Assembly: GCA_963971405.1 (NCBI GenBank) | Contig: OZ020492.1 | Span: 2,790,001 to 2,854,000, forward strand | Direction: 5' to 3' | From: Psococerastis gibbosa | Taxonomy: Eukaryota > Arthropoda > Insecta > Psocodea > Psocidae | DNA length: 64,000 nt | Shown: positions 1 through 64,000 of the stretch, one piece after another | How positions within the stretch are numbered: position 1 is the first letter of the stretch | Layout of the letters: each line of letters begins with the position of its first letter | Notes under the pieces: model-generated | Databases searched by the model: none | The model's input: only the letters and a program-made list of their open reading frames with translations | What the model was told of the DNA's origin: nothing | Program-made: the position numbers and the translations under genes

Positions 1-2
1 AC

Positions 3-146
3 GTCAATTTGAAACCAGCCTACAACAAATACGGGAATAGATTAAATAGTATAACGAAACTTTTTAATGAATTGCCCATACAACTTAAAAAATTAACTAA
101 AATAGGAGAGATAAAAACGAAAATTAAAAAATGGATTTTGAATTAA
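3..146 (+). pseudogene. C-terminal fragment of a non-LTR retrotransposon reverse transcriptase
   Basis: An open frame of 47 codons enters from the left window edge and ends at TAA 144-146. It reads as the last segment of a LINE ORF2, with the typical pattern KYG...N-S-x-T-K-LFNELP, then a Lys-rich tail ending KKWILN. In the Jockey/CR1-like families this region follows the polymerase and carries no catalytic motif. Neither a start nor the polymerase core is visible, so it is a partial copy whose body lies outside the window. Family-level placement is inference. Confidence 0.6.
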
Positions 147-545
147 AATACTTCGCTTTAAAACTTACTTTACTTTTTACTTTAATTATTTTACTTTACT
201 ATAATTACTCTTTACGTTAACTTACAATTTTAAATGGTATGAATTAAACTGATTTGAAATTAAAACTAAGTTTTTTTTGCTAACACAGACGTGAAATAGA
301 AAACATGTTGCATCATCTACAGCGTTTACTGTGCGAGCCCCCGACAAGTTGATTAACTTGGGGGCCCACAGGTTATTTGTATTATAAGGGTATAATTGTT
401 AATTTATAAATATATTCCTTCGGCGCAGGGGAGTACCGGCCGGAGAAGAAGAAGAAAGAAAAAAAAAGAAAAACTGACACTAAAATAACAAGTTAAAATA
501 AAATAAAAATAAAATAAAATAAACATTATAAATAAATAACAAAAA
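147..545 (+). mobile_element. Non-LTR element 3' UTR and A-rich tail
   Basis: Non-coding, AT-rich sequence that follows the ORF2 stop. It contains a stem-loop at 338-364 (C run, CAAGTT, GATT loop, AACTTG, G run), a GC-rich block at 421-447 ending in GAA repeats, and a long A-rich tail of AAAATA and AATAAA-like units from about 450 to 550. This is the expected layout of a non-LTR 3' end. Confidence 0.5.
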
Positions 546-1207
546 TAAATGATTAAGCCTTGTTTAGCAGCACTGTATGAGTCTTTTGTCCCAAATAAGC
601 GCTAGCTTGGGGGGATGCGGGATAGTATTATTATGTATTGTATTTTTGTAATATATGCTCCTTGTCCAGGGAATACTGGACAAGGAAAAGAAAAAAAAAT
701 TATTATTATTATTACTCGTTGGCTTGTGCTTTTATGTTGTATCCAGTGCCAACTTACCTACTTATAACATTCCTGAGCATGTTTAAACTCGTAAAAACTA
801 GGATGAATGGCGCCCATTCATTACCTACAGTGCTTCTGCCCTTCCATTCATTTGACTATAGAGTAAGTTAGGTTTCTATTGTCGCGTAACTCAACGTCAG
901 TTCGTGTCCATGTCCACAGCAACTAGAGGTGATCTGGCCATGCCTGCCTCCCCCAATATTGTGCATGAACGCCAATGTCTTTACTCGTCCCCGAAATTGG
1001 GTAAGTCTCGCTTAATCAATTACGCCTGTTACATAGTGGCAATGGAAAGCTTGCGTCATATTATATCCATTATCGCTTATGGCCGGTGTCATGGCGCGCT
1101 GACATCGAGGACGCATGCTAGTTTGCCAACAGCCAAAATACCTTACGGAAACAATACATACAACGCAATATGTCGGAACATCTATGGCCAAGTAATAATA
1201 ATAATAA
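546..1207. other. No gene seen; short ATT microsatellites
   Basis: AT-rich sequence with short trinucleotide runs near 695-715 and 1190-1207. The open frames here show no motif I recognise. Confidence 0.4.
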
Positions 1208-2042
1208 AAGAACCGGTCCGAGTTTACTTGAACATGCTTTCCAATTTATCAAGTAGTAGCTAGAGAAAATGACTAATTTCATGGTAAATAATTTTCCTAT
1301 AGTTAAATTTCGGGCAACTCGGGGGGGGGGGGGGGGGGGGTGTCCACCTGACGTCACTGGAGATGAGGTAAATTCTAGATAGGTCAGACCAACAAATTAC
1401 CACACAGCAATAATGGCATTTAATGCATTTGAGCGTGAATTTTCATTTTTTCAAAAACATTTTTTGCACAAAACCAAATAGTTTTTTGGGAAATCAATCT
1501 GTCCGGTTTCGTTACTCAATTTAACACCTAAAACATAAATGGAAAGGTTTCACAGAAAAATTATTTTTTAGTCATTTTTCATGAAAATTTAGTTACCGTA
1601 TTTTTATTTTTTTACCCCCAGAAGCAGACTATCAAGGGGCAAGCGACCCCCCGCATTTGTCAACATTAATAACGACTACAATATATGTGAATTTAAAAGA
1701 AATCATTGGAGCCATTTTGGATAAATAATTTTTTTAGACGTTTTTTTGGAGTTTTTTGAAAATAAAACCCCCCCAAATTGAGATAGCCCAAAATCAAAAA
1801 CGTAATCTCGAGGTATGATTTTTGTGAACCTACATGCCGAATTTCATCGAAATGGACCGTGTATAGTTTGCCCGGAAATCGACGCACAGACAGACAGAGC
1901 GACAGACAGACAGACATTTCGTATAAACCACTTTGTTGGGTTCCTGGGACCTCAAAACGTGTAAATCCGTTGAAATCTCGGAATCGAAAATTTGGACCAT
2001 CACAAAGCTTTCCTTACACTACGTATAAATTGGAAAGCAATA
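1208..2042 (+). mobile_element. Dispersed repeat with internal CAGA microsatellite, copy 1
   Basis: Near full-length copy of a ~850-bp interspersed element found at least nine times in this window on both strands. It starts with GAACCGGTCCGAG, contains GCTTTCCAATTTAT near the 5' end and its inverse ATAAATTGGAAAGC at the 3' end, a poly-G run at 1321-1340 followed by the conserved CACCTGACGTCACTGG, and a (CAGA)n tract at 1890-1915. Short open frames inside repeat from copy to copy only because the DNA repeats. I see no transposase. Confidence 0.75.
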
Positions 2043-2892
2043 AATGTGTAGATTAAATAATAGAATAATAGACTATTAGTCAGTTAAATTGGATATGTTC
2101 TTCTTCTTCTTCTCTGTAGCACTACGTAATAGAGGAAATAGAGGAGTAAAATAGTGATGAACTAATCAGATAGTCATTTGTTGGTCATCACGCTATATGA
2201 TACCATGAAAAATGAATGGAATTAAATGAGTGATTGCGCTACAAACAAATCAGAAAGGCTGGGGCTGTTCATTCTAAACTCAAAAGCGTGTCATTTCAAG
2301 AATTCTAAGCGTTATATGTATATGAGAGGCGAGGACATTCGAACCCGTCAAAAATATTTTGAATACTCTGGCCGCATGCTGCGTCTTTTTAATAGCTGGT
2401 CATATGAGACATGAAATGAATGAAATGAAAAATGTCTTTATATTAGGCGAAGAGCTACTCTACCGGCTAACCTAACATAGTGGGTGAGGCCAGAAATGTA
2501 AAAAAAATGTGTTCCTCTTTTGTAGCGCTGCAGCGTTTTTTTGATTTATGCATTTTTGTTGATTTTCAAACATTTCTTGTGGATCCGCCTCTGTAATCGC
2601 GAGCCCCCCCCCCCCCCACCGCATTTGTCTGTGAAATCGTAACTTATTTTATTTAAATATTTGAGTATAACACCTACTTCGACTAACCTCAAAAACCTTC
2701 AAAATTGTCGCCCTCATCAGGAAGACCTCCAGGCCACCGAGTTGGCGATGTTTACCCGCATAATGCATTGAACTAAAAATTACATTGTGCATGGGGTTCA
2801 TTTTGAGGTAAATAATTATTATTTGTGCGCTAATTGGACCCTGCGGACTATGGCTATTTGTGCGCTAGTCGCACGCTAGCACTTGGGCCTTC

Positions 2893-3292
2893 TTAAGAGG
2901 ATATGTCACGTTGAAAATTGGCACCCCAAAATTAAATACTTTTCATTTTTTATTTAATTAACTCAGCAAGTTATTAAAAATTTGGCTCATCGAAGTTGTA
3001 GAAGACTACTTCGTGCATCATATAATCGGGTAGTTTTACTTTTCGGTTTTGTAGTTCGTCCAAAAATCCCAGAATACGAGTAATTTTAGTCCGTTCTGGT
3101 ATTAATGAATGAACTAAGGTACCAAAAATTTAATATTTCCTATTACATGATGCATGAAGCAGTCTCCTACAACTTCCATGAGCCAAATCTTTAATGAGTT
3201 CCTTTGTTAATTAAATAAAAAAACAAAAAGTCAATAAAAACAACAAATTTTGGGGTGCTCATTTTGCTACGTAGCATGTCCTCTTATATGAC
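2893..3292. mobile_element. Fold-back MITE with TAAGAGGA termini
   Basis: Two inverted arms (about 2893-3025 and 3148-3292) pair over roughly 130 bases, ending in TAAGAGGATATG on the left and CATGTCCTCTTA on the right. The centre is unpaired. No coding capacity. It lies upstream of the first glycosyltransferase exon found here, so it may be in an intron of that gene. Confidence 0.6.
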
Positions 3293-3402
3293 AATCAACA
3301 ATCCGACCCTATTTATACAGTATCTAGTCTAACATCCCAAAAAATTAGTACAACCTTATGAAATCTTTGCTAGGGATAAAGTTTCCATTTGTTTGCTTCC
3401 AG

Positions 3403-3665
3403 TTTGGAGGTCATGTGGACTCCGTCGCTGGGTCTTCGGCCTGATAGTCTGGGGGCTGTTCATCCTCGCCTACTTCAACCTGGGCCGGCAGTTGAGCCTG
3501 GAGCCTCCAGGGCCGGCCCTCCGTCTCCATGGCAGCATGCTGACCAGCAAGTCTTCTACAGCCGCCCCATTGTCCTCGTCAACACTTCAGACCAAGGATT
3601 TTCTTCAACAAAGTCCACTTGTTGACCTTTCACCTGTAGAAAAAGAAGATCTCATTTTGCAGAAG
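3403..3665 (+). CDS. GT92 gene, first exon found (signal anchor and stem)
   Basis: The acceptor is a T/C-rich tract ending in AG at 3401-3402. Two bases complete a split codon, then Trp-Arg-Ser-Cys follows. The donor AAG|GTAAGT ends the exon at 3665 in phase 0. It encodes the membrane anchor (WVFGLIVWGLFILAYF) and a Ser/Thr/Pro-rich stem. An upstream exon is required for the start codon. Confidence 0.82.
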
Positions 3666-6600
3666 GTAAGTTTAACCTGGCCGGAACCTTTGATGTTTAT
3701 TGGATGATTATAACACACAGCCTTATAGCATTTATGAGTATAGATACAAACAATCCATAATTCAAAACAAACAAAAAACGACAAAAACAATTCCTACTGC
3801 CTTACCTAGGCTTTATCAGGACGGATCCAGCCCATTTGGGGGGGGGGGGGGTAGTGGTGTGTCAAAATAGTGGGTCAAAATAGGGAAAACCTATGTAGGA
3901 TCGATTAAATCAGAGCGTAATAAATTAACTAACAATAGATTTACTAAATCGGGGGGGGGGGGGGCAGCAACCCCCGGTCTCCCCTGTATTCGTCCTTGGG
4001 CCTTATTCTGTGAGATGAGTTCCGTCTCAGGGTCATTTTCAGGAGGTATTCGTCGGGTTAATAACGACTTAGGCCTCATATTTGGACCCATAGAGCGACT
4101 CCGACTTGACTGTCCTATGCCAGCCCATAGGACAGTGGACCTCCTGATTATAGTGGATTCCGAACCACCTGGGAAACACAGTGAAGTCACACGATTAGTT
4201 CGGAGGTGACCAGGACATGTTTCCCTACCGGCACTGTGCACACGACCAAGTTATCTGCAGCTTTGAACCTGCTCTGGTCCGCTGGATTCAACTTGGTATT
4301 CAGTAGGTATTAGTTCCATCCCGTCCCCATAATTGGAATTTATCAAATTGCAAAGTTATCTGACCATAATATTGTCCCCGATAATTACCTAATAAGGCGA
4401 CTCAGTCGTATCGAGGATTCGATAAAGCAAGACGTGAATATTTACATGTATTTTTTTAGGGATGTGCTCTTTAGGAAATCGGTACTGCAAATTCTGACCA
4501 ACTTTAGTTTTCACTTAATTAACAGCACTCTTCATTAAAGCAGGCACGTAGCCAGGGAGGGGCTGAAGCCCCCCCCCCCCCCGTGAAATGTATAAAAGAA
4601 AAAAAGAGAAAATGAGTGAAATGAGTTTCTTGTATATATTATTGTGGAGCTGAGTTATTAATTAAAGTAATTTTTACATTAAATATTCTCATTATCCTGT
4701 GTTTGGAAGAGATCACACCTATTTATCCTTGCATTGTTCAGTTTGATGGGTAACCTGTAATTTTATTCTCCCTCTAAAAACACTAAAACTGTGTGTTTTT
4801 ACATGTAAGTTTTTAAAAATTGGCGGGGGGGGGGGTGGTGGACCCGCCGTTTTACTGGAGGTATTCCATACCCCCCCCCCCTGGCTACTTGCTTGCATTA
4901 AAGATTTAGTCTTCTCAAGTTTAGATTACTTTTATAACAACTTGTAATGTACTTTTGCTTTTCTAATTATGCGTACGTTTAGTATAAGGAAAACTTTGTG
5001 AGGCTTAAATTTTCAGTACCGAGATATCAGTGGGTTTACACGTTTTGAGGTGCCAGGAACCAAAAAATTAGTGTATTTTACGAAATGCCGAAATATAGCT
5101 AAGTTCGCTCGTACCGATTCTATTTTATTGTAGCCAACGCCCGCAAATGACAAATCGGCCGTTGAGCGCATCGTATAGTAGGGTCGGGTGCCACATGTAA
5201 TAATTAAATTATTGGATTAGTAGCCACACCCTAATTTTTCTCATTATAATTGACTACTGAGCTTATGTAAATATCTACAGTGTGACTACGAACGGCAGCA
5301 GTTAGCCCCGAAAACCTTTCTCCCAATTACTTACTTTCTGAACGTGACACGGTCATCCAGAACGTTGCGGCCTGGATGGCCTTGTCGTTGACGTCTAAAA
5401 GATCCCTATAGTTTAATTTCGGAAATCTCGGGGGGGGGGGGGGGGGGGGGGGGGTCCACCTGACGTCACTGGAGGTGAAGTAAATTCTAGATAGGTCAGA
5501 CATTACATTACATTACCATATAGCAATAATGGTAGGGCACGCAATGCTTTTGACCGTGAATTTTCTATCATTTTTTCAAAAACATTTTTTTTTGCACAAA
5601 ACCAAATAGTTTTTTGGGAAAGCAATCTGTCCGGTTTCGTTACTCAATTTAACACCTAAAACATGCCCGAAGGTAGAAATCATCAATGGAAAGGTTTCGC
5701 AGAAAAATAATTTTTTAGTCGTTTTTCATGAAAATTTAGTTATTTTTATTTTTTTACCCCCAAAAGCAAACTATCAAGGGGCAAGCGACCCCCCGCATTT
5801 TGTCAACATTATTAACGACTACAATATATGTTAATTTAAAATGAATCGTTAGCGCCGTTTTTGAGAAATAATTTTTTTAGACGTTTTTTTTTAGTTTTTT
5901 GAGAATAAAACCACCAAAATTGAGTTAGCCCCAAATAAAAAAAATGGTCCCGAGGTATGATTTTTGTGAACCTACATGCCAAATTTCATCAAAATCGACC
6001 GAGTAGTTTGCCCGGAAATTGATGAACAGACAGATTGACAGAGCGACAGACAGGCATTTCGTAAAAACCACTTTTTTTGGTTCCTGGGACCTCAAAACGT
6101 GTAATTCTGTTGAAATCTCGGAATTTCGACCATTACAAAGCTTTCCTTATACTTACTACCTGAGTTGTTATAGTAAGTGTCTTGGTGATCTACTTCGGCC
6201 TCAAGGGGCCATAGAATTGCCAAGGGCAATGCGACTACAAAGCCAGTTCATTATATTTTAACAGTTCTTTTAATAGCGAAGTTTGCTATAGCTGTATTCA
6301 CCTCTAACGTTCACTACGGGGTTCTCCTGTGTGCCAATTATTCCTTGATGTCGCCAGCGAAGACGCCAAAGGGCGGTGCGGTGCAGCTATACTCCTCTAA
6401 AGCCTTTCTCGATACCTACCACCATTAGAAACCAAGGGGCGCTGGGGAATTGTTTTTGACCCAGACTCTGATTCACTCAATGACCCTGCATAATTCCATA
6501 CACTATTTAATACATTCATTTATTAAAATTATGTTAACAACCCATTACTATATTCCAGCCTGCCTATCCATATGGACGGATGCAGGGGGGGGGGGGTAGT

Positions 6601-9600
6601 TTGTAAATTTGGTAAATCTGTTGTAAGTTAATTTATTACGCTCTGATTTAATCGATACTACATGTGTTTTTCCTATTTTGACCCACAAGTGCCCCCCCCC
6701 CCCCCAAATGGGCTGGATCCGTCCCTGCCTATCCATTATGTTTCAAAACGATAAGGTTCTTGAATGAGCTATAAAAGGACCGGTATGCAACGAGAAATTG
6801 CATTGCCCTGCCATCTACCTGTTTTACCATAAAATTCTTTGTTGATTTATTTCCGCGGTAGAGAACGTCGTAGTTCACGAGTCGGTCGGGGACGCTCCGG
6901 TGTCACTACATTCGGTTGTAATGCGCATACTCGTGGACTTAAAAAGGTTTCTACTGCTTACGTTTTACTTCTGATCGTGAATTGTACGAAAGGTTATAAA
7001 TTCTTCTATTTTTAATTCTTTGTACTGTAATAACTTAAGTACACTTTGTTTTCCATTTTTGATTTTAATATTTAGATTTTCCTTTTTTGCGTACGTTCCG
7101 TAGCTGTATGATTCTTTTAGTCCCCCCCCCCCCCAATTTAGAAAATCTATTGTAAGTTAATTTATTACTTATTTAATAGATACAGATACTACATACTATG
7201 TTCCTTCTATTTTGACACCCAACTACCCCCCCCCCCCCCAAAGTATGCAGTGGCTGTCCAAGACATATCAAGGGTAGAAGTAGGCTTACCTGGTTATACC
7301 TGATATCTAGGCCTATCGGTAGCTTACTGCAGTGACGGATCCAGCGCCCATTTGGGGGGGGGGGGGATGTAGTTGGGTGTCAAAATAGAAGGAACATAGT
7401 ATGAAGTATCTATTAAATAAGTACTTACAATAAATTTTCTAAATTGGGGGGGGGGGGAGGCTAAAAGAATCATACAGCTACGGAACGTGCACAAAAAAAG
7501 AAAATCTAAATAGTAAAATCAAAAATTGTAAACAAAGTGTACTTAAGTTAATACTGTACAAAGAATTAAAAATAGAAGAATGTATAACCTTGCGTAGAAT
7601 TCACAAACAGAAGTAAAACGTAAACAGTAGAAACTTTAAAAAAGTCTACGAGCATGCGCAGTACAACCGAATGTAGTGACACCGGAGCGTTCTCGACCGA
7701 CTCGTGGTAGTTCTAATAATACGAACCCATACAGGATACAGACTTACTGAATGCCTAGTTAGGCGCGATCCGAAGTTGATACTTACTCGTATCATTTCAG
7801 TGACGCTTATCGTGTTATTATATTATTATTATATTTTTTTCGGCTCACATAGACCTACTACGTCAGCCGTTTCAATAATAACAACAAAAATAAAAACAAG
7901 ATAACGCCACTTAAATGATTAGTATCATCGTCGGAACGTTAGGAAATTTGTCAATGGAGCAAATGGGTACTTTGACGCTGTGTTGATGCTGACTGCACGC
8001 AAGTGTACGGTTTTCCCCTTGACGCGCCCCAGCGTCAGAAATCTCCCGAAGTGCGTTCAGAAATATACTGTTCTATACACCAATCAATAACCCATTTGCT
8101 CAATTTAAATATTTCCCCCCAGCGGATCCGCCTCTTTGCGGTCGTCCGTGTGTACCTTAGTTCCTACCCCTCTGGCAACTGTGCCTAAACCTATTTGTAT
8201 AAATAACCTTGCATTTGTTTTTTGTTTTTTTTTCAGGTCCAAAAAGATCTTCCTAGCTTGCCGATTATTTATTGGAATAAAACTAAAAATAAACTCATGT
8301 ATTTTAAAAATGACAGTTGCGCCCGGTTTCCTAGCATATATGACATTGAATTCAATAACGTCTATTGGCAAACCTTACGTTCTTCTAACGGGACTTTTCA
8401 AGTAAGTTTTTCATCTTCAAATAAATTCTCCCTTGCATATTAGGCTTTTAAATTTATAATAATAATTATTATTTTTTAATTATATTATGGCCACTTGGCT
8501 AAGCCAATAGCAGGCTGAGGCACAGCATAAGCTTAGTCAAGCCTAAGTCGTGACTTCATCGTGGTTCCCCTAATGCAAGGACCATCGCCATGATGTACCT
8601 TACTTCATTGAACGAGTCCCCCAATCTTTGGCGGCCATTCCACCGGCGAATCTAGGCTACTTCATTTGTGATTTTTTGTTTGTTTTGTTTTAAGGAGATT
8701 ATTATGTAGATACTTAACTTATCTATTATAAATTAAGTTATAATATGGTAGAGACTTATTAATGATGTCTGCTACCACATTATAACTTAATTTATAATAG
8801 ATAAGGTAATTATCTACATAATAGTCTCCTTAAAACAAAACAAACGTCAATGACAAAATCTCCGTGTCCCTCGCTGACCACCCATACCTGAGCAATGGGG
8901 TTCATTTGTGGCGTCATTTTGTAGATGACAGCACCAGTTGGAATGATATCAAAGAGTTGATTTTTCTATAAGCCTTAATACTATTTTAAAATGATTTTTA
9001 ATTGCGTATTATTTTAAAGTGATATTTTTCTATAAATCATGGAGAATATATATATTAAATTATATGCAGAGAAATAAGGTCCAGGCATAGTAAAAATATT
9101 ATAAAAAATATTAAAAGAATTAATTAGATGCTAAGAGCTTAGTTTTCGCATGCAAGCAGTGGCCATTTTGAATAATATGGATATCGGTTTGTCGTCAGAG
9201 AACCTAGTGAACAAAACTGTCCCTACAGAACCTCATTCCATAAGTTGTGTTCTACCGCAGGGGGGTGTCACTCAATGTTAATAAGTTGATTTATCCAATG
9301 TGGCCGACCTCAGTACCCTTGACAGAAACGAGAGGCGCTGTCTGTTTCCCGCCAGTATTCAAATTATCCAACTTTTCTTAAAATATAGTTTCTACCTACG
9401 GTATATAGTTCTATCCTTATTCTGCGTTCTACCGTTTCCGGATAGGTACACTGGTCGCAAGAGGCAAAGTCCACAATTGACATTCGTTGAAGGTGAAAGT
9501 TGAAACTTCACCCTGCTGTAGTTGTGCTCAGATATCATGTGTGACGAGATTAACTATTTTTCTGGTAACAAAATATTTTCAAAATATTCGACGGTGATCT

Positions 9601-12600
9601 GTCCTGTTTCCCGTTCTCGTCGACAAGGGTGGATCCAGCACTTGATTCCGGAGGGGTGGAGGGGGGTCAAGCCATGAAGCAGCCACCCCCCGTACCACCT
9701 CTTTTCGAATCACCCTTCCTCTTTGTCTTCCTCTGCCTAGCCGTCTCTATATCTTTCTCAAGTCACTATCTAGATGTTTAATTAGTATAATAGGTTTAGG
9801 GAAAGATGAATTTATGTAGGTACTTACCTACCTCGCCTCTCCATAGCAGCTCTTTCGTAGCCTGCCTTGTTTCCTTCTGTACTGCGTTCTCGCTCTATAC
9901 ACGAAGTACGGAGCTCGATATTGTCCCATTCGCTTCTTTGGCGCCACAGCTCGGGTTCATCTCGGCCCCTTGTCTTCCTCTGCTTAGGCGTCTCTGACGT
10001 CTTTCGCAGGTCACTTCCTACCTGGTCTCTCCATTAGTTGCATGGTCTGCCTGGTTGCCTTAGGCCCCCATTCTCACTCTGTGGACGAAGTCAGGTTCAC
10101 GGTGTTGTGCCACTCACCCCAGAAGTGCGAATAGGCCAATATAAAAAAAATCTGCGGTAATAAATTACACAGCAAAATGAAATTATTATGTGTTTCAGCT
10201 CTTTGGTGCTTATTACGATATTCGACGCTTCAGCAAAATTGGACCAGCCATTCGTATCCTAGGAATGATTGATCGTATAGACCCCACAGTAAAAACTTAC
10301 TGCCAACTGTGGTTCGAGGACCATAAGGAGCCTGTTTTTATAAAAACTTTAGAATATAAATATATCTGGTATAAGAAATGGGGTAACTACAAACAAGGGA
10401 TATTCCAACCTTATTTAATTGCATGTCAAATACCTCAGCAATATCGTTCAAAGGTAAGAATTATACTATATATACGGTTACATAATTTAACTCGGATTAT
10501 TGGTACGAGCCCCACTTCTTGCATTTTTTGGTTGGACTAAAGCAGGAACAACCTAGTTGAGTGGAAGAGATAGTTTTAGCCCTAAATTCACTAGGTTGGT
10601 CCAGTAATAGAACAAACAGTAACTATTTATTTATTATTAGCAGAGCATTGGTGAATGTAATAAAGATACCCCCGGGGTGGCACAACATGTTCGGGTGTAA
10701 AAACATTTAACAGAAAGTATCGATCGTACAGCTATAGTACAGCTGGTCACATCAGTTTTTTAACCCGATCTATTATAAATCATGGGCACTGAGGATGTCA
10801 AGCCAAAGAAGTTCCAGAGCTGCGGCCATGATGTGACGGCCACATACTATAAATCTAAATGTATAGGAACATTTCTTCTACTTTGTGACATCACATTTAT
10901 TGATCTCCGTTACCATCAACCAAACCGACTTCTACATGAATTAGATGTAACATCAAAGGCTTTCACGGCCCGAGTCGTATGAAGAACCAGTAGAATCCGG
11001 GCCCATCAGCCGGGATTCCACTGGTTTTTCATTAGATTTAGATTTTGAAATACGAAGGAAACTGCAGTAATCCATCACATTTGACTTTATACCTATGCAC
11101 GGCAGAAGACTGCAATATCTGTCGGAGTACACATTCCAGAAGTTTACCAACGTATGTTGAGAATGACCCTAATTATTTAGCCTACCTATTTTTGCTTTCC
11201 AATTTATACGTAGTATAAGGAAAGCTTTGTGATGGTCGAAATTTTCGATTCCGAGATTTCAATGGATTTACACGTTTTGAGGTCCCAGGAACCAAAAAAA
11301 GTGGTTTTTACGAAATGTCTGTGTGTCGCTCTGTCTGTATGTCTGTCTGTATGTCTGTCTGTCTGTCTGTCTGTCTGTGCGTCGATTTCCGGGCAAACTA
11401 CTCGGTCGATTATGATGAAATTTGGCATGTAGGTTCACAAAAATCATACCTCAAGACCATTTTTATTTTATTTTGGGCTAACTCAATTTGGGGGGTTTTA
11501 TTCTCAAAAAACTACAAAAAACGTCTAAAAAAATTATTTCTCCAAAACGGCTCCAACGATATACCGGTATTTTAAATTCTCATATGGTCGTTATTAATTT
11601 TAACAAAATGCATGGGGTCGCTTGCCCCTTGATAGTTGGCTTCTGGGGGTAAAAAAATAAAAACAGCTCAATTTTCATGAAAAATGACTAAAAAATAATT
11701 TATCTGCTAAACCTTTCGATCGGTGATTTCTACCTTCAGGCATGTTTTAGGTGTTAAATTGAGTAACGAAGCCGGACAGGTTGCTTTCGCAAAAAACTTT
11801 CTGGTTTTGTGGAAATTTTTTTTTTTTTTTTTGAAAAAATGATAGAAAATTCAGGGTCAAATGCATTGCGTGCCCTGCCATTATTACTGTGTGGTAATGT
11901 GTTGGTCTGACCTCTCTAGAATTTACCTCACCTCCAGTGACGTCAGGTAGACAACCCCCCCCCCCCCCACAGATATCGAAAATTTAGTCATAGGAAAATT
12001 ATTTACCACGAAATTACTAATTTTCTCTAACTACTAATTGATAAATTGGAAAGCATGTTCGAGTAAACTCGGACCGGTTCTTGTACATGTACTTAATAAT
12101 TATAACAATGTCCTAAAGGATGTTATAGGCCTACTTATAGTGGTCCATTGGTCCTTGTCCAATGTAAGTAATTAAAATAAGTAAATAATAATTATATTAG
12201 AACATTTTCATGCACAGTTTACATTGTCTACCCCAGTAATAAGTATACTGTAAGAGACTTGTATCGCCGGGGAAATTTCGATATAACAGTATTGTTATAT
12301 TGTCAAGTCATGAATGAATATATTTTAGTACGATACAATGAGACAATATACAATGAGACAATATACAATATAACAACAAATGCTCGAGTGTGGCCTACAT
12401 CCGTTAACACAACGAAATAATCAGTAAAAGTTTGCTAGCTAGGCTACAATAAAATAGGTATACTTATGTTTAATTTTGTTTTTCGCACGTATATAGTAGC
12501 AATGTATACAACTGTAGCCTATATTGTTATAAATCGACTTTACAAAGTATCAAATGTCAAAAACATCACGCTCTTTAACGACTTTAACATAATTAGATAT

Positions 12601-15600
12601 TTCCTTTTTTATGATATATGGACTTCCAGAACTTCGGCATATTAATGGAAGGGCATTAAAATGTTTTACACAAATGAATAACGCTGATCTCATGAACAGT
12701 TTAGAATTGGGATGTGGGACCATCAGTGGCTCCCTGCTTAACCTGCTATGGTGGTGCCTAACATTGGAAAGGGAGCAGCGCGTCTTAAAGACTTGAACTA
12801 AAGCTTCCTTTAAGAACAATTGTTGGGGAGTTAACACGTCGGCTAGTAGGTACAGAGCCGTGGTTGGGAACCTACTGGGTTTTCCATGCATCACTTTTAG
12901 AGCTCTTTTTTGGACTATTTGTACTCTTTCTAAAAGGTTTGAAAAGGCAGATCCCCAGGCAATGATTCCATAAATTAAATGGCTTTGAAACAAGGCAAAG
13001 TATACATTTTGTAATAATGAAAAATCTATTATATTTCTAAGCATATACAATTTATAAATGCATTTCCGCAGCGTGGATTGCGTTTGCGTAATTTGCTCAT
13101 TCCAAGTTAGTCTTTCATCAAAAATAATACCTAGGTATTTAACAGCCTTGCTTTGGTGTATACCATTTATATTGAATAGACCAATAGCAGCATCCTTGTT
13201 TCTAGAAAAATCGATATACGTTGTTTTCTCTAAGTTAAGTACTAAAAGATTATCAGCCAGCCAATTTTTTACATTTTCAAAACTACGATTTGCCATTTCA
13301 TATAACTCATGCCTGGTATTGGCTACCATGGTGATTCTTGTGTCATCTGCATAAGCGCAACATGAACCATCAAGATCTGAGATTAATAAATCATTAATAA
13401 ATAAAATGAATAGGAGTGGTCCTAGTAGAGAGCCCTGAGGAACGCCAATGTTAATCGGTTTCAATTTACTATATGTACTTTGGCCTCCATCATGACTTTT
13501 TGTCATCTGTGTACGATTTTGCAAATAATTTTCAATAAGGCTAAGAACTTTACCTCGTACACCCATTTTTTCTAGTTTCTGAAGTAGCAACTTAAGAGAA
13601 ATAGTATCAAAAGCTTTTTTTCAAATCTAGAAAAATCGTTAAGCTCCTTTTATTATTGTTAATGGCATCGTATAATTCATTTGTTAAACTGTACAGCGCA
13701 TCATTAACTCCCAAATTTTTACATGTAGCGTAGTGGTTCAGGCTCTGACTTACACCCGAAAGGTTGTTGGTTCGAGTCCCACAATGGCTACATTTTCTGG
13801 CCATGCTTCGAAGGGCATGTAAAGCAGGCAGTCCCGGGCCTTCCTAGTTGAGTGTAAGAGAGAGCTTTATAACCCTAACTCCGCTAGGTTGGCTTAGTAA
13901 TAGAAACAAAAAAAGTCAATCTTTATTTATTTATTTATTGTAATGCATAGACAATTTTAACAGTTACTTACAGTTAGTTTAATGCCAACGACCCTATGAA
14001 TTTCGGGCATTATTTATATTGTTTCCGTTAGAATTTTGGGGCATTGGCAAAAACTGGTATACGACCTCGATGTCAACCTACACCGGCTACAAGCGATAAT
14101 GGACAAGCTGTGACATGCTTACCATTGGCGCAGTGTAGCAGGTGTAAGCATGACTTAACCAAGTACAGATACAAGTGCCCTTGTACTTATTAATTTTAAA
14201 TTTTGCAGGTGCCAGTGAGTGTTTCAGTTGTTGAAAAACCCTGTGACAATTCAACGAATAACCTTCGAGTCATATACAATAAGCCAGAGGGAGGCAAGAA
14301 AAAGGGGTTTGCCGTGTGTGTGAAGGGGCTGGACTTTCTCCACGAAGATCTCTCCGTCCGGCTTGTGGAATGGATAGAGCTGCTCCTTCTTCTGGGTGCT
14401 GATAAAATTTTCTTCTACAAACTTCAGGTTTGTTTCCAACGCCTGGTTTCAGCATTTCTGCTTTAGGCGACCCTGTCAGCCTAACGAGGGGAGCGAGCCT
14501 GTTTATTAACTTGAGGCACCCTAAGGGCAGACTCCCTCACCTCAGGAAGAAGGGGAATTGACTGACAAGGGGGACCAACTAATTATAGTGGATTCCGAAC
14601 CACTTGGGGAACATAGTAAATTTAAATCGGAGGTGACCAGGACTCGATACGCACGTAGACTGACCGGTATAGTCTCAGCGCGTTATCATGTCTCACCATG
14701 TTCCCCTGCCAACGCTGTGCACACTTCCAAGCTTGCCGCAGTTTGAAACATGCTCTGCTCTCATGGATTCAACATGGTAAGGCCGTTAGCAAAAACTTCA
14801 GGCAACGGGGGTCGTATTGGGTTTTGGGTTCAACAGCCAACAGTCTTAACTGTACAACTACAAGAGGACAGTAAGTTCACATCACTCAGAAGTAATTTTC
14901 CTTTGCGTTTTAATGTTTAGTATGTTGCCGTCACTAACACTGATTGGCAGCAGTTTTAAAACTCCTACCACCTGACGCCCTCACCACCCGTTTTTTTGTA
15001 GATATAAAATTCCACAACATTACTTATAAGAAGTGAGACCTAATTGATAACTCTGCTATTGAATTTTCTTGTGATATTTGATGTTGTAATCGTACAATGT
15101 TTCCCCTCAAGTTGTCTCGTAGCAAAAACCAACTGCCGTGTAGGCTTCGTAGTAGGCTTACCTACGCTACAGCTTGAGCTATTCAACAGTATTCCAAAAA
15201 ACCTTCTCACGCACAAGAAAGTTTCAGAATGTAAAATAGACTTAAATTGTTTTTCTCTAATATGTAGCAGTTCTTGGTTTTTCTTTTTTGATAACATCGA
15301 AGCATTTTCTTGGGACCCATGAGGTCCAACTGAAGTGTACAATTGGTTTTTTTTTCAAATATATGCACCCTGCCGACCGGGTAGGCGGTGGGGAAAAAAG
15401 GTTCTTGTTCCTGTCTAGATCTGTCTTGAATGTAATAAGGCGCATATTCCACCGACCGGCTAGGGCTGAATACAAATACGGTGACGTGGTAGCAGACATT
15501 CAAGACTTAGGCGGGGTTTCCACCGACCTCGCATTGCAGAATGCAAATGACTGATGGAAATTTTTGTTTTACTCTATGCCATAGTTAAAATTGATCAATG

Positions 15601-16851
15601 ATCATAGAGTAAAATCACAAACAAACAAACTAAAATTAAAAATGGCGTCATGGGATAAGTTAAGTATAAACATTTCAATAGATTTCTATAAAAAGTAAAT
15701 TTCAAATTTCCATCAATGTCATTTGCATTCTGCAATGCGAGGTCGGTGGAAACCCCGCCTAAGTCTTGAATGTCTGCTACCACGTCACCGTATTTGTATT
15801 TAGCCCTAGCCGGTCAGTGGAATATGCGCCTATGACGAGCTTCAACAAGGAAATAAACAACCACACTTTCATTCTCATGTTTTTTTTTTAAATATGTATT
15901 TATTGAAACGGCAATTCCTTATATTCAAAAGGTTATTATTGGAGTAAGCCAATAAGTGAGCAGAAACTCGCCCCTGATTGGCTCGAGTCCAGCGTTGGAC
16001 TCTTCGATGCAACGTAACGGCTTTCCTTATGTTTACAGAAATATTTCCATGTATTTACTTTTTGAAGGATTCAGCCACCTGCGTCTCAACACTAACTAAA
16101 TGGAAATAAAACTTAGATTCCGTTTCAGATCCATCCAAACATCACAAAAGTCCTCAACTACTACGAAGAGAAGGGTAAAGTATCTGTCACCCCACTCACT
16201 CTGCCTGGGGGGCAACCCAACCTGCCGACCTTCCAGCACATGTACCTCACCAAGCGAGTCAACCACAAGCGCCAGAACGAACTCATACCCTATAACGACT
16301 GCCTGTATAAGAACTTGTACACGTACGACTACGTCGCACTCCTAGACATCGATGAAATCATCATGCCAATTAACGCTCACAACTGGGAGGAACTGATGAA
16401 AATTGTCCTCCCGAAAGCCCTAGCAACTAAAAACGAAACTAGAGCCAGTTATAACTTCCGTAACGTATACTTCCTCGACGATTTAAGTCATGCCCACGGT
16501 TGGTTCAACGACATCCCCAAGTATATGCACATGTTACAGCATGTGTACAGAACTGTTAACTTTACGAAACCTAATCAGTATGTTAAATGTTTTCATAACC
16601 CTGAGCGAGCGCTCACCTTGCACAACCATTTTCCGTTGGCGTGCCTCGGCCAGGGGTGCACTAGCTATGCTGTGGAGACATCAGACGCTCAGCTGCAGCA
16701 CTACAGGGCTGACTGTGTTAAAACTTTGAAGAAGAGTTGCGAAGAGTTCCGGCAGAATTCACTGCGGGACACTGTAATTTGGCGGTATAAGACGCAACTC
16801 ATAGAAGCCACCACCGCAACCCTTTATAATCTAGGTTTCTTTAATAAGTAA
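3403..16851 (+). CDS. Glycosyltransferase family 92 (DUF23) protein, five exons, N-terminus incomplete
   Basis: Spliced gene joined by hand from 3403-3665, 8237-8401, 10199-10453, 14209-14427 and 16129-16851; the stop TAA is 16849-16851. All four introns are phase 0 with GT donors and pyrimidine-rich AG acceptors. The visible 540-residue protein has a single membrane segment at residues 9-25 after a basic Arg-Arg, as in Golgi type II enzymes, then a stem, then the GT92 domain. The domain includes YCQLWFE, KWGNYK, FQPYLIACQIP and a metal-binding DxD-type motif LLDIDE near residue 373, preceded by NDCLYKN. Family members such as nematode GALT-1 transfer galactose onto core fucose of N-glycans; that activity is a family inference here. 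The exon at 3403 begins after an acceptor with no in-frame ATG before the membrane segment, so the initiator Met must lie in an upstream exon. No frameshift or stop is seen, and the gene looks functional. Confidence 0.88.
3817..3998. mobile_element. hAT-like MITE with poly-G ends, 8-bp TSD
   Basis: 182-bp element, CAGGACGGATCCAG... to the inverse ...CGTCCTTG. It is flanked by GGCTTTAT (3809-3816) and GGCCTTAT (3999-4006), an 8-bp target duplication with one change. G runs lie at 3838-3851 and 3951-3964. Inside GT92 intron 1. CAG-like ends plus 8-bp duplication are hAT hallmarks. Confidence 0.75.
4541..4895. mobile_element. hAT-like MITE, perfect 8-bp TSD CATTAAAG
   Basis: 355-bp element bounded by CAGGCACGTAGCCAGG and its imperfect inverse, with perfect CATTAAAG at 4533-4540 and 4896-4903. 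C and G runs sit just inside the ends. No coding potential. Lies in GT92 intron 1. Confidence 0.85.
4965..5100 (-). mobile_element. CAGA-type dispersed repeat, 3' fragment
   Basis: About 135 bases match the reverse complement of the last part of the ~850-bp CAGA element (GTATAAGGAAA...TTACACGTTTTGAGG), then similarity stops. Confidence 0.55.
5405..6155 (+). mobile_element. CAGA-type dispersed repeat, 5'-trimmed copy
   Basis: Same element as at 1208-2042, lacking the first ~90 bases. The poly-G run at 5431-5454 is the longest in the window (about 24), followed by the conserved CACCTGACGTCACTGG. The CAGA tract is degenerate here. GT92 intron 1. Confidence 0.7.
6571..6727. mobile_element. hAT-like MITE, perfect 8-bp TSD CCTATCCA
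   Basis: 157-bp relative of the element at 3817-3998 in opposite orientation, with CTGGATCCGTCCCTG at its right end. Flanked by CCTATCCA at 6563-6570 and 6728-6735. GT92 intron 1. Confidence 0.8.
6876..7706. mobile_element. 831-bp fold-back element, 6-bp TSD GTAGTT
   Basis: Two arms of about 360 bases (6876-7245 and 7350-7706) are inverted copies, separated by roughly 100 bases. The ends are CACGAGTCGGTCG and CGACCGACTCGTG. GTAGTT flanks the element at 6870-6875 and 7707-7712. Both arms include poly-G/C runs. The arm sequence recurs around 22.9, 23.5-24.1 and 62.5-63.6 kb. No transposase. Confidence 0.8.
8237..8401 (+). CDS. GT92 gene, exon 2 of those found
   Basis: 55 codons between TTTTTTTTTCAG and CAA|GTAAGT, both phase 0. 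It encodes the start of the lumenal catalytic region, with IYWNKTKNKL and YDIEFNNVYW. Confidence 0.82.
8678..8845. repeat. Near-perfect 74-bp inverted repeat (hairpin) in GT92 intron 2
   Basis: Arms 8678-8751 and 8772-8845 differ at about 4-5 of 74 positions, with a 20-base loop. It is either a very short MITE or the template of a long hairpin RNA. It is transcribed in sense with the GT92 pre-mRNA. Confidence 0.75.
8894..9237. mobile_element. 344-bp MITE with AATGRGGTTC termini, copy 1
   Basis: Begins AATGGGGTTCATTTG and ends CAGAACCTCATT, so the first ten bases are inverted at the other end. The reverse complement of 23680-24023 matches over its whole length, and both copies are 344 bp. GT92 intron 2. 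Confidence 0.7.
9725..10122 (-). repeat. Direct repeat, possibly non-LTR 3' ends
   Basis: Two units starting TGTCTTCCTCTGC at 9725 and 9969 repeat with substitutions. On the reverse strand a weak GRPxxxW-like motif suggests decayed non-LTR ORF2 ends, but no frame is open. Tentative. Confidence 0.25.
10199..10453 (+). CDS. GT92 gene, exon 3 of those found
   Basis: 85 codons between TGTTTCAG and AAG|GTAAGA, phase 0. It contains the family signatures TYCQLWFED, YIWYKKWGNYK and FQPYLIACQIP. Confidence 0.87.
10498..10640 (+). mobile_element. Degenerate tRNA-derived SINE fragment
   Basis: Matches the 3' two thirds of the SINE seen whole at 13716-13930: GAGCCCCAC, GTTGAGTG, then CTAGGTTGG and a TTTATTTATT tail. 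GT92 intron 3. Confidence 0.5.
11196..12082 (-). mobile_element. CAGA-type dispersed repeat, full reverse copy
   Basis: Complete reverse-strand copy. The inverted subterminal motifs are TTGCTTTCCAATTTAT at 11196 and ATAAATTGGAAAGC near 12047, and the right end is GGACCGGTTCTT. A long CTGT tract lies at 11325-11378. GT92 intron 3. Confidence 0.75.
12550..13712 (-). pseudogene. Non-LTR retrotransposon reverse transcriptase, 5'-truncated
   Basis: Reverse-strand ORF2 fragment. Reading from 13712 it opens with NLGVNDALYSLTNELYDAIN, then TIFLDLKKSF (motif A), crosses a one-base frame break near 13607, and continues open to 12550. The continuation contains GVPQGSLLGPLLFILFINDL (motif B), YADDT (motif C) and the downstream KYLG and IIAWG blocks of Jockey/CR1-type elements. 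The endonuclease and first RT blocks are missing. It lies antisense in GT92 intron 3 and abuts a SINE at its 5' end. Confidence 0.85.
13716..13930 (+). mobile_element. tRNA-derived SINE, full copy
   Basis: The 5' part has pol III promoter boxes: an A-box-like TAGCGTAGTGGTT and a B box GGTTCGAGTCCC. A body follows with CATTTTCTGGCCATGCTTCG and CTAACTCCGCTAGGTTGG, then a (TTTA)n tail near 13920. Other copies occur at about 18540, 38261 and 40046, with fragments at 10498, 34280 and 50920. It is not a tRNA gene, because the anticodon arm is not conserved. Confidence 0.75.
14209..14427 (+). CDS. GT92 gene, exon 4 of those found
   Basis: 73 codons between TTTTGCAG and CAG|GTTTGT, phase 0. It encodes GFAVCVKGLDF and the helix EWIELLLLLGADKIFFYKLQ typical of the nucleotide-sugar binding part of GT92. 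The donor GTTTGT is weaker than the others. Confidence 0.85.
15170..15400 (+). repeat. Dispersed repeat shared with 26785-27030
   Basis: About 230 bases match the reverse complement of 26785-27030 (shared blocks around GGAATACTGTTGAATAG, TTGGGACCCATG and GCACCCTGCCGACCGGGTAG). Function unknown; non-coding. Confidence 0.55.
15438..15830. mobile_element. MITE with ~120-bp terminal inverted repeats and TA target
   Basis: Arms near 15438-15550 and 15712-15830 are inverted copies (GGCGCATATTCCAC...). TA flanks both ends, as in Tc1/mariner-type insertions. It shares its ends and the block GACGTGGTAGCAGACATT with the palindrome at 37485-37629 and the copy at 63703. GT92 intron 4. Confidence 0.75.
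16129..16851 (+). CDS. GT92 gene, last exon with DIDE motif
   Basis: 240 codons and a TAA after acceptor CGTTTCAG. It begins IHPNITKVLNYYEEKG and includes NDCLYKN and LLDIDEIIMP (Asp at 16345-16347), the likely Mn-nucleotide sugar ligand, plus several Cys expected to form lumenal disulfides. No AATAAA is evident in the first 380 bases downstream. Confidence 0.9.
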   Translation: MHPNITKVLNYYEEKGKVSVTPLTLPGGQPNLPTFQHMYLTKRVNHKRQNELIPYNDCLYKNLYTYDYVALLDIDEIIMPINAHNWEELMKIVLPKALATKNETRASYNFRNVYFLDDLSHAHGWFNDIPKYMHMLQHVYRTVNFTKPNQYVKCFHNPERALTLHNHFPLACLGQGCTSYAVETSDAQLQHYRADCVKTLKKSCEEFRQNSLRDTVIWRYKTQLIEATTATLYNLGFFNK

Positions 16852-17029
16852 GAGTAGAGTTCCAAATAGAAGAGGTACGATTTCTTTCGCGCCAAATCAT
16901 GAGTATTTAATTCAGGTGGAAACCAGTTGACAGGTTTGAACCTTCTTAAGTTGGCTCTATAGTCTGTTATGGACCTTCGTCACGTCATTCCGTTACTTGC
17001 CTTTTGAAGACGCCTTCTCTAGTTGCGGA

Positions 17030-17770
17030 CGTTAAATGCCACTCATCCGTCATTTTCTTGGGCAGTCTGTTACAAACCTTGGCCACTACAACCGCGTTAT
17101 TCTACCACTCTCCTATAGCTGTAGATTTAAACTTCTGGAAGTCTTCTGGATTATTGTACAGCACCTTCCTAGGTACCCTGGTTCCATCCATTCTTTTGCA
17201 TTCTGACATGCCTGAACTAGAGCCATTCAATTAATAAGGGAAACGCGTCTGTTGGGCATGTTGCTTTCTAAAAGGGTATTCATAATGTTGGAGTTATCGA
17301 ATTGAAAGTGTTACATTATATATATATATATGTATTATATGTGCCAAATCGAAACAAGTTGCTATCGATCGCAGCGCCACTTTAGGACTATCTCGCTTTA
17401 ACCCACCCAGAAGTCCATTTATCTAATACACGGATACCTTATTTTTCTGTTTCCACGAGTGTTCATAACTTAACTCAAATATATATGTATCACAAATGCA
17501 TTGCATATTGCATGATTATATTGATTGATTGATTGAACTAGGGATTACTATTTAAACACCAGCATTGTGAATATCCTTTTAGAAAGCAACAGGCCCGTTT
17601 CCCTTACCAATTGATTGACTCTAGTCCAGGTATGTCAGAATGCCATAGCATGGATGGAACCAGAGTACAACAATTCAGAAGACTTCCAGAAGTTGACATC
17701 TGCAGCTGGAAGAGAGTGCAACGAGAGAAGAGTGGCGGAATAACGCGGTAAAACAGTGGTCAAGGAAGAA
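17030..17770. mobile_element. Fold-back element downstream of GT92 gene
   Basis: Left arm about 17066-17300 pairs imperfectly with right arm about 17555-17765 (shared blocks include GAATATCCTTTTAGAAAGCAAC, seen inverted on the left, and the GCGTTATTC/GAATAACGC pair). A TA dinucleotide run sits in the loop. No coding. Confidence 0.5.
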
Positions 17771-18062
17771 GGTCCACTATCACTATAACCAGTCCTCAAC
17801 CATAAATCCATATTAGGCTGTTATTTTTTAACTATGGGGCTTCTGAAAGTAAGAGTGATCAAAAAATGGTCGTAGTGGCGTAGTTATTCTCATTGACATG
17901 ACTGTAATATAATATGGCTTGACGCGAAGCGTGCCTCTCTATAAAGAACTTTTAGTAAGAGTTCCTTCTAAGGTCAAGAATCCCCCACTTTCGCATCTGT
18001 TTACAAAACCCTTCATTAGTTAAGGTCATTTTAATTTTTTGTACTAAATCAAACAGGAAATT

Positions 18063-18442
18063 GAGTTGCCTATTTTCAAATCGGTCTATCTCCGTTTGAC
18101 CTTACTTTTCATGAGAGCTAGAAAACCGATTCTCTCTCAATTCCTTATCTCCATTAACTCGCAATTAATATGTGGGAGCCATGTTTGTTATTGTTGGCAC
18201 GTGACCACAATGGCGGACGCAAATTGGCTGAGGTGGAGCTAGCACAGTTTTATTTAAGGAAAGGATGGAGATAGATTTTCTTAAAAATAAGTATAACTTT
18301 AGAGGAGCATTTATCATGGGGGATAAATGTTTTGGCGCCAAAATGTAATGTCTATCGATAGGCCTTCAAACAAGGACTCCAACCCAGTCAAAAACTCATT
18401 CGAAAAAAAATTGATTGGACCCATTTGATAATAGGCAACTCT
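18063..18442. mobile_element. MITE with GAGTTGCCTATT termini
   Basis: Bounded by GAGTTGCCTATT and its exact inverse AATAGGCAACTC. The internal arms carry imperfectly paired CTATCTCC/GGAGATAG blocks. It shares its ends with 62870-63118. Confidence 0.6.
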
Positions 18443-18539
18443 ATTGATCGTAGATTCGTAGAGAAATAATTAAGGACTCAGTAGATAGAAGAAATGTTCC
18501 CTACATTTAGATAGTGTGTATAGCTGTCTACTAATTTAG

Positions 18540-18745
18540 TCAGAACCTGTGTAGCGCAAGTAGTGATAAAAACTCTGACTATCTTCAACCGAAAGGTTGT
18601 TGGTTCGATTCCCATACTTGCTACATTTTCTGGCGTAGCTTCGGAGGACATGTAAAGCAGGCCGTCAGTTGAGGGGGAGAAAAATATCAATATAACAACT
18701 CCGCTTTGGTTCAGTAATGGTGCAATAGCCATCATTTATTTATTT
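18540..18745 (+). mobile_element. tRNA-derived SINE copy
   Basis: Diverged copy of the 13716 SINE with B box GGTTCGATTCCC, CATTTTCTGGC, and a TTTATTTATTT tail. Confidence 0.65.
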
Positions 18746-20830
18746 ATAAAACACCCCGCGATTGGTCTGAAAAGGGGAAAGGTGTGAAAAATACACACAA
18801 TATCCATATTTTCGGCCATTTTCCACACCTTCCATGTACCTCTGGAAAATCGGTGTTAGTTGCGCACACATAACCTGCATCATAATGTAGAGGAACATTT
18901 CTTCTCTCTACTGAGTTTGTAATGACAGCTCAACGGTCAATATTTTCTGTGAAAATTTTGTACACAAAACAGATTGTGTCCATTACTGTATTAACATCCT
19001 TTCTTGAACTCAAGTAAACTAGTCCTTGATCAGTTGATCTTAAATTTAATGTTTAGTCGCCTAAAAGCAGTAATATGACAATACGATGTTATGTATTTCT
19101 TAAGCACAATTTTTTAAAATTAACGTTTTTTTTTCTTTTTTAATCTTAATTCTACGCCCTTTTAAATTAAAATAAAATACCAATTATTGTATGATATTTC
19201 AGATATAGCGACATTGTTTTCATGATTGTTCCCTACCTACTTAATAAAATTATTTATTATCATATACAATAAATATTATAATCATTTTTAATTAACTGTG
19301 TGTCTGGAAAGCGCGGCTATACGCCTGTTGTCAGATATTATTTATATTATTGTAACAGATCTTTTGTAAAGTGGGGCTATGGTCCTACTTACGATTCCTA
19401 CAGTATCTATAATTAAGTTATTAATGTGTAAAGATTTTGTTTTTCACCAGAAAATACAGTCGTACAGTATGCATGTCAAGGGTGTCCGCAGCCGGCTCAT
19501 TACTACAAGCAGGCGGACCAAATTTCGAATAAATCGGTGTCAAATATTGGGTTTCAAGATGCACAACGTTAGACCATGTGCGAGGAATACTAAAGCGTGA
19601 GACCTCAAGCGGTCGCCTCATTCGCCTCCGAACCGAGCATCTGCTCTAATCAGTCCGCAATGTTTGCAAGAGAATTGTAAAGAGCGGTTGATGCGGTGGC
19701 CCTTAAACGCAAATTTTATTATTAGGCTACGTATGCAAATATTTTCTGGGGTTTATTGATAATGTTTGCACTACTTTTCATCTATAATATGCCTATATGT
19801 TTCCCAGTTAAGCTCATTTCCTAGAGGGAGAGGGGGGGAGCTGCCCTGTGGACGCCCTTGAATTTGCTTCTTAGTCTAGTACCCGAACTGGTTAAATCAC
19901 GCTCTCATTTGTTACATTGTGTCGATGGTAAGCATGCCTGAGCTTGTATATTGCCGTTTTTTTCCCATTGGGCCCAACCCTGCACTGGCAGATGAAAAAC
20001 GCGGCTGCCGGTCCTTAATATCAAATAGAGCATAGTATTTTCTGTGCAGAGCACTCTTTTGTCTTTGGTTGGGTAATTCACCCCGATGGCGGAGGAATTC
20101 AAAGAGCATAAGGATGGAAAAGCCAACGGGAAACCACTGTAATACAATTCTCTAGATGCCTAGTATAGCCATCATGATTAAAATTGAAGAAGTAGGCCTA
20201 CCTACTAAATTTGTGTTGTGCCTAGTCTGTTCCATGCTGTTTATTTTCTTGTAGTACCGTGGTCAAATAAAAGCTCTTGGCTCTATGAATTTTATTATCA
20301 ACACACCTAGACATATACAAAATTATAAAGTATAAGATACAGGACTTGGTCTATATTCATGCAACGACCGGCATAATACTTTTCATTAATGTAGTGAGAC
20401 TGGCGTTAGTGTCCATTTAACCGAAAATTAGGGGATGTAGAAAAACTGGGCTTGGCGGGATTTGAACCCATGATCTACGCAGAACCGGGTCCATTTATTG
20501 CCCATTTATTCAAAATTAAAATAACATTCAAAATTTTGACAATTATTTGCATCAGTTGCACAAAACAAAAAAGAAAAGTATACAATGGTTTTATAAATGC
20601 CTTTCCACAGACTACAAACGTAAACAGGTCGCACGTAAACATGAAATATTGTGTTCCAGAGAAGAAACCACTCGTATTTGTGGAAGGGTATCGCTGAGCC
20701 AGCATTGGGGCAATTGGAGCACTGCAGAGCAACAAACCATTTAAAACTTTTAAAAATTGAATTTCAAAAATAGCCAGTCTCAAAATGCTTTGTATAGAAA
20801 ACTGATTAACTTGGGCAAGATGGCATGATG
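18746..20830. other. No gene identified
   Basis: AT-rich sequence with short open frames that resemble nothing I know. A B-box-like word (GGGATTTGAACCC, reverse sense) occurs at 20458-20470, but no tRNA fold is evident. Confidence 0.4.
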
Positions 20831-20879
20831 CTGTCGACACTAAAAAAAATGGAAGTCCGCTTATGCCTAGCATACTACG

Positions 20880-20962
20880 TCAGTTGTAAGAGTGGGCCGA
20901 AAGGCCCAAAATTTGCCCATATGGAAAATAAAGACATTTTTCTTTCTTCTTTCTTTCTTTAA
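20880..20962 (+). mobile_element. Short retroposon tail inserted in unit A
   Basis: Relative to 36860-36875 in unit B, this stretch is extra sequence. It ends in AATAAAGAC and a (TTTC)n tail and has the GGGCC-AAA-GGCCC hairpin also seen in SINE tails at 34370. Probably a 5'-truncated SINE or LINE end. Confidence 0.45.
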
Positions 20963-21116
20963 AACAAGCAACAAAGTTTCCTATCCAGTTTAATTTATAA
21001 CATCCATGCTTACTACGTAGTTCAACAGCACTATTATTAATAATTTAATAATTAACTAACAACTAAATTGTTTACCTGAAAAAATGTAATATTTTATGAT
21101 AGGTAATAATTAAATA

Positions 21117-22015
21117 AGAACCGGTTCGAGTTTACTCGAACATGCTTTTCTATTTATCAATCAGTATATAGAGTCTAGTAATAATAATTCAAATTAAAGT
21201 AAAGGTAAAGCTAATTTAAGTTTCATCATTAGCAGCCACCTTGTCCAATCCCCAAAACATACAGACAGACAGTGCTGCGAACATTATTAGCACTACTACC
21301 AAATACCAACATTAGATAGAGAATATAAGTAATTCCATAGTACATAACCTAAGGTTAAATATCGGATCCCATATCCCAAAGCATTGAATTGATCGATGGC
21401 CGGGATTGCAAATTGTTAAATGGGCAGACAAATGTGTTACAACACAGTTATAATGGCAGGGTAATGTATTGTAGTGTATATTTTCCATAATTTGTTCAAA
21501 AAAATAATTCTTTGCGCAAAACCAAATCTTTTTTGGGAAAGCCAGCTATTCGGTTTTGTTAATCTATTTACCACCTAAAACATAGTACCTGAAGGTAGAA
21601 ATCTTCGATTGTAAGGTTCCGTTGAAAAATTATATTAAGCCTAGTCATTTTTATTGAAAATTGAGTTATTCTTATTTTTTTAGCCCCAGAAGTGAGCCAC
21701 CAAAGGTCAAGCAATTACCCACCACATTATTTTTAACATTAATAAAGACTACAATATAGACTATTTGAATTTAAAATAAATCGTTGGAGCCGTTTGTGAG
21801 AAATTTTTTTAGACGTTTTTTGAAGTTTTTTTAGGGTAAAACCCAATAAAAATTGAGTTAGCCCAAAATAAAAAAAAATGGTCCTCGAGGTATAATTTTT
21901 GTGAACCTACGTACAATCGATAAACAGGCAGACAGACTTTTCGTAAAAAAAAACTTTTTGGGTTCCTGGGACCTCAAAACTTGTAAATCTGTTGAAATCT
22001 CAAAGTCGAATTATT
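21117..22015 (+). mobile_element. CAGA-type dispersed repeat, diverged copy
   Basis: Older copy of the ~850-bp element. It has lost the poly-G run and most of the CAGA tract, but keeps GAACCGGTTCGAGTTTACTC at the start and the TTCCTGGGACCTCAAAAC block near the end. Confidence 0.65.
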
Positions 22016-22313
22016 ACATAACTTCAACGCTACTCACGTTTGATATTTTCAACTAAATCTTGCAGTCTTGCTGGTATAGGTATATACACTAATTATAATA
22101 CGGTACCTGCTTACGCCTTACCTGAAATGGAGGGTGAAAACATGTCGTTTTCAAAGCCATTTCTCTTTAAAAATTACTTTACAAGGTTTACATTTAAACA
22201 TCATTCAAAACACAATCAAAAATTGAAAACAAAACAAAATCAGAATGAACCTCTTTCGTACATAGAAATCCAGAGAAATGACGTCATATCTCAGTGTACT
22301 TATTGGTTGGGTA

Positions 22314-22500
22314 CAGGGCCGTGCCCAGGGGGGTGGTCAATGGGGTCCAGATCCCCCCCCCCCCACCGAAATAAATTTGTGTATGTAAACCTGTATGGTT
22401 TGAAGAATTTATCCATCAATTCAGTAATAAATTACGTTAAAAAAATTGTTGGACCCCCCCCCCCCCCCCCCCCCGAAATCAAAACCTGGGCACGGCCTTG
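22314..22500. mobile_element. hAT-like MITE, perfect 8-bp TSD GTTGGGTA
   Basis: 187-bp element. The ends CAGGGCCGTGCCCAGG and CCTGGGCACGGCCTTG are inverted over 16 bases with one mismatch. GTTGGGTA at 22306-22313 and 22501-22508 flanks it. It contains two poly-C runs, the second about 21 bases. Confidence 0.9.
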
Positions 22501-23679
22501 GTTGGGTATGTACCTGAGAATGGGCCCAAAAAATCTAAAAGGCCCCTGCGTAAACAGTATGATTGTATGATATTCATCCGCTGGTTTTGACGCAGATGCA
22601 ATAATTTACCAATTTGCCTTTAAATAAATAATAATTAAGGTGTAAGCTTGTGGAAATTATGTTACTTTTATGTTTTATTTCAGCTTGTTCCCAATTTATT
22701 TACCCTTCTCAAAGCCCCACCACTTTCCTATCCCCTTGGGGCTGGCTGTAAACAGCCCGACTCTATGTAGCCAGAAACAGAATTACCGAAAACAAAGTGT
22801 ACTTCAGTAGCCTATACAAAAATTTTTAAAATATAAGAGTTTAAGAGTTTATTAAGTTGTGTTGGTGTAAGCACAAACAAAAGTTAAATTTGTTCACGAC
22901 CATGCGCACTGCAAACGAATGTGGTGCTCATACCGACTAACCGAGTGACCGACTCGTCCGGTCACCGTAAAGTGTAAACAAACAAAACAAATACAAAAAA
23001 ATAATATACAATATACATAACTAAATAAATTTATTATATAAGTTCTTTGTTCTAAAAAGGCCGTTGTGGACACTGATATATATATATCATATCATATCAA
23101 TGATATATAGTTACATATTAGTTATTCGCATGGACACATACATAAATATACATAACGGGAAAGACTATATTTATAAACATGCAATGAAGATACCAGTGCA
23201 AATGTCAGCCTGAATCGTGTATTTGAAAAAATATATCGCCTATGTTTAGCTTATAATAATAGTGCCTAGTTACGCATCCAGTTTAACTAACATCAGCTCC
23301 TATGAACCAAAAAGAGGCAGCTCCTTTGCATCACAGGGCAGCTTCAATGAACTTGCGCAGCTCCTATGCATCAAAAGGTGGGGCGTGCCTAATAAGTGTC
23401 CATGGGAGCTGCAACTCCTATGAAGCAAAAGTTAGCTCCTATGCACCTTTGAGGTTTTTTTCCTCTGGATCGTAAGATGTATGGTTCAGGGAGCCCCGCC
23501 GGCGTAAAGGTGTAGTATGTATTAAATAAGAGCGTAATAAATTAACTTACAATAGAATTTATAAATTTGGAGGGGTGGGGCTAAAAGAATCATTCAGCTA
23601 CGAAACGTACACAAAAAAAAAAAAAAAAAAAATCTAAACAGTAAAATCAAAAATTGAAAACAAAGTGTACTGTACAAAG
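22501..23679. other. No gene; TE fragments
   Basis: Contains fragments of the CACGAGTCGGTC fold-back family (22895-22965 and 23510-23679), an AT-rich core shared with unit B at 38985-39210, and a local run of GCAGCTCCTATGCATCA-like words at 23298-23450 repeated five or six times. No coding. Confidence 0.45.
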
Positions 23680-24023
23680 AATGAGGTTCTGTAGGGACAG
23701 TTTTGGTCACTAGGTTCGCTGACGACAAACCGATATCCATATTATTCAAAATGGCCGCCGTTTGCATGTGAAAACTAAGCTCTTGGCATCTAATTAATTC
23801 TTTTAATATTTTTTATAGTATTTTTACTATGCCTGGACCTTATTTCGCTGCATATAATTTAATATATATATTCTCCATGATTTATAGAAAAATATCACTT
23901 TAAAATAATACGTAATTAAAAATCATTTTAAAATAGTATTGAGGCTTATGGAAAAATCAACGCTTTGATATCATTGCAACTGGTGTTGCCATCTACAAAA
24001 TGACGTCACAAATGAACCCCATT
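23680..24023. mobile_element. 344-bp MITE with AATGRGGTTC termini, copy 2
   Basis: Inverse of the element at 8894-9237, equal in length. Here it is nested inside a fold-back family fragment whose halves resume at 24036 (CCACGGGCATGCGC). Confidence 0.7.
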
Positions 24024-24104
24024 AAAAATAGAAATAACAAGTCCACGGGCATGCGCAGTGCAAACGAATGCAGTGACACCGGAGTGTCCCCGACCGAATA
24101 CGAA

Positions 24105-24950
24105 AACTTAAATGCTGGCCTTGATCCTTGTTCTGCGCAAGTGTCAGGTCCAATTGGCTCTACCCCTCAAACGAGGAAGGTGTACAACTTACAAGTTCCA
24201 GAATTTTAAAATATACCCTAAAAGTAAAACCTCCGGCACTCATTTTTATCAATAGCTTTTCATGGTCTTAAACATTATTATAAGCCTAAATGCAACCAGT
24301 ATGTACTAGATTTTGATCATAGCATACCTATAGTTTTCACTTTTTGGCTATATTTTTAAATTCTAGAATTTTGACATTATCAAATTATTATTACCATAAC
24401 AATTGTTAGGTATTATTAATTATGACAGCTAATTGAATTAGTTACTGTTTTGACTATTTTCCATGACGAAATCGAGAATCTACTGAATTGTATTACGGTA
24501 TCGTGCCTTATGGTTGGAAATTGAATAAGTAGCCTACTACTTTGCATATAGGGCCTACAGTACCTAACCTACGAACCATTTTTCATCTTTGGTCTTTTGC
24601 ATCATTGGCCCAGTAACTAGTTATGTTAGCTGCCATAATTAATAATACCTAACAATTAACCATTAATTTTGATAAAGTCAAAGTTCCAGAATTTAAAAAT
24701 ATAGCCTAAAAGTAAAACTTATAGGAAGGTATGCTATAATCAAAATCCAGTACATACTGGTTGCATTTAGGCTTATTATAATGTTTAAGGACCATGAAAA
24801 GCTATTGATAAGATTGAGTGCTGGAGGTTTTACTTTTAGGCTATATTTTAAAATACTGGAACTTGTAAGTTGTACACTTTTCTCGTTGGAGGGTCCTGAC
24901 ACATGCGCAGAACAAGGATCAATGCCAGCATTTAAGTTTTCGTCTAGTTA
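24105..24950. mobile_element. Fold-back element with CGAAAACTTAAATGC termini
   Basis: Arms about 24105-24440 and 24600-24950 are inverted copies (CGAAAACTTAAATGCTGGC on the left, its inverse at right). A right-arm-like half element recurs at 36400-36807. No coding. Confidence 0.65.
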
Positions 24951-25264
24951 TAAATTATTATCTAGGGCATGAAATTAAAAATGGCGATTTCTGTTTTTTG
25001 CAAAAGGTTTACGCTGCTGATGATTTAATTTGGCTAAATGTAACTTTGTAATTTGGTTATATTTTTCACCAGGTGGTAAGTTTTTGTTTCTATTCATATC
25101 ATAATAGGCCTAGTTCCATTGAGAATTTGTTGTGTGGACATAGGATTCGTTGTTTAATGCAAGCATAACGTCAAATAGCTCTTTTAATTAGGGTTGCCAA
25201 CTTTTTTTAATCGAAACCAAGTACATCTGACTTTTGAGAAGGAAAATAAAGAGAACTGTATTTA

Positions 25265-26108
25265 AAAAGAACCGGTCCGAGTTTACTCGAACATGTTTTC
25301 CAATTTAACAATTAGTAAGGAGAGGAAATAAATAATTTCATGAAAAATAATTTTCCTACGGTTAAATTTCGGATATCTCGGGGGGGGGGGGGTGTCCACC
25401 TGACGTCGTCACTGGAGGTGAGGTAACCTCAATATATTTAAAACACATTACAACACAGTAATAATGGCAGGGCAGGCAATGCATTTCAGCGTGAAGTTTC
25501 TATCATTTTTTCAAAAAAAAAATTTTTGCGCAAAAGCAAATAGGTTTTTGGGAAAGCCATCTGTCCGGTTTCTTTACTCAACTTAACACCTAAAACATGC
25601 CTGAAGGTAGAAATCATCGATAGAAAAGTTTCGCAGAAATATTATTTTTTAGTCATTTTTCATTAAAATTAAGTTATTTTTATTTTTTTACCCCCAGAAG
25701 CAAACTATCAAGGGGTAAGCGACCCCCCGCATTTTATCAACATTAAGAACGACTAGAATGTATGTGAATTTAAAAGAAATCGTTGGAGCCGTTTTTGAGA
25801 AATAACTTTTTTTGACGTTTTTTGGAGTTTTTTGAGAATGAAACCCCCCCAAATTGAGTTAGCCCCAAATAAAAAAAAATAGTCTTGAGGTATGATTTTT
25901 GTGAACCTACATGCCGAATTTCATCAAAATCGACCGAGTAGTTTGCCCGGAAATCGATGCACAGACAGACAGACAGACAGACATTTCGTAAAAACCACTT
26001 TTTTGGGTTCCTGGGACCTGAAAACGTGTAAATCCGTTGAAATCTCGGAATCGAAAATTTCGACCATCACAATGCTTTCCTTATACTACGTATAAATTGG
26101 ATAGCAAA
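25265..26108 (+). mobile_element. CAGA-type dispersed repeat, near full-length
   Basis: Well preserved copy, with a poly-G run at 25380 and (CAGA)n at 25965-25981. It is closely similar to the reverse copy at 35671-36395, suggesting recent relatedness. Confidence 0.75.
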
Positions 26109-26329
26109 AAAGAGTACTTAGAATATCTCCTGTTAATTGAGTCAAAATCACGCCGAAAATACACTTTAACATTGTGTTGTAAATCAGGGGAGTTCAAATT
26201 ACGAGCAATTTACTATTTACAACAATATGTTTTTGAGGTTTTCGCCGAATTTGATAATTTAACAGATTCTTATTTTTTTTTTTTGAAAGCTACTAAAAGC
26301 CTCATCACACGACAAATCTGCTTTAGGAC

Positions 26330-26700
26330 CCCAAGACTTAGGATCCCCCGGGGAAAAAAAAATCGACAAATGGGCCCAAATTAGTTAGGTTTTGCGCATT
26401 TTATACCCTGGGGAAAGGGGCGCCCGGGAGTCTCACCCGGAGAAAAAATTGATAAATGAGCTCAAATTAGTGAGGTTTTGCGTATGTTATGCCCTGGAGA
26501 AAGGGGCACCCGGTGATCTCCCCCGGAGAAAAAAAAATTATAAATAGGCCCCAATTAGTGAGGTTATACGCATTTTGCAAGCAGTATAGTTGAGATTTTA
26601 CCGACGAATAAACGTTCCACTGAGGGGGGCCCGGGGGTCTCCCCCGAAGAAAAAGTTTGAAAAAATAGGTCTGAAATATTGGGGTTTTAAGCATTTTGAG
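26330..26700 (+). repeat. Minisatellite, ~110-120-bp unit
   Basis: About three to four diverged tandem units, each with a CCCGG block, GGGGAAA, a stretch like AAATAGGTC and GAGGTTTTGCGCATTTT. The same unit in inverse orientation occurs at 38455-38810 in unit B. Confidence 0.55.
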
Positions 26701-27575
26701 TAATATATTTTTGTGAAAGTACTTGGTCAATATGTTGATTTTTATTCATGATGTCTTTAATGTAAAATAAGCATGCCAAGATTTTTTTTTCCCCTACTGC
26801 CTACCCGGTCGGCAGGGTGCATATAGCCTATTTGAAAAAAAAACAATTGTACACTTCAATGGGACCATGGGTCCCAAGAAAATGCTTTTATATTATCAAA
26901 AAAGAAAATACAAGAATCCATCGTACTGCTACATTTTAGAAGAGAAAATTTTTTTAAAGTCTTTTTTACATTCTGAAACTGAAGATTTTTTGGAATACTG
27001 TTGAATAGTTCAGGAATAACGTACTTTAAGGCTCTTTGCCTTTCCCTTTCGTTATTGTGGATACTATGTCTTTCGCCTCCATAACATCTTTGTCACCAGA
27101 AATCCCCCCCCCCCCCCAGGACCCCCTATTTACGCCAATGTGTCTTTTCTTAGTCAATGTCCCTAAAGTTACGTTTTTCCATTTAAAAAAAAAAAAGTAT
27201 TTTGCATCTTACATGTTTCAGAAAAACAGTATTTTTGCGTAGGCCTACTCTAAATGACTTTTAGTTTGTAGAGTACACATACATGAAAAAGAGTACAATA
27301 CTCTGAAATAGAGTAGGGTTGGCAACCCTATTTGAATCCATGATACGGTAACTAAAGTTCATAATGCTGCTGTGAAAGAGAAAATATTTATAAATTTAGC
27401 ACTTTTTCTATTAATCATTGTAATGATATTGATGCATGAGACCTATCAGATAATTAATAAATAAAACTATAAAATATATATTATCTAGAAATACAAATGC
27501 TCCATTCAATATTCTAGCCATCTTGATTCTTGGTCATCACAGTTATGTGACTTTTACCACATTCCACTGGCTGTC

Positions 27576-27847
27576 CAGTGGCGTAAATAACACCCACGCA
27601 ACCCCCGCGGTGAGGGGGGGGGGGAGGGCAGCATTGCTGGGGCGCGCACTTCGGCTCCCAAAAATATTAATTTAATTTAAAAATCTACGTAATTAATAAA
27701 AATATTCTATTTCAACTTGTTATCCTTGTTGAGTATAATACCACTATTGACAATCAATCAAGAAAAGGATGAAATATGAGACAAGGTAGGGCGTACCAAA
27801 GGTCATGCTGGGGGGAGGGGGCGCAGCAGAAGTTCTATACGCCACTG
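27576..27847. mobile_element. hAT-like MITE with CAGTGGCGTA ends (unit A)
   Basis: 272 bp, CAGTGGCGTA...TACGCCACTG, flanked by TGGCTGTC and AGGCTGTC (27568-27575, 27848-27855). The same insertion sits at the same place in unit B (39702-39992), so it predates the duplication. Confidence 0.85.
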
Positions 27848-28244
27848 AGGCTGTCCTCTGCAACTGCATATATCCCTTTCTGAAGCATTATACACAGAGT
27901 ACAATAATGAAGGAAAGTCGAAACCAAAGCTTAACTTTCAAACGACAAGCAATAGCACTGCCATTTTAACTAACGTTAGAACAATAAATGCATACCCAAA
28001 TGAAGTTAATAGTTTTTATTATTATTCATCCCTAAATCAAGTTTAAAATAATAGAAAAAATGTTTAACCTCCCTTGTAAGCTAACACTCAGGTTAAGACA
28101 CGTTAGTCTTAATAAAGAACTTCGATAGCATAGTGGTAGCTTGTTCGTACTTCTGTGAGTCTCTACACATCATGGGATCGGTTACCTGTCGTAACTCAAT
28201 ACAGGTATTGCCTACAGAGGCGACTGAAGAGGTTATTCGGATAC

Positions 28245-28450
28245 ATTCATGTGATTTTTCTGCGGAACCTTTCTATCTATGATTTCTACCTTCAGGTATG
28301 TTGTAGGTGTTAAATAGAGTAACAAAACCGAAGAGGTTGCTTTCCCTAAAACGTATTTGGTTTTGTGAAAAATTTATTTTTTGAATCACGCTCCAATGCA
28401 TTGCGTGCCGTGCCATTTTACTGTGTGATAATGAATTGGTCTGCCCGTTC
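28245..28450 (-). mobile_element. CAGA-type repeat fragment holding an empty site
   Basis: Reverse-strand internal part of the CAGA element. At 28431-28438 the word ATGAATTG is single; in unit B the same word is duplicated around a hAT-like MITE. Confidence 0.6.
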
Positions 28451-29756
28451 TATATAATATGCAATTCCATCGATTAATTCAGTGCTTCGGGGTAGGGGCC
28501 GTAGCCAAAGGGGGGACCCGGGGTAAACCCGGTCCGGCTCTTTCAATTGGTCTCTGAATGCTACTGGTACTCTCCATGGGGGACTGTCGTTGCATCCTAC
28601 CTCACTAGTATTAGTCGTAACTAGCATATTACAACAAGCACAAAGCAAGAAGTAGCCCAGCTCATGTTAGTCACCAGTCAGTCGTGCTTTGTATGAAAGT
28701 ATGTTCGAGGAAACTCGGATCGGTTCTTTAATTATCACTTTAGTTCCTTAATCAATATACCATCGTAAAATCAAAATAAATCCAAAACACTGTGCGCAAG
28801 CCACAAAGTCTAGTTAGTTAATTAATAAAAAAATAGTTATCAACACTAATTTATGATCCTTCGAGCATAAGCAAAAAAAAAATCAATATTACAGTCCACT
28901 CTGTATTCTAGCAGCTGCTGCGTGCCACAGTTTCACTCCCTTCCATCAGTGCTCTGTATTTCCTGTATACTGTATGCAGTACATCTATTGGCAACAGTTT
29001 GTCGTAAATGTATTGTACCTACCCAAGACTGTTCTGCCATATTATTCACGTCTTAATTTTAAAAAAATTGCGCAATTGCTGTTTCTCCTTACAATACGGT
29101 AGGTACTTGTCTCAGTCAAGTACCAACTAGCAACTGTTCTGATTTTCTTTGCTGCTTTTATAATTGCCTTTTTGGACATTCTTTGCTGCTTATATGACTG
29201 CATTTTCCCTGTATAATAATTAATTAATTAATTAATTATACTTTTACAATCAACAATGAGTGGAAGTAACAGTGACCATAACGACATGAAGTTGCTTGCT
29301 ATATGCTTGTTGTAACATGTTAAATACGACTAACCTCCACCCTGAATTAGAGGGTGAAACCGGAAAATGTGAACGAAGTGTTAATATATAAAATATCCAT
29401 ACAAGTCTGCATACTTCTTCGAGTGCAGTGAATATTTTTTCCATTATTATTATAATAAAATAAAATAAAATGTATACGTTTCGAATTAATCTGCCATGCA
29501 GAGAATAATATATGTATATATTATTCTAAATTGTAACAAGGCAAGAGAACGACCGATCGTAGTGCCCTATTTAGGACTCTATAGTCTATAGTTCTCGCCA
29601 CATTATTTGCGTCTTTTTTATTTTTGAATTTATTGAACAATGAGTTAATATACAGACCTTCGCAAAGTGGTTTGCCCATATGCTGGACAATAACGAGGTA
29701 AATGGGTTAAACCACAAAATTTACAGTTCTTAAATATAAATACCGTACCATAAAAT
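28451..29756. other. No gene identified upstream of SprT gene 1
   Basis: AT-rich DNA. 28451-28640 matches unit B 43393-43770. Further on there are a TTAA microsatellite at 29219-29239 and an inverted ATATATGTATATATTAT block near 29508-29526. No motif-bearing frame. Confidence 0.4.
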
Positions 29757-30384
29757 CAACCTTATTTTTTGAAGTCTCCTTTTTTTTGCTATGGCTACCA
29801 CGTGCTTCTGACTTACGAGCACAGCTCTCACATAATCTTCTTCTTCTTCTTCTTCCGGCTCTACAGCCCTTGGTGGGCTTTGGCCTGCTCGACAACACTC
29901 CTCCATTCTTCTCGGTTTTGCACAACGCTCCACCATCTGGAGACTCCCAACTCGCGAAGGTCATTCTCTAACTCGTCCTTCCAGCGGTTTCTTGGCCGTC
30001 CTGGCAGTCGTCTTCCCGTCATGCTTGCTTTTCCACCATCTGGAGACTCCCAACTCCACCATCTGGAGACTTCCAACTCTCACATAATCCACCACTAACT
30101 GTAGCTTCAAGTCATGTTTCCGTAAAACTTTAAAATTTGATTCGAAAATGTAAAAATTGCCATTTAATTTTGATCAAAAATATATTCACTAAACTGAAGA
30201 GTCTCCTTATTGCCATGGCAACCACGTGCTTCTGACCTGCGGGCACAGCTCTCACATAATCCACGACTAGCTGTAGATTCAAGTCATGTTTCCGTAAAAT
30301 TTTAAAATTTGATTCGAAAATGGCCATTTAATTTTGATCAAAAATATGTTCATTAATCTGACGATTCTTATTTTAGTTCTGACA
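29757..30384 (+). promoter_or_regulatory. Duplicated 5' flank of SprT gene 1 with predicted splice acceptor
   Basis: A ~165-180-bp segment (from TGAAGAGTCTCC through CCACGTGCTTCTGAC and ATTTTGATCAAAAATAT) is present twice in tandem here, but only once upstream of gene 2 (44345-44520). The first copy is split by a retroposon at 29838-30076. The second copy ends in TTCTTATTTTAG (30365-30376) nine bases before the ATG, a good 3' splice-site match that is conserved in gene 2. A 5' UTR intron is therefore plausible; promoter activity is inferred only from position. Confidence 0.45.
29838..30076 (-). mobile_element. RTE-like non-LTR 3' fragment, 13-bp TSD
   Basis: 239-bp insertion flanked by CTCTCACATAATC at 29825-29837 and 30077-30089. 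On the reverse strand it encodes the ORF2 C-terminus (LPGRPRNRWKDELENDL, then REEWRSVVEQAKAHQGL stop) and ends in a (GAA)n tail at 29838. The 5' end carries two extra copies of a ~23-bp word present once in the body (29930, 30033, 30055). It separates the duplicated gene 1 flank. Confidence 0.85.
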
Positions 30385-32877
30385 ATGCCTATCTACTTGC
30401 AAAGGCTATGGAACAATAAGAGAAGGAGGAAACGTCCCAACAACAGTACTATATGGAAAAAATATGACCAACGATTATTCAAGAGCTGGACAGCCAAAAT
30501 AAGGAGAAGAAACAGAAAGAGACAGAAAGCTTGTGCTACGGCAGTTTACGGCTCAAGATGCAAAAAGTGTAACCAAATAGAATGTCAGTGTCCAGCCCCC
30601 CACCAAAAACATATACCTCGTTGTACATTCTTGGCGTCTCTTTCAGATGAAACACCAAATAATTTTATTCCCCACCCCGATGCACTTATTTATAAAGCGA
30701 ACTTTTCAACGACCAAAAACGAGCTTGTTGAGAAACTCTATAAATTGTATAACGCTGAAGTATTTGAAAACAAATTAGCAGCAGATATGAATATTACTTG
30801 GTCTGATATAACGGATGTTAGTGCAAACCGCACTGCAGGGTATTTTCTTGTAGATTTTTGTCTTGAGAACTCGGGGACTCGCACTGCGAAAATCTCGTTG
30901 TCGACCAAATTAATTGACCGCCCAGAGAGACTGAGGGATACTCTGTTGCATGAGATGTGCCATGCAGCGGCATGGATAACAGAAGGAGCATGGGGTCACG
31001 GCCCTGTATGGAGCGCTTATGTAGCACGAGCTCATAGCCGATTTCCCGACATTCCACCGGTAAGCGTTTACCACTCGTATATTGATGCAGTTACATTTCG
31101 AAGTGCAAAACCAACTTCTGTAGCCCACCCCGATGCACTTATTTCTAAATCAAACATTTCAACGACAAAACACGGGCTTGTTGAGAAACTCTTTAGATTG
31201 TTTAACGCTGAAGTATTTCAAAACAAATTACCAGCAGATATTAATATTATTTGGTGTGATAAGACTACTTCTCCTACGAACTGCAAGGCAAGTTACTGTC
31301 TTCCTAGTGGAAACGGGAAGATACGCAGTGCGCGAATTATATTGCCGACCCAATATATTGACCGTTTACAGAGACTGAGGTACAGTCTGTTGCATGGGAT
31401 GTGCCATGCTGCGGTATGGATAACAGAAGGAGTATGGGGTCACGGCCCTGAATTGAGCGCATATGCAGCGCGAGCTTATAGCCGATTTCCCGACATTCCA
31501 CCGGAAAGAGTTTACCACACGGCCTTTGATGCAGTTACACATCGAAGTACATTCCTGGCGCCACTTTCAGACACAGCAACACCAACTTTTGTAGCCCACC
31601 ACTATACACTTATTTCTAAACAACACTTTTCAACGATAAAACACGAGCTTGTTCGGATACTTTATAGATTGTTTAACGCTAAAGTATTTCAAAACAAATT
31701 ACCAGCAAATATGAATATTTCTTGGTCTGATGTGACGAATCATGCTACAATTGGTACAGACTGCACGGCAGGTAACTGTACTTTCAATGGAAACGGGAAG
31801 ACAAGAAGTGCGCGAATTATATTGCCAGCACAATATATTATCGGCCTAGAGAGATTGAGGATCAGTCTCTTGCAAGGGATGTGCCATGCTGCGATATGGA
31901 TATCAGAAGAAGCATGGGGTCACGGCCCTGAATTGTGCGAATGTGCACCGCGAGCTCATAGCCGATTTCCCCACATTCCATCGGAAAGAGTTTACCACAC
32001 AGCCCTTGATGCAGTTGCACATCGAAGTACATTCCTGGCGCCGCTCTCAGATGCAACACTAACTTCTGTTGCCCGCCCCGATGCACTTATTTCTACACAA
32101 TACTTTTCAACGATAAAACACGAGCTTGTTGAGAAACTCTTTAGTTTGTTTAACGCTGAAGTATTTCAAAACAAATTACCAACAGATATTAATATTACTT
32201 GGTCTGATATGACGTTTGATCCTACTTCTCGTACGAACTGCAAGGCAGGTTACTGTCTACCTAGTGGAAACGGGAAGATACGCAGTGCGCGAATTATATT
32301 GTCAACCCAATATATTGACCGCCCGGAGAGACTGAGGTATAGTCTGTTGCATGGAATGTGCCATGCTGCGGTATGGATAACAGAAGGTGCATGGCGTCAC
32401 GGCCCTAAATTGAGTGAATACGCAGCGCGAGCTCATAGCCGATTTCCGGACATTCCACCGGAAAGAGTTTACCACACGGCCCTTGATGCAGTTACACATC
32501 GAAGTACATTCCTGGCACCACTTTCAGATATAACACCAACTTCTACAGCCCACGACGATGCCCCTCCTTATAAAACGATTTCTTCAATGACAAAACACGC
32601 GCTAGTTCAGAAAATCTTTAGATTTTTTAACGCTGAATTATTTCAAAACAAATTACCAGCAGATATGCTTATCACTTGGTCTGATATGGCGCATGATCCT
32701 ACCCTTCTTACAAACCGCACGGCAGGTTTCTGTACTCCTTCGGAAAACGGGAAGACACGCAGTGCGCAAATTGTATTGTCGACCCAATATATTGACCACG
32801 CAGAGAGACTGAAGTATACTCTGTTGCATGTGATGTGCTATGCTGCGGTATGGATAACAGAAGGAGCACGGGAATAA
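30385..32877 (+). CDS. SprT gene 1: tandem SprT-like (GCNA-type) metalloprotease domain protein, 3'-truncated
   Basis: Uninterrupted 830-codon frame from ATG 30385 to TAA 32877. The N-terminus is very basic (RRRKR, RRRNRKRQK), a likely nuclear signal, followed by a Cys cluster CKKC....CQC at residues 59-69. Five ~150-residue repeats follow. Each has the SprT-family order: ELVEKLxxLxNAEVFxNKLPADM, ITWSD, a TAGYC-like motif, RSARIILS, RPERLR, then HExxH-like helix and GHGP, then RFPDIPP..VYH. Repeat 1 has H189-E190-M-C-H193 with third His at 205, the zinc protease set. Repeats 2-5 read HGMCH, QGMCH, HGMCH and HVMCY. The closest known family is GCNA, germline enzymes that remove DNA-protein crosslinks, but the C-terminal zinc ribbon and HMG box are absent. 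An alternative start ATG at 30346 would add a hydrophobic stretch, but gene 2 lacks that ATG and a splice acceptor lies between, so 30385 is preferred. The frame stops in repeat 5, and a sixth repeat lies beyond in broken frames. Function beyond domain family is unknown. Confidence 0.82.
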   Translation: MPIYLQRLWNNKRRRKRPNNSTIWKKYDQRLFKSWTAKIRRRNRKRQKACATAVYGSRCKKCNQIECQCPAPHQKHIPRCTFLASLSDETPNNFIPHPDALIYKANFSTTKNELVEKLYKLYNAEVFENKLAADMNITWSDITDVSANRTAGYFLVDFCLENSGTRTAKISLSTKLIDRPERLRDTLLHEMCHAAAWITEGAWGHGPVWSAYVARAHSRFPDIPPVSVYHSYIDAVTFRSAKPTSVAHPDALISKSNISTTKHGLVEKLFRLFNAEVFQNKLPADINIIWCDKTTSPTNCKASYCLPSGNGKIRSARIILPTQYIDRLQRLRYSLLHGMCHAAVWITEGVWGHGPELSAYAARAYSRFPDIPPERVYHTAFDAVTHRSTFLAPLSDTATPTFVAHHYTLISKQHFSTIKHELVRILYRLFNAKVFQNKLPANMNISWSDVTNHATIGTDCTAGNCTFNGNGKTRSARIILPAQYIIGLERLRISLLQGMCHAAIWISEEAWGHGPELCECAPRAHSRFPHIPSERVYHTALDAVAHRSTFLAPLSDATLTSVARPDALISTQYFSTIKHELVEKLFSLFNAEVFQNKLPTDINITWSDMTFDPTSRTNCKAGYCLPSGNGKIRSARIILSTQYIDRPERLRYSLLHGMCHAAVWITEGAWRHGPKLSEYAARAHSRFPDIPPERVYHTALDAVTHRSTFLAPLSDITPTSTAHDDAPPYKTISSMTKHALVQKIFRFFNAELFQNKLPADMLITWSDMAHDPTLLTNRTAGFCTPSENGKTRSAQIVLSTQYIDHAERLKYTLLHVMCYAAVWITEGARE

Positions 32878-33243
32878 GGCCCTAAATTGAGCGTATATGC
32901 AGCGCGAGCTTGTTGAGAAACTCTTTAAATTGCTTAACGCTGAAGTATTTCAAAACAAATTACTACCAGATATGAATATTACTTGGTCTGATGTGACGGA
33001 TGATCCTCGTTCAAACTGCAAGGCAGGTTACTGTATTTCTAGTGGAAACGGGGAGACATGCGAATTATATTGTCGACCCAAATTATTGACCGCCCAAAGA
33101 GACTGGGGGATACTCTATTGCGTCAGATGTGCTATGCCATGATATGGGTACTACAAAGAGAAAGTGGTGACTACCATGTATGGGACAAGTTTGCAGCGCT
33201 AACTAATAAGAAAGTACCCGAAATTTCACCAGTAGAGGATTGA
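30671..33243 (+). repeat. Coding minisatellite: SprT repeats of gene 1
   Basis: Units start at 30671, 31123, 31596, 32070 and 32548 (at the HPDALI-like words), with spacing 452-478 bp. A sixth, shortened unit starts near 32912. Units are highly similar at DNA level, consistent with unequal exchange or gene conversion. Confidence 0.85.
32878..33243 (+). pseudogene. Broken sixth SprT repeat of gene 1
   Basis: After the TAA, sequence from repeat 5 (GCAGCGCGAGCT) jumps straight to the start of the last repeat (TTGTTGAGAAACTC). This looks like a deletion between two CGAGCT words. The repeat continues KLFKLLNAEVFQNKL...NCKAGYC, shifts frame near 33050, and resumes RIILSTQIIDRPKRL, LLRQMCYAMIW, ending KKVPEISPVED stop at 33243. 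It corresponds to repeat 7 of gene 2 (both have RQMC and NCKAG). Confidence 0.8.
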
Positions 33244-33261
33244 GTTCCCACAATATCGCGT

Positions 33262-33349
33262 TGGAGCGTTGTACAAAACCGAGATGACTGGATGAGTGTT
33301 GTCGAGCAGGTCAAAGCCCAACAAGGGCTGTAGAGCCAAAAGAAGAAGG
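33262..33349 (+). mobile_element. Severely truncated RTE-like 3' end
   Basis: 88-bp fragment encoding the last residues of the same ORF2 as at 29838 (VVEQVKAQQGL stop), followed by GAAGAAG. The left junction shares TGGAGCGTT with the target. The matching place in unit B (48091-48102) is uninterrupted, so the insertion postdates the duplication. Confidence 0.75.
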
Positions 33350-34413
33350 AATGCATATTGTTATGTAAATCTTCGAAATCTTCCTCTCTGTCAGTAGCCT
33401 ATCTCCGCAAGATTGCCACTTTATATACAATACATCCCTCAGCATATATCGTTCCTTTATACTGTATTATTCTCATGATTTATATTTTTAAATATCCACA
33501 TACAAACTTCAATTCCTTTCTTTCAACCATGTTGCTGATTATTTTCAGGCTGCAAAAGTATAAGAACAAACCTTCCCACCCACGAACTGTTTGACGGGTA
33601 TTTTAAGATTAGATTTTTAATTATATTTGCGATTATTTATTATTTATATATTCTTTAGTATTTTTAGTGGATAGATCAAATAATATTTTTTTCTCGTATC
33701 TAATCCTACTATTCTTTATATCTTTATATTCTTTTATATCCGTTCCATGTCGCGATTAATTTTCCAATATCCGGCATTCTTATTCTTCTCATTCCAAATG
33801 GCGTCCGGCAGAAATATAAGCGTACGAATTTTGAACGAATTAATATAGTTAAATGTATTAAGTCCATTTTTCTCTAAGCTCTTCTAATTTACGTTAAATA
33901 ATGTTTCCTTCTACCTTCGGTGAGTCTATTCATCCTAATTGAAAGCTCTTCTGATCTTATAATCTTCCGATTTAATTGAAAATTGTTTCTAATCATACAC
34001 GTGCATTTCAGGATGAACCCAAAGCTTCTTCCCTGAAATGAGGCTGGCTTAAGTGCGGGCCATAAAAATGAAAGTTAAGAAGCTGTGATGCATTAATTAT
34101 TTAGAAAAGGATGGGCTGCCGACAGAGAGAGGGAAGTTACCATCGACATCGTGAGGTTAGACGAATAGTGAGGCCAGGGGACCCTCTCATGTAAATGTCT
34201 AGATATCGAAATATAATTATAATAATTAGGCTAAGACACTAGATTCTCCAAGATCTCACATTGTTTCGCTCTCCATATGTGAATGTCTCTGCACTTAAGT
34301 GTTATATTAGTAATAATATTGTACCTATGTAACACTATTTAGCTTGCCCTCTAGTTGAGTGTAAGGGCCCGAAGGCCCAACTCCGCTTGGGGAGCCTAGT
34401 ACAATAAAGAAAC

Positions 34414-34471
<58 letters not shown>

Positions 34472-35040
34472 AGTAGTGTAAATTTCTGTACATTAGGGCA
34501 ATGTATAAAATGTATATTTTTAAATTTAGTTTTCACTTTAAATAATTTCACCTTAGTAGCTTTTACACATTAAATAATTTCGCGAGAGTAATTCGCATAA
34601 ATCATATTTATATGTTTATACTGTAACTTTACTCTAACTTTATTCTGAATACAACTCCAATTTAAATTATCTAAATAATCTAATGGTCTAACCTTAATTG
34701 ACATAAACATTGCTGGTTAACTTACTACTCAGGAGATTCCCTTGTTCTCGTTAGTATTTGACCGCACATTTTGTTAATATTTAGTAGAGGACAAAAATAT
34801 TCGTGATACGTTCAAATTATTATTTAATATCGATGATTTCGCTAATTTTACATTATAATAAAATTATACATATACTCTGAATTCGTATTCTCCTTTCCAA
34901 GGTAAGGTTCCATTCGAATCAAGTGCAATGGATGGTCTGGTTGTATTTTTTCTAACAAGTCCCTCTCAATACCCGACGCGGTGCCCGGTGCGTTCAAGTG
35001 TGGTAATAAGCCCTCTTCCTAGAAGTGGTCCAATTACATG
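33350..35040. other. No gene; SINE tail and long ATT microsatellite
   Basis: AT-rich. A SINE 3' part (GTTGAGTGTAAGGGCC, ACTCCGCTTGG) lies at 34340-34410, followed by about 21 ATT units at 34411-34473. Nothing else recognised. Confidence 0.5.
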
Positions 35041-35670
35041 CATTAATTTGACACCACCTGAACAGTTGCGATGGCCAGTAATATCCCTTTATTTTTAAAA
35101 GGAATGTACAAAATAGTTGTGTGATATAATGTATGATAATGTACAAGAAATTTTTCTCTACCTATATTTTGTGCCTCCTTTTAACACAGTACTTAATCGT
35201 GGAATAGGTCTACTGGGGAAACCACGTAAAAAAAACGCGTCGGGTACACTACCTCTTGGGTGGCATGGAAGCGTAGAATCGGTAGTGTTGTCCTTCTTTT
35301 TTTCTTTTTCAAATTCTCCTTTATTCTTTTTCACCTCAAGGAGCAACTGACTGGTACAATTATTATGATAACTCAGTTGAACATTTCTCTTACTTTCTGA
35401 CACCTTATTTATACAATACTACGATCGAAATTACAAGTTAAATTTGATTTTTACATCCGAAGTCTTCCCTTTCTCCGGCTGTCTCTGACTGGTGCTTGTT
35501 AGCATATCTTGCCGCTGCTTGAACGTGGTAATGGGGCGGTGAGCGAGTACTCCCCCCCCCCCCCCCCCCCAATCATGATGCAGTACTCAGAGCTGAGCGC
35601 CTGGGGCCACAGCCCTTAGTATAGGAGATCCGAAGTAAGATCGACCTTCCCGATCTGTTTAATGGATGCA

Positions 35671-36395
35671 AATTGTTGCTTTCCAATTTATACGTAGTAT
35701 GAGGAAAGCTTTGTGATGGTCGAAATTTTCGATTCCGAGATTTCAACGGATTTACACGTTTTCAGGTCCCAGGAACCCAAAAAAGTGGTTTTTACGAAAT
35801 GTCTGTCTGTCTGTCTGTCTGTGCATCGATTTCCGGGCAAACTACTCGGTCGATTTTGATGAAATTCGGCATGTAGGTTCACAAAAATCATACCTCGAGA
35901 CCGTTTTTTTTTTATTTGGGGCTAACTCAATTTGGGGGTTTCATTCTCAAAAAACTCCAAAAAACGTCAAAAAAAATTATTTCTCAAAAACGGCTCCAAC
36001 GATTTCTTTTAAATTCACATATATTCTAGTCGTTCTTAATGTTGATAAAATGCGGGGGGTCGCTTACCCCTTGATAGTTTGCTTCTGGGGGTAAAAAAAT
36101 AAAAATAACTTAATTTTAATGAAAAATGACTAAAAAATAATATTTCTGCGAAACTTTTCTATCGATGATTTCTACCTTCAGGCATGTTTTAGGTGTTAAG
36201 TTGAGTAACGCAACCGGACAATTGGCTTTCCCGAAAACCTATTTGCTTTTGCGCAAATTTTTTTTTTTTTTAATGATAGAAACTTCACGCTGAAATGCAT
36301 TGCCTGCCTGCCATTATTACTGTGTTGTAATGTGTTTTAAATATATTGAGGTTACCTCACCTCCAGTGACGTCAGGTGGACACCCCCCCCCCCTA
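35671..36395 (-). mobile_element. CAGA-type dispersed repeat, reverse copy
   Basis: Starts with TTGCTTTCCAATTTATACG at 35671 and ends at a poly-C run next to GTGACGTCAGGTGG. It lacks the 5' ~100 bases. Very similar to 25265-26108 in inverse. Confidence 0.75.
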
Positions 36396-36399
36396 CTAC

Positions 36400-36807
36400 T
36401 TTGCATATAGTAACTGTTAAGTAACTATATTATATAGTAACTAGTTAAGTTAGCTGCCATAATTAATAATATCTAACAATTAACCATTAATTTTAAAGTC
36501 GAAGTTCCAGAATTTAAAAATATAGCCTAAACGTAAAACCTATAGGTAGGTATGCTATGATCACAGTCTAGTTCATACTGGTTGCATTTAGGCTTATAAT
36601 AACGTTTAAGGACCATGAAAAGCTATTGATAAAAATGAGTGCTGGAGGTTTTACTTTTAGGCTATATTTTTAAATTCAGGAACTAGTACCTAAGTTGTAC
36701 ACCTTCCTCGTTGGAGGGGTAGAGCCAATTGGACCTAGTCATCCTGTCACATGCGCAGTAACAATGATTCAGGCCAGCATTTAAGTTTTCGTATGGCGGC
36801 GTACTGT
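36400..36807 (+). mobile_element. Half of the CGAAAACTTAAATGC fold-back element
   Basis: Matches the right arm of 24105-24950 through GCCAGCATTTAAGTTTTCG at 36773-36791; no left arm present. Confidence 0.6.
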
Positions 36808-37484
36808 AGTCGACATTCTTTAAAAAATAGTAGTCCACTTATGCTTAGCATACTATATAAAAAAAAAACAACAAAGTCTCCTGTCCAGTTTAATTTATAA
36901 CATCCTTGCTTACTGCGTAGTTCAACAGCACTAAATTTATTATTAATAATTAATGAACAACTAAATTGTTTACCTGAAAAAATTTAATAACTTATGATAA
37001 TAATTAAATTTGAACCGGTTCTAGTTGATTCAAACATGGTGGCCAGAAAAATATCGCGTTTCTTTTACTTGAGTAATAATTTTTCTTAATTTCCTTCAAA
37101 AGTCCATTCTATCTAGTATAAAACGATTTCTCTCGGGGAGGGGGGGGGGTCGTCCGCCCCCCAAGGATCCGTCCCTGACGGATATATACTAAATAAACAC
37201 AAACAAAACTCAAGAGTAAGGCATGGAGAGTCCACGAGCATGCGCACTCAGCACTGATCCAAATGAATGTGGTAACACAGACAGCCACCAGGGCTGCCGT
37301 TCTCCGTTGTAACGGAATTCCGGGATTTTTTTAATGTTACGAAATTTTTCCAGGCATATCATTTTACGGGATTATCCCGGGAATTTCGCCGCAATATGAA
37401 AATTGCGCTAAACGAGTCAGCGCCGCAAATTTAAAAAAAAAAGAAAAGGAAAATGACGTTAGCCTAACCTACAAAATGTGTTTT

Positions 37485-37629
37485 TAAGGCACAGATTCCA
37501 CCAACGTCAATAGTGATATTAAATGTTTTTTGACGTGGCAGCAGACATTTTTAGGCTGTCTAAAAGTGTCTGCTACCACGTCAAAAAACATTTAATATCA
37601 CTATTGACATTGGTGGAATCAGCGCCTAA
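37485..37629. mobile_element. 145-bp palindromic MITE
   Basis: Nearly perfect palindrome with ~62-base arms, a ~19-base centre and TAAGGC/GCCTAA ends. It shares GACGTGGYAGCAGACA and ATTCCACC with the 393-bp MITE at 15438, as a minimal derivative would. Confidence 0.7.
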
Positions 37630-38260
37630 GACAAAATGCAGTAATTTCAGAATACTTCAGGTAGTAACCAACGTACAATTACTCCAAAATAATAGCCTAA
37701 CAATATTTTTAAGACATGCTGATACTGGTGAATTCTCGAAATTTGATTGAAACATAGTAAAATTGACTTAACGTTTTTAGTTATCAATGATATTAGTGAA
37801 GCCGAAGTTTTATACTGTCTTGTGGCAGTACCTATAGGCAGCAAATGTTCGCAAGGCGCGTTAAAGTTAATAATAGTTTTAGCTGTATTTATTTGTGAGC
37901 GTTAAGGAAAATATTAGTAGGCCTAGATGAAATTAACAAAAACATTTTTAGGCAAAAAATTAGTTTCCTCACTGGAGTCAGGAGTGAGTAGGCTATCTGT
38001 TGGTAGTGTGGACAAGGAGGGGATGTATGTGCATGGTAGGGCGAGAACTAAAATCTGACTATTATAATACTCATGTAGGAAAATAAACTAAAAAATTGTA
38101 ATAGTGTGAAACCTGAACTGAGAATTGAAATAGGCTATAAAAGTGGAACAATACTGTATACACAGGCGGACGCAGCGACCGGCTCAGCGGGTAATCGCCC
38201 CCCCCCCCCCCTTTGGACAAGAGTTATATTCTTTGCCTATAAAGTATAAGTATATAAGTC

Positions 38261-38455
38261 GGGACATGTAGAGTAGTGGTACGGACTCTGACTTTCACGC
38301 GAAAGGTTGTTGGTTCGAGTCGTACACTTCCTACATTTTCTGGCAATGCTTCGGAGGGCATGTAAAGCAGGCTATCCTATAGTTGAGTGTAAGAGAGGGC
38401 TTTATAGCCCTAACTCCTCTAGGTTGGCTTAGTAATAGAAGAAAAAGTCCTTATT
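38261..38455 (+). mobile_element. tRNA-derived SINE copy
   Basis: A-box-like TAGAGTAGTGGTACGG, B box GGTTCGAGTC, shared body, and tail TTATTTAAG. Well preserved. Confidence 0.75.
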
Positions 38456-38810
38456 TAAGTATTACTACACTCAAAATTCGTATAATGCCACTATTTCAGC
38501 CCTATTTTTCAAAAATGTTCACCCGGGGGAGAACCCCGGGCCACCCTTGTTCACAATTATATATTAGGTACTTCCCTGTAACAAAACCTTATTACTCTCA
38601 AAATGCGTAAAACGCCACTATTTCAGCCCTATTTTTCAAAGAAATTCACCCCGGGGGTCCCCCTTCTTTACAAAATTAGCCTATATTAACTCCCTGTAAG
38701 GTATATAAATTGTCTCTATGTTACTGTGATCAAAATGCGTAAAATCAAACTATTTCAGGTCTTTTCTATCTAAACTTCTCCCCCGTGGGAGACCCCCCCC
38801 CCCCCTTTAT
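38455..38810 (-). repeat. Minisatellite, inverse of 26330-26700
   Basis: About three units of ~120 bp with AAAATGCGTAAAA, CTATTTCAG and CCCCGGGG blocks. Confidence 0.55.
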
Positions 38811-39701
38811 GTGACTGCATGTATATAGCATCCATGTTGAGGGTTTCCGCACAACAACTAGATTATTCCGGGAATTTTCTGGGAAGGATTACGGGATTAT
38901 GAAAACGATGAAACAGCAGCCCTGAACACAAACCGATCGATCATCAACTCGTCCGCTCAGGCGCTCTATGCAAGCAAAAAAAAAAAAAAAAAAATACTAC
39001 TAAAAAGGCAGTTGTAAAGAATACAGTTACTCATTAGTTATTGACATAGACATATATAAATAAATATATAATACAACGGGAAATGTGATACAAATATGCA
39101 ATGAAGATAAAAGTGCAAATTTCTACTTGAATCATGAATTTGAATAAGATTATCGCCTATGTTTAGCTTATAATAATGCCTAGTTACGCATCCAGTTTAT
39201 ACAAAACATCCCTTTCATCAGTTTCATCTAGGGTATAAAATTAAAAATGGCGATTTCAGGATTTCTGTTTTTTGCAAAAGATTTACGCCGCTGATGATTT
39301 AATTTGGCTAAATGTAACTTTGTAATTTGGTTATATTTTTCACCAGGTGGTAAGTTTTGGTTTCTATTCACATCCTAGGCCATAGTTCCATTTAGAATTT
39401 GTTGTTTGGATATTGGATTTGTTGGATTAAAATGCATAACCTCTAATGACGCTTTGAGTCCAGGATAACTAAAAGTCGTAATGCTGCTGCGAAATGGAAA
39501 ATATCAATAAATCTAGCACTATTTCTATTTAATATTGTAATTCTATATTGATGCATGATTGCAGCATGATCATAATTAATTAATGAAACTAAATTTATAA
39601 AATTAAAATATATCTAGAAATACTCCATTCTTTAATTCATTATTCTATATAACCATCTTGGTCATCACAGTAACGCGACTTACCGCATTCCACAGACTGT
39701 C

Positions 39702-39992
39702 CAGTGGCGTAAATAATACCCATGCGACTCCCGCCCGCGGCGGGGGGGGGGGGGGGGGGCAGCGTTGCTGGGGGGCGCACTTCGGCTCCCAAAAATAATA
39801 ATTTAATTTTGAATTTTGAAATCTACATAATCAATAAAAATATTCAATATGATAGGCTATATGATACCACTATTGACCATCAATAATAAAATAGATGAAA
39901 TAATGAGACAAGGTAGGGTGCACCAAAGGTCTTGTGTGTAGGAGGGGGGGGGGCGCATCAGAAGTTATTTACGGCACTGAGTTACGCCACTG
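39702..39992. mobile_element. hAT-like MITE with CAGTGGCGTA ends (unit B)
   Basis: 291 bp, orthologous to 27576-27847. Flanks are AGACTGTC and AGGCTGTC. The two copies differ in G-run length. Confidence 0.85.
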
Positions 39993-40045
39993 AGGCTGTC
40001 CTCTGCATAACATCTCTTCCCCTTTCTGAAGCATTATACATACAG

Positions 40046-40259
40046 TCAGGACCTGTAGAATAGTGGTACAGACTATGACTTTCACCAGAAAGGTTGTTGG
40101 TTCGAGTCCCACACTGGCAACATTTTCTGGCCATGCTTCGGAGGGTATGTATTGTAGGCGGTCCCGGGTCATCCTAGTTGAGTGTAAAAGAGGGCTTTAT
40201 AGCCGTAACTCCGCTAGGTTGGCTTAGTATTAGGACAACAAAAAGTCACGATTTAAATT
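40046..40259 (+). mobile_element. tRNA-derived SINE, absent from unit A
   Basis: Full SINE with A and B boxes (TAGAATAGTGGTACAG, GGTTCGAGTCCC). TACAG flanks it on both sides. The corresponding place in unit A (27889-27903) is uninterrupted, so the SINE inserted after the duplication. Confidence 0.8.
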
Positions 40260-40689
40260 TACAGTACAATAATGAATTAAGGAAGGTCGAAACCAAAGCT
40301 TAACTTTGAAACGACAAGCAATAGCACTGTCATTGTAACTAATGTTAGAATGATAAAATATATATACCTAAATGAAGTTTAATAGTCTTTATTATTCATC
40401 CCTAAATTATGTTTTAAAAGGTATAAAAAATGCTAGGAAAATGGAAATTCAAACGTTGACACCCTCTCTTTGATGTAGCCTAGAGAAAAAATAAACATTA
40501 TTGTCAAAAATAGCACCTTTTCAAAATTCAACAATTTCTTGGTGCAGTCAGCAATCATTTCATCTGAGCGAACATGTGAAAATAGCACAATGATTTTTTT
40601 TATCTTCTACAACGTTGCGCAAGAAACGATATTTTATATCGGTATATTTGGTTCTACTATTTAAAATCTCGCTTTTTGATAAACATTTT

Positions 40690-40880
40690 AAGCATAGGCT
40701 TGTTTGGTTTCAGTCAATGATACGTAACTTACTGGAAGACCATTTTGTAATAAGACAGCACCCAGGCCATTTTTAGATGCGGCGGGCGCACTGAAATACT
40801 GAATAATCACTTCATTTTCAGGATCAAAATATTTTAAGATAGGGGTATCCCAGTTGATGTTGTAGGATGACCTTCAGTTG
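40690..40880 (-). pseudogene. Ty3/Gypsy RNase H fragment
   Basis: On the reverse strand a frame reads TPILKYFDPENEV, then SKNGLGAVLLQNGLPVSYVS, then TETKQAYA. This is the start of the Ty3/Gypsy RNase H domain with the usual first Asp region eroded. A stop follows. Decayed fragment only. Confidence 0.65.
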
Positions 40881-41089
40881 AAGTGCTTTATAACTCCGAC
40901 CCGCAGTATGACCGGAAACCGGAAATACAATTTTTAGAATTACATATCCGCCACGGTATTCTAAAATTATGGGAGGGGTAATTATGTACAGCGTACTGAC
41001 CACGAACGAGCAACATGGGAAACGTTGAGGAGGTACTCAAGCGATTCTCATCAGCCTATGAGCATATTATTTTAACACGGGACTAGAAT

Positions 41090-41257
41090 CAATGGCGGAT
41101 CCACGGGAGGGGGGGGGGTAATGCCCCCTCCTAAATGAGTAAATTCTTAAGATACCTAGTAAAAAAAAAGAATGAAACTCAACTTTTCAACAAAAAATGA
41201 CCTTTTAAACAACTTGTGACCCCCCCCCCCCTAAATTTTCTGCTGGATCCGCCCTTG
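41090..41257. mobile_element. hAT-like MITE, perfect 8-bp TSD ACTAGAAT
   Basis: 168-bp element, CAATGGCGGATCCAC...GGATCCGCCCTTG, with ACTAGAAT at 41082-41089 and 41258-41265, and G and C runs inside. Confidence 0.85.
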
Positions 41258-41439
41258 ACTAGAATGCCGACCTCCAAAGAGACACCGTGGACACAAAACT
41301 AATAAAAGATTGTTTTGATTGGGGAAGCTATCAATGACAGTGCATTTGACACATTCATTGAAAACAGAAAGTTTTTTTTTTGTCGTCGGCGATGGGGAGC
41401 CATCAGCCACTAAAATGCGACATTAATCCGGTTCACTCA

Positions 41440-41690
41440 TAAATACTTATTTTACTGATGTATGATGTATGATGGGCATTCCAATATGATATGCTGTAGG
41501 GTTTCAGTTGACCCCGGACAAGTGTCGCACATGCCACTGGGGTCCCTACATATCTTCCACAAGTACCTCTTTGTGACCCCATGGCCACTTCTCGGTCTTG
41601 TAATGGTCGTATAAAATTTTTTAGTGAGTGGTGACTGGTAACCTTTAAACCAGGAAGTATGTACCGAAAATGATATAATATAGGGATTGG
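41440..41690 (-). pseudogene. Non-LTR ORF2 C-terminal Cys-rich fragment
   Basis: Reverse strand shows RSGHGVTKRYLWKICRDPSG, then MCDTCPG, then LQHIILECPSY. This is the CxxC...H...C motif that follows the RT or RNase H in R1/LOA/I-like elements. Fragment only. Confidence 0.65.
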
Positions 41691-41749
41691 CAGCATTTTA
41701 ATGAGGGTTGTATGGGTCGGGTGGAAATTTTTGGGTGGGATGGGACCTT

Positions 41750-42130
41750 AGCCCTACAGTTGGTGGATGGAAAGGCCTTTACAGAAAAAGTTCAGAAACT
41801 TTTTGATAACTGTATCCCATTACGGTAGGCACGTATTACTTAACCGGCAGCTCCATGGATGACGCAAAGAATAAAGGAATTAAGGAAAAGGAGGGACATT
41901 TGGCTGGGAAAATACAATAAGTATATGAATCTGACACCTATAATACCGAGTGAGCCAAAGCCCGTAATCGAGCAAAACAAGTAATTAGAATTGAAAATAA
42001 GAAGCGATAAGTTATGCACAAAATATGGCAATATAATATGTGTGGTAAACAAGGCTGTGACTTCTTTAAAAAATGGATACAGTAAGCAAACGAATGATGT
42101 CAATGTAACAGAATGTTTGCCATGAGACAC
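41750..42130 (+). pseudogene. Non-LTR ORF2 linker fragment
   Basis: Forward strand: VQKLFDNCIPLR, stop codons, then PWMTQRIKELRKRRDIWLGK. This matches the endonuclease-to-RT linker of LINE ORF2 (PW-T-I--L---R). Inactive. Confidence 0.5.
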
Positions 42131-42247
42131 GTTATATAATTGTTTTGGGGGGTCCTTAACTAGGCAGCTTAAAACAGCAACTATATGAACCGTATAAATG
42201 GCGGGGGTTCCTTACTCGCCCCATTTGTTGGTTCATCAATGCGTATG

Positions 42248-43675
42248 TTGCTTTCCAATTTATTCGCAGTATTAATAAGGAAAGTTTTGTCATGTTCAAA
42301 ATTTTCAATTCCGAAATTTCAACGGATTTACACGCTTTGAGGTCCCTGGAACTCAAAAAATTAGAAATGTCTTTTTGTCGCTGTCCGTTCTTCGATTTCC
42401 GGACAATTACTCGATCGATTTTAATAAAACTTGGCATGTCGGTGCAGAAAAGTCATACCTCCGGAAAAAGATATTTTAACTTGGGGTAATTCTATTTTGG
42501 GAGGTGTTTCTCTCAAAAAACTAAAAAAAAGTCTAAAAAAATTATTTCTGAAAAACGGCTCGTACGATTTATTTAAAATTGACATACATTGTAGTCTTTA
42601 TTAATGTTAACAAAATGTGGTGGGTCGCTTGCCCCTTGATAGTCTCCTTCAAGGGGTAAAAAATAAAAATAAGTCAGTTTTCATGAAAAATTACTAAAAA
42701 TTAATGTTTCTGTAGAACCTTTCTATCGATGATTTCTACCTTCAGGTATGTTTTAGGTGTTAAATAGAGTAACAACGAAACCGATCAGGTTGCTTTCCCA
42801 AAAACGTATTTGGTTTTGTTTGCAAAAATATATTTTTTGATAGAATTATATATAATGCACGCTCTAATACATAGCATGTCGTGCCATTTTACTATGTGGT
42901 AATGAATTGCAGAGGCGTAAAGTTTTAGAATGATGGCGGGGGCAAAACTAAGTAGACCTTATGACGCCATCAGGCAGGATTTAAGGAAAAATTGAAAATA
43001 TAAGAGCAAAATGGTAGGGTTTTACGCATTTTAATAGTTGTTATGTATAGCTGTAGAATTTACAAAGCTAAAAAGGAATGCTTATATTCATATTGCTGCA
43101 AAGGGGACCTTGAAGTATGAATCACGTGAAGTTGGACCGTGCCCCCCCCCCCAACTTTACGCCCCTGGCAGGACTGGACATAACTGAACTAAGTACCCGT
43201 CGACAAGGTCACTATACCATTGCGGTACGGTATAGAATTCAATCATATGGGAGGGAACGACATTAGCTCCCTGAAGTTTTGGAGGCACCTGCCATGTCTT
43301 TATCGTCTCTCTGGACTGGTCGGAGAGGACTGGGGGGGGGGGGGGGCAAGTTGGACAGTGCCACCCCCCCCCCCCCCAACACTACGCCCCTAGTGAATTG
43401 GTCTGTCCGTTCCATAATATCCAATGCCATCGATTAATTCAGTGCTTCGGGAGGGGGGCCGTAGCCCCCGAAACGTTTACAGCGTACACTAGATGGAATG
43501 GAGTTTCAAGTATTTTTTATATTAAAGGTTACCTCACCTACAGTGACGTCACATGGACCCCCCCCCCCCCCCCCGAGGGATCCGAAATTTAATTTACTAT
43601 GAAATAACTCATTATCGCTATCTACTAATTGATAAATTGGAAAGCATGTTCGAGTAAACTCGGACCGGTTCTTTC
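42248..43675 (-). mobile_element. CAGA-type dispersed repeat interrupted by a hAT-like MITE
   Basis: Reverse copy in two parts, 42248-42909 and 43393-43675, ending GGACCGGTTCTTT. The insert is the MITE described next. Confidence 0.7.
42910..43392. mobile_element. hAT-like MITE with empty site in unit A
   Basis: 483 bp, CAGAGGCGTAAAG... to ...CTACGCCCCTA, flanked by ATGAATTG (42902-42909) and GTGAATTG (43393-43400). Unit A has a single ATGAATTG at 28431-28438. A second internal CAACTTTACGCCCCTGG near 43155 suggests two related elements side by side. Confidence 0.85.
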
Positions 43676-44219
43676 AATTGGTCTGAATGCTACTGGTATT
43701 CGCCAAGCGGGACAGCCCAAAGTCGTTGCGTCCTGCCTCACTGGTATTAGTCGTAACTAGCATGTTACAACAAGCATAAAATCACTTTTTGTTGAATTAT
43801 CACCGATGTGTTTACAAATAATTTTTGCACTAGCCATTAGTACTAAGCCTATAGATTATGAAAACGTAGGGTTGCCTATATTTTTCTTGGCCAGACATAG
43901 GGTTGCCAGGGTTTAAACAGGTACTAAAAATATATAACCTGCTTGGTTAATGGATAAATTAAACATAGAAATAAGTGCTGTTTTTTTTTTTTTTTTTTTG
44001 CGAATACGATGATATAGGCTAGGGTTGCCTGCCAAAATCCTGTCCAGAATGAGGGTTGCCGAATTTTAAAAAATGAAATTGTGAACGTACGACAAAGAGA
44101 TCCGAGAGTATGTCTCGTGCGATATACCAAGACTCAGTTTTCTAGCTGCTGGTGGCTCAAATCCTGGAAGTGATATTTATTAATTACTAGAGTTTGAAAT
44201 TTCATTGGGTATTACATAG

Positions 44220-44336
44220 TGGTTTTTATTTTTTCTCTCAAAATCCGATTCCATCTTGTATCAAACCATTTCATTTGGGAGTGGGGGGGGGGGGGTTGAA
44301 CCCCCATGAACCCTCCCCCCATTGGGTACGGCCTTG
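44220..44336. mobile_element. hAT-like MITE end upstream of SprT gene 2
   Basis: Contains CTCTCAAAATCCGATTC, a poly-G run and the end TACGGCCTTG. Related ends occur at 48280-48410 and 50255-50350. Absent from the equivalent place in unit A (~29750). Confidence 0.5.
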
Positions 44337-44339
44337 ACC

Positions 44340-44544
44340 ATAATCAACCTTATTTGCTGAAGAGTCTCTTTTTTGCCATGGCTACCACGTGCTTCTGACC
44401 TACGAGCACAGCCCTCACATAAACTGTAAGTTCAAGCCATGTTTCCGTAAAAATTTAAAATTTCATTCGAAAATGTGAAATTGCCATTTAATTTTGATCA
44501 AAAATATATTCACTAATCTGACGATTCTTATTTTAGTTCTGACA
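44340..44544 (+). promoter_or_regulatory. 5' flank of SprT gene 2 with predicted splice acceptor
   Basis: A single copy of the segment that is duplicated upstream of gene 1. It ends in TTCTTATTTTAG just before TTCTGACA-ATG. Conservation between paralogues supports functional importance, either of the acceptor or of the 5' UTR. Confidence 0.4.
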
Positions 44545-47500
44545 ATGCCTAACTACAAGAAGAGGCAAAGGAACAATAAAGACAAAAGGAAACGTACGAA
44601 CAACAGGAATACACAGAAAAGAAATCAGCCACGTTTTTCTTCTTTTCACTTCTTCGCCAAGGTCTGTAGAGCCAGAATATGGAGAACAATTTATAGATGC
44701 TGCTTGACGAAAAGGAAACGATGTGACAGAAAAAGACAGAAAGCTAGTGCTACGGCAGTTCACGGTTCAAGATTCAAAAAGGGCAATCAAATAGAATGTC
44801 AGTGTGCAGCCCCCCACCAAAAGCATTTACTTCGTAGTACATTCCTGGCGTCTCTTTCAGATAAAACACCAACTTTTATGGCCCACCCCGATGCTCTTAT
44901 TTATAAAACTAACTTTTCAACGACCAAAAACGAGCTTGTTGAGAAACTCTATAAATTGTATAACGCTGAAGTATTTCAAAACAAATTACCAGCAAATATG
45001 AATATTACATGGACTGATATAACGGATGTTAGTGCTTATCGCACCGCAGGTCTTTTTCGTGGAGGTACTAATCCTGATAACTCGGGGACTCGCACTGGAA
45101 AAATCTCGTTGTCGACCATATTAGTTAACCGCGCAGAGAGGCTGAGGGATACTCTGTTGCATGAGATGTGTCATGCAGGGGCATGGATAATAGAAGGTGC
45201 ATGGGGTCACGGCCCTGAATGGAATGCGTATGTAGCGCGAGCTCATAGCCGATTTCCCGACATTCCACCGGTAAGCGTTTACCACACGTACGATGATGCA
45301 GTTACATTTCGAACACCAACTTCTGTACCCCACCCCGATGCACTTATTTCTAAAACAAACTATCCAACGAAGAAACACGAGCTTCTTGAGAAATTCTTTA
45401 GATTGTTTAACGCTGAAGTATTTCAAAACAAATTGCCAGCAGATATTAATATTACGTGGTCTGATATGATTTATGATCCTACTTCAGGTACAAACTGCAA
45501 GGCAGGTTACTGTATTCCTAGTGGAAATGGCAAGACACGCAGTGCGGGAATTGTATTGTCGACCCAATATAATGACCGACCAGAGAGACTGAGGTACAGT
45601 CTGTTGCATGGGATGTGCCATGCTGCGATATGGATAACAGGAGAATGGGGTCACAGCCCTAAATTGAGCGAATATGCAGCGCGAGCTCATAGCCGATTTC
45701 CCGACATTCCACCAGAAACAGTTTACCACACGGCGCTTGATACAGTTACCCGTCGAATTACAATCCTGGCGCCACTTCCAGATATAACACCAACTTCTAT
45801 AGCCCACCCCGATGTGCTTATTTATAAAAAGAACTTTTCAACGACAAAACACTGGCTTGCTGAGAAACTCTTTAACCTGTTTAACTCTGAAGTATTTCAA
45901 AACAAATTACCAGCAGATATGAATATAACTTGGTCTGACAAGACGGATGATCCTCGTTCAGACTGCAAGGCAGGTTACTGTATGCCTAGTGGAAACGGGA
46001 AGATACGCAGTGCGCGAATTATATTGTCGATGCGATATATTGACCGGCCAGAGAGACTGAAATATAGTCTGTTGCATGGGATGTGCCGTGCTGCGGCATG
46101 GATAACAGAAGGAGTATGGGGTCACGGCCCTGAATTGAATGCATATGCAGCGCGAGCCCATAGCCGATTTCCCGACATTCCACCGGGAAGCCTTTACCAC
46201 ACGTACGATGATGCAGTAATATTTCGAAGTACAACACCAACTTCTGCAGCCCACCCCGATGCACTTATTTCTAAACCAAACTTTTCAACGACGAAACACA
46301 AACTTGTTGAGAAACTCTATACTTTGTTTAACGCTGAAGTATTTCAAAACAAATTACCAGCTGATATTGTTATTTCTTGGTCTGACATGACGTTTGATCC
46401 TACTTCTCGTACAAACTGCAAGGCAGGTTACTGTATTCCTAGTGGAAACGGGAAGACACGCAGTGCGCGAATTATGTTGTCGACCCCGTATAATGACCGG
46501 CCAGAGAGACTGAGGTACAGTTTGTTGCATGGGATGTGCCATGCTGCGGCATGGATAACCGAAGGAGTGTGGGGTGAAGGCCCTGAATTGAGCGCATATG
46601 CAACGCGAGCTTATAGCCGATTTCCCGACATTCCACCGGAAAGAGTTTACCACACGGCCCTTGACGCAGTTACGCATCGAAGTACATTCCTGGTGCCACT
46701 TTTGGATATATCACCAACTTTTATATTAAATACCGATGCGCCTATTTATAAAATGGACTTTTTAATGTCAAAACACGGGCTGGCTGAGAAACTTTTTAGA
46801 TTGTTTAACGCTGAAGTATTTCAAAACAAATTGCCATCAGATATGCTTATCACTTGGTCAGATATGACTTGTGATCTGACTCTTCGTACAAACCACACGG
46901 CAGGTTACTGTATTCCTACTGGAAACGGGAAGCCACGCAATGCGCAAATTGTATTGTCAACCCAATATGTTGACCGCCCAGAGAGACTGGGGTATACTCT
47001 GATGCATGTGATGTGCCATGCTGCGGCTTGGATAACAGATGGAGTGAAGGGTGAAGGCCCTGAATTAAGCGCATATATAGAGCGAGCTCATAGCCGATTT
47101 TCCGAAATTTCACCGGAAAGAGTTTACCCCTCGGTCCTTGATGCAGTTACACATCGATGTACATTCCTGGCATCGCTATCAGATACAACACCAGCTTCTG
47201 CAGCCCACCCCGATGCGTTTATTTATAAAGCGAACTTTTCAACGACAAAACACGAGCTTCTTGAGAAACTCTTTACATTGTTTAACGCTGAAGTTTTTCA
47301 AAACAAATTACCAGCGGATATTAATATTACGTGGTCTGATATGATTAATGAACCTTCTTCACGTAGAAACTGCACGGCAGGTTTCTGTATTCCTTGTAGA
47401 AACGGGGAGACACGCAGTGCGCAAATTGTATTGTCGACCCCATATAATGACCGCCCAGAGAGACTGGGGTATAGTCTGTTGCATATGATGTCCTATGCTG

Positions 47501-48012
47501 CGGCATGGATAACAGAAGGAGTCAGGGGTGAAGGTGAATTGAGTGCATATGAAGCGCGAGCTTATAGCCGATTTTCCGACATTCCACCGGAAAGATTTTA
47601 CCAAACTTACATCGATGCTGTTACACATCGATGTACATTCCTGGCGTCGCTTTCAGATGCAACACCTACTTCTGTAGCCCACCCCGATGCCCTTATTTAC
47701 AAAACGAACTTTTCAACGACACAATTCGATCTTCTTGAGAAACTCTTTGAATTTTTTAACGCTGTAGTATTTCAAAACAAATTTCCGGCAGATATGAATA
47801 TTACTTGGTGTGATATGATAGATGATCCTCGTTCAAACTGCAAGGCAGGTCATTGTATTTTTATTGGAAACTGGGACACATGCAGCCCGCGAATTGTACT
47901 GTCGACCCAATATATTGACCGCCCAGAGAGACTGAGGGATGTTCTATTGCGTCAGATGTGCCATGCAGCGTTATGGGCAATACCAAATGGAAGTGGTGAC
48001 TACTATGCATAG
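44545..48012 (+). CDS. SprT gene 2: tandem SprT-like (GCNA-type) metalloprotease domain protein, seven repeats
   Basis: Uninterrupted 1155-codon frame from ATG 44545 to TAG 48012. The N-terminus is basic (KRKRTNNR, TKRKRCDRKRQK). The Cys cluster of gene 1 is partly lost (FKKG....CQC). Seven repeats of 148-159 residues follow. Repeat 1 keeps H206-E207-M-C-H210 and His 222, so it can bind zinc and act as a protease. Repeats 2-7 read HGMCH, HGMCR, HGMCH, HVMCH, HMMSY and RQMCH; the third ligand is lost in repeats 4-6 (GEG). The fold-determining parts (KLPADM.ITWSD, KAGYC, RPERLR, RFPDIPP) stay well conserved in the inactive repeats. Typical SprT proteins (Spartan, SprT, GCNA) have one such domain. 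There is no zinc ribbon. The coding region is a single exon, which suggests a retrocopy origin followed by internal amplification. The TAG at 48010 appears premature: the same frame continues with KLPEIPTVEDYIHAISRWSV to TAG at 48100, matching the tail of gene 1. Confidence 0.85.
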   Translation: MPNYKKRQRNNKDKRKRTNNRNTQKRNQPRFSSFHFFAKVCRARIWRTIYRCCLTKRKRCDRKRQKASATAVHGSRFKKGNQIECQCAAPHQKHLLRSTFLASLSDKTPTFMAHPDALIYKTNFSTTKNELVEKLYKLYNAEVFQNKLPANMNITWTDITDVSAYRTAGLFRGGTNPDNSGTRTGKISLSTILVNRAERLRDTLLHEMCHAGAWIIEGAWGHGPEWNAYVARAHSRFPDIPPVSVYHTYDDAVTFRTPTSVPHPDALISKTNYPTKKHELLEKFFRLFNAEVFQNKLPADINITWSDMIYDPTSGTNCKAGYCIPSGNGKTRSAGIVLSTQYNDRPERLRYSLLHGMCHAAIWITGEWGHSPKLSEYAARAHSRFPDIPPETVYHTALDTVTRRITILAPLPDITPTSIAHPDVLIYKKNFSTTKHWLAEKLFNLFNSEVFQNKLPADMNITWSDKTDDPRSDCKAGYCMPSGNGKIRSARIILSMRYIDRPERLKYSLLHGMCRAAAWITEGVWGHGPELNAYAARAHSRFPDIPPGSLYHTYDDAVIFRSTTPTSAAHPDALISKPNFSTTKHKLVEKLYTLFNAEVFQNKLPADIVISWSDMTFDPTSRTNCKAGYCIPSGNGKTRSARIMLSTPYNDRPERLRYSLLHGMCHAAAWITEGVWGEGPELSAYATRAYSRFPDIPPERVYHTALDAVTHRSTFLVPLLDISPTFILNTDAPIYKMDFLMSKHGLAEKLFRLFNAEVFQNKLPSDMLITWSDMTCDLTLRTNHTAGYCIPTGNGKPRNAQIVLSTQYVDRPERLGYTLMHVMCHAAAWITDGVKGEGPELSAYIERAHSRFSEISPERVYPSVLDAVTHRCTFLASLSDTTPASAAHPDAFIYKANFSTTKHELLEKLFTLFNAEVFQNKLPADINITWSDMINEPSSRRNCTAGFCIPCRNGETRSAQIVLSTPYNDRPERLGYSLLHMMSYAAAWITEGVRGEGELSAYEARAYSRFSDIPPERFYQTYIDAVTHRCTFLASLSDATPTSVAHPDALIYKTNFSTTQFDLLEKLFEFFNAVVFQNKFPADMNITWCDMIDDPRSNCKAGHCIFIGNWDTCSPRIVLSTQYIDRPERLRDVLLRQMCHAALWAIPNGSGDYYA
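44881..48012 (+). repeat. Coding minisatellite: SprT repeats of gene 2
   Basis: Unit starts at about 44881, 45329, 45802, 46251, 46729, 47203 and 47679. Lengths are 448, 473, 449, 478, 474, 476 and a partial of 334 bp. The length variation reflects the linker between domains. Confidence 0.88.
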
Positions 48013-48407
48013 GGAAGATTTTCAGCACTACCTAATAAGAAACTTCCAGAAATTCCAACAGTAGAAGATTATATTCACGCAATATCGCGTTGGAGCGTTT
48101 AGTCTAGTCATTTCGTGCTAAAAAATGAGGTTACCCGGGATGTTTTCCGGGAGTTTTGAAAATAGGTGATTTTATTGATTTGCATGTGCTCCTAAGAATT
48201 CCAACTTTGCCCCCGTATTTTTTTCGGGGGGGGGGGGGGAAGGGGGGGTTTCAGAAATTTCCTTTGATATTAGATAGTAGTTGCTATTTTTCCTCTCAAA
48301 ATCCGATTCTATCTAGTGTCAAGCCATTCCATTTCGGGGGGGGGGGGGGGAGGGGGGTTGAGTTTGAACGCCCATGAACCCCCCCCCCCCTTGGCTAGGA
48401 CATTGCC

Positions 48408-49422
48408 TTGCATTTCCACACCACAATGGGGTAGAGTACGTAGCGCGTTTTGTTATTGTGGTATCCCAAGCAGGTCTAATCCACATGCAACTCACTATTC
48501 ATGGCCGTAGCCGGGGGAGGGGTCCAGAGGGTCTGGACCCCCCCCCCCTCGAAATATTTTCAGCGTACACTAAATAGAATGCAGTTTTAAACATTTTGTG
48601 AATTGTGATACCAAAATTAAGTAGTTCCCCTCCGCTTCGCTGTTCTCGATGGACCAGCTGTTGTGAGTTCATCGTCTTTAGGACCGATCGAAACGTCACA
48701 GGTAGAAATTTCTTTCACATTATCCGCGATACGATTATCCCTGATTCTTCTCACTACACGCAAGCCCCCAGCCTTGGAAATGTTGTTGAAACGTATTTCT
48801 TGCATATGAAAAAAGGGATTTCAGAGAACCTGTGGGTGCAGAAAGGCTGGATTGAAGTGCTCCATTAACTGCAAGAATTGCAGTGGTACCTGTGATAATT
48901 CCCAATTTCTATCACAACATAGCGATGAAGAGGATGAAGCGGAGACTGTTCTTGAGTAAACGTACGATGTACGACGTATGAAGTACAACGTATGAAGTCG
49001 ACAACCAAGAGGATTGTAATGAAAACGATAATCCCGTCACGGATAATGTGGAAGAAATTTCTAACTGTGACGTTTCTATCGGTCCTGAAGACGATGAACT
49101 CACAACACCTGGTCCATCGAGAACAGCGAAGCGGAGGAGAACTACTCAATATTGGATTAGTGCCAAGAAGCCATAAATTTTTTCGGGGTGAGGGGGTCCA
49201 GCTGAACGGAGGTGAGGCAATCACAATTCACAATATGTTTAAAACTGCATTATATCTAGTTAGTGTACGCAGAAAATATTTCGGGGGGGGGGGTCCAGTC
49301 CCCCTGGATCCCTCCCCCGGCTACGGCCATTAATAGTGAATTGCATGTGGATTAGACCTACTTGGGATACCACAATAACAAAACACGCTACGTACTCTAC
49401 CTCATGGTGGTGTGGAAATGAG
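48408..49422. mobile_element. ~1-kb fold-back element with hAT coding remnant
   Basis: Large inverted repeat. Left arm from about 48408 (CATTTCCACACCACAATGG) to about 48735 pairs with about 49040-49422, including the poly-G/C blocks and GGCCGTAGCC motifs. Short frames in the arms read EDDELTTPGPSRTAKRRRTT. Confidence 0.65.
49029..49178 (+). pseudogene. Short protein-like remnant in fold-back arm
   Basis: Frame with DNPVTDNVEEISNCDV, GPEDDELTTPGPSRTAKRRR, QYWISAKKP and a stop. The acidic then basic low-complexity layout resembles the N-terminus of hAT-type transposases, but this is weak. The other arm carries the decayed antisense match. Confidence 0.3.
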
Positions 49423-50855
49423 TTTTTGGCCAGAACGAATGTTGAAGTAGACTTCACGGCGCTTGTACGCTTAAACTATTGATTTTACAACAACAAAAAA
49501 AGGTAAAACATAAATTATAGGAAATTGTCTCTAGTTTAATTTATTAAATAAATGTAATAAATCGATGAGCGCTGGCTGGAATACTAGGTGCATGTACGAA
49601 GAAGTGTTACCACGATGGCCCGATGGGTGACGTTTATGCGTTATGCGCACACGTTATGCACATCCGTTATCTGGACCCTTAACGCGGGTTTAAAGCAACT
49701 TTTTGGGCAGATGTAAAAGGTCTATCTCAATTTAAAGTATACCCATGTCTTCGTATATTCTTCCTCTTTCAGGTCATGATATAACTTATTTCTTGTGAAT
49801 TGTGATATCTCAAGGGGTTCGACTGTAGGGGGTGGAAACGTGAGGAGGTGCCCCCAAATCTGGCCCGAATTTGCCGATTTTCATCGAAAATAGGCCTTTT
49901 TGGGAGTGCTAATATCAATTTGACAACTTCAAACTACTTTAGTTCCTTTCCTCCTTTCTTACTCTTTCCCGACATATATTCCATTTTACAATCCATCTCT
50001 TCGTTCAGGCTCAGGTAAGTTGGTAAGCCATCACTGTTTCGACGGAAAACAGGTTCAAAGGGTACTTTTGAATTTTCATGCATAGAGTAAAAAATTTCCA
50101 CTGCCTGCAATTTTCAACCGAAATGAATTTTTAATGTCTCATTAGTAGCAATATGAATTAAGGTTTCAAATGAGTATTAATAAATATTTTCAAATTCACC
50201 CCATTAACAAGAGTGGAACACAAAAGTTGTTAAAAAATGACGCGTGGTTTTTTTATTTTTCCTCTCAAAATCCGATTCTATCAAGTATCAAGCCATTTCA
50301 TTGGGGGGGGGGGGGGGGGGGGGTTTGAACACCCCTTGGCTACGGCCTTGATTTTTGGTGATCAAGCAAGGGGTTTCGCTTTGGGTGTGTGAAACGTCAG
50401 GGGGTGCGCACGATTTTCAACAGAAATTTCGACCGCGTTATTATCTATATAAAAAATTCTAACTACTTAAGGGCTTTTCCACATTTCTTTCCCTTTCTAG
50501 CCATATATTATTTAAGTTAATTAGTTAATTAAGTGTAAGTTAATTTTGGCGTTGTCACGTTAAACTATCGTCCGTAAACCGACTTACAGACAACTAATTT
50601 TTTATCGTAAAACGATTCAGAAAGTAGAAAATGTATTAAAACTGTTTTTATGCGCCATTTTTTCAGTAAACGCCCGAGATACGGTGGGGCAAAGTTGAAA
50701 TTCGTAAAGAGAACATCGATATCTACAAAATTACCAATTTTCAAAGCTCCCGGAAAACTTTCCAGGTAAAACTTCCCACTTATTGTACTAGTTGTACAAA
50801 TGCATTGTGTTATGTATGGCGCAATTAAGACTGAATTTCTTTAATTTGACACCAC
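49423..50855. other. No gene; unclassified AT-rich DNA with poly-G MITE end
   Basis: Contains a poly-G run at 50300-50323 beside the hAT-like end GGCTACGGCCTTG. A similar sentence-like block (CAAGGGGTTTCG/CAAGGGGTTCGACTGTAGG) occurs at 49810 and 50370. No coding. Confidence 0.4.
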
Positions 50856-50919
50856 CGGAACAATGCCGATGCCAAATAATTCTAAAAAAAAAGTACAAAA
50901 TAGTTGTATGATGTAATGT

Positions 50920-51060
50920 AAAAATAATAATTATGTTTTATCTTTATTGAAAAAATAAATAAATTGTGTAGATACAGCGAGATTAGGGCCTATGGCCCTC
51001 TCTCACACTTAACTGTACATATAGCCTATCAACTAGAGTTTAATTGAAATATAATTTTGT
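50920..51060 (-). mobile_element. SINE 3' fragment, reverse, absent from unit A
   Basis: Reverse-complement reads GTTAAGTGTGAGAGAGGGCC, a relative of the SINE tail. The flanking sequence is contiguous in unit A at 35110-35125 (ATAATGTATGATAATG), so it is a unit B insertion. Confidence 0.5.
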
Positions 51061-51205
51061 ATGATAATGTACAAGAAAGAATTTTCTCTACCTATATTTT
51101 GTGCCTCCTTTTAACACCGTACTTAATCGTGGAATAGGCCTACTGGGGAAACCACGTAAAAAAAAACGCGTCAGGTACACTACCTCTTGGGTGGCGTGGA
51201 AGCGT

Positions 51206-51625
51206 GTACATAGATTTATCTTATGATATATTTTATTGTATAATCTCGAGATAGGTGTCACGCAGGAGTTTGCGTGTATTAGCTTGTCTCCGCATGTTTT
51301 ACTGTTCTCGTATTTTATTGAAATCAGTTGTGCAAGAACTCTCGGTCAAAATGGACATCCCGTGAATTATCTCATTTTAATTAATACAGTTATCCCGCGT
51401 GCATATGGTCCAACGAACCGGGTGTTATTGTGTTACCGTACGTTACTTAGTTAAGTAACTGTGTGTTTAATAAAATAAATTAATTTTCCTATTTTTCAAA
51501 TCAAACTGTTAGTGTGTAAACCGCCGCTACTCGTGTGGAAACTTGTTGAGTTTTTCTTCCAACTTTCAATTAGGCAGCTACCGTAGCCTATTTTGTATTG
51601 TTCGGATTTTCGCGTGTTATAATTT
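51206..51625 (+). mobile_element. Probable 5' LTR and leader of the BEL/Pao element
   Basis: Begins with TGTACATAG exactly where unit A/B similarity stops, and holds AATAAA at 51469. With no second LTR in the window its end cannot be fixed. Confidence 0.4.
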
Positions 51626-52609
51626 GTGAATATGGCCAAAACTAATGAGTTATTGACCATTCTGAGAGAATCGCTATTTTTAGAGTTTTCTTCACTTCAA
51701 AAGAAGGTGAGAAGTAAAGAATTTTCCTTTCTTGAAGCCAAAACCTACTTTAGGCGTATTTCTACACTGAAAGAGCAGTTCCACACCCTTCAACTAGAGG
51801 TTATTACATTCAATGTGAGTAAGGAGAAAATTGACTTAGTTAACGGGGATTTTACCGCGTATATTGATCTTATTGACCATATCAATAACAAGTGTATAGC
51901 CGTCACGGAATGGCCCGCCTCCGCGTCCGCATCCGCGTCCGTACCTGTACCTAAGTCAGGATTTTGATGATTCAATTGACCAATGGGAGGATTTCGCTGC
52001 GCTTTTTGACAGTTTGGTACACACGCAGGCAGGCTTGGACAATGCAACCAAGTTGCAATACTTGCGTTTGTATACCGCTAAGGAAGCCCATGCGGGTTTT
52101 GTATTAGAAGGGGCCAACTACCAACTCGTTTATGACGCTCTTAAGAAGAGGTACGCTAATAAACGCCGCATATCTTCATATCATGTTCAAAAGTTATTGA
52201 AGTTCGAAAATAAATCTGATTTGTTTCATTTTCTCCAAGTTCCCCGCACATCGTCGACCGCTTTAGTCAATCTCAAACTGACAGATTTGGCTGATCTCAT
52301 TTTGTTTCAAATTGCTTACAACAATTGTGAAGGCAAAATCAGGACTATAGTTTCGACAATGAAAATACTTCCTAAGCTCAAGAAGCTTATGGAATACGTC
52401 GAGAAAAGAACTCGAACCCGCGAAATGGAATTAAATGTTAAATCCACTTTTGTCCTGCCTCAACCTAAATCTATACAGTCTAAGATCTATATTGCTCAGG
52501 AAAAGGTGCCATCTCAGGCGCAATGTAAATATTGCAGACATTCCACTGTCAGAAATTCAAAAAATTACCACCAGCTGGCCGAGTCGACTTTATCCAATCA
52601 GTTCGTGCC
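51626..52609 (+). pseudogene. BEL/Pao gag, N-terminal part
   Basis: Open from 51626 (possible starts 51626 GTG, 51632 ATG) to a frame break near 51960, then DDSIDQWEDFAALFDSLVH with GLDNATKLQYLR, typical of BEL/Pao gag. A second break near 52550 restores the LPPAGRVDFIQSVR frame, which continues across the nested LINE at 56275. Confidence 0.75.
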
Positions 52610-52638
52610 TTATAAATAATTAGATTACTCGTGACTTC

Positions 52639-52911
52639 GTGGTAGCTTCGTCAAGCCGTCAAGTCAGAAATATTATTCTCTATTCGAAGAACAAGAAACT
52701 TTTCCAGGACGGGAGAGGAAATAATGTGGGGGTTTTCGAGTCAATCTCCCCATACTTCAAAAATCTCCTTTGGAAGTCAAAAGAACTCGCCAAACAAAAA
52801 AATTACAAATTGATATGGTACAGGAACAACCGAATTTTGTTGAAAAAAACTCTGGATTCGAATTCCGTGATCTCTGTATGCAATGAGTATGACTTCGTGA
52901 AAATTGTGTAA
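52639..52911 (+). pseudogene. Non-LTR ORF1 C-terminal remnant
   Basis: 90-codon frame with FESISPYFKNLLWKSKELAK, then NYKLIWYRNNRILLKKT and ending NEYDFVKIV. This is the conserved C-terminal domain of arthropod non-LTR ORF1 proteins (LLW.AK..A....YK..W.RN..I..RK). The N-terminal part and PHD-type finger are missing by 5' truncation. Confidence 0.65.
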
Positions 52912-52952
52912 GTGTGAAGTTGGGCTACTTATGTTAATCTTGACTGTAGCTT

Positions 52953-55877
52953 ATGGACGATCCCTTGATAACTAGCTACCATGTAAATCTTACGGCGTGT
53001 CCTTTTAAATACTGCAGCAATGTCAAAAACTTGTCGGTATATAGTCTAAACATTAGATCGATCAGAGCTAATTTAAATGAATTAATTGCTATATTTAATG
53101 CCTGGAATCATTGGCCTGATGTTATTGTATTAAGTGAAATTTGGATTTTTGAGTCGGAAATTAATTTCTACAAATTGAATGGGTACAATCACTTTAGTTC
53201 TTGTAATGAGTTGTATCGTAGCGGGGGTGTCATAATTTATGTAAAAGAAAGTCTTAAGGCTAAGCAGATAAAAACAACATTTAAAACAGCTGATATTGCA
53301 CGCATAACTGTAGGCCTATCTACCAATAATGTTGACGTCACGGTCCTAGGTGTATATCGTATGCATAGGTTTACTCAAAAGGAATTTATTAATGAATTAA
53401 AAACGTTTCTCCCTTTGGTTGAAAACAAAAACGCCTATTGGACTGGTGATATAAACTTGGATTTGCTGCTGGATAATTGTGATGTGATGGAATATGAGGC
53501 CTTATTTTCTGCTCATGGTTTCAAAAAGATTGTTAATGAACCTACACGTATGGCTGCCTGTTTAGATCATGGTTTTTGAGAACTTGTTCCTTAAGCTATT
53601 CATCAGATGTTATTAAAACTGGGATTACTGATCATGATATGATTGCAACTTATTTATCGGCCATGAAAGGCAGTTACCCCCCGATTAAAAATGTGTTTTA
53701 CAATAAAGACATAAACTTATTTACAGCAAATATTTTAAACACTAATTTTGAGGAAATTTTTGACATCTGCGACGTTGATCTAGCTTATAACTTTTTTGAA
53801 TCGAAATTGCTGTGCTGTTTTGAAGCAGCAACTGTTCCCAAACGGCTTTCAAAGAACAAAAAACTCGGTAAACCGTGGTTATCACGGGAGTTAAACTCTT
53901 TGATCAAAGAGAAATATCGCTTGATTAAAATGAAGAGTGTTGCACCCTTAGACTTTTGCAGTCTTGAAAGACTGAAGTACCTCACGAAGCTCATAAAAAA
54001 TCAAGTCAAATTCGAGCAGCAGAAATTTTACGAAAAAAAGTTCAGGGAGGCGAGTGGGAACAGTTCGCAGCAATGGAAAATTATTAAGCAAATTTCTGGG
54101 GCTTCCAAGAAGCAACCCTCTTTAACTCTAAAAAATAATGGGCACCAGATCATCGGAAAAGATGCTGCTAACCATTTAAATAATTATTTTGTTAGTTACC
54201 CGCTGTACCTGAAGACAAAATTGAAAAGGCCTCCGAGGAATCACCGCTTAATTAAACAATTCTTTTCTCCCAGTTCTGAGAAATCCACATATCTCTTTCC
54301 AGTATCCTCAACGGAAGTCAAAAATTGTATTATGAGATTGAAGCCCAAAAAATCAGCAGGAGCAGACGGTATAACCAGCGCGTACTTAAAAAATATTGCT
54401 GCATACATTAGTCCTTATTTGGCCCACGTTATCAATCTGAGCTTTGGATCGGGTTTATTCCCTCAAGGTCTAAAGGACGCTCTGGTTGTACCGTTGCACA
54501 AAAAAGGTGACCTCACGGCCGTTGAGTCTTACCGCCCGATTAGCCTTCTTAAGGTTCCTGGAAAGGTCATTGAAAAATTGATGGCTGTTAGGCTTACATC
54601 CTTTCTTAAAAAATATTCGTGGTTCAGCCCAAGACAATATGGCTTCCAACCCGGAAAGAGTACTGATATGGCTTTGAACGATGTCTCCAACTTTGTACAT
54701 TTTGGTATTAACTCAGGTAAAAAGGTGGCGGCTCTACTTCTTGACGTGGCCCGAGCTTTTGATTCTGTGGAGCACGATGCACTGCTGAGTGTTCTGTGCC
54801 GCGCGGGAGTGCGCGGTGTGCCCCTGGACTGGTTTAAGAGCTATTTAAGTGACATCTGGGACTGACAAACCGACCCCGCTTGGCATAGGACTATGCTTAC
54901 TCAGCGATAGGCTGCCCATTGCTTGCTCAGTCCCTCAGGGCTCAATTTTAGGTCCAATTCTTTTTATAATTTATTTGAATGAGCTCTGCGATCACAAATT
55001 TGGAGGTAGAGTCGTTGCCTTTGCGGATGACACGGTTCTACTGTACTCAGGGGACTCTTGGGTGGAGGTGGAGGGGCAGGCAACTGAGGACCTACAAAAA
55101 CTTTATGCGTGGTTCCAATTTCATGGGTTATCGATAAATATCTCAAAAACTGGCTTTCTGCCGTTTCATCTGACCCGAGATGAACAAGTAAAGAGTCTAA
55201 AAATTTGTTGCCATACTCCAGACTGTATGCTACCAAATTGCGTGGGTGGTTGCCCAGAAATAAGTAAACTTGAATTTGCCAAATACCTTGGTGTTTGGCA
55301 CGACTCAAATGTCAAATGGCACACTCATTTAAAAGAGCTTAACAAATCCGGTCGTCTTTTTCTTCGTCAATTATTTTTCCTCAGAAATGTTTGTCCTCAG
55401 GAAACCCTGCTTCTCCTCTACCGCTCCTTATTTGAATCAAGGGTGGCTTATGGGATCTCGGTATGGGGAGGGACCTATCTCACACACCTACAGCCTCTTT
55501 TTGTGACTCAAAAGTACATTTTGCGTACCATAGCCAAAAAACCCAGGTTCTTCTCTTCATGCCTCTTATTCTCCAAATTCGAATTACTTCCTCTTCGCCA
55601 CTTGTACATCTACAATTTGCTTAAATTATATTTTAAATCATGTGAAAATCTCCCTATCCGTATCCCTATGGCACATTCTCTAAGAAGAGCAGAGCGTTTC
55701 CTGGTACCCTTTCCTGCGGTGGAAAATTTTCGGAAATCTCCGAACTATTTGGTTCCGAGGTTGCTAAACGCTCTGCCCTTCTTTTTTGACCCTGACATGA
55801 AGCCCAGAACTTTCGCCAGTCAAGTTAGAGTCTGGCTGTGTGCAGTAGAAAACGTGGAGTTCCTCCTGTCCTCATAA
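52953..55877 (+). pseudogene. Non-LTR ORF2: endonuclease and reverse transcriptase, two frameshifts
   Basis: Endonuclease 52953-53579: SLNIRSIRANLNEL, VIVLSEIWI, then GDINLD, ending CLDHGF. A T-run one base short at 53573-53577 breaks the frame; it resumes at 53579 with RTCSLSYSSDVIKTGITDHD. RT follows: KSAGADGI, LVVPLHKKGD, YRPISLL, FQPGKST and ALLLDVARAFDSVEHDAL (motif A). A second break near 54855 follows SYLSD. The next frame has SVPQGSILGPILFIIYLNEL (motif B), FADDT (motif C), a Cys/His patch (CCHTPDC...CVGGCPE), KYLGVW and ISVWGG to the stop at 55877. Only two lesions suggest a fairly young copy. Confidence 0.88.
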
Positions 55878-56099
55878 ATCCCGTATTTATTTATTTTATT
55901 TAATGAAAAATATGAAATTCTACTAATTTATTATGTGATGCTGTATTTTATTTTATTTATTTCTATTTTTAATTTTTAATTTTGAGTGATAAATGTACGT
56001 TGATTCTCTTTCAGCTATGTAGCTGTTGTGGCTACTGCTGATCAGTGTAAATGTAAAAATTGTTTTCAATACACATATTATTATATATTTCATTTTAAT

Positions 56100-56263
56100 A
56101 AACAAAAAATAACAAAAACTTAGAGTTTTAGAAAAACTTGTTATAACAACCACAAGTGGGTTTCTTAGACAAAGTTAATTTCTTAACGATTATTTGGGTT
56201 TTACTAATTCGGGCTGTTATAACAAGTTTTTCTAAAACTCTAAGTTTTTGTTATTTTTTGTTT
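56100..56263. repeat. 49-bp perfect inverted repeat at LINE A 3' end
   Basis: Arms 56100-56148 and 56215-56263 are exact reverse complements, with a 66-base spacer. They sit at the very 3' end of LINE A, two bases before its target duplication, where a simple tail is expected. Confidence 0.9.
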
Positions 56264-56274
56264 TGGTTCGTACC

Positions 56275-57475
56275 TGTTATAACTGCTTTGGTTCACATCA
56301 AGTCATATACTGCAGAAGCAAGTCAATGTGCAGAACCTGTCAGCGTGCTCATCACACTCTGCTGCACTTACCGCCTCATCGTGTTGAGCACACTCCTGTG
56401 TTCTCTGATTCCAGTATACGCTCATCCGCTCCTGTGCAAGCATCGCCATATTTTTCCTTGTTGAATCCCGCCAATGTTTTGTCTTGTGTATCTAATTGTG
56501 AAATTCTTCTGGGCACGATTTCTTGTTTTGTTCGTGACTCTTTCGGACATCTTCATAGTGTCACAACGCTTCTTGACAAATGCAGCCAAAGAACATTAGT
56601 GTTAAACCGCCTTGCTAACCGTTTAGGATTATCCCGCCAACATGAGGCTCGCAGTACTTCTGGTCTTGGATGTCATGAGTCCGATTCACAAGGTGTTGTT
56701 CAGCTCAATTTGCGTTCAAGGTTCAATCCTCCCGCTTTGTATTCGACGCAAGCTACTATCGTCAACCGCTTCTGTAACGAGCTGCCACCTACCGAACTTC
56801 CGAATGAGCTCTACCGCAAATTCTGCCAACTTCCGCTTGCAGATTCGCAGTTCCACCGCAGAAAGAAGATTGATATTTTGCTTTCTGTGAACGCTTACGC
56901 CAGCTTGCTTTCCGCAGAGTCACCTAACCTCATTCCTGGTGACTGCTCAGAAAACCCGCATTGGTTGGGTCATCTTCGGAGATCTGCCACAACCACAATC
57001 GCAAACCCACTCTTCGATCGCAATGGTCACTCGCTCGCATCCGCTTGAGTCTGCGCTTGCCCGCTTTTGGGACATTGAACAAGTCTCCATGCCTGTGTTA
57101 CCCGCTAATCCTGATGACGTCACTGCTGAAGAGTATTTCGTCAAAACGCATTCGAGAGACTCCGAAGGAAGATGCATAGTGTGTCTCCCTTTCCGCCTTG
57201 GGTCAAAACCTGATGAGTTGTCCAACCGCAGTGCCGATGAGAAATGTCTGGCTTCCCTCGAAAGAAGACTCGACCGCCAACCGGTAGTGAAAGAGCAATA
57301 TTCCTCATTCATGAAAGAGTTCATCGATTTGAATCACATGCAAATTGCACCGGTGCCGGCTCCGTACCTACTTCCGCATCATTGCGTCATGAAGGAGAGC
57401 ACAACAACCGAGCTTAGATGTGTCTTCAACGCATCAGCCAAGGATGCCTTGGGGACGTCCATCAATCAGATGCTT
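56275..57475 (+). pseudogene. BEL/Pao gag end, protease and RT N-terminal part
   Basis: Opens with zinc knuckles CYNCFGSHQVIYC and MCRTCQRAHHTLLH. The aspartic protease is degraded (TTLLDKCSQRTLVLNRLANR, where LLD-G-SQ is usual). A frameshift lies near 56940. Then KTRIGWVIFGDL, FWDIEQV and ELRCVFNASAK of BEL/Pao RT. The reading breaks at GTSINQML, where LINE B is inserted. Confidence 0.8.
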
Positions 57476-57507
57476 TATCAGATGCATTATCTGATAGCCA
57501 TAGAAAT

Positions 57508-59706
57508 CAAACTAACTGAACCTAAACAGCACAATATTAAGAAAAAAAACTTCAACAAAGTCAAACAAACCGACTATAATAATTTAAAACTTTGTCTTTC
57601 TCACGAAACCTGGGAATCAGTGTACTGTCAAACGGACTTAAATGAAGCATATAAAATGTTTTTGCATAATTTGAAGCTCACGTTCAAACGAACACCGTTA
57701 CATTGCAGACAAAGCACAGACACAAAAAACTGACTCCATGGTCACTAATTGGGCTAGTTACTTCAATTCACAAAAGAGACAAACTCCACGCCCGAGTTGT
57801 AAAACATCCGATGAATACATCACTCTCAACATATTATAAAAAATATAAAAATAAATTGAAACAATTAATAAAAATTGCCAATAAGGCTAACTTTTATAAA
57901 AATAAGATAAATGAAGCTCAGGACATTAAGGGAACCTGGAATGTTATTAAAGAAGCTACTAGTAGAAACACCAAAAACAGGAGTTATTCACATGAATTAA
58001 AAATTAATAATATTACGAAAACGACCCTAAAAAATTGCGGATCATTTTAACCATTTTTTTAAACGAAATCGGATCAAAACTAGCTGACGTATCTTTAAAA
58101 AAACTAAAAACAAATGAACTTAGACTAGCTCAGAATACAAAGGAAAACGTAAAAACGTAAATTTACCAAAGTCACTCTTTCTAGCACCTGTTACTGGGGA
58201 TGAAATCATTAATATAATAAGGGGACTTAAGTCTGAGAGTGCGCCAGGGGAGAACGGTTTTAAGACAAAGTTACTCAAAGCCATTAAAGAAGAAATATCA
58301 GAAATTCTAGCCTTCCTCGTTAATCTAAGCTTTACCACCGGACAGTTTCCCGATAAACTGAAGCAAGCCATTCTTCGCCAAGTATTTAAAAAGGGGGAAA
58401 ATCTGACGTTAGTTGCTATAGACCAATCTCACTTTTAAGTACCTTCAGTAAAATATTCGAAAAATCAATGAAAGTAAGAGTGGAAAATTTCTTTAAGTCC
58501 TTCAATATTATTTCCCAAAATCAATTTGGTTTTAAAACCGGTGTAAGCACAAACGATATGCATTACTTACTTTAACGGACCACATAATCAGCAACATGGA
58601 TGAAAATAAAAAAAGTTATTGGAGTATTCCTAGACTTAGCCAAGGCTTTTGATACAATTTCTCACAAAATGCTCCAAAAACTTGAAAATGCAAGTATACG
58701 TGGAACCCCCTTAAAATGGTTTGATAGTTATTTATCAAACCGGTCTCAGAAAGTTACCATTTCAGACCAAACAAGTGACTCTCTATCAGTCACCTTCGGA
58801 GTACCCCAAGGATCTATATTAGGCCCTGTTTTGTTTCAATTATATATAAACCCTCTTTGCAATCTAGCCAGTGATGGGAAAATTATTACTTTCGCTGATG
58901 ACACTGTCATTCTCTTTCATGGAAACAACTGGGCAGAGGCTTTGAGCTCAGCTGAAGCAAGTCTCAGGCTAGTAAAATCTTGGTTGGATTCAAACCTACT
59001 AACACTTAACATAAGTAAAACACATCTTATGACTTTTTCCCCCCAAAAAGACCCAAATATAAATATTGAGGAGCTGACAATACACGAATGCGCAAACGGT
59101 ATCTGTAATTGTGGAAAAGTACAAAAAGCTAATGAAACAACCTATCTTGGTGTTAAAATCGATCCCTACCTTAAATGGACGGAACACATTAGAACTTTAT
59201 CACACAGACTAAGAAAAACTGTTTATTTATTCAAAATTCTCCGTGACATATTACCGATTGGCACATTAAAAACAGTTTATTTTGCAAACGTACAGTCAAT
59301 TTTTTCTTATGGTATAATTGCATGGGGCTCTGCTAGAAAAGTTGCTCTGAATCCACTAGAAAAGACACAAAAACTAATATTAAAGGTTATGCTGCGGAAA
59401 CCTCGCCGCTACTCATCGGACGAACTGTTTGAGGAGGCGCGTATTCTGGACCTAAGGCAGTTATACGCTAAAACTCTACTCATACGTTTCCAAAACCTCA
59501 AAGACGCAGCAAAAATGAGAGAGCACTGCCACAACACTCGGCAAAGAGACGCACTCCTACTACCAAAACTAAATCTCAGCTTGGCAAAACGTAGCTACAC
59601 ATACCTGGCACCAAAAATATTTAACCTGAACAGATTTAGAAAACTTACTATTCCATGTAGAACAATAAAAATATATTTTCATCAACATTTTTTTTACTCA
59701 ACTTAA
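57508..59706 (+). pseudogene. Non-LTR ORF2 (LINE B), polymerase and C-terminus
   Basis: Early part in broken frames: linker with LTPWSLIGLVTSIHKRDKLH at 57730, ESAPGENGFKTKLL near 58240, and GKNLTL/IRPISLL-like blocks near 58390-58440. From 58600 the frame is open for 368 codons: VIGVFLDLAKAFDTISHKML (motif A), FGVPQGSILGPVLFQLYINP (motif B), FADDT (motif C), YLGVKIDPYLKWTEH and GIIAWGSARK. Related to LINE A and to the copy at 12550. Confidence 0.85.
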
Positions 59707-59992
59707 AGAACAAAACTTATTTTTCTATTAACTCTTTTCTAGCATATACACTTTTACATACGTAACACATACCTGCACACTGTCGCAACAAATCGGAGTT
59801 AAACTGAAATGCTGTACCGGCCCTAGCACGTGGAAACACAGTTGGGCTGGTTATAATTCCTTGTAAAGTATTGAATGTAATATAACTTAAGTATTTTAGC
59901 GTATTTAAAGTTAATATTAATTTTGTCATTTTATGTATACTTCTCTTGTTGGAAAAAATTGGAATAAATATATATTTGATTTGATTTGATTT
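59707..59992 (+). mobile_element. LINE B 3' UTR
   Basis: AT-rich non-coding tail with GGAATAAATATATAT just before the TTGAT units. Confidence 0.6.
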
Positions 59993-61735
59993 GATGCTTC
60001 TTCCTGGTCCGAAGCTGCAAGCAGACATCGCTAACATTCTCATCCGCTTCCGCTTCCATAATTTCGCCCTGTGCAGTGACATTAAGATGATGTTCCGCCA
60101 AATAAAGATACATCCAGATGACGCAAAATATCAGCGAATCTTCGGGCGTTTTTCTAACGCTGATCCTATATAAGCTAGAGTATGAGATTACTCGCGTCGT
60201 GTACGGCATGACCAGTAGCAGTTTTCTCGCCAAACGCACGCTCCGCCAGCTTGCTGCTGACGAAGCTCACTGCTTTCCAAATGCCGCAACCGCTTTAGCT
60301 CAAGACTTTTACATGGACGACTATGTTAGAGGGTCTTCTGTCAACTCCGCCAGGCAACTACGTAAAGAGCTGAGCCAATTCTTGACGCAGGGTGCATGCC
60401 TCTCCTCAAATGGAGCTCAAGCCACCCGACCGCTCTCGATGACCTTCCTGATGATCATAAGGAGTTTCCGCTTGAATTCAGCATTGGTGATCCCATGTTA
60501 AAAATCCTTTGCTTGTGCTACCTACCACAAAGTGATTCGTTCAGCTACCGCTTGAAACCGTTCGACGGTCCCACTACCAAACGCTCAGTGCTCAGCTACG
60601 TCAGCTGCTGCTACGACCCGCTTGGACTCTTGTGTGGTACGATCTGCCGCGCTAAGCATTTCAATCAACACCTCTGGTTGTTAAGTGTTGGTTGGGACGA
60701 TCCGCTTCCCGATCCGCTCCGCTCCGACTGGGACGAGTTTCTACGCGTGATGGCACGTGTTCCAGAACTGTAGGGTGCCGCGATGCTTCAATGTTGATGG
60801 AGCTACGTTGCGTCTCGTGTGTTTCAGTGGTACATCAATTTCCGCTTATGCCGTGTGTGTTTACCTGCAGGTACAACGTGGTGATTCCCCAGAAGCTCAC
60901 CTCATCAAGGCCAAGAGTCGTGTCACTCCGCTTAAGACTCAGTCAGTTCCCCGCTTAGAGTTGCTAGGCAGTTTGCTAGCCGCTCAACTTCTACAATCAG
61001 TGCTTCAAGCAACATCCAACCGCAAGTTCGAGTCAATCCATATTCTGACCGATTCAAACATCGTGCTCGCGTGGTTGAAAACATCTCCGCATCTTCTCAA
61101 CCCCTTCGTTGCCAATCGAGTGGTTGCTATCACCGATCTCACTGCCAACTGCAAGTGGGCTCATGTCAACTCCGGGTTCAATGCCGCAGATTGTGCCTCT
61201 CGTTGCTTAATTGTTGATCGTATTTGGTGGAATGGACCTGCATTCCTCCGCCGCAGTCCTGATCTTTGAGACATCGCTACCCTACCTGAGCCCGCTGCGA
61301 TTCCCGAGTGCAAGTCCGTCACGCTTGCTATTCACGCTTTACCCATGTAGTCCGAGTCCTTGTGGTGTATAATTGAGAAGTTTTCTTGTTTAAACCGCTA
61401 TTGTTTATTTTAAATCTAATCTAATCTAATCTCTTTTAAACCTATTGTTTTATTTTAAATCGCTATTGCTCGCCTTCGTCGTCGTGTATACAACGCTCGT
61501 CACGACGTTGCCAAACGTGAAGGTCCGTTATTTGTGCGTGAGTTAAATGATGCTTTGCTCACTTGTGTCCGCATAGCGCAAACCGCTGAGCTCACCGTTG
61601 AAATCTCGCAAACATACAGTCCACTCGCTCTAACAACATTCCGCGTAATTTGTCGAAGTTGTCGCCTTTCCTTGATGAAGAGGGGCTTCTCATCGCTGTG
61701 CAAAAGCTGCAGCCGTGAATTAGCTATGTATAGGT
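59993..61735 (+). pseudogene. BEL/Pao RT core, RNase H and integrase start
   Basis: Resumes at LLPGPKLQADIANILIRFR with SDIKMMFRQIKI. A frame break near 60170 precedes VVYGMTSSSFLAKRTLRQLA and FYMDDYVRG (YxDD box as MDD). Then LLKWSSSHP, TKRSVLSYV and DPLGLL, then RNase H with VPRLELLGSLLAAQLLQ, LTDSN and NAADCASR. Near 61490 ARHDVAKREGPLFVREL begins the integrase upstream region. An insertion with (TAATC)n lies at about 61385-61465. Confidence 0.8.
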
Positions 61736-62076
61736 ATCAAGGGCCGTTACTTTCGGCCACACTCCCGGTTTTCCGTCCCATTTCATGGGATCAAAGCCGA
61801 TAATCTGAAATTTTTTGATGTATTTTGCCTTTACGTTTACCGCTTAATCACTTCCGTACGAACTTAAGTCCATATTCGTTTCAAAATTTAATTAAAAGCA
61901 CGAAAATGAAGATAAGTCAAAAACCTCCTATGGAAATGCATGGATGGGGTAATGGCCGCCAATGGCGCCTTTAGATATCCGACCAAATGGAGTGAACTGG
62001 ATCTGACGTCATTCTGGAATGGTCTATTCTGTAACATCCTTGCACTGAACTATGTATACATATATATATCTTTTCT

Positions 62077-62290
62077 TCAAGTTACAGCCGGATGATGGCT
62101 GGTTGGCAGCAACATATTGCAGCGATGTCTCCAATCTCCGGGATTTTGACATGCCCTCTTCAGCTCCACATAGGACGTTATCCCCAAATCATGTTTAACT
62201 TGTTGGAGATATTCGTCTCGTGGCCGTCCCCGTCGATTTACGCCTTCCATGGTCCCCTCAATGACGCAGCTGACTATATGTTATCATGCC
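62077..62290 (-). pseudogene. Non-LTR ORF2 C-terminus, second family
   Basis: The reverse-strand frame ends at 62077 (TGA) and reads VIEGTMEGVNRRGRPRDEYL, then QQVKHDLGITSYVELKRACQ. This is the RRGRPR...V..DLG....L...A motif at the end of RTE/Nimb-like ORF2. Only the last ~70 residues remain. Confidence 0.65.
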
Positions 62291-62576
62291 GAAGCAGGTG
62301 TCCGAGCCAGCGTGCCCTCCTGGTGGATATGGATGCAATAAGGGTCTTTTTTTCATTTATTTGGGTTAGGACTTCCTCATTAGTTACATGGTCTTGCTAA
62401 GGTATTCTCAAAATGCGGCGATAACACCACATTTCGAATGCTTCTATTTTCTTGACATATTTTTCGACGAGTCGGTCAGCGTAACACCTGTGTTTGCACC
62501 ATTCGTTTGCACAGCGCATGCTCGTGGACTAAAACCACAGAACATCGCATAATTATATATTAGTACTCAATTCAGG

Positions 62577-63554
62577 GCTGCCACATTCCGTGGTTTACCT
62601 CAGAATTCCGTGCGAAATAATTCTATTCCGAGAAATAACCGGGATCACCCATTTTTGAGGTTTTTCTGTGGATTTTTGCACTGCGCATGCTCGTCAACTT
62701 AAACATTTTACGTTTTAACTACCGTACAATGTAAATTTGGTTTTCAATTTTACTGTTCAGATATTCTTTTTTTATGTACGTTCCGTAGCTGTATCATGAT
62801 GTTTAAACATGAGCAATGTAATGTCATTTTTAAAAACCTTATTAGGTGCAGTAGTAGAATAAACTAAATGAGTTGCCTATTAGCAAAAGCAATCCTGTCC
62901 ACCCAGGTCGATTTTTCAGTAACCGCAAAAAACTGCTGTGCCGCAACGCCATGAGGTATTACATTGCAGTTTTTAAAGCTAATTTTAACAGTATTAGAAT
63001 TGCTTTTGTGTCTCAATATCTGATTCATCGGATAGAGTATTGAAAAATAAAAAAAAGGGCGCGAATATCTCAAAACTGAAAAAAGTGGAGAGGATTGCTT
63101 TTGCTAATAGGCAACTCAAATTCACTAATGCTGGTAGGCTATGAGTACCAGCCACCAGGGGCGGGTTGCCAAACGACTTCAGCTAGGCTTCAGCCGTATT
63201 CCTAAGAATTTTTAAATAATTCACGGAACACTCCGGAATTTTTTAAAATGTCGGTCCCCTTTATATGATATGATTTTTTAACTCTCATCTGTCCTTGGCC
63301 CTGGTTCCTAACCTTATCTGGTTATTGTAATTGTAACTTTAAATTGCAGCCGATAAAAAAATACCGATCAGCTTCAGCTTCAACCATCACAAATTGACAT
63401 GATTCCATAAATTGGCATGCAAATACTGGTATGCATAGGTATTTCCCCAAAAATCCACAGAAAAACCTCAAAAATGGGTGATACCGGTTATTTCTCGGAA
63501 TAGAATTATTTCGCACGGAATTCTTAGGTAAACCACGGAATGTGGCAGCCCTGT
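62577..63554. mobile_element. Inner element with CAGGGCTGCCACATTCC ends
   Basis: CAGGGCTGCCACATTCCG at 62577 is mirrored exactly by its inverse ending at 63554. The arms continue for about 100 bases. CAGGG ends are hAT-like, but no clean 8-bp duplication was found. Confidence 0.6.
62870..63118. mobile_element. Innermost MITE with GAGTTGCCTATTAGCAAAAG ends
   Basis: About 25-base inverted ends and candidate 4-bp target duplication AAAT on both sides. Related to 18063-18442. Confidence 0.7.
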
Positions 63555-63702
63555 ACTAATATATGCGATGTTCTGTGTTTTAGTCCACGAGCATGCGCTG
63601 TGCAAACGAATGGTGCAAACACAGGTGTTACGCTGACCGACTCGTGTCATCCCCTGGCCTATGCCTACGTGGACCATCTCTTTACTTCTTTCGTTGTTTA
63701 TC

Positions 63703-64000
63703 TAAGGCGCGGTTTCTACCGACCGGCTAGGGCTAAATACAAATACGGTGACGTCGTAACAGACATTCAAGACTTAGGTGGTGTCTCCACTGACCTCGCA
63801 TTGCAGAATGCAAATGACATTGACGGAAATGTTTGTTTTTCTTTTTATAGAAATCTATTAAAATGTTTGTAATTAACATATCCCATGACGCCATTTTTTA
63901 ATTTTAGTTAGTTTGTTTGTGATTTTACTCTATGATTTTACTCTATGATTTATTAGCTCCATATGAGTAAAACAAACAATTGTCAAACATTTCCGTCAAT
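63703..64000 (+). mobile_element. TAAGGCGC MITE, cut by the window end
   Basis: Left arm matches 15438-15550 (ACCGACCGGCTAGGGCT, GGTGACGT, GACCTCGCATTGCAGAATGC). The right arm is just starting at the last bases (CATTTCCGTCAAT). Confidence 0.7.

Follow-up and report, generated by a model that had tools for sequence, protein, structure and literature searches.

The window, that is, the whole stretch of 64,000 nucleotides analysed here, contains two paralogous, animal-like genes on the + strand, in direct orientation and about 14 kb apart, each of which consists of a long uninterrupted frame of tandem SprT-like repeats of about 150-159 amino acids (Table 1). The first repeat of each gene keeps an intact metalloprotease signature, and every later repeat has lost the catalytic glutamate. 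Together with the open frames and a constrained core, this combination of intact heads and Glu-less tails fits one active protease whose pseudo-protease tail has been retained. The reading that we favour, at somewhat less than an even chance, is a GCNA/ACRC-derived protein in which one probably active protease head is joined to a selected tail of pseudo-protease domains that may anchor it at chromatin.

Layout and family assignment of the arrays

The tandem arrays are real, with a repeat unit of 477 nt at the DNA level, and the DNA similarity between the two genes extends over about 30194-33270 in gene 1 and 44357-48099 in gene 2. The N-terminal regions that precede the repeats are 64% identical to each other, and neither matches a Pfam family at E<=1. 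An earlier note on this DNA had described two paralogous genes of tandem SprT-like domains, with six repeats in gene 1 and seven in gene 2. The arrays themselves stand, but the gene ends and repeat counts need revision. The gene 1 frame closes at the stop codon at 32875-32877, after repeats 1-4, all complete, and a truncated repeat 5, and the supposed sixth repeat is a broken remnant past this stop, in another frame than the gene 1 open reading frame and with RQMCY at the place of HExxH. The count of seven is retained for gene 2, but its end is not at 48102, as the frame stops at 48010-48012 inside repeat 7.

Table 1. Positions of the two genes, their repeats and their 5' flanks in the window
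Feature	Position	Strand	Measure
5' flank of gene 1	30194..30384	+	92.3% identity with 44357-44544 (181 aligned bases)
Gene 1 open frame, 830 aa: basic N-terminus, 4 complete SprT repeats, truncated fifth	30385..32877	+	
Gene 1 basic N-terminal region, 111 aa	30385..30717	+	26 K/R vs 5 D/E, pI 10.6
Gene 1 repeat 1: SprT-like, HEMCH and GHGP intact	30718..31170	+	PF10263 67.1 bits; fold match 6mdx/6mdw
Gene 1 repeat 2: Gly in place of Glu (HGMCH), all three His present	31171..31641	+	
Gene 1 repeat 3: QGMCH	31642..32118	+	
Gene 1 repeat 4: HGMCH, three His kept	32119..32595	+	
Gene 1 repeat 5: HVMCY, truncated by stop	32596..32877	+	
Gene 1 broken remnant past the stop, repeat-7-type, with stops and frame changes	32905..33270	+	82.0% identical to 47727-48099
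5' flank of gene 2, common to gene 1	44357..44544	+	
Gene 2 open frame, 1155 aa: basic N-terminus, 7 SprT repeats, last truncated	44545..48012	+	
Gene 2 basic N-terminal region, 128 aa	44545..44928	+	34 K/R vs 5 D/E, pI 11.3
Gene 2 repeat 1: HEMCH and GHGP intact	44929..45375	+	PF10263 61.9 bits
Gene 2 repeat 2: HGMCH, all three His present (GHSP)	45376..45849	+	
Gene 2 repeat 3: HGMCR; C-terminal part and linker like repeat 1	45850..46296	+	
Gene 2 repeat 4: HGMCH, without the third His (GEGP)	46297..46773	+	
Gene 2 repeat 5: HVMCH, without the third His (GEGP)	46774..47250	+	
Gene 2 repeat 6: HMMSY, third His lost	47251..47724	+	PF10263 25.8 bits
Gene 2 repeat 7: RQMCH, truncated by stop	47725..48012	+	PF10263 30.7 bits

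All twelve open-frame units exceed the curated threshold of the SprT-like family PF10263, which is 25.6 bits (scores 25.8-67.1 bits, E 1e-5 to 1.5e-18), with gene 2 repeat 6 the weakest at only 0.2 bits over it. Weak Pfam matches to other folds (SIX1_SD, PaO, Peptidase_M50B and others) fall below their own cut-offs, an NCBIfam match reaches 13.4 bits where its cut-off is 300, and a PADLOC match to Csn2 in gene 2 (E 2.1e-4) has no stretch that passes alone; we discounted all of these as either summed over repeats or due to chance.

The assignment to the SprT family made in the earlier note is further supported by the predicted fold of repeat 1. For repeat 1 of gene 1, an AlphaFold model built with the twelve units as the alignment (mean pLDDT 70.3, pTM 0.66) gives 124 Foldseek matches in the PDB at E<=10, of which only two reach E<=0.001. 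Both are structures of human SPRTN (6mdx and 6mdw, E 5.8e-5 and 8.4e-5). In a model of two successive repeats the same order of helices and strands appears twice over, at a poor mean pLDDT of 48.1. The core of the SprT fold is predicted to be kept in the later repeats, with low confidence in the two-repeat structure model.

Active sites and relation to known SprT proteins

The HExxH motif together with the third His is found in only two of the twelve units, namely repeat 1 of each gene, where it is intact in both copies at a nucleotide divergence of 11%. The catalytic Glu is missing from all ten later units, where its position is occupied by Gly (six units), Val (two), Met (one) or Gln (one). 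Retention of the zinc ligands in the tail is uneven: the first His is kept in 8/10 units, the second in 7/10 and the third in five of the nine units that have a letter at that position, and all three are kept in three of the ten (gene 1 repeats 2 and 4 and gene 2 repeat 2). Differences between head and tail exceed the active site, since 18 of the 118 columns identical in both heads, including the Glu column, are never matched in the tail. The earlier note had attributed a full SprT signature to each repeat and had described a polymer of SprT protease domains. The active-site counts contradict the first statement and do not support the second, which gives way to one intact catalytic head followed by Glu-less copies, with the 3' end of gene 1 broken.

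From these motifs, repeat 1 is an intact and probably active zinc protease. The tail repeats, which lack the Glu and in most cases one or more zinc ligands, are expected to be catalytically dead, because the matching Glu is required for function in zebrafish Acrc, where the E451A mutant fails to rescue, as stated in the passages of PMC13092972 cited here. The same passages report that in the fly an HE>AA mutant rescues egg hatching and does not rescue double-stranded DNA breaks, and the rescue of hatching indicates that GCNA can act without catalysis.

Among known SprT proteins, GCNA/ACRC, the germ cell nuclear acidic peptidase, shares with the arrays an SprT-like minigluzincin domain. Repeat 1 reads LRDTLLHEMCHAA at the active-site helix, and 12 of its 13 residues are alike, by eye, to LRDTLIH-EMCHAA of zebrafish Acrc, a sequence taken from the acrc primers printed in PMC13092972 (LRDTLIH, and AMCHAA with Ala at the mutated Glu). 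The spacing from the second to the third His is 12 in repeat 1, 13 in zebrafish and human ACRC and 15 in SPRTN. SPRTN resembles the arrays in fold, with the best Foldseek matches noted above and a phmmer E of 0.0004 in a search whose matches include no GCNA chain, but it reads LVETLLHEMIHAY at the helix, with 9/13 residues alike by eye and HEMIH in place of HEMCH. A PIP-like motif, which is a feature of SPRTN, has no pattern match in either frame. Over this short stretch, compared by eye, the active-site helix and His spacing of repeat 1 point to a closer relation to GCNA/ACRC than to Spartan. The designation 'GCNA-type' in the earlier note is thus favoured by the 13 residues of this helix, which are nearer to zebrafish Acrc than to SPRTN.

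The architecture differs from that of GCNA/ACRC. According to the cited passages of PMC13092972, ACRC is one-to-one orthologous through animals and has four domains, namely an intrinsically disordered region (IDR), a zinc finger, an HMG box and one SprT-like domain, the last of which is present in the invertebrate orthologues that the paper examined. GCNA, Wss1 and Spartan are likewise described as IDR-bearing proteases in the part of PMC5098910 used here. The present genes instead carry five and seven SprT-like domains, one truncated in each, behind a basic N-terminus. No Pfam match to a zinc finger or HMG box is found in twelve read-through + strand frames beside the genes, in a domain scan that is insensitive to short pieces, as it also missed the SprT remnant at 32905-33270. 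On the + strand near the genes, no acidic frame (>=28 aa, >20% D/E) lies in 14000-30384 or 33300-44500, and one of 64 aa is found at 48982.

Single-domain SprT-like proteins of bacteria and viruses have a similar HExxH helix at eight loci, where the intact Glu is no independent evidence, because the search patterns contain HEM. They differ from the arrays in having short frames with, by eye, one such domain each; viral SprT-like genes are the subject of PMC5552708, as its cited part indicates. Searches with the alignment of the twelve repeats find no relatives among pattern stretches in viral contigs (0/127) or genome contigs (0/52), and a query of repeat 1 with its lead-in finds none in phages. 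Matches to a query with the repeat-1 helix (5/19 and 3/69) are single-domain proteins by eye. The next best fold matches after SPRTN, the minigluzincins selecase and abylysin (4qhi and 4jiu, E 0.028 and 0.052), are weak and are to single-domain archaeal proteins.

No protein with several SprT domains occurs among the matches listed in open-licence PMC full text, where apparent multi-SprT matches in PMC9240642 are to the beginning of the word SPRTN. Within that scope this agrees with the earlier note, according to which no described protein is known to have such a layout. Similar arrays may sit unnoticed in databases of annotated eukaryotic genomes. SprT proteases of DNA-protein crosslinks are described with one SprT-like domain in the cited parts of PMC13092972 and PMC5098910. 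An array whose later copies all lack the catalytic Glu in a frame that stays open would allow a direct test of the non-catalytic role of the SprT fold, at which the fly HE>AA mutant hints. It would also be a clear example in nature of a protease that has produced a pseudo-protease tail of its own. We consider it unlikely that this is a crosslink-type protease with its own fast-diversifying pseudo-protease array, serving as an anchor or as a conflict decoy, and the first such SprT array.

Repeat history and tests of selection

In a tree of the repeats at the DNA level, repeat 1 of one gene pairs with repeat 1 of the other (support 100), repeat 5 with repeat 5 (92) and, weakly, repeat 4 with repeat 4 (59). 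This pairing by position indicates that the array of head plus tail predates the gene duplication. Repeats 2 and 3 are not paired by position, which fits gene conversion or later turnover, and a common ancestor with an array of seven is thus only partly supported. The gene 1 remnant at 32905 has its best match in gene 2 repeat 7 (82.0% over 373 columns), which suggests that a deletion in gene 1 joined repeat 5 to repeat 7. A further tree, with bacterial and viral outgroups only (six of the eight loci, L006 and L007 being left out), places the root between head and tail with modest support (head pair 87, tail 61).

The codons at the Glu position of the tail units differ (GGG/GGA, GTG, ATG and CAG) and gene 2 repeat 7 falls outside the other tail units in the DNA tree (83), which together suggest that the Glu was lost from GAG in at least two separate steps. 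Such repeated loss is also what slow decay would produce. By this account both genes are young duplicates whose array arose by unequal crossing-over and whose catalytic residues are no longer maintained. Decay is a serious rival, because gene 1 is already broken, having a stop, a joined-on remnant and changes of frame, and the last unit of gene 2 is cut short by a stop; the abundance of retroelement frames and repeats in the window is likewise in keeping with it. The mean dN/dS (ω) of 0.93 also agrees with decay and, taken alone, looks neutral. It is indistinguishable from 1, with values of 0.8 and 1.1 within 1.92 lnL of the best and 0.7 and 1.2 outside.

The open frames argue against this account. 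The ten uninterrupted repeats contain no stops, where 26.4 are expected under neutrality and the minimum in 1000 simulations is five. When only terminal branches are considered, 6.4 stops are expected in gene 2 repeats 2-6 and none of 2000 simulations is stop-free; for gene 1 repeats 2-4 the expectation is 3.9, and 2.2% of simulations are stop-free. Site models further identify a strongly constrained fifth of the sites (21% at ω 0.11), with M1a preferred over M0 by a 2ΔlnL of 33.7. In 47 relaxed, stop-free simulations at ω 1 this statistic has a maximum of 3.2, so that none is as extreme. The intact HExxH and third His of both repeat-1 copies, at their level of divergence, also speak against decay, though part of the constraint could predate a recent loss of function. 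On balance we regard decay as a less probable explanation, with a substantial minority share of our confidence.

Some sites appear to evolve faster than neutrally. M2a is preferred over M1a by a 2ΔlnL of 6.6, a value reached in none of 47 null simulations (maximum 4.45), and places 18% of sites at ω 2.1. The signal is weak, with only six sites above a posterior of 0.7, and may be raised by recombination between the repeats. Positive selection of this kind would be expected in a genetic conflict, in which dead SprT domains titrate away or imitate a partner of the genuine GCNA or Spartan, possibly in the germ line, and a decoy would require domains that have lost the Glu but preserve the core of the fold. 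In the same direction, the 5' flank is 92.3% identical between the gene copies, compared with 79.6-89.0% for the coding blocks, and the N-terminal coding region has more differences (56/330) than the 5' flank (14/181; Fisher p 0.003). The flank does not differ significantly from repeat 1, however (p 0.24), repeat recombination can counterfeit the site signal, and an active head is unnecessary for a decoy, yet both heads are intact. We therefore hold a decoy to be improbable, with only a small part of our confidence.

Branch tests give no significant difference for the head (ω 0.81 against 0.95 elsewhere, lnL gain 0.1) and no difference for the tail tips of gene 1 (0.94 against 0.93). The tail tips of gene 2 have ω 0.72 against 1.15, with an lnL gain of 2.1 in one of three uncorrected tests. 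Of the two, gene 2 is the likelier working copy, as gene 1 has lost its 3' end.

Under the favoured model of a protease head with a selected tail, both genes would descend from a GCNA/ACRC-type SprT metalloprotease whose protease domain multiplied within one exon, through unequal crossing-over or slippage. If selection has kept the frame open through the tail, the tail would be translated in vivo and would have some role. Most likely it would serve as a series of SprT modules without catalytic activity, whose many weak contacts with partners, substrate proteins or DNA would, together with the basic N-terminus, hold the single active head at chromatin; the protein would then act in the nucleus. 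Our reasons for preferring multivalent chromatin anchoring are the strongly basic N-terminus and the function of fly GCNA that does not depend on the HE residues.

Flanks and genomic surroundings

The 5' flank of gene 1 ends in an acceptor-like TTCTTATTTTAG and has ACAATGCC around the start codon. The same ATG context follows the acceptor-like TTCTTATTTTAG in both genes, and the shared flank is a putative splice acceptor or promoter. No poly(A) signal lies within about 1.5 kb of the stop of either gene.

A further possibility is that the genes are not host genes and are carried or spread by a mobile element. Repeat families and reverse-transcriptase frames abound in their flanks, and gene 1 lies between two copies, in inverted orientation, of an 87-base element (29846-29932 and 33262-33348, 90.8% identical). 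This element is matched around gene 1 only, with no match around gene 2, the scanned + strand stretches adjoining the genes contain no transposase or integrase domain, and homology between the copies is limited to about 30194 to 33270. Carriage by a mobile element is thus, in our estimate, very improbable.

We further note that the window, at 39% GC, is of eukaryotic type and that it holds non-LTR and BEL-like retroelement frames, a GT92 exon and repeat families.

Coding frames outside the SprT-like genes

The family 92 glycosyltransferase frame probably belongs to a host gene, as one of its exons. Frames resembling those of a BEL/Pao retroelement lie on either side of the non-LTR frames at 52953-55877, and are apparently split by this element.

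Features of the window outside the SprT-like genes
Feature	Position	Strand	Remarks
Non-LTR retroelement frames	12550-13590	-	reverse transcriptase and/or endonuclease
Non-LTR retroelement frames	52953-55877	+	reverse transcriptase and/or endonuclease
Non-LTR retroelement frames	58600-59706	+	reverse transcriptase and/or endonuclease
Glycosyltransferase family 92 frame	16240-16851	+	203 aa; E 2.6e-32
BEL/Pao-like frames	52014-52619 and 56248-57733	+	with DUF1759 match
Repeat-family copies	1205-2061, 5405-6153, 11172-12085, 21437-22010, 25265-26111, 35673-36393, 42248-42903
Palindromic (self-inverted) elements	2894-3286, 6876-7706, 8678-8845, 15438-15831, 24100-24943
G run	5430-5454		25 G
Long G runs	48228-48245, 48337-48355		both positions approximate

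Dispersed and inverted repeats

The window holds a repeat family with a unit of about 0.7-0.9 kb, present in at least seven copies and in both orientations, with 96% identity between the stretches 25382-26110 and 35673-36393. The palindromic elements are MITE- or foldback-like.

Gene 1, the first of the two SprT-repeat genes, is bracketed by inverted copies of a short element (29846-29932 and 33262-33348; 90.8% identity). The downstream copy lies immediately downstream of the broken SprT unit beyond the gene 1 stop and, as read, looks like a LINE 3' end.
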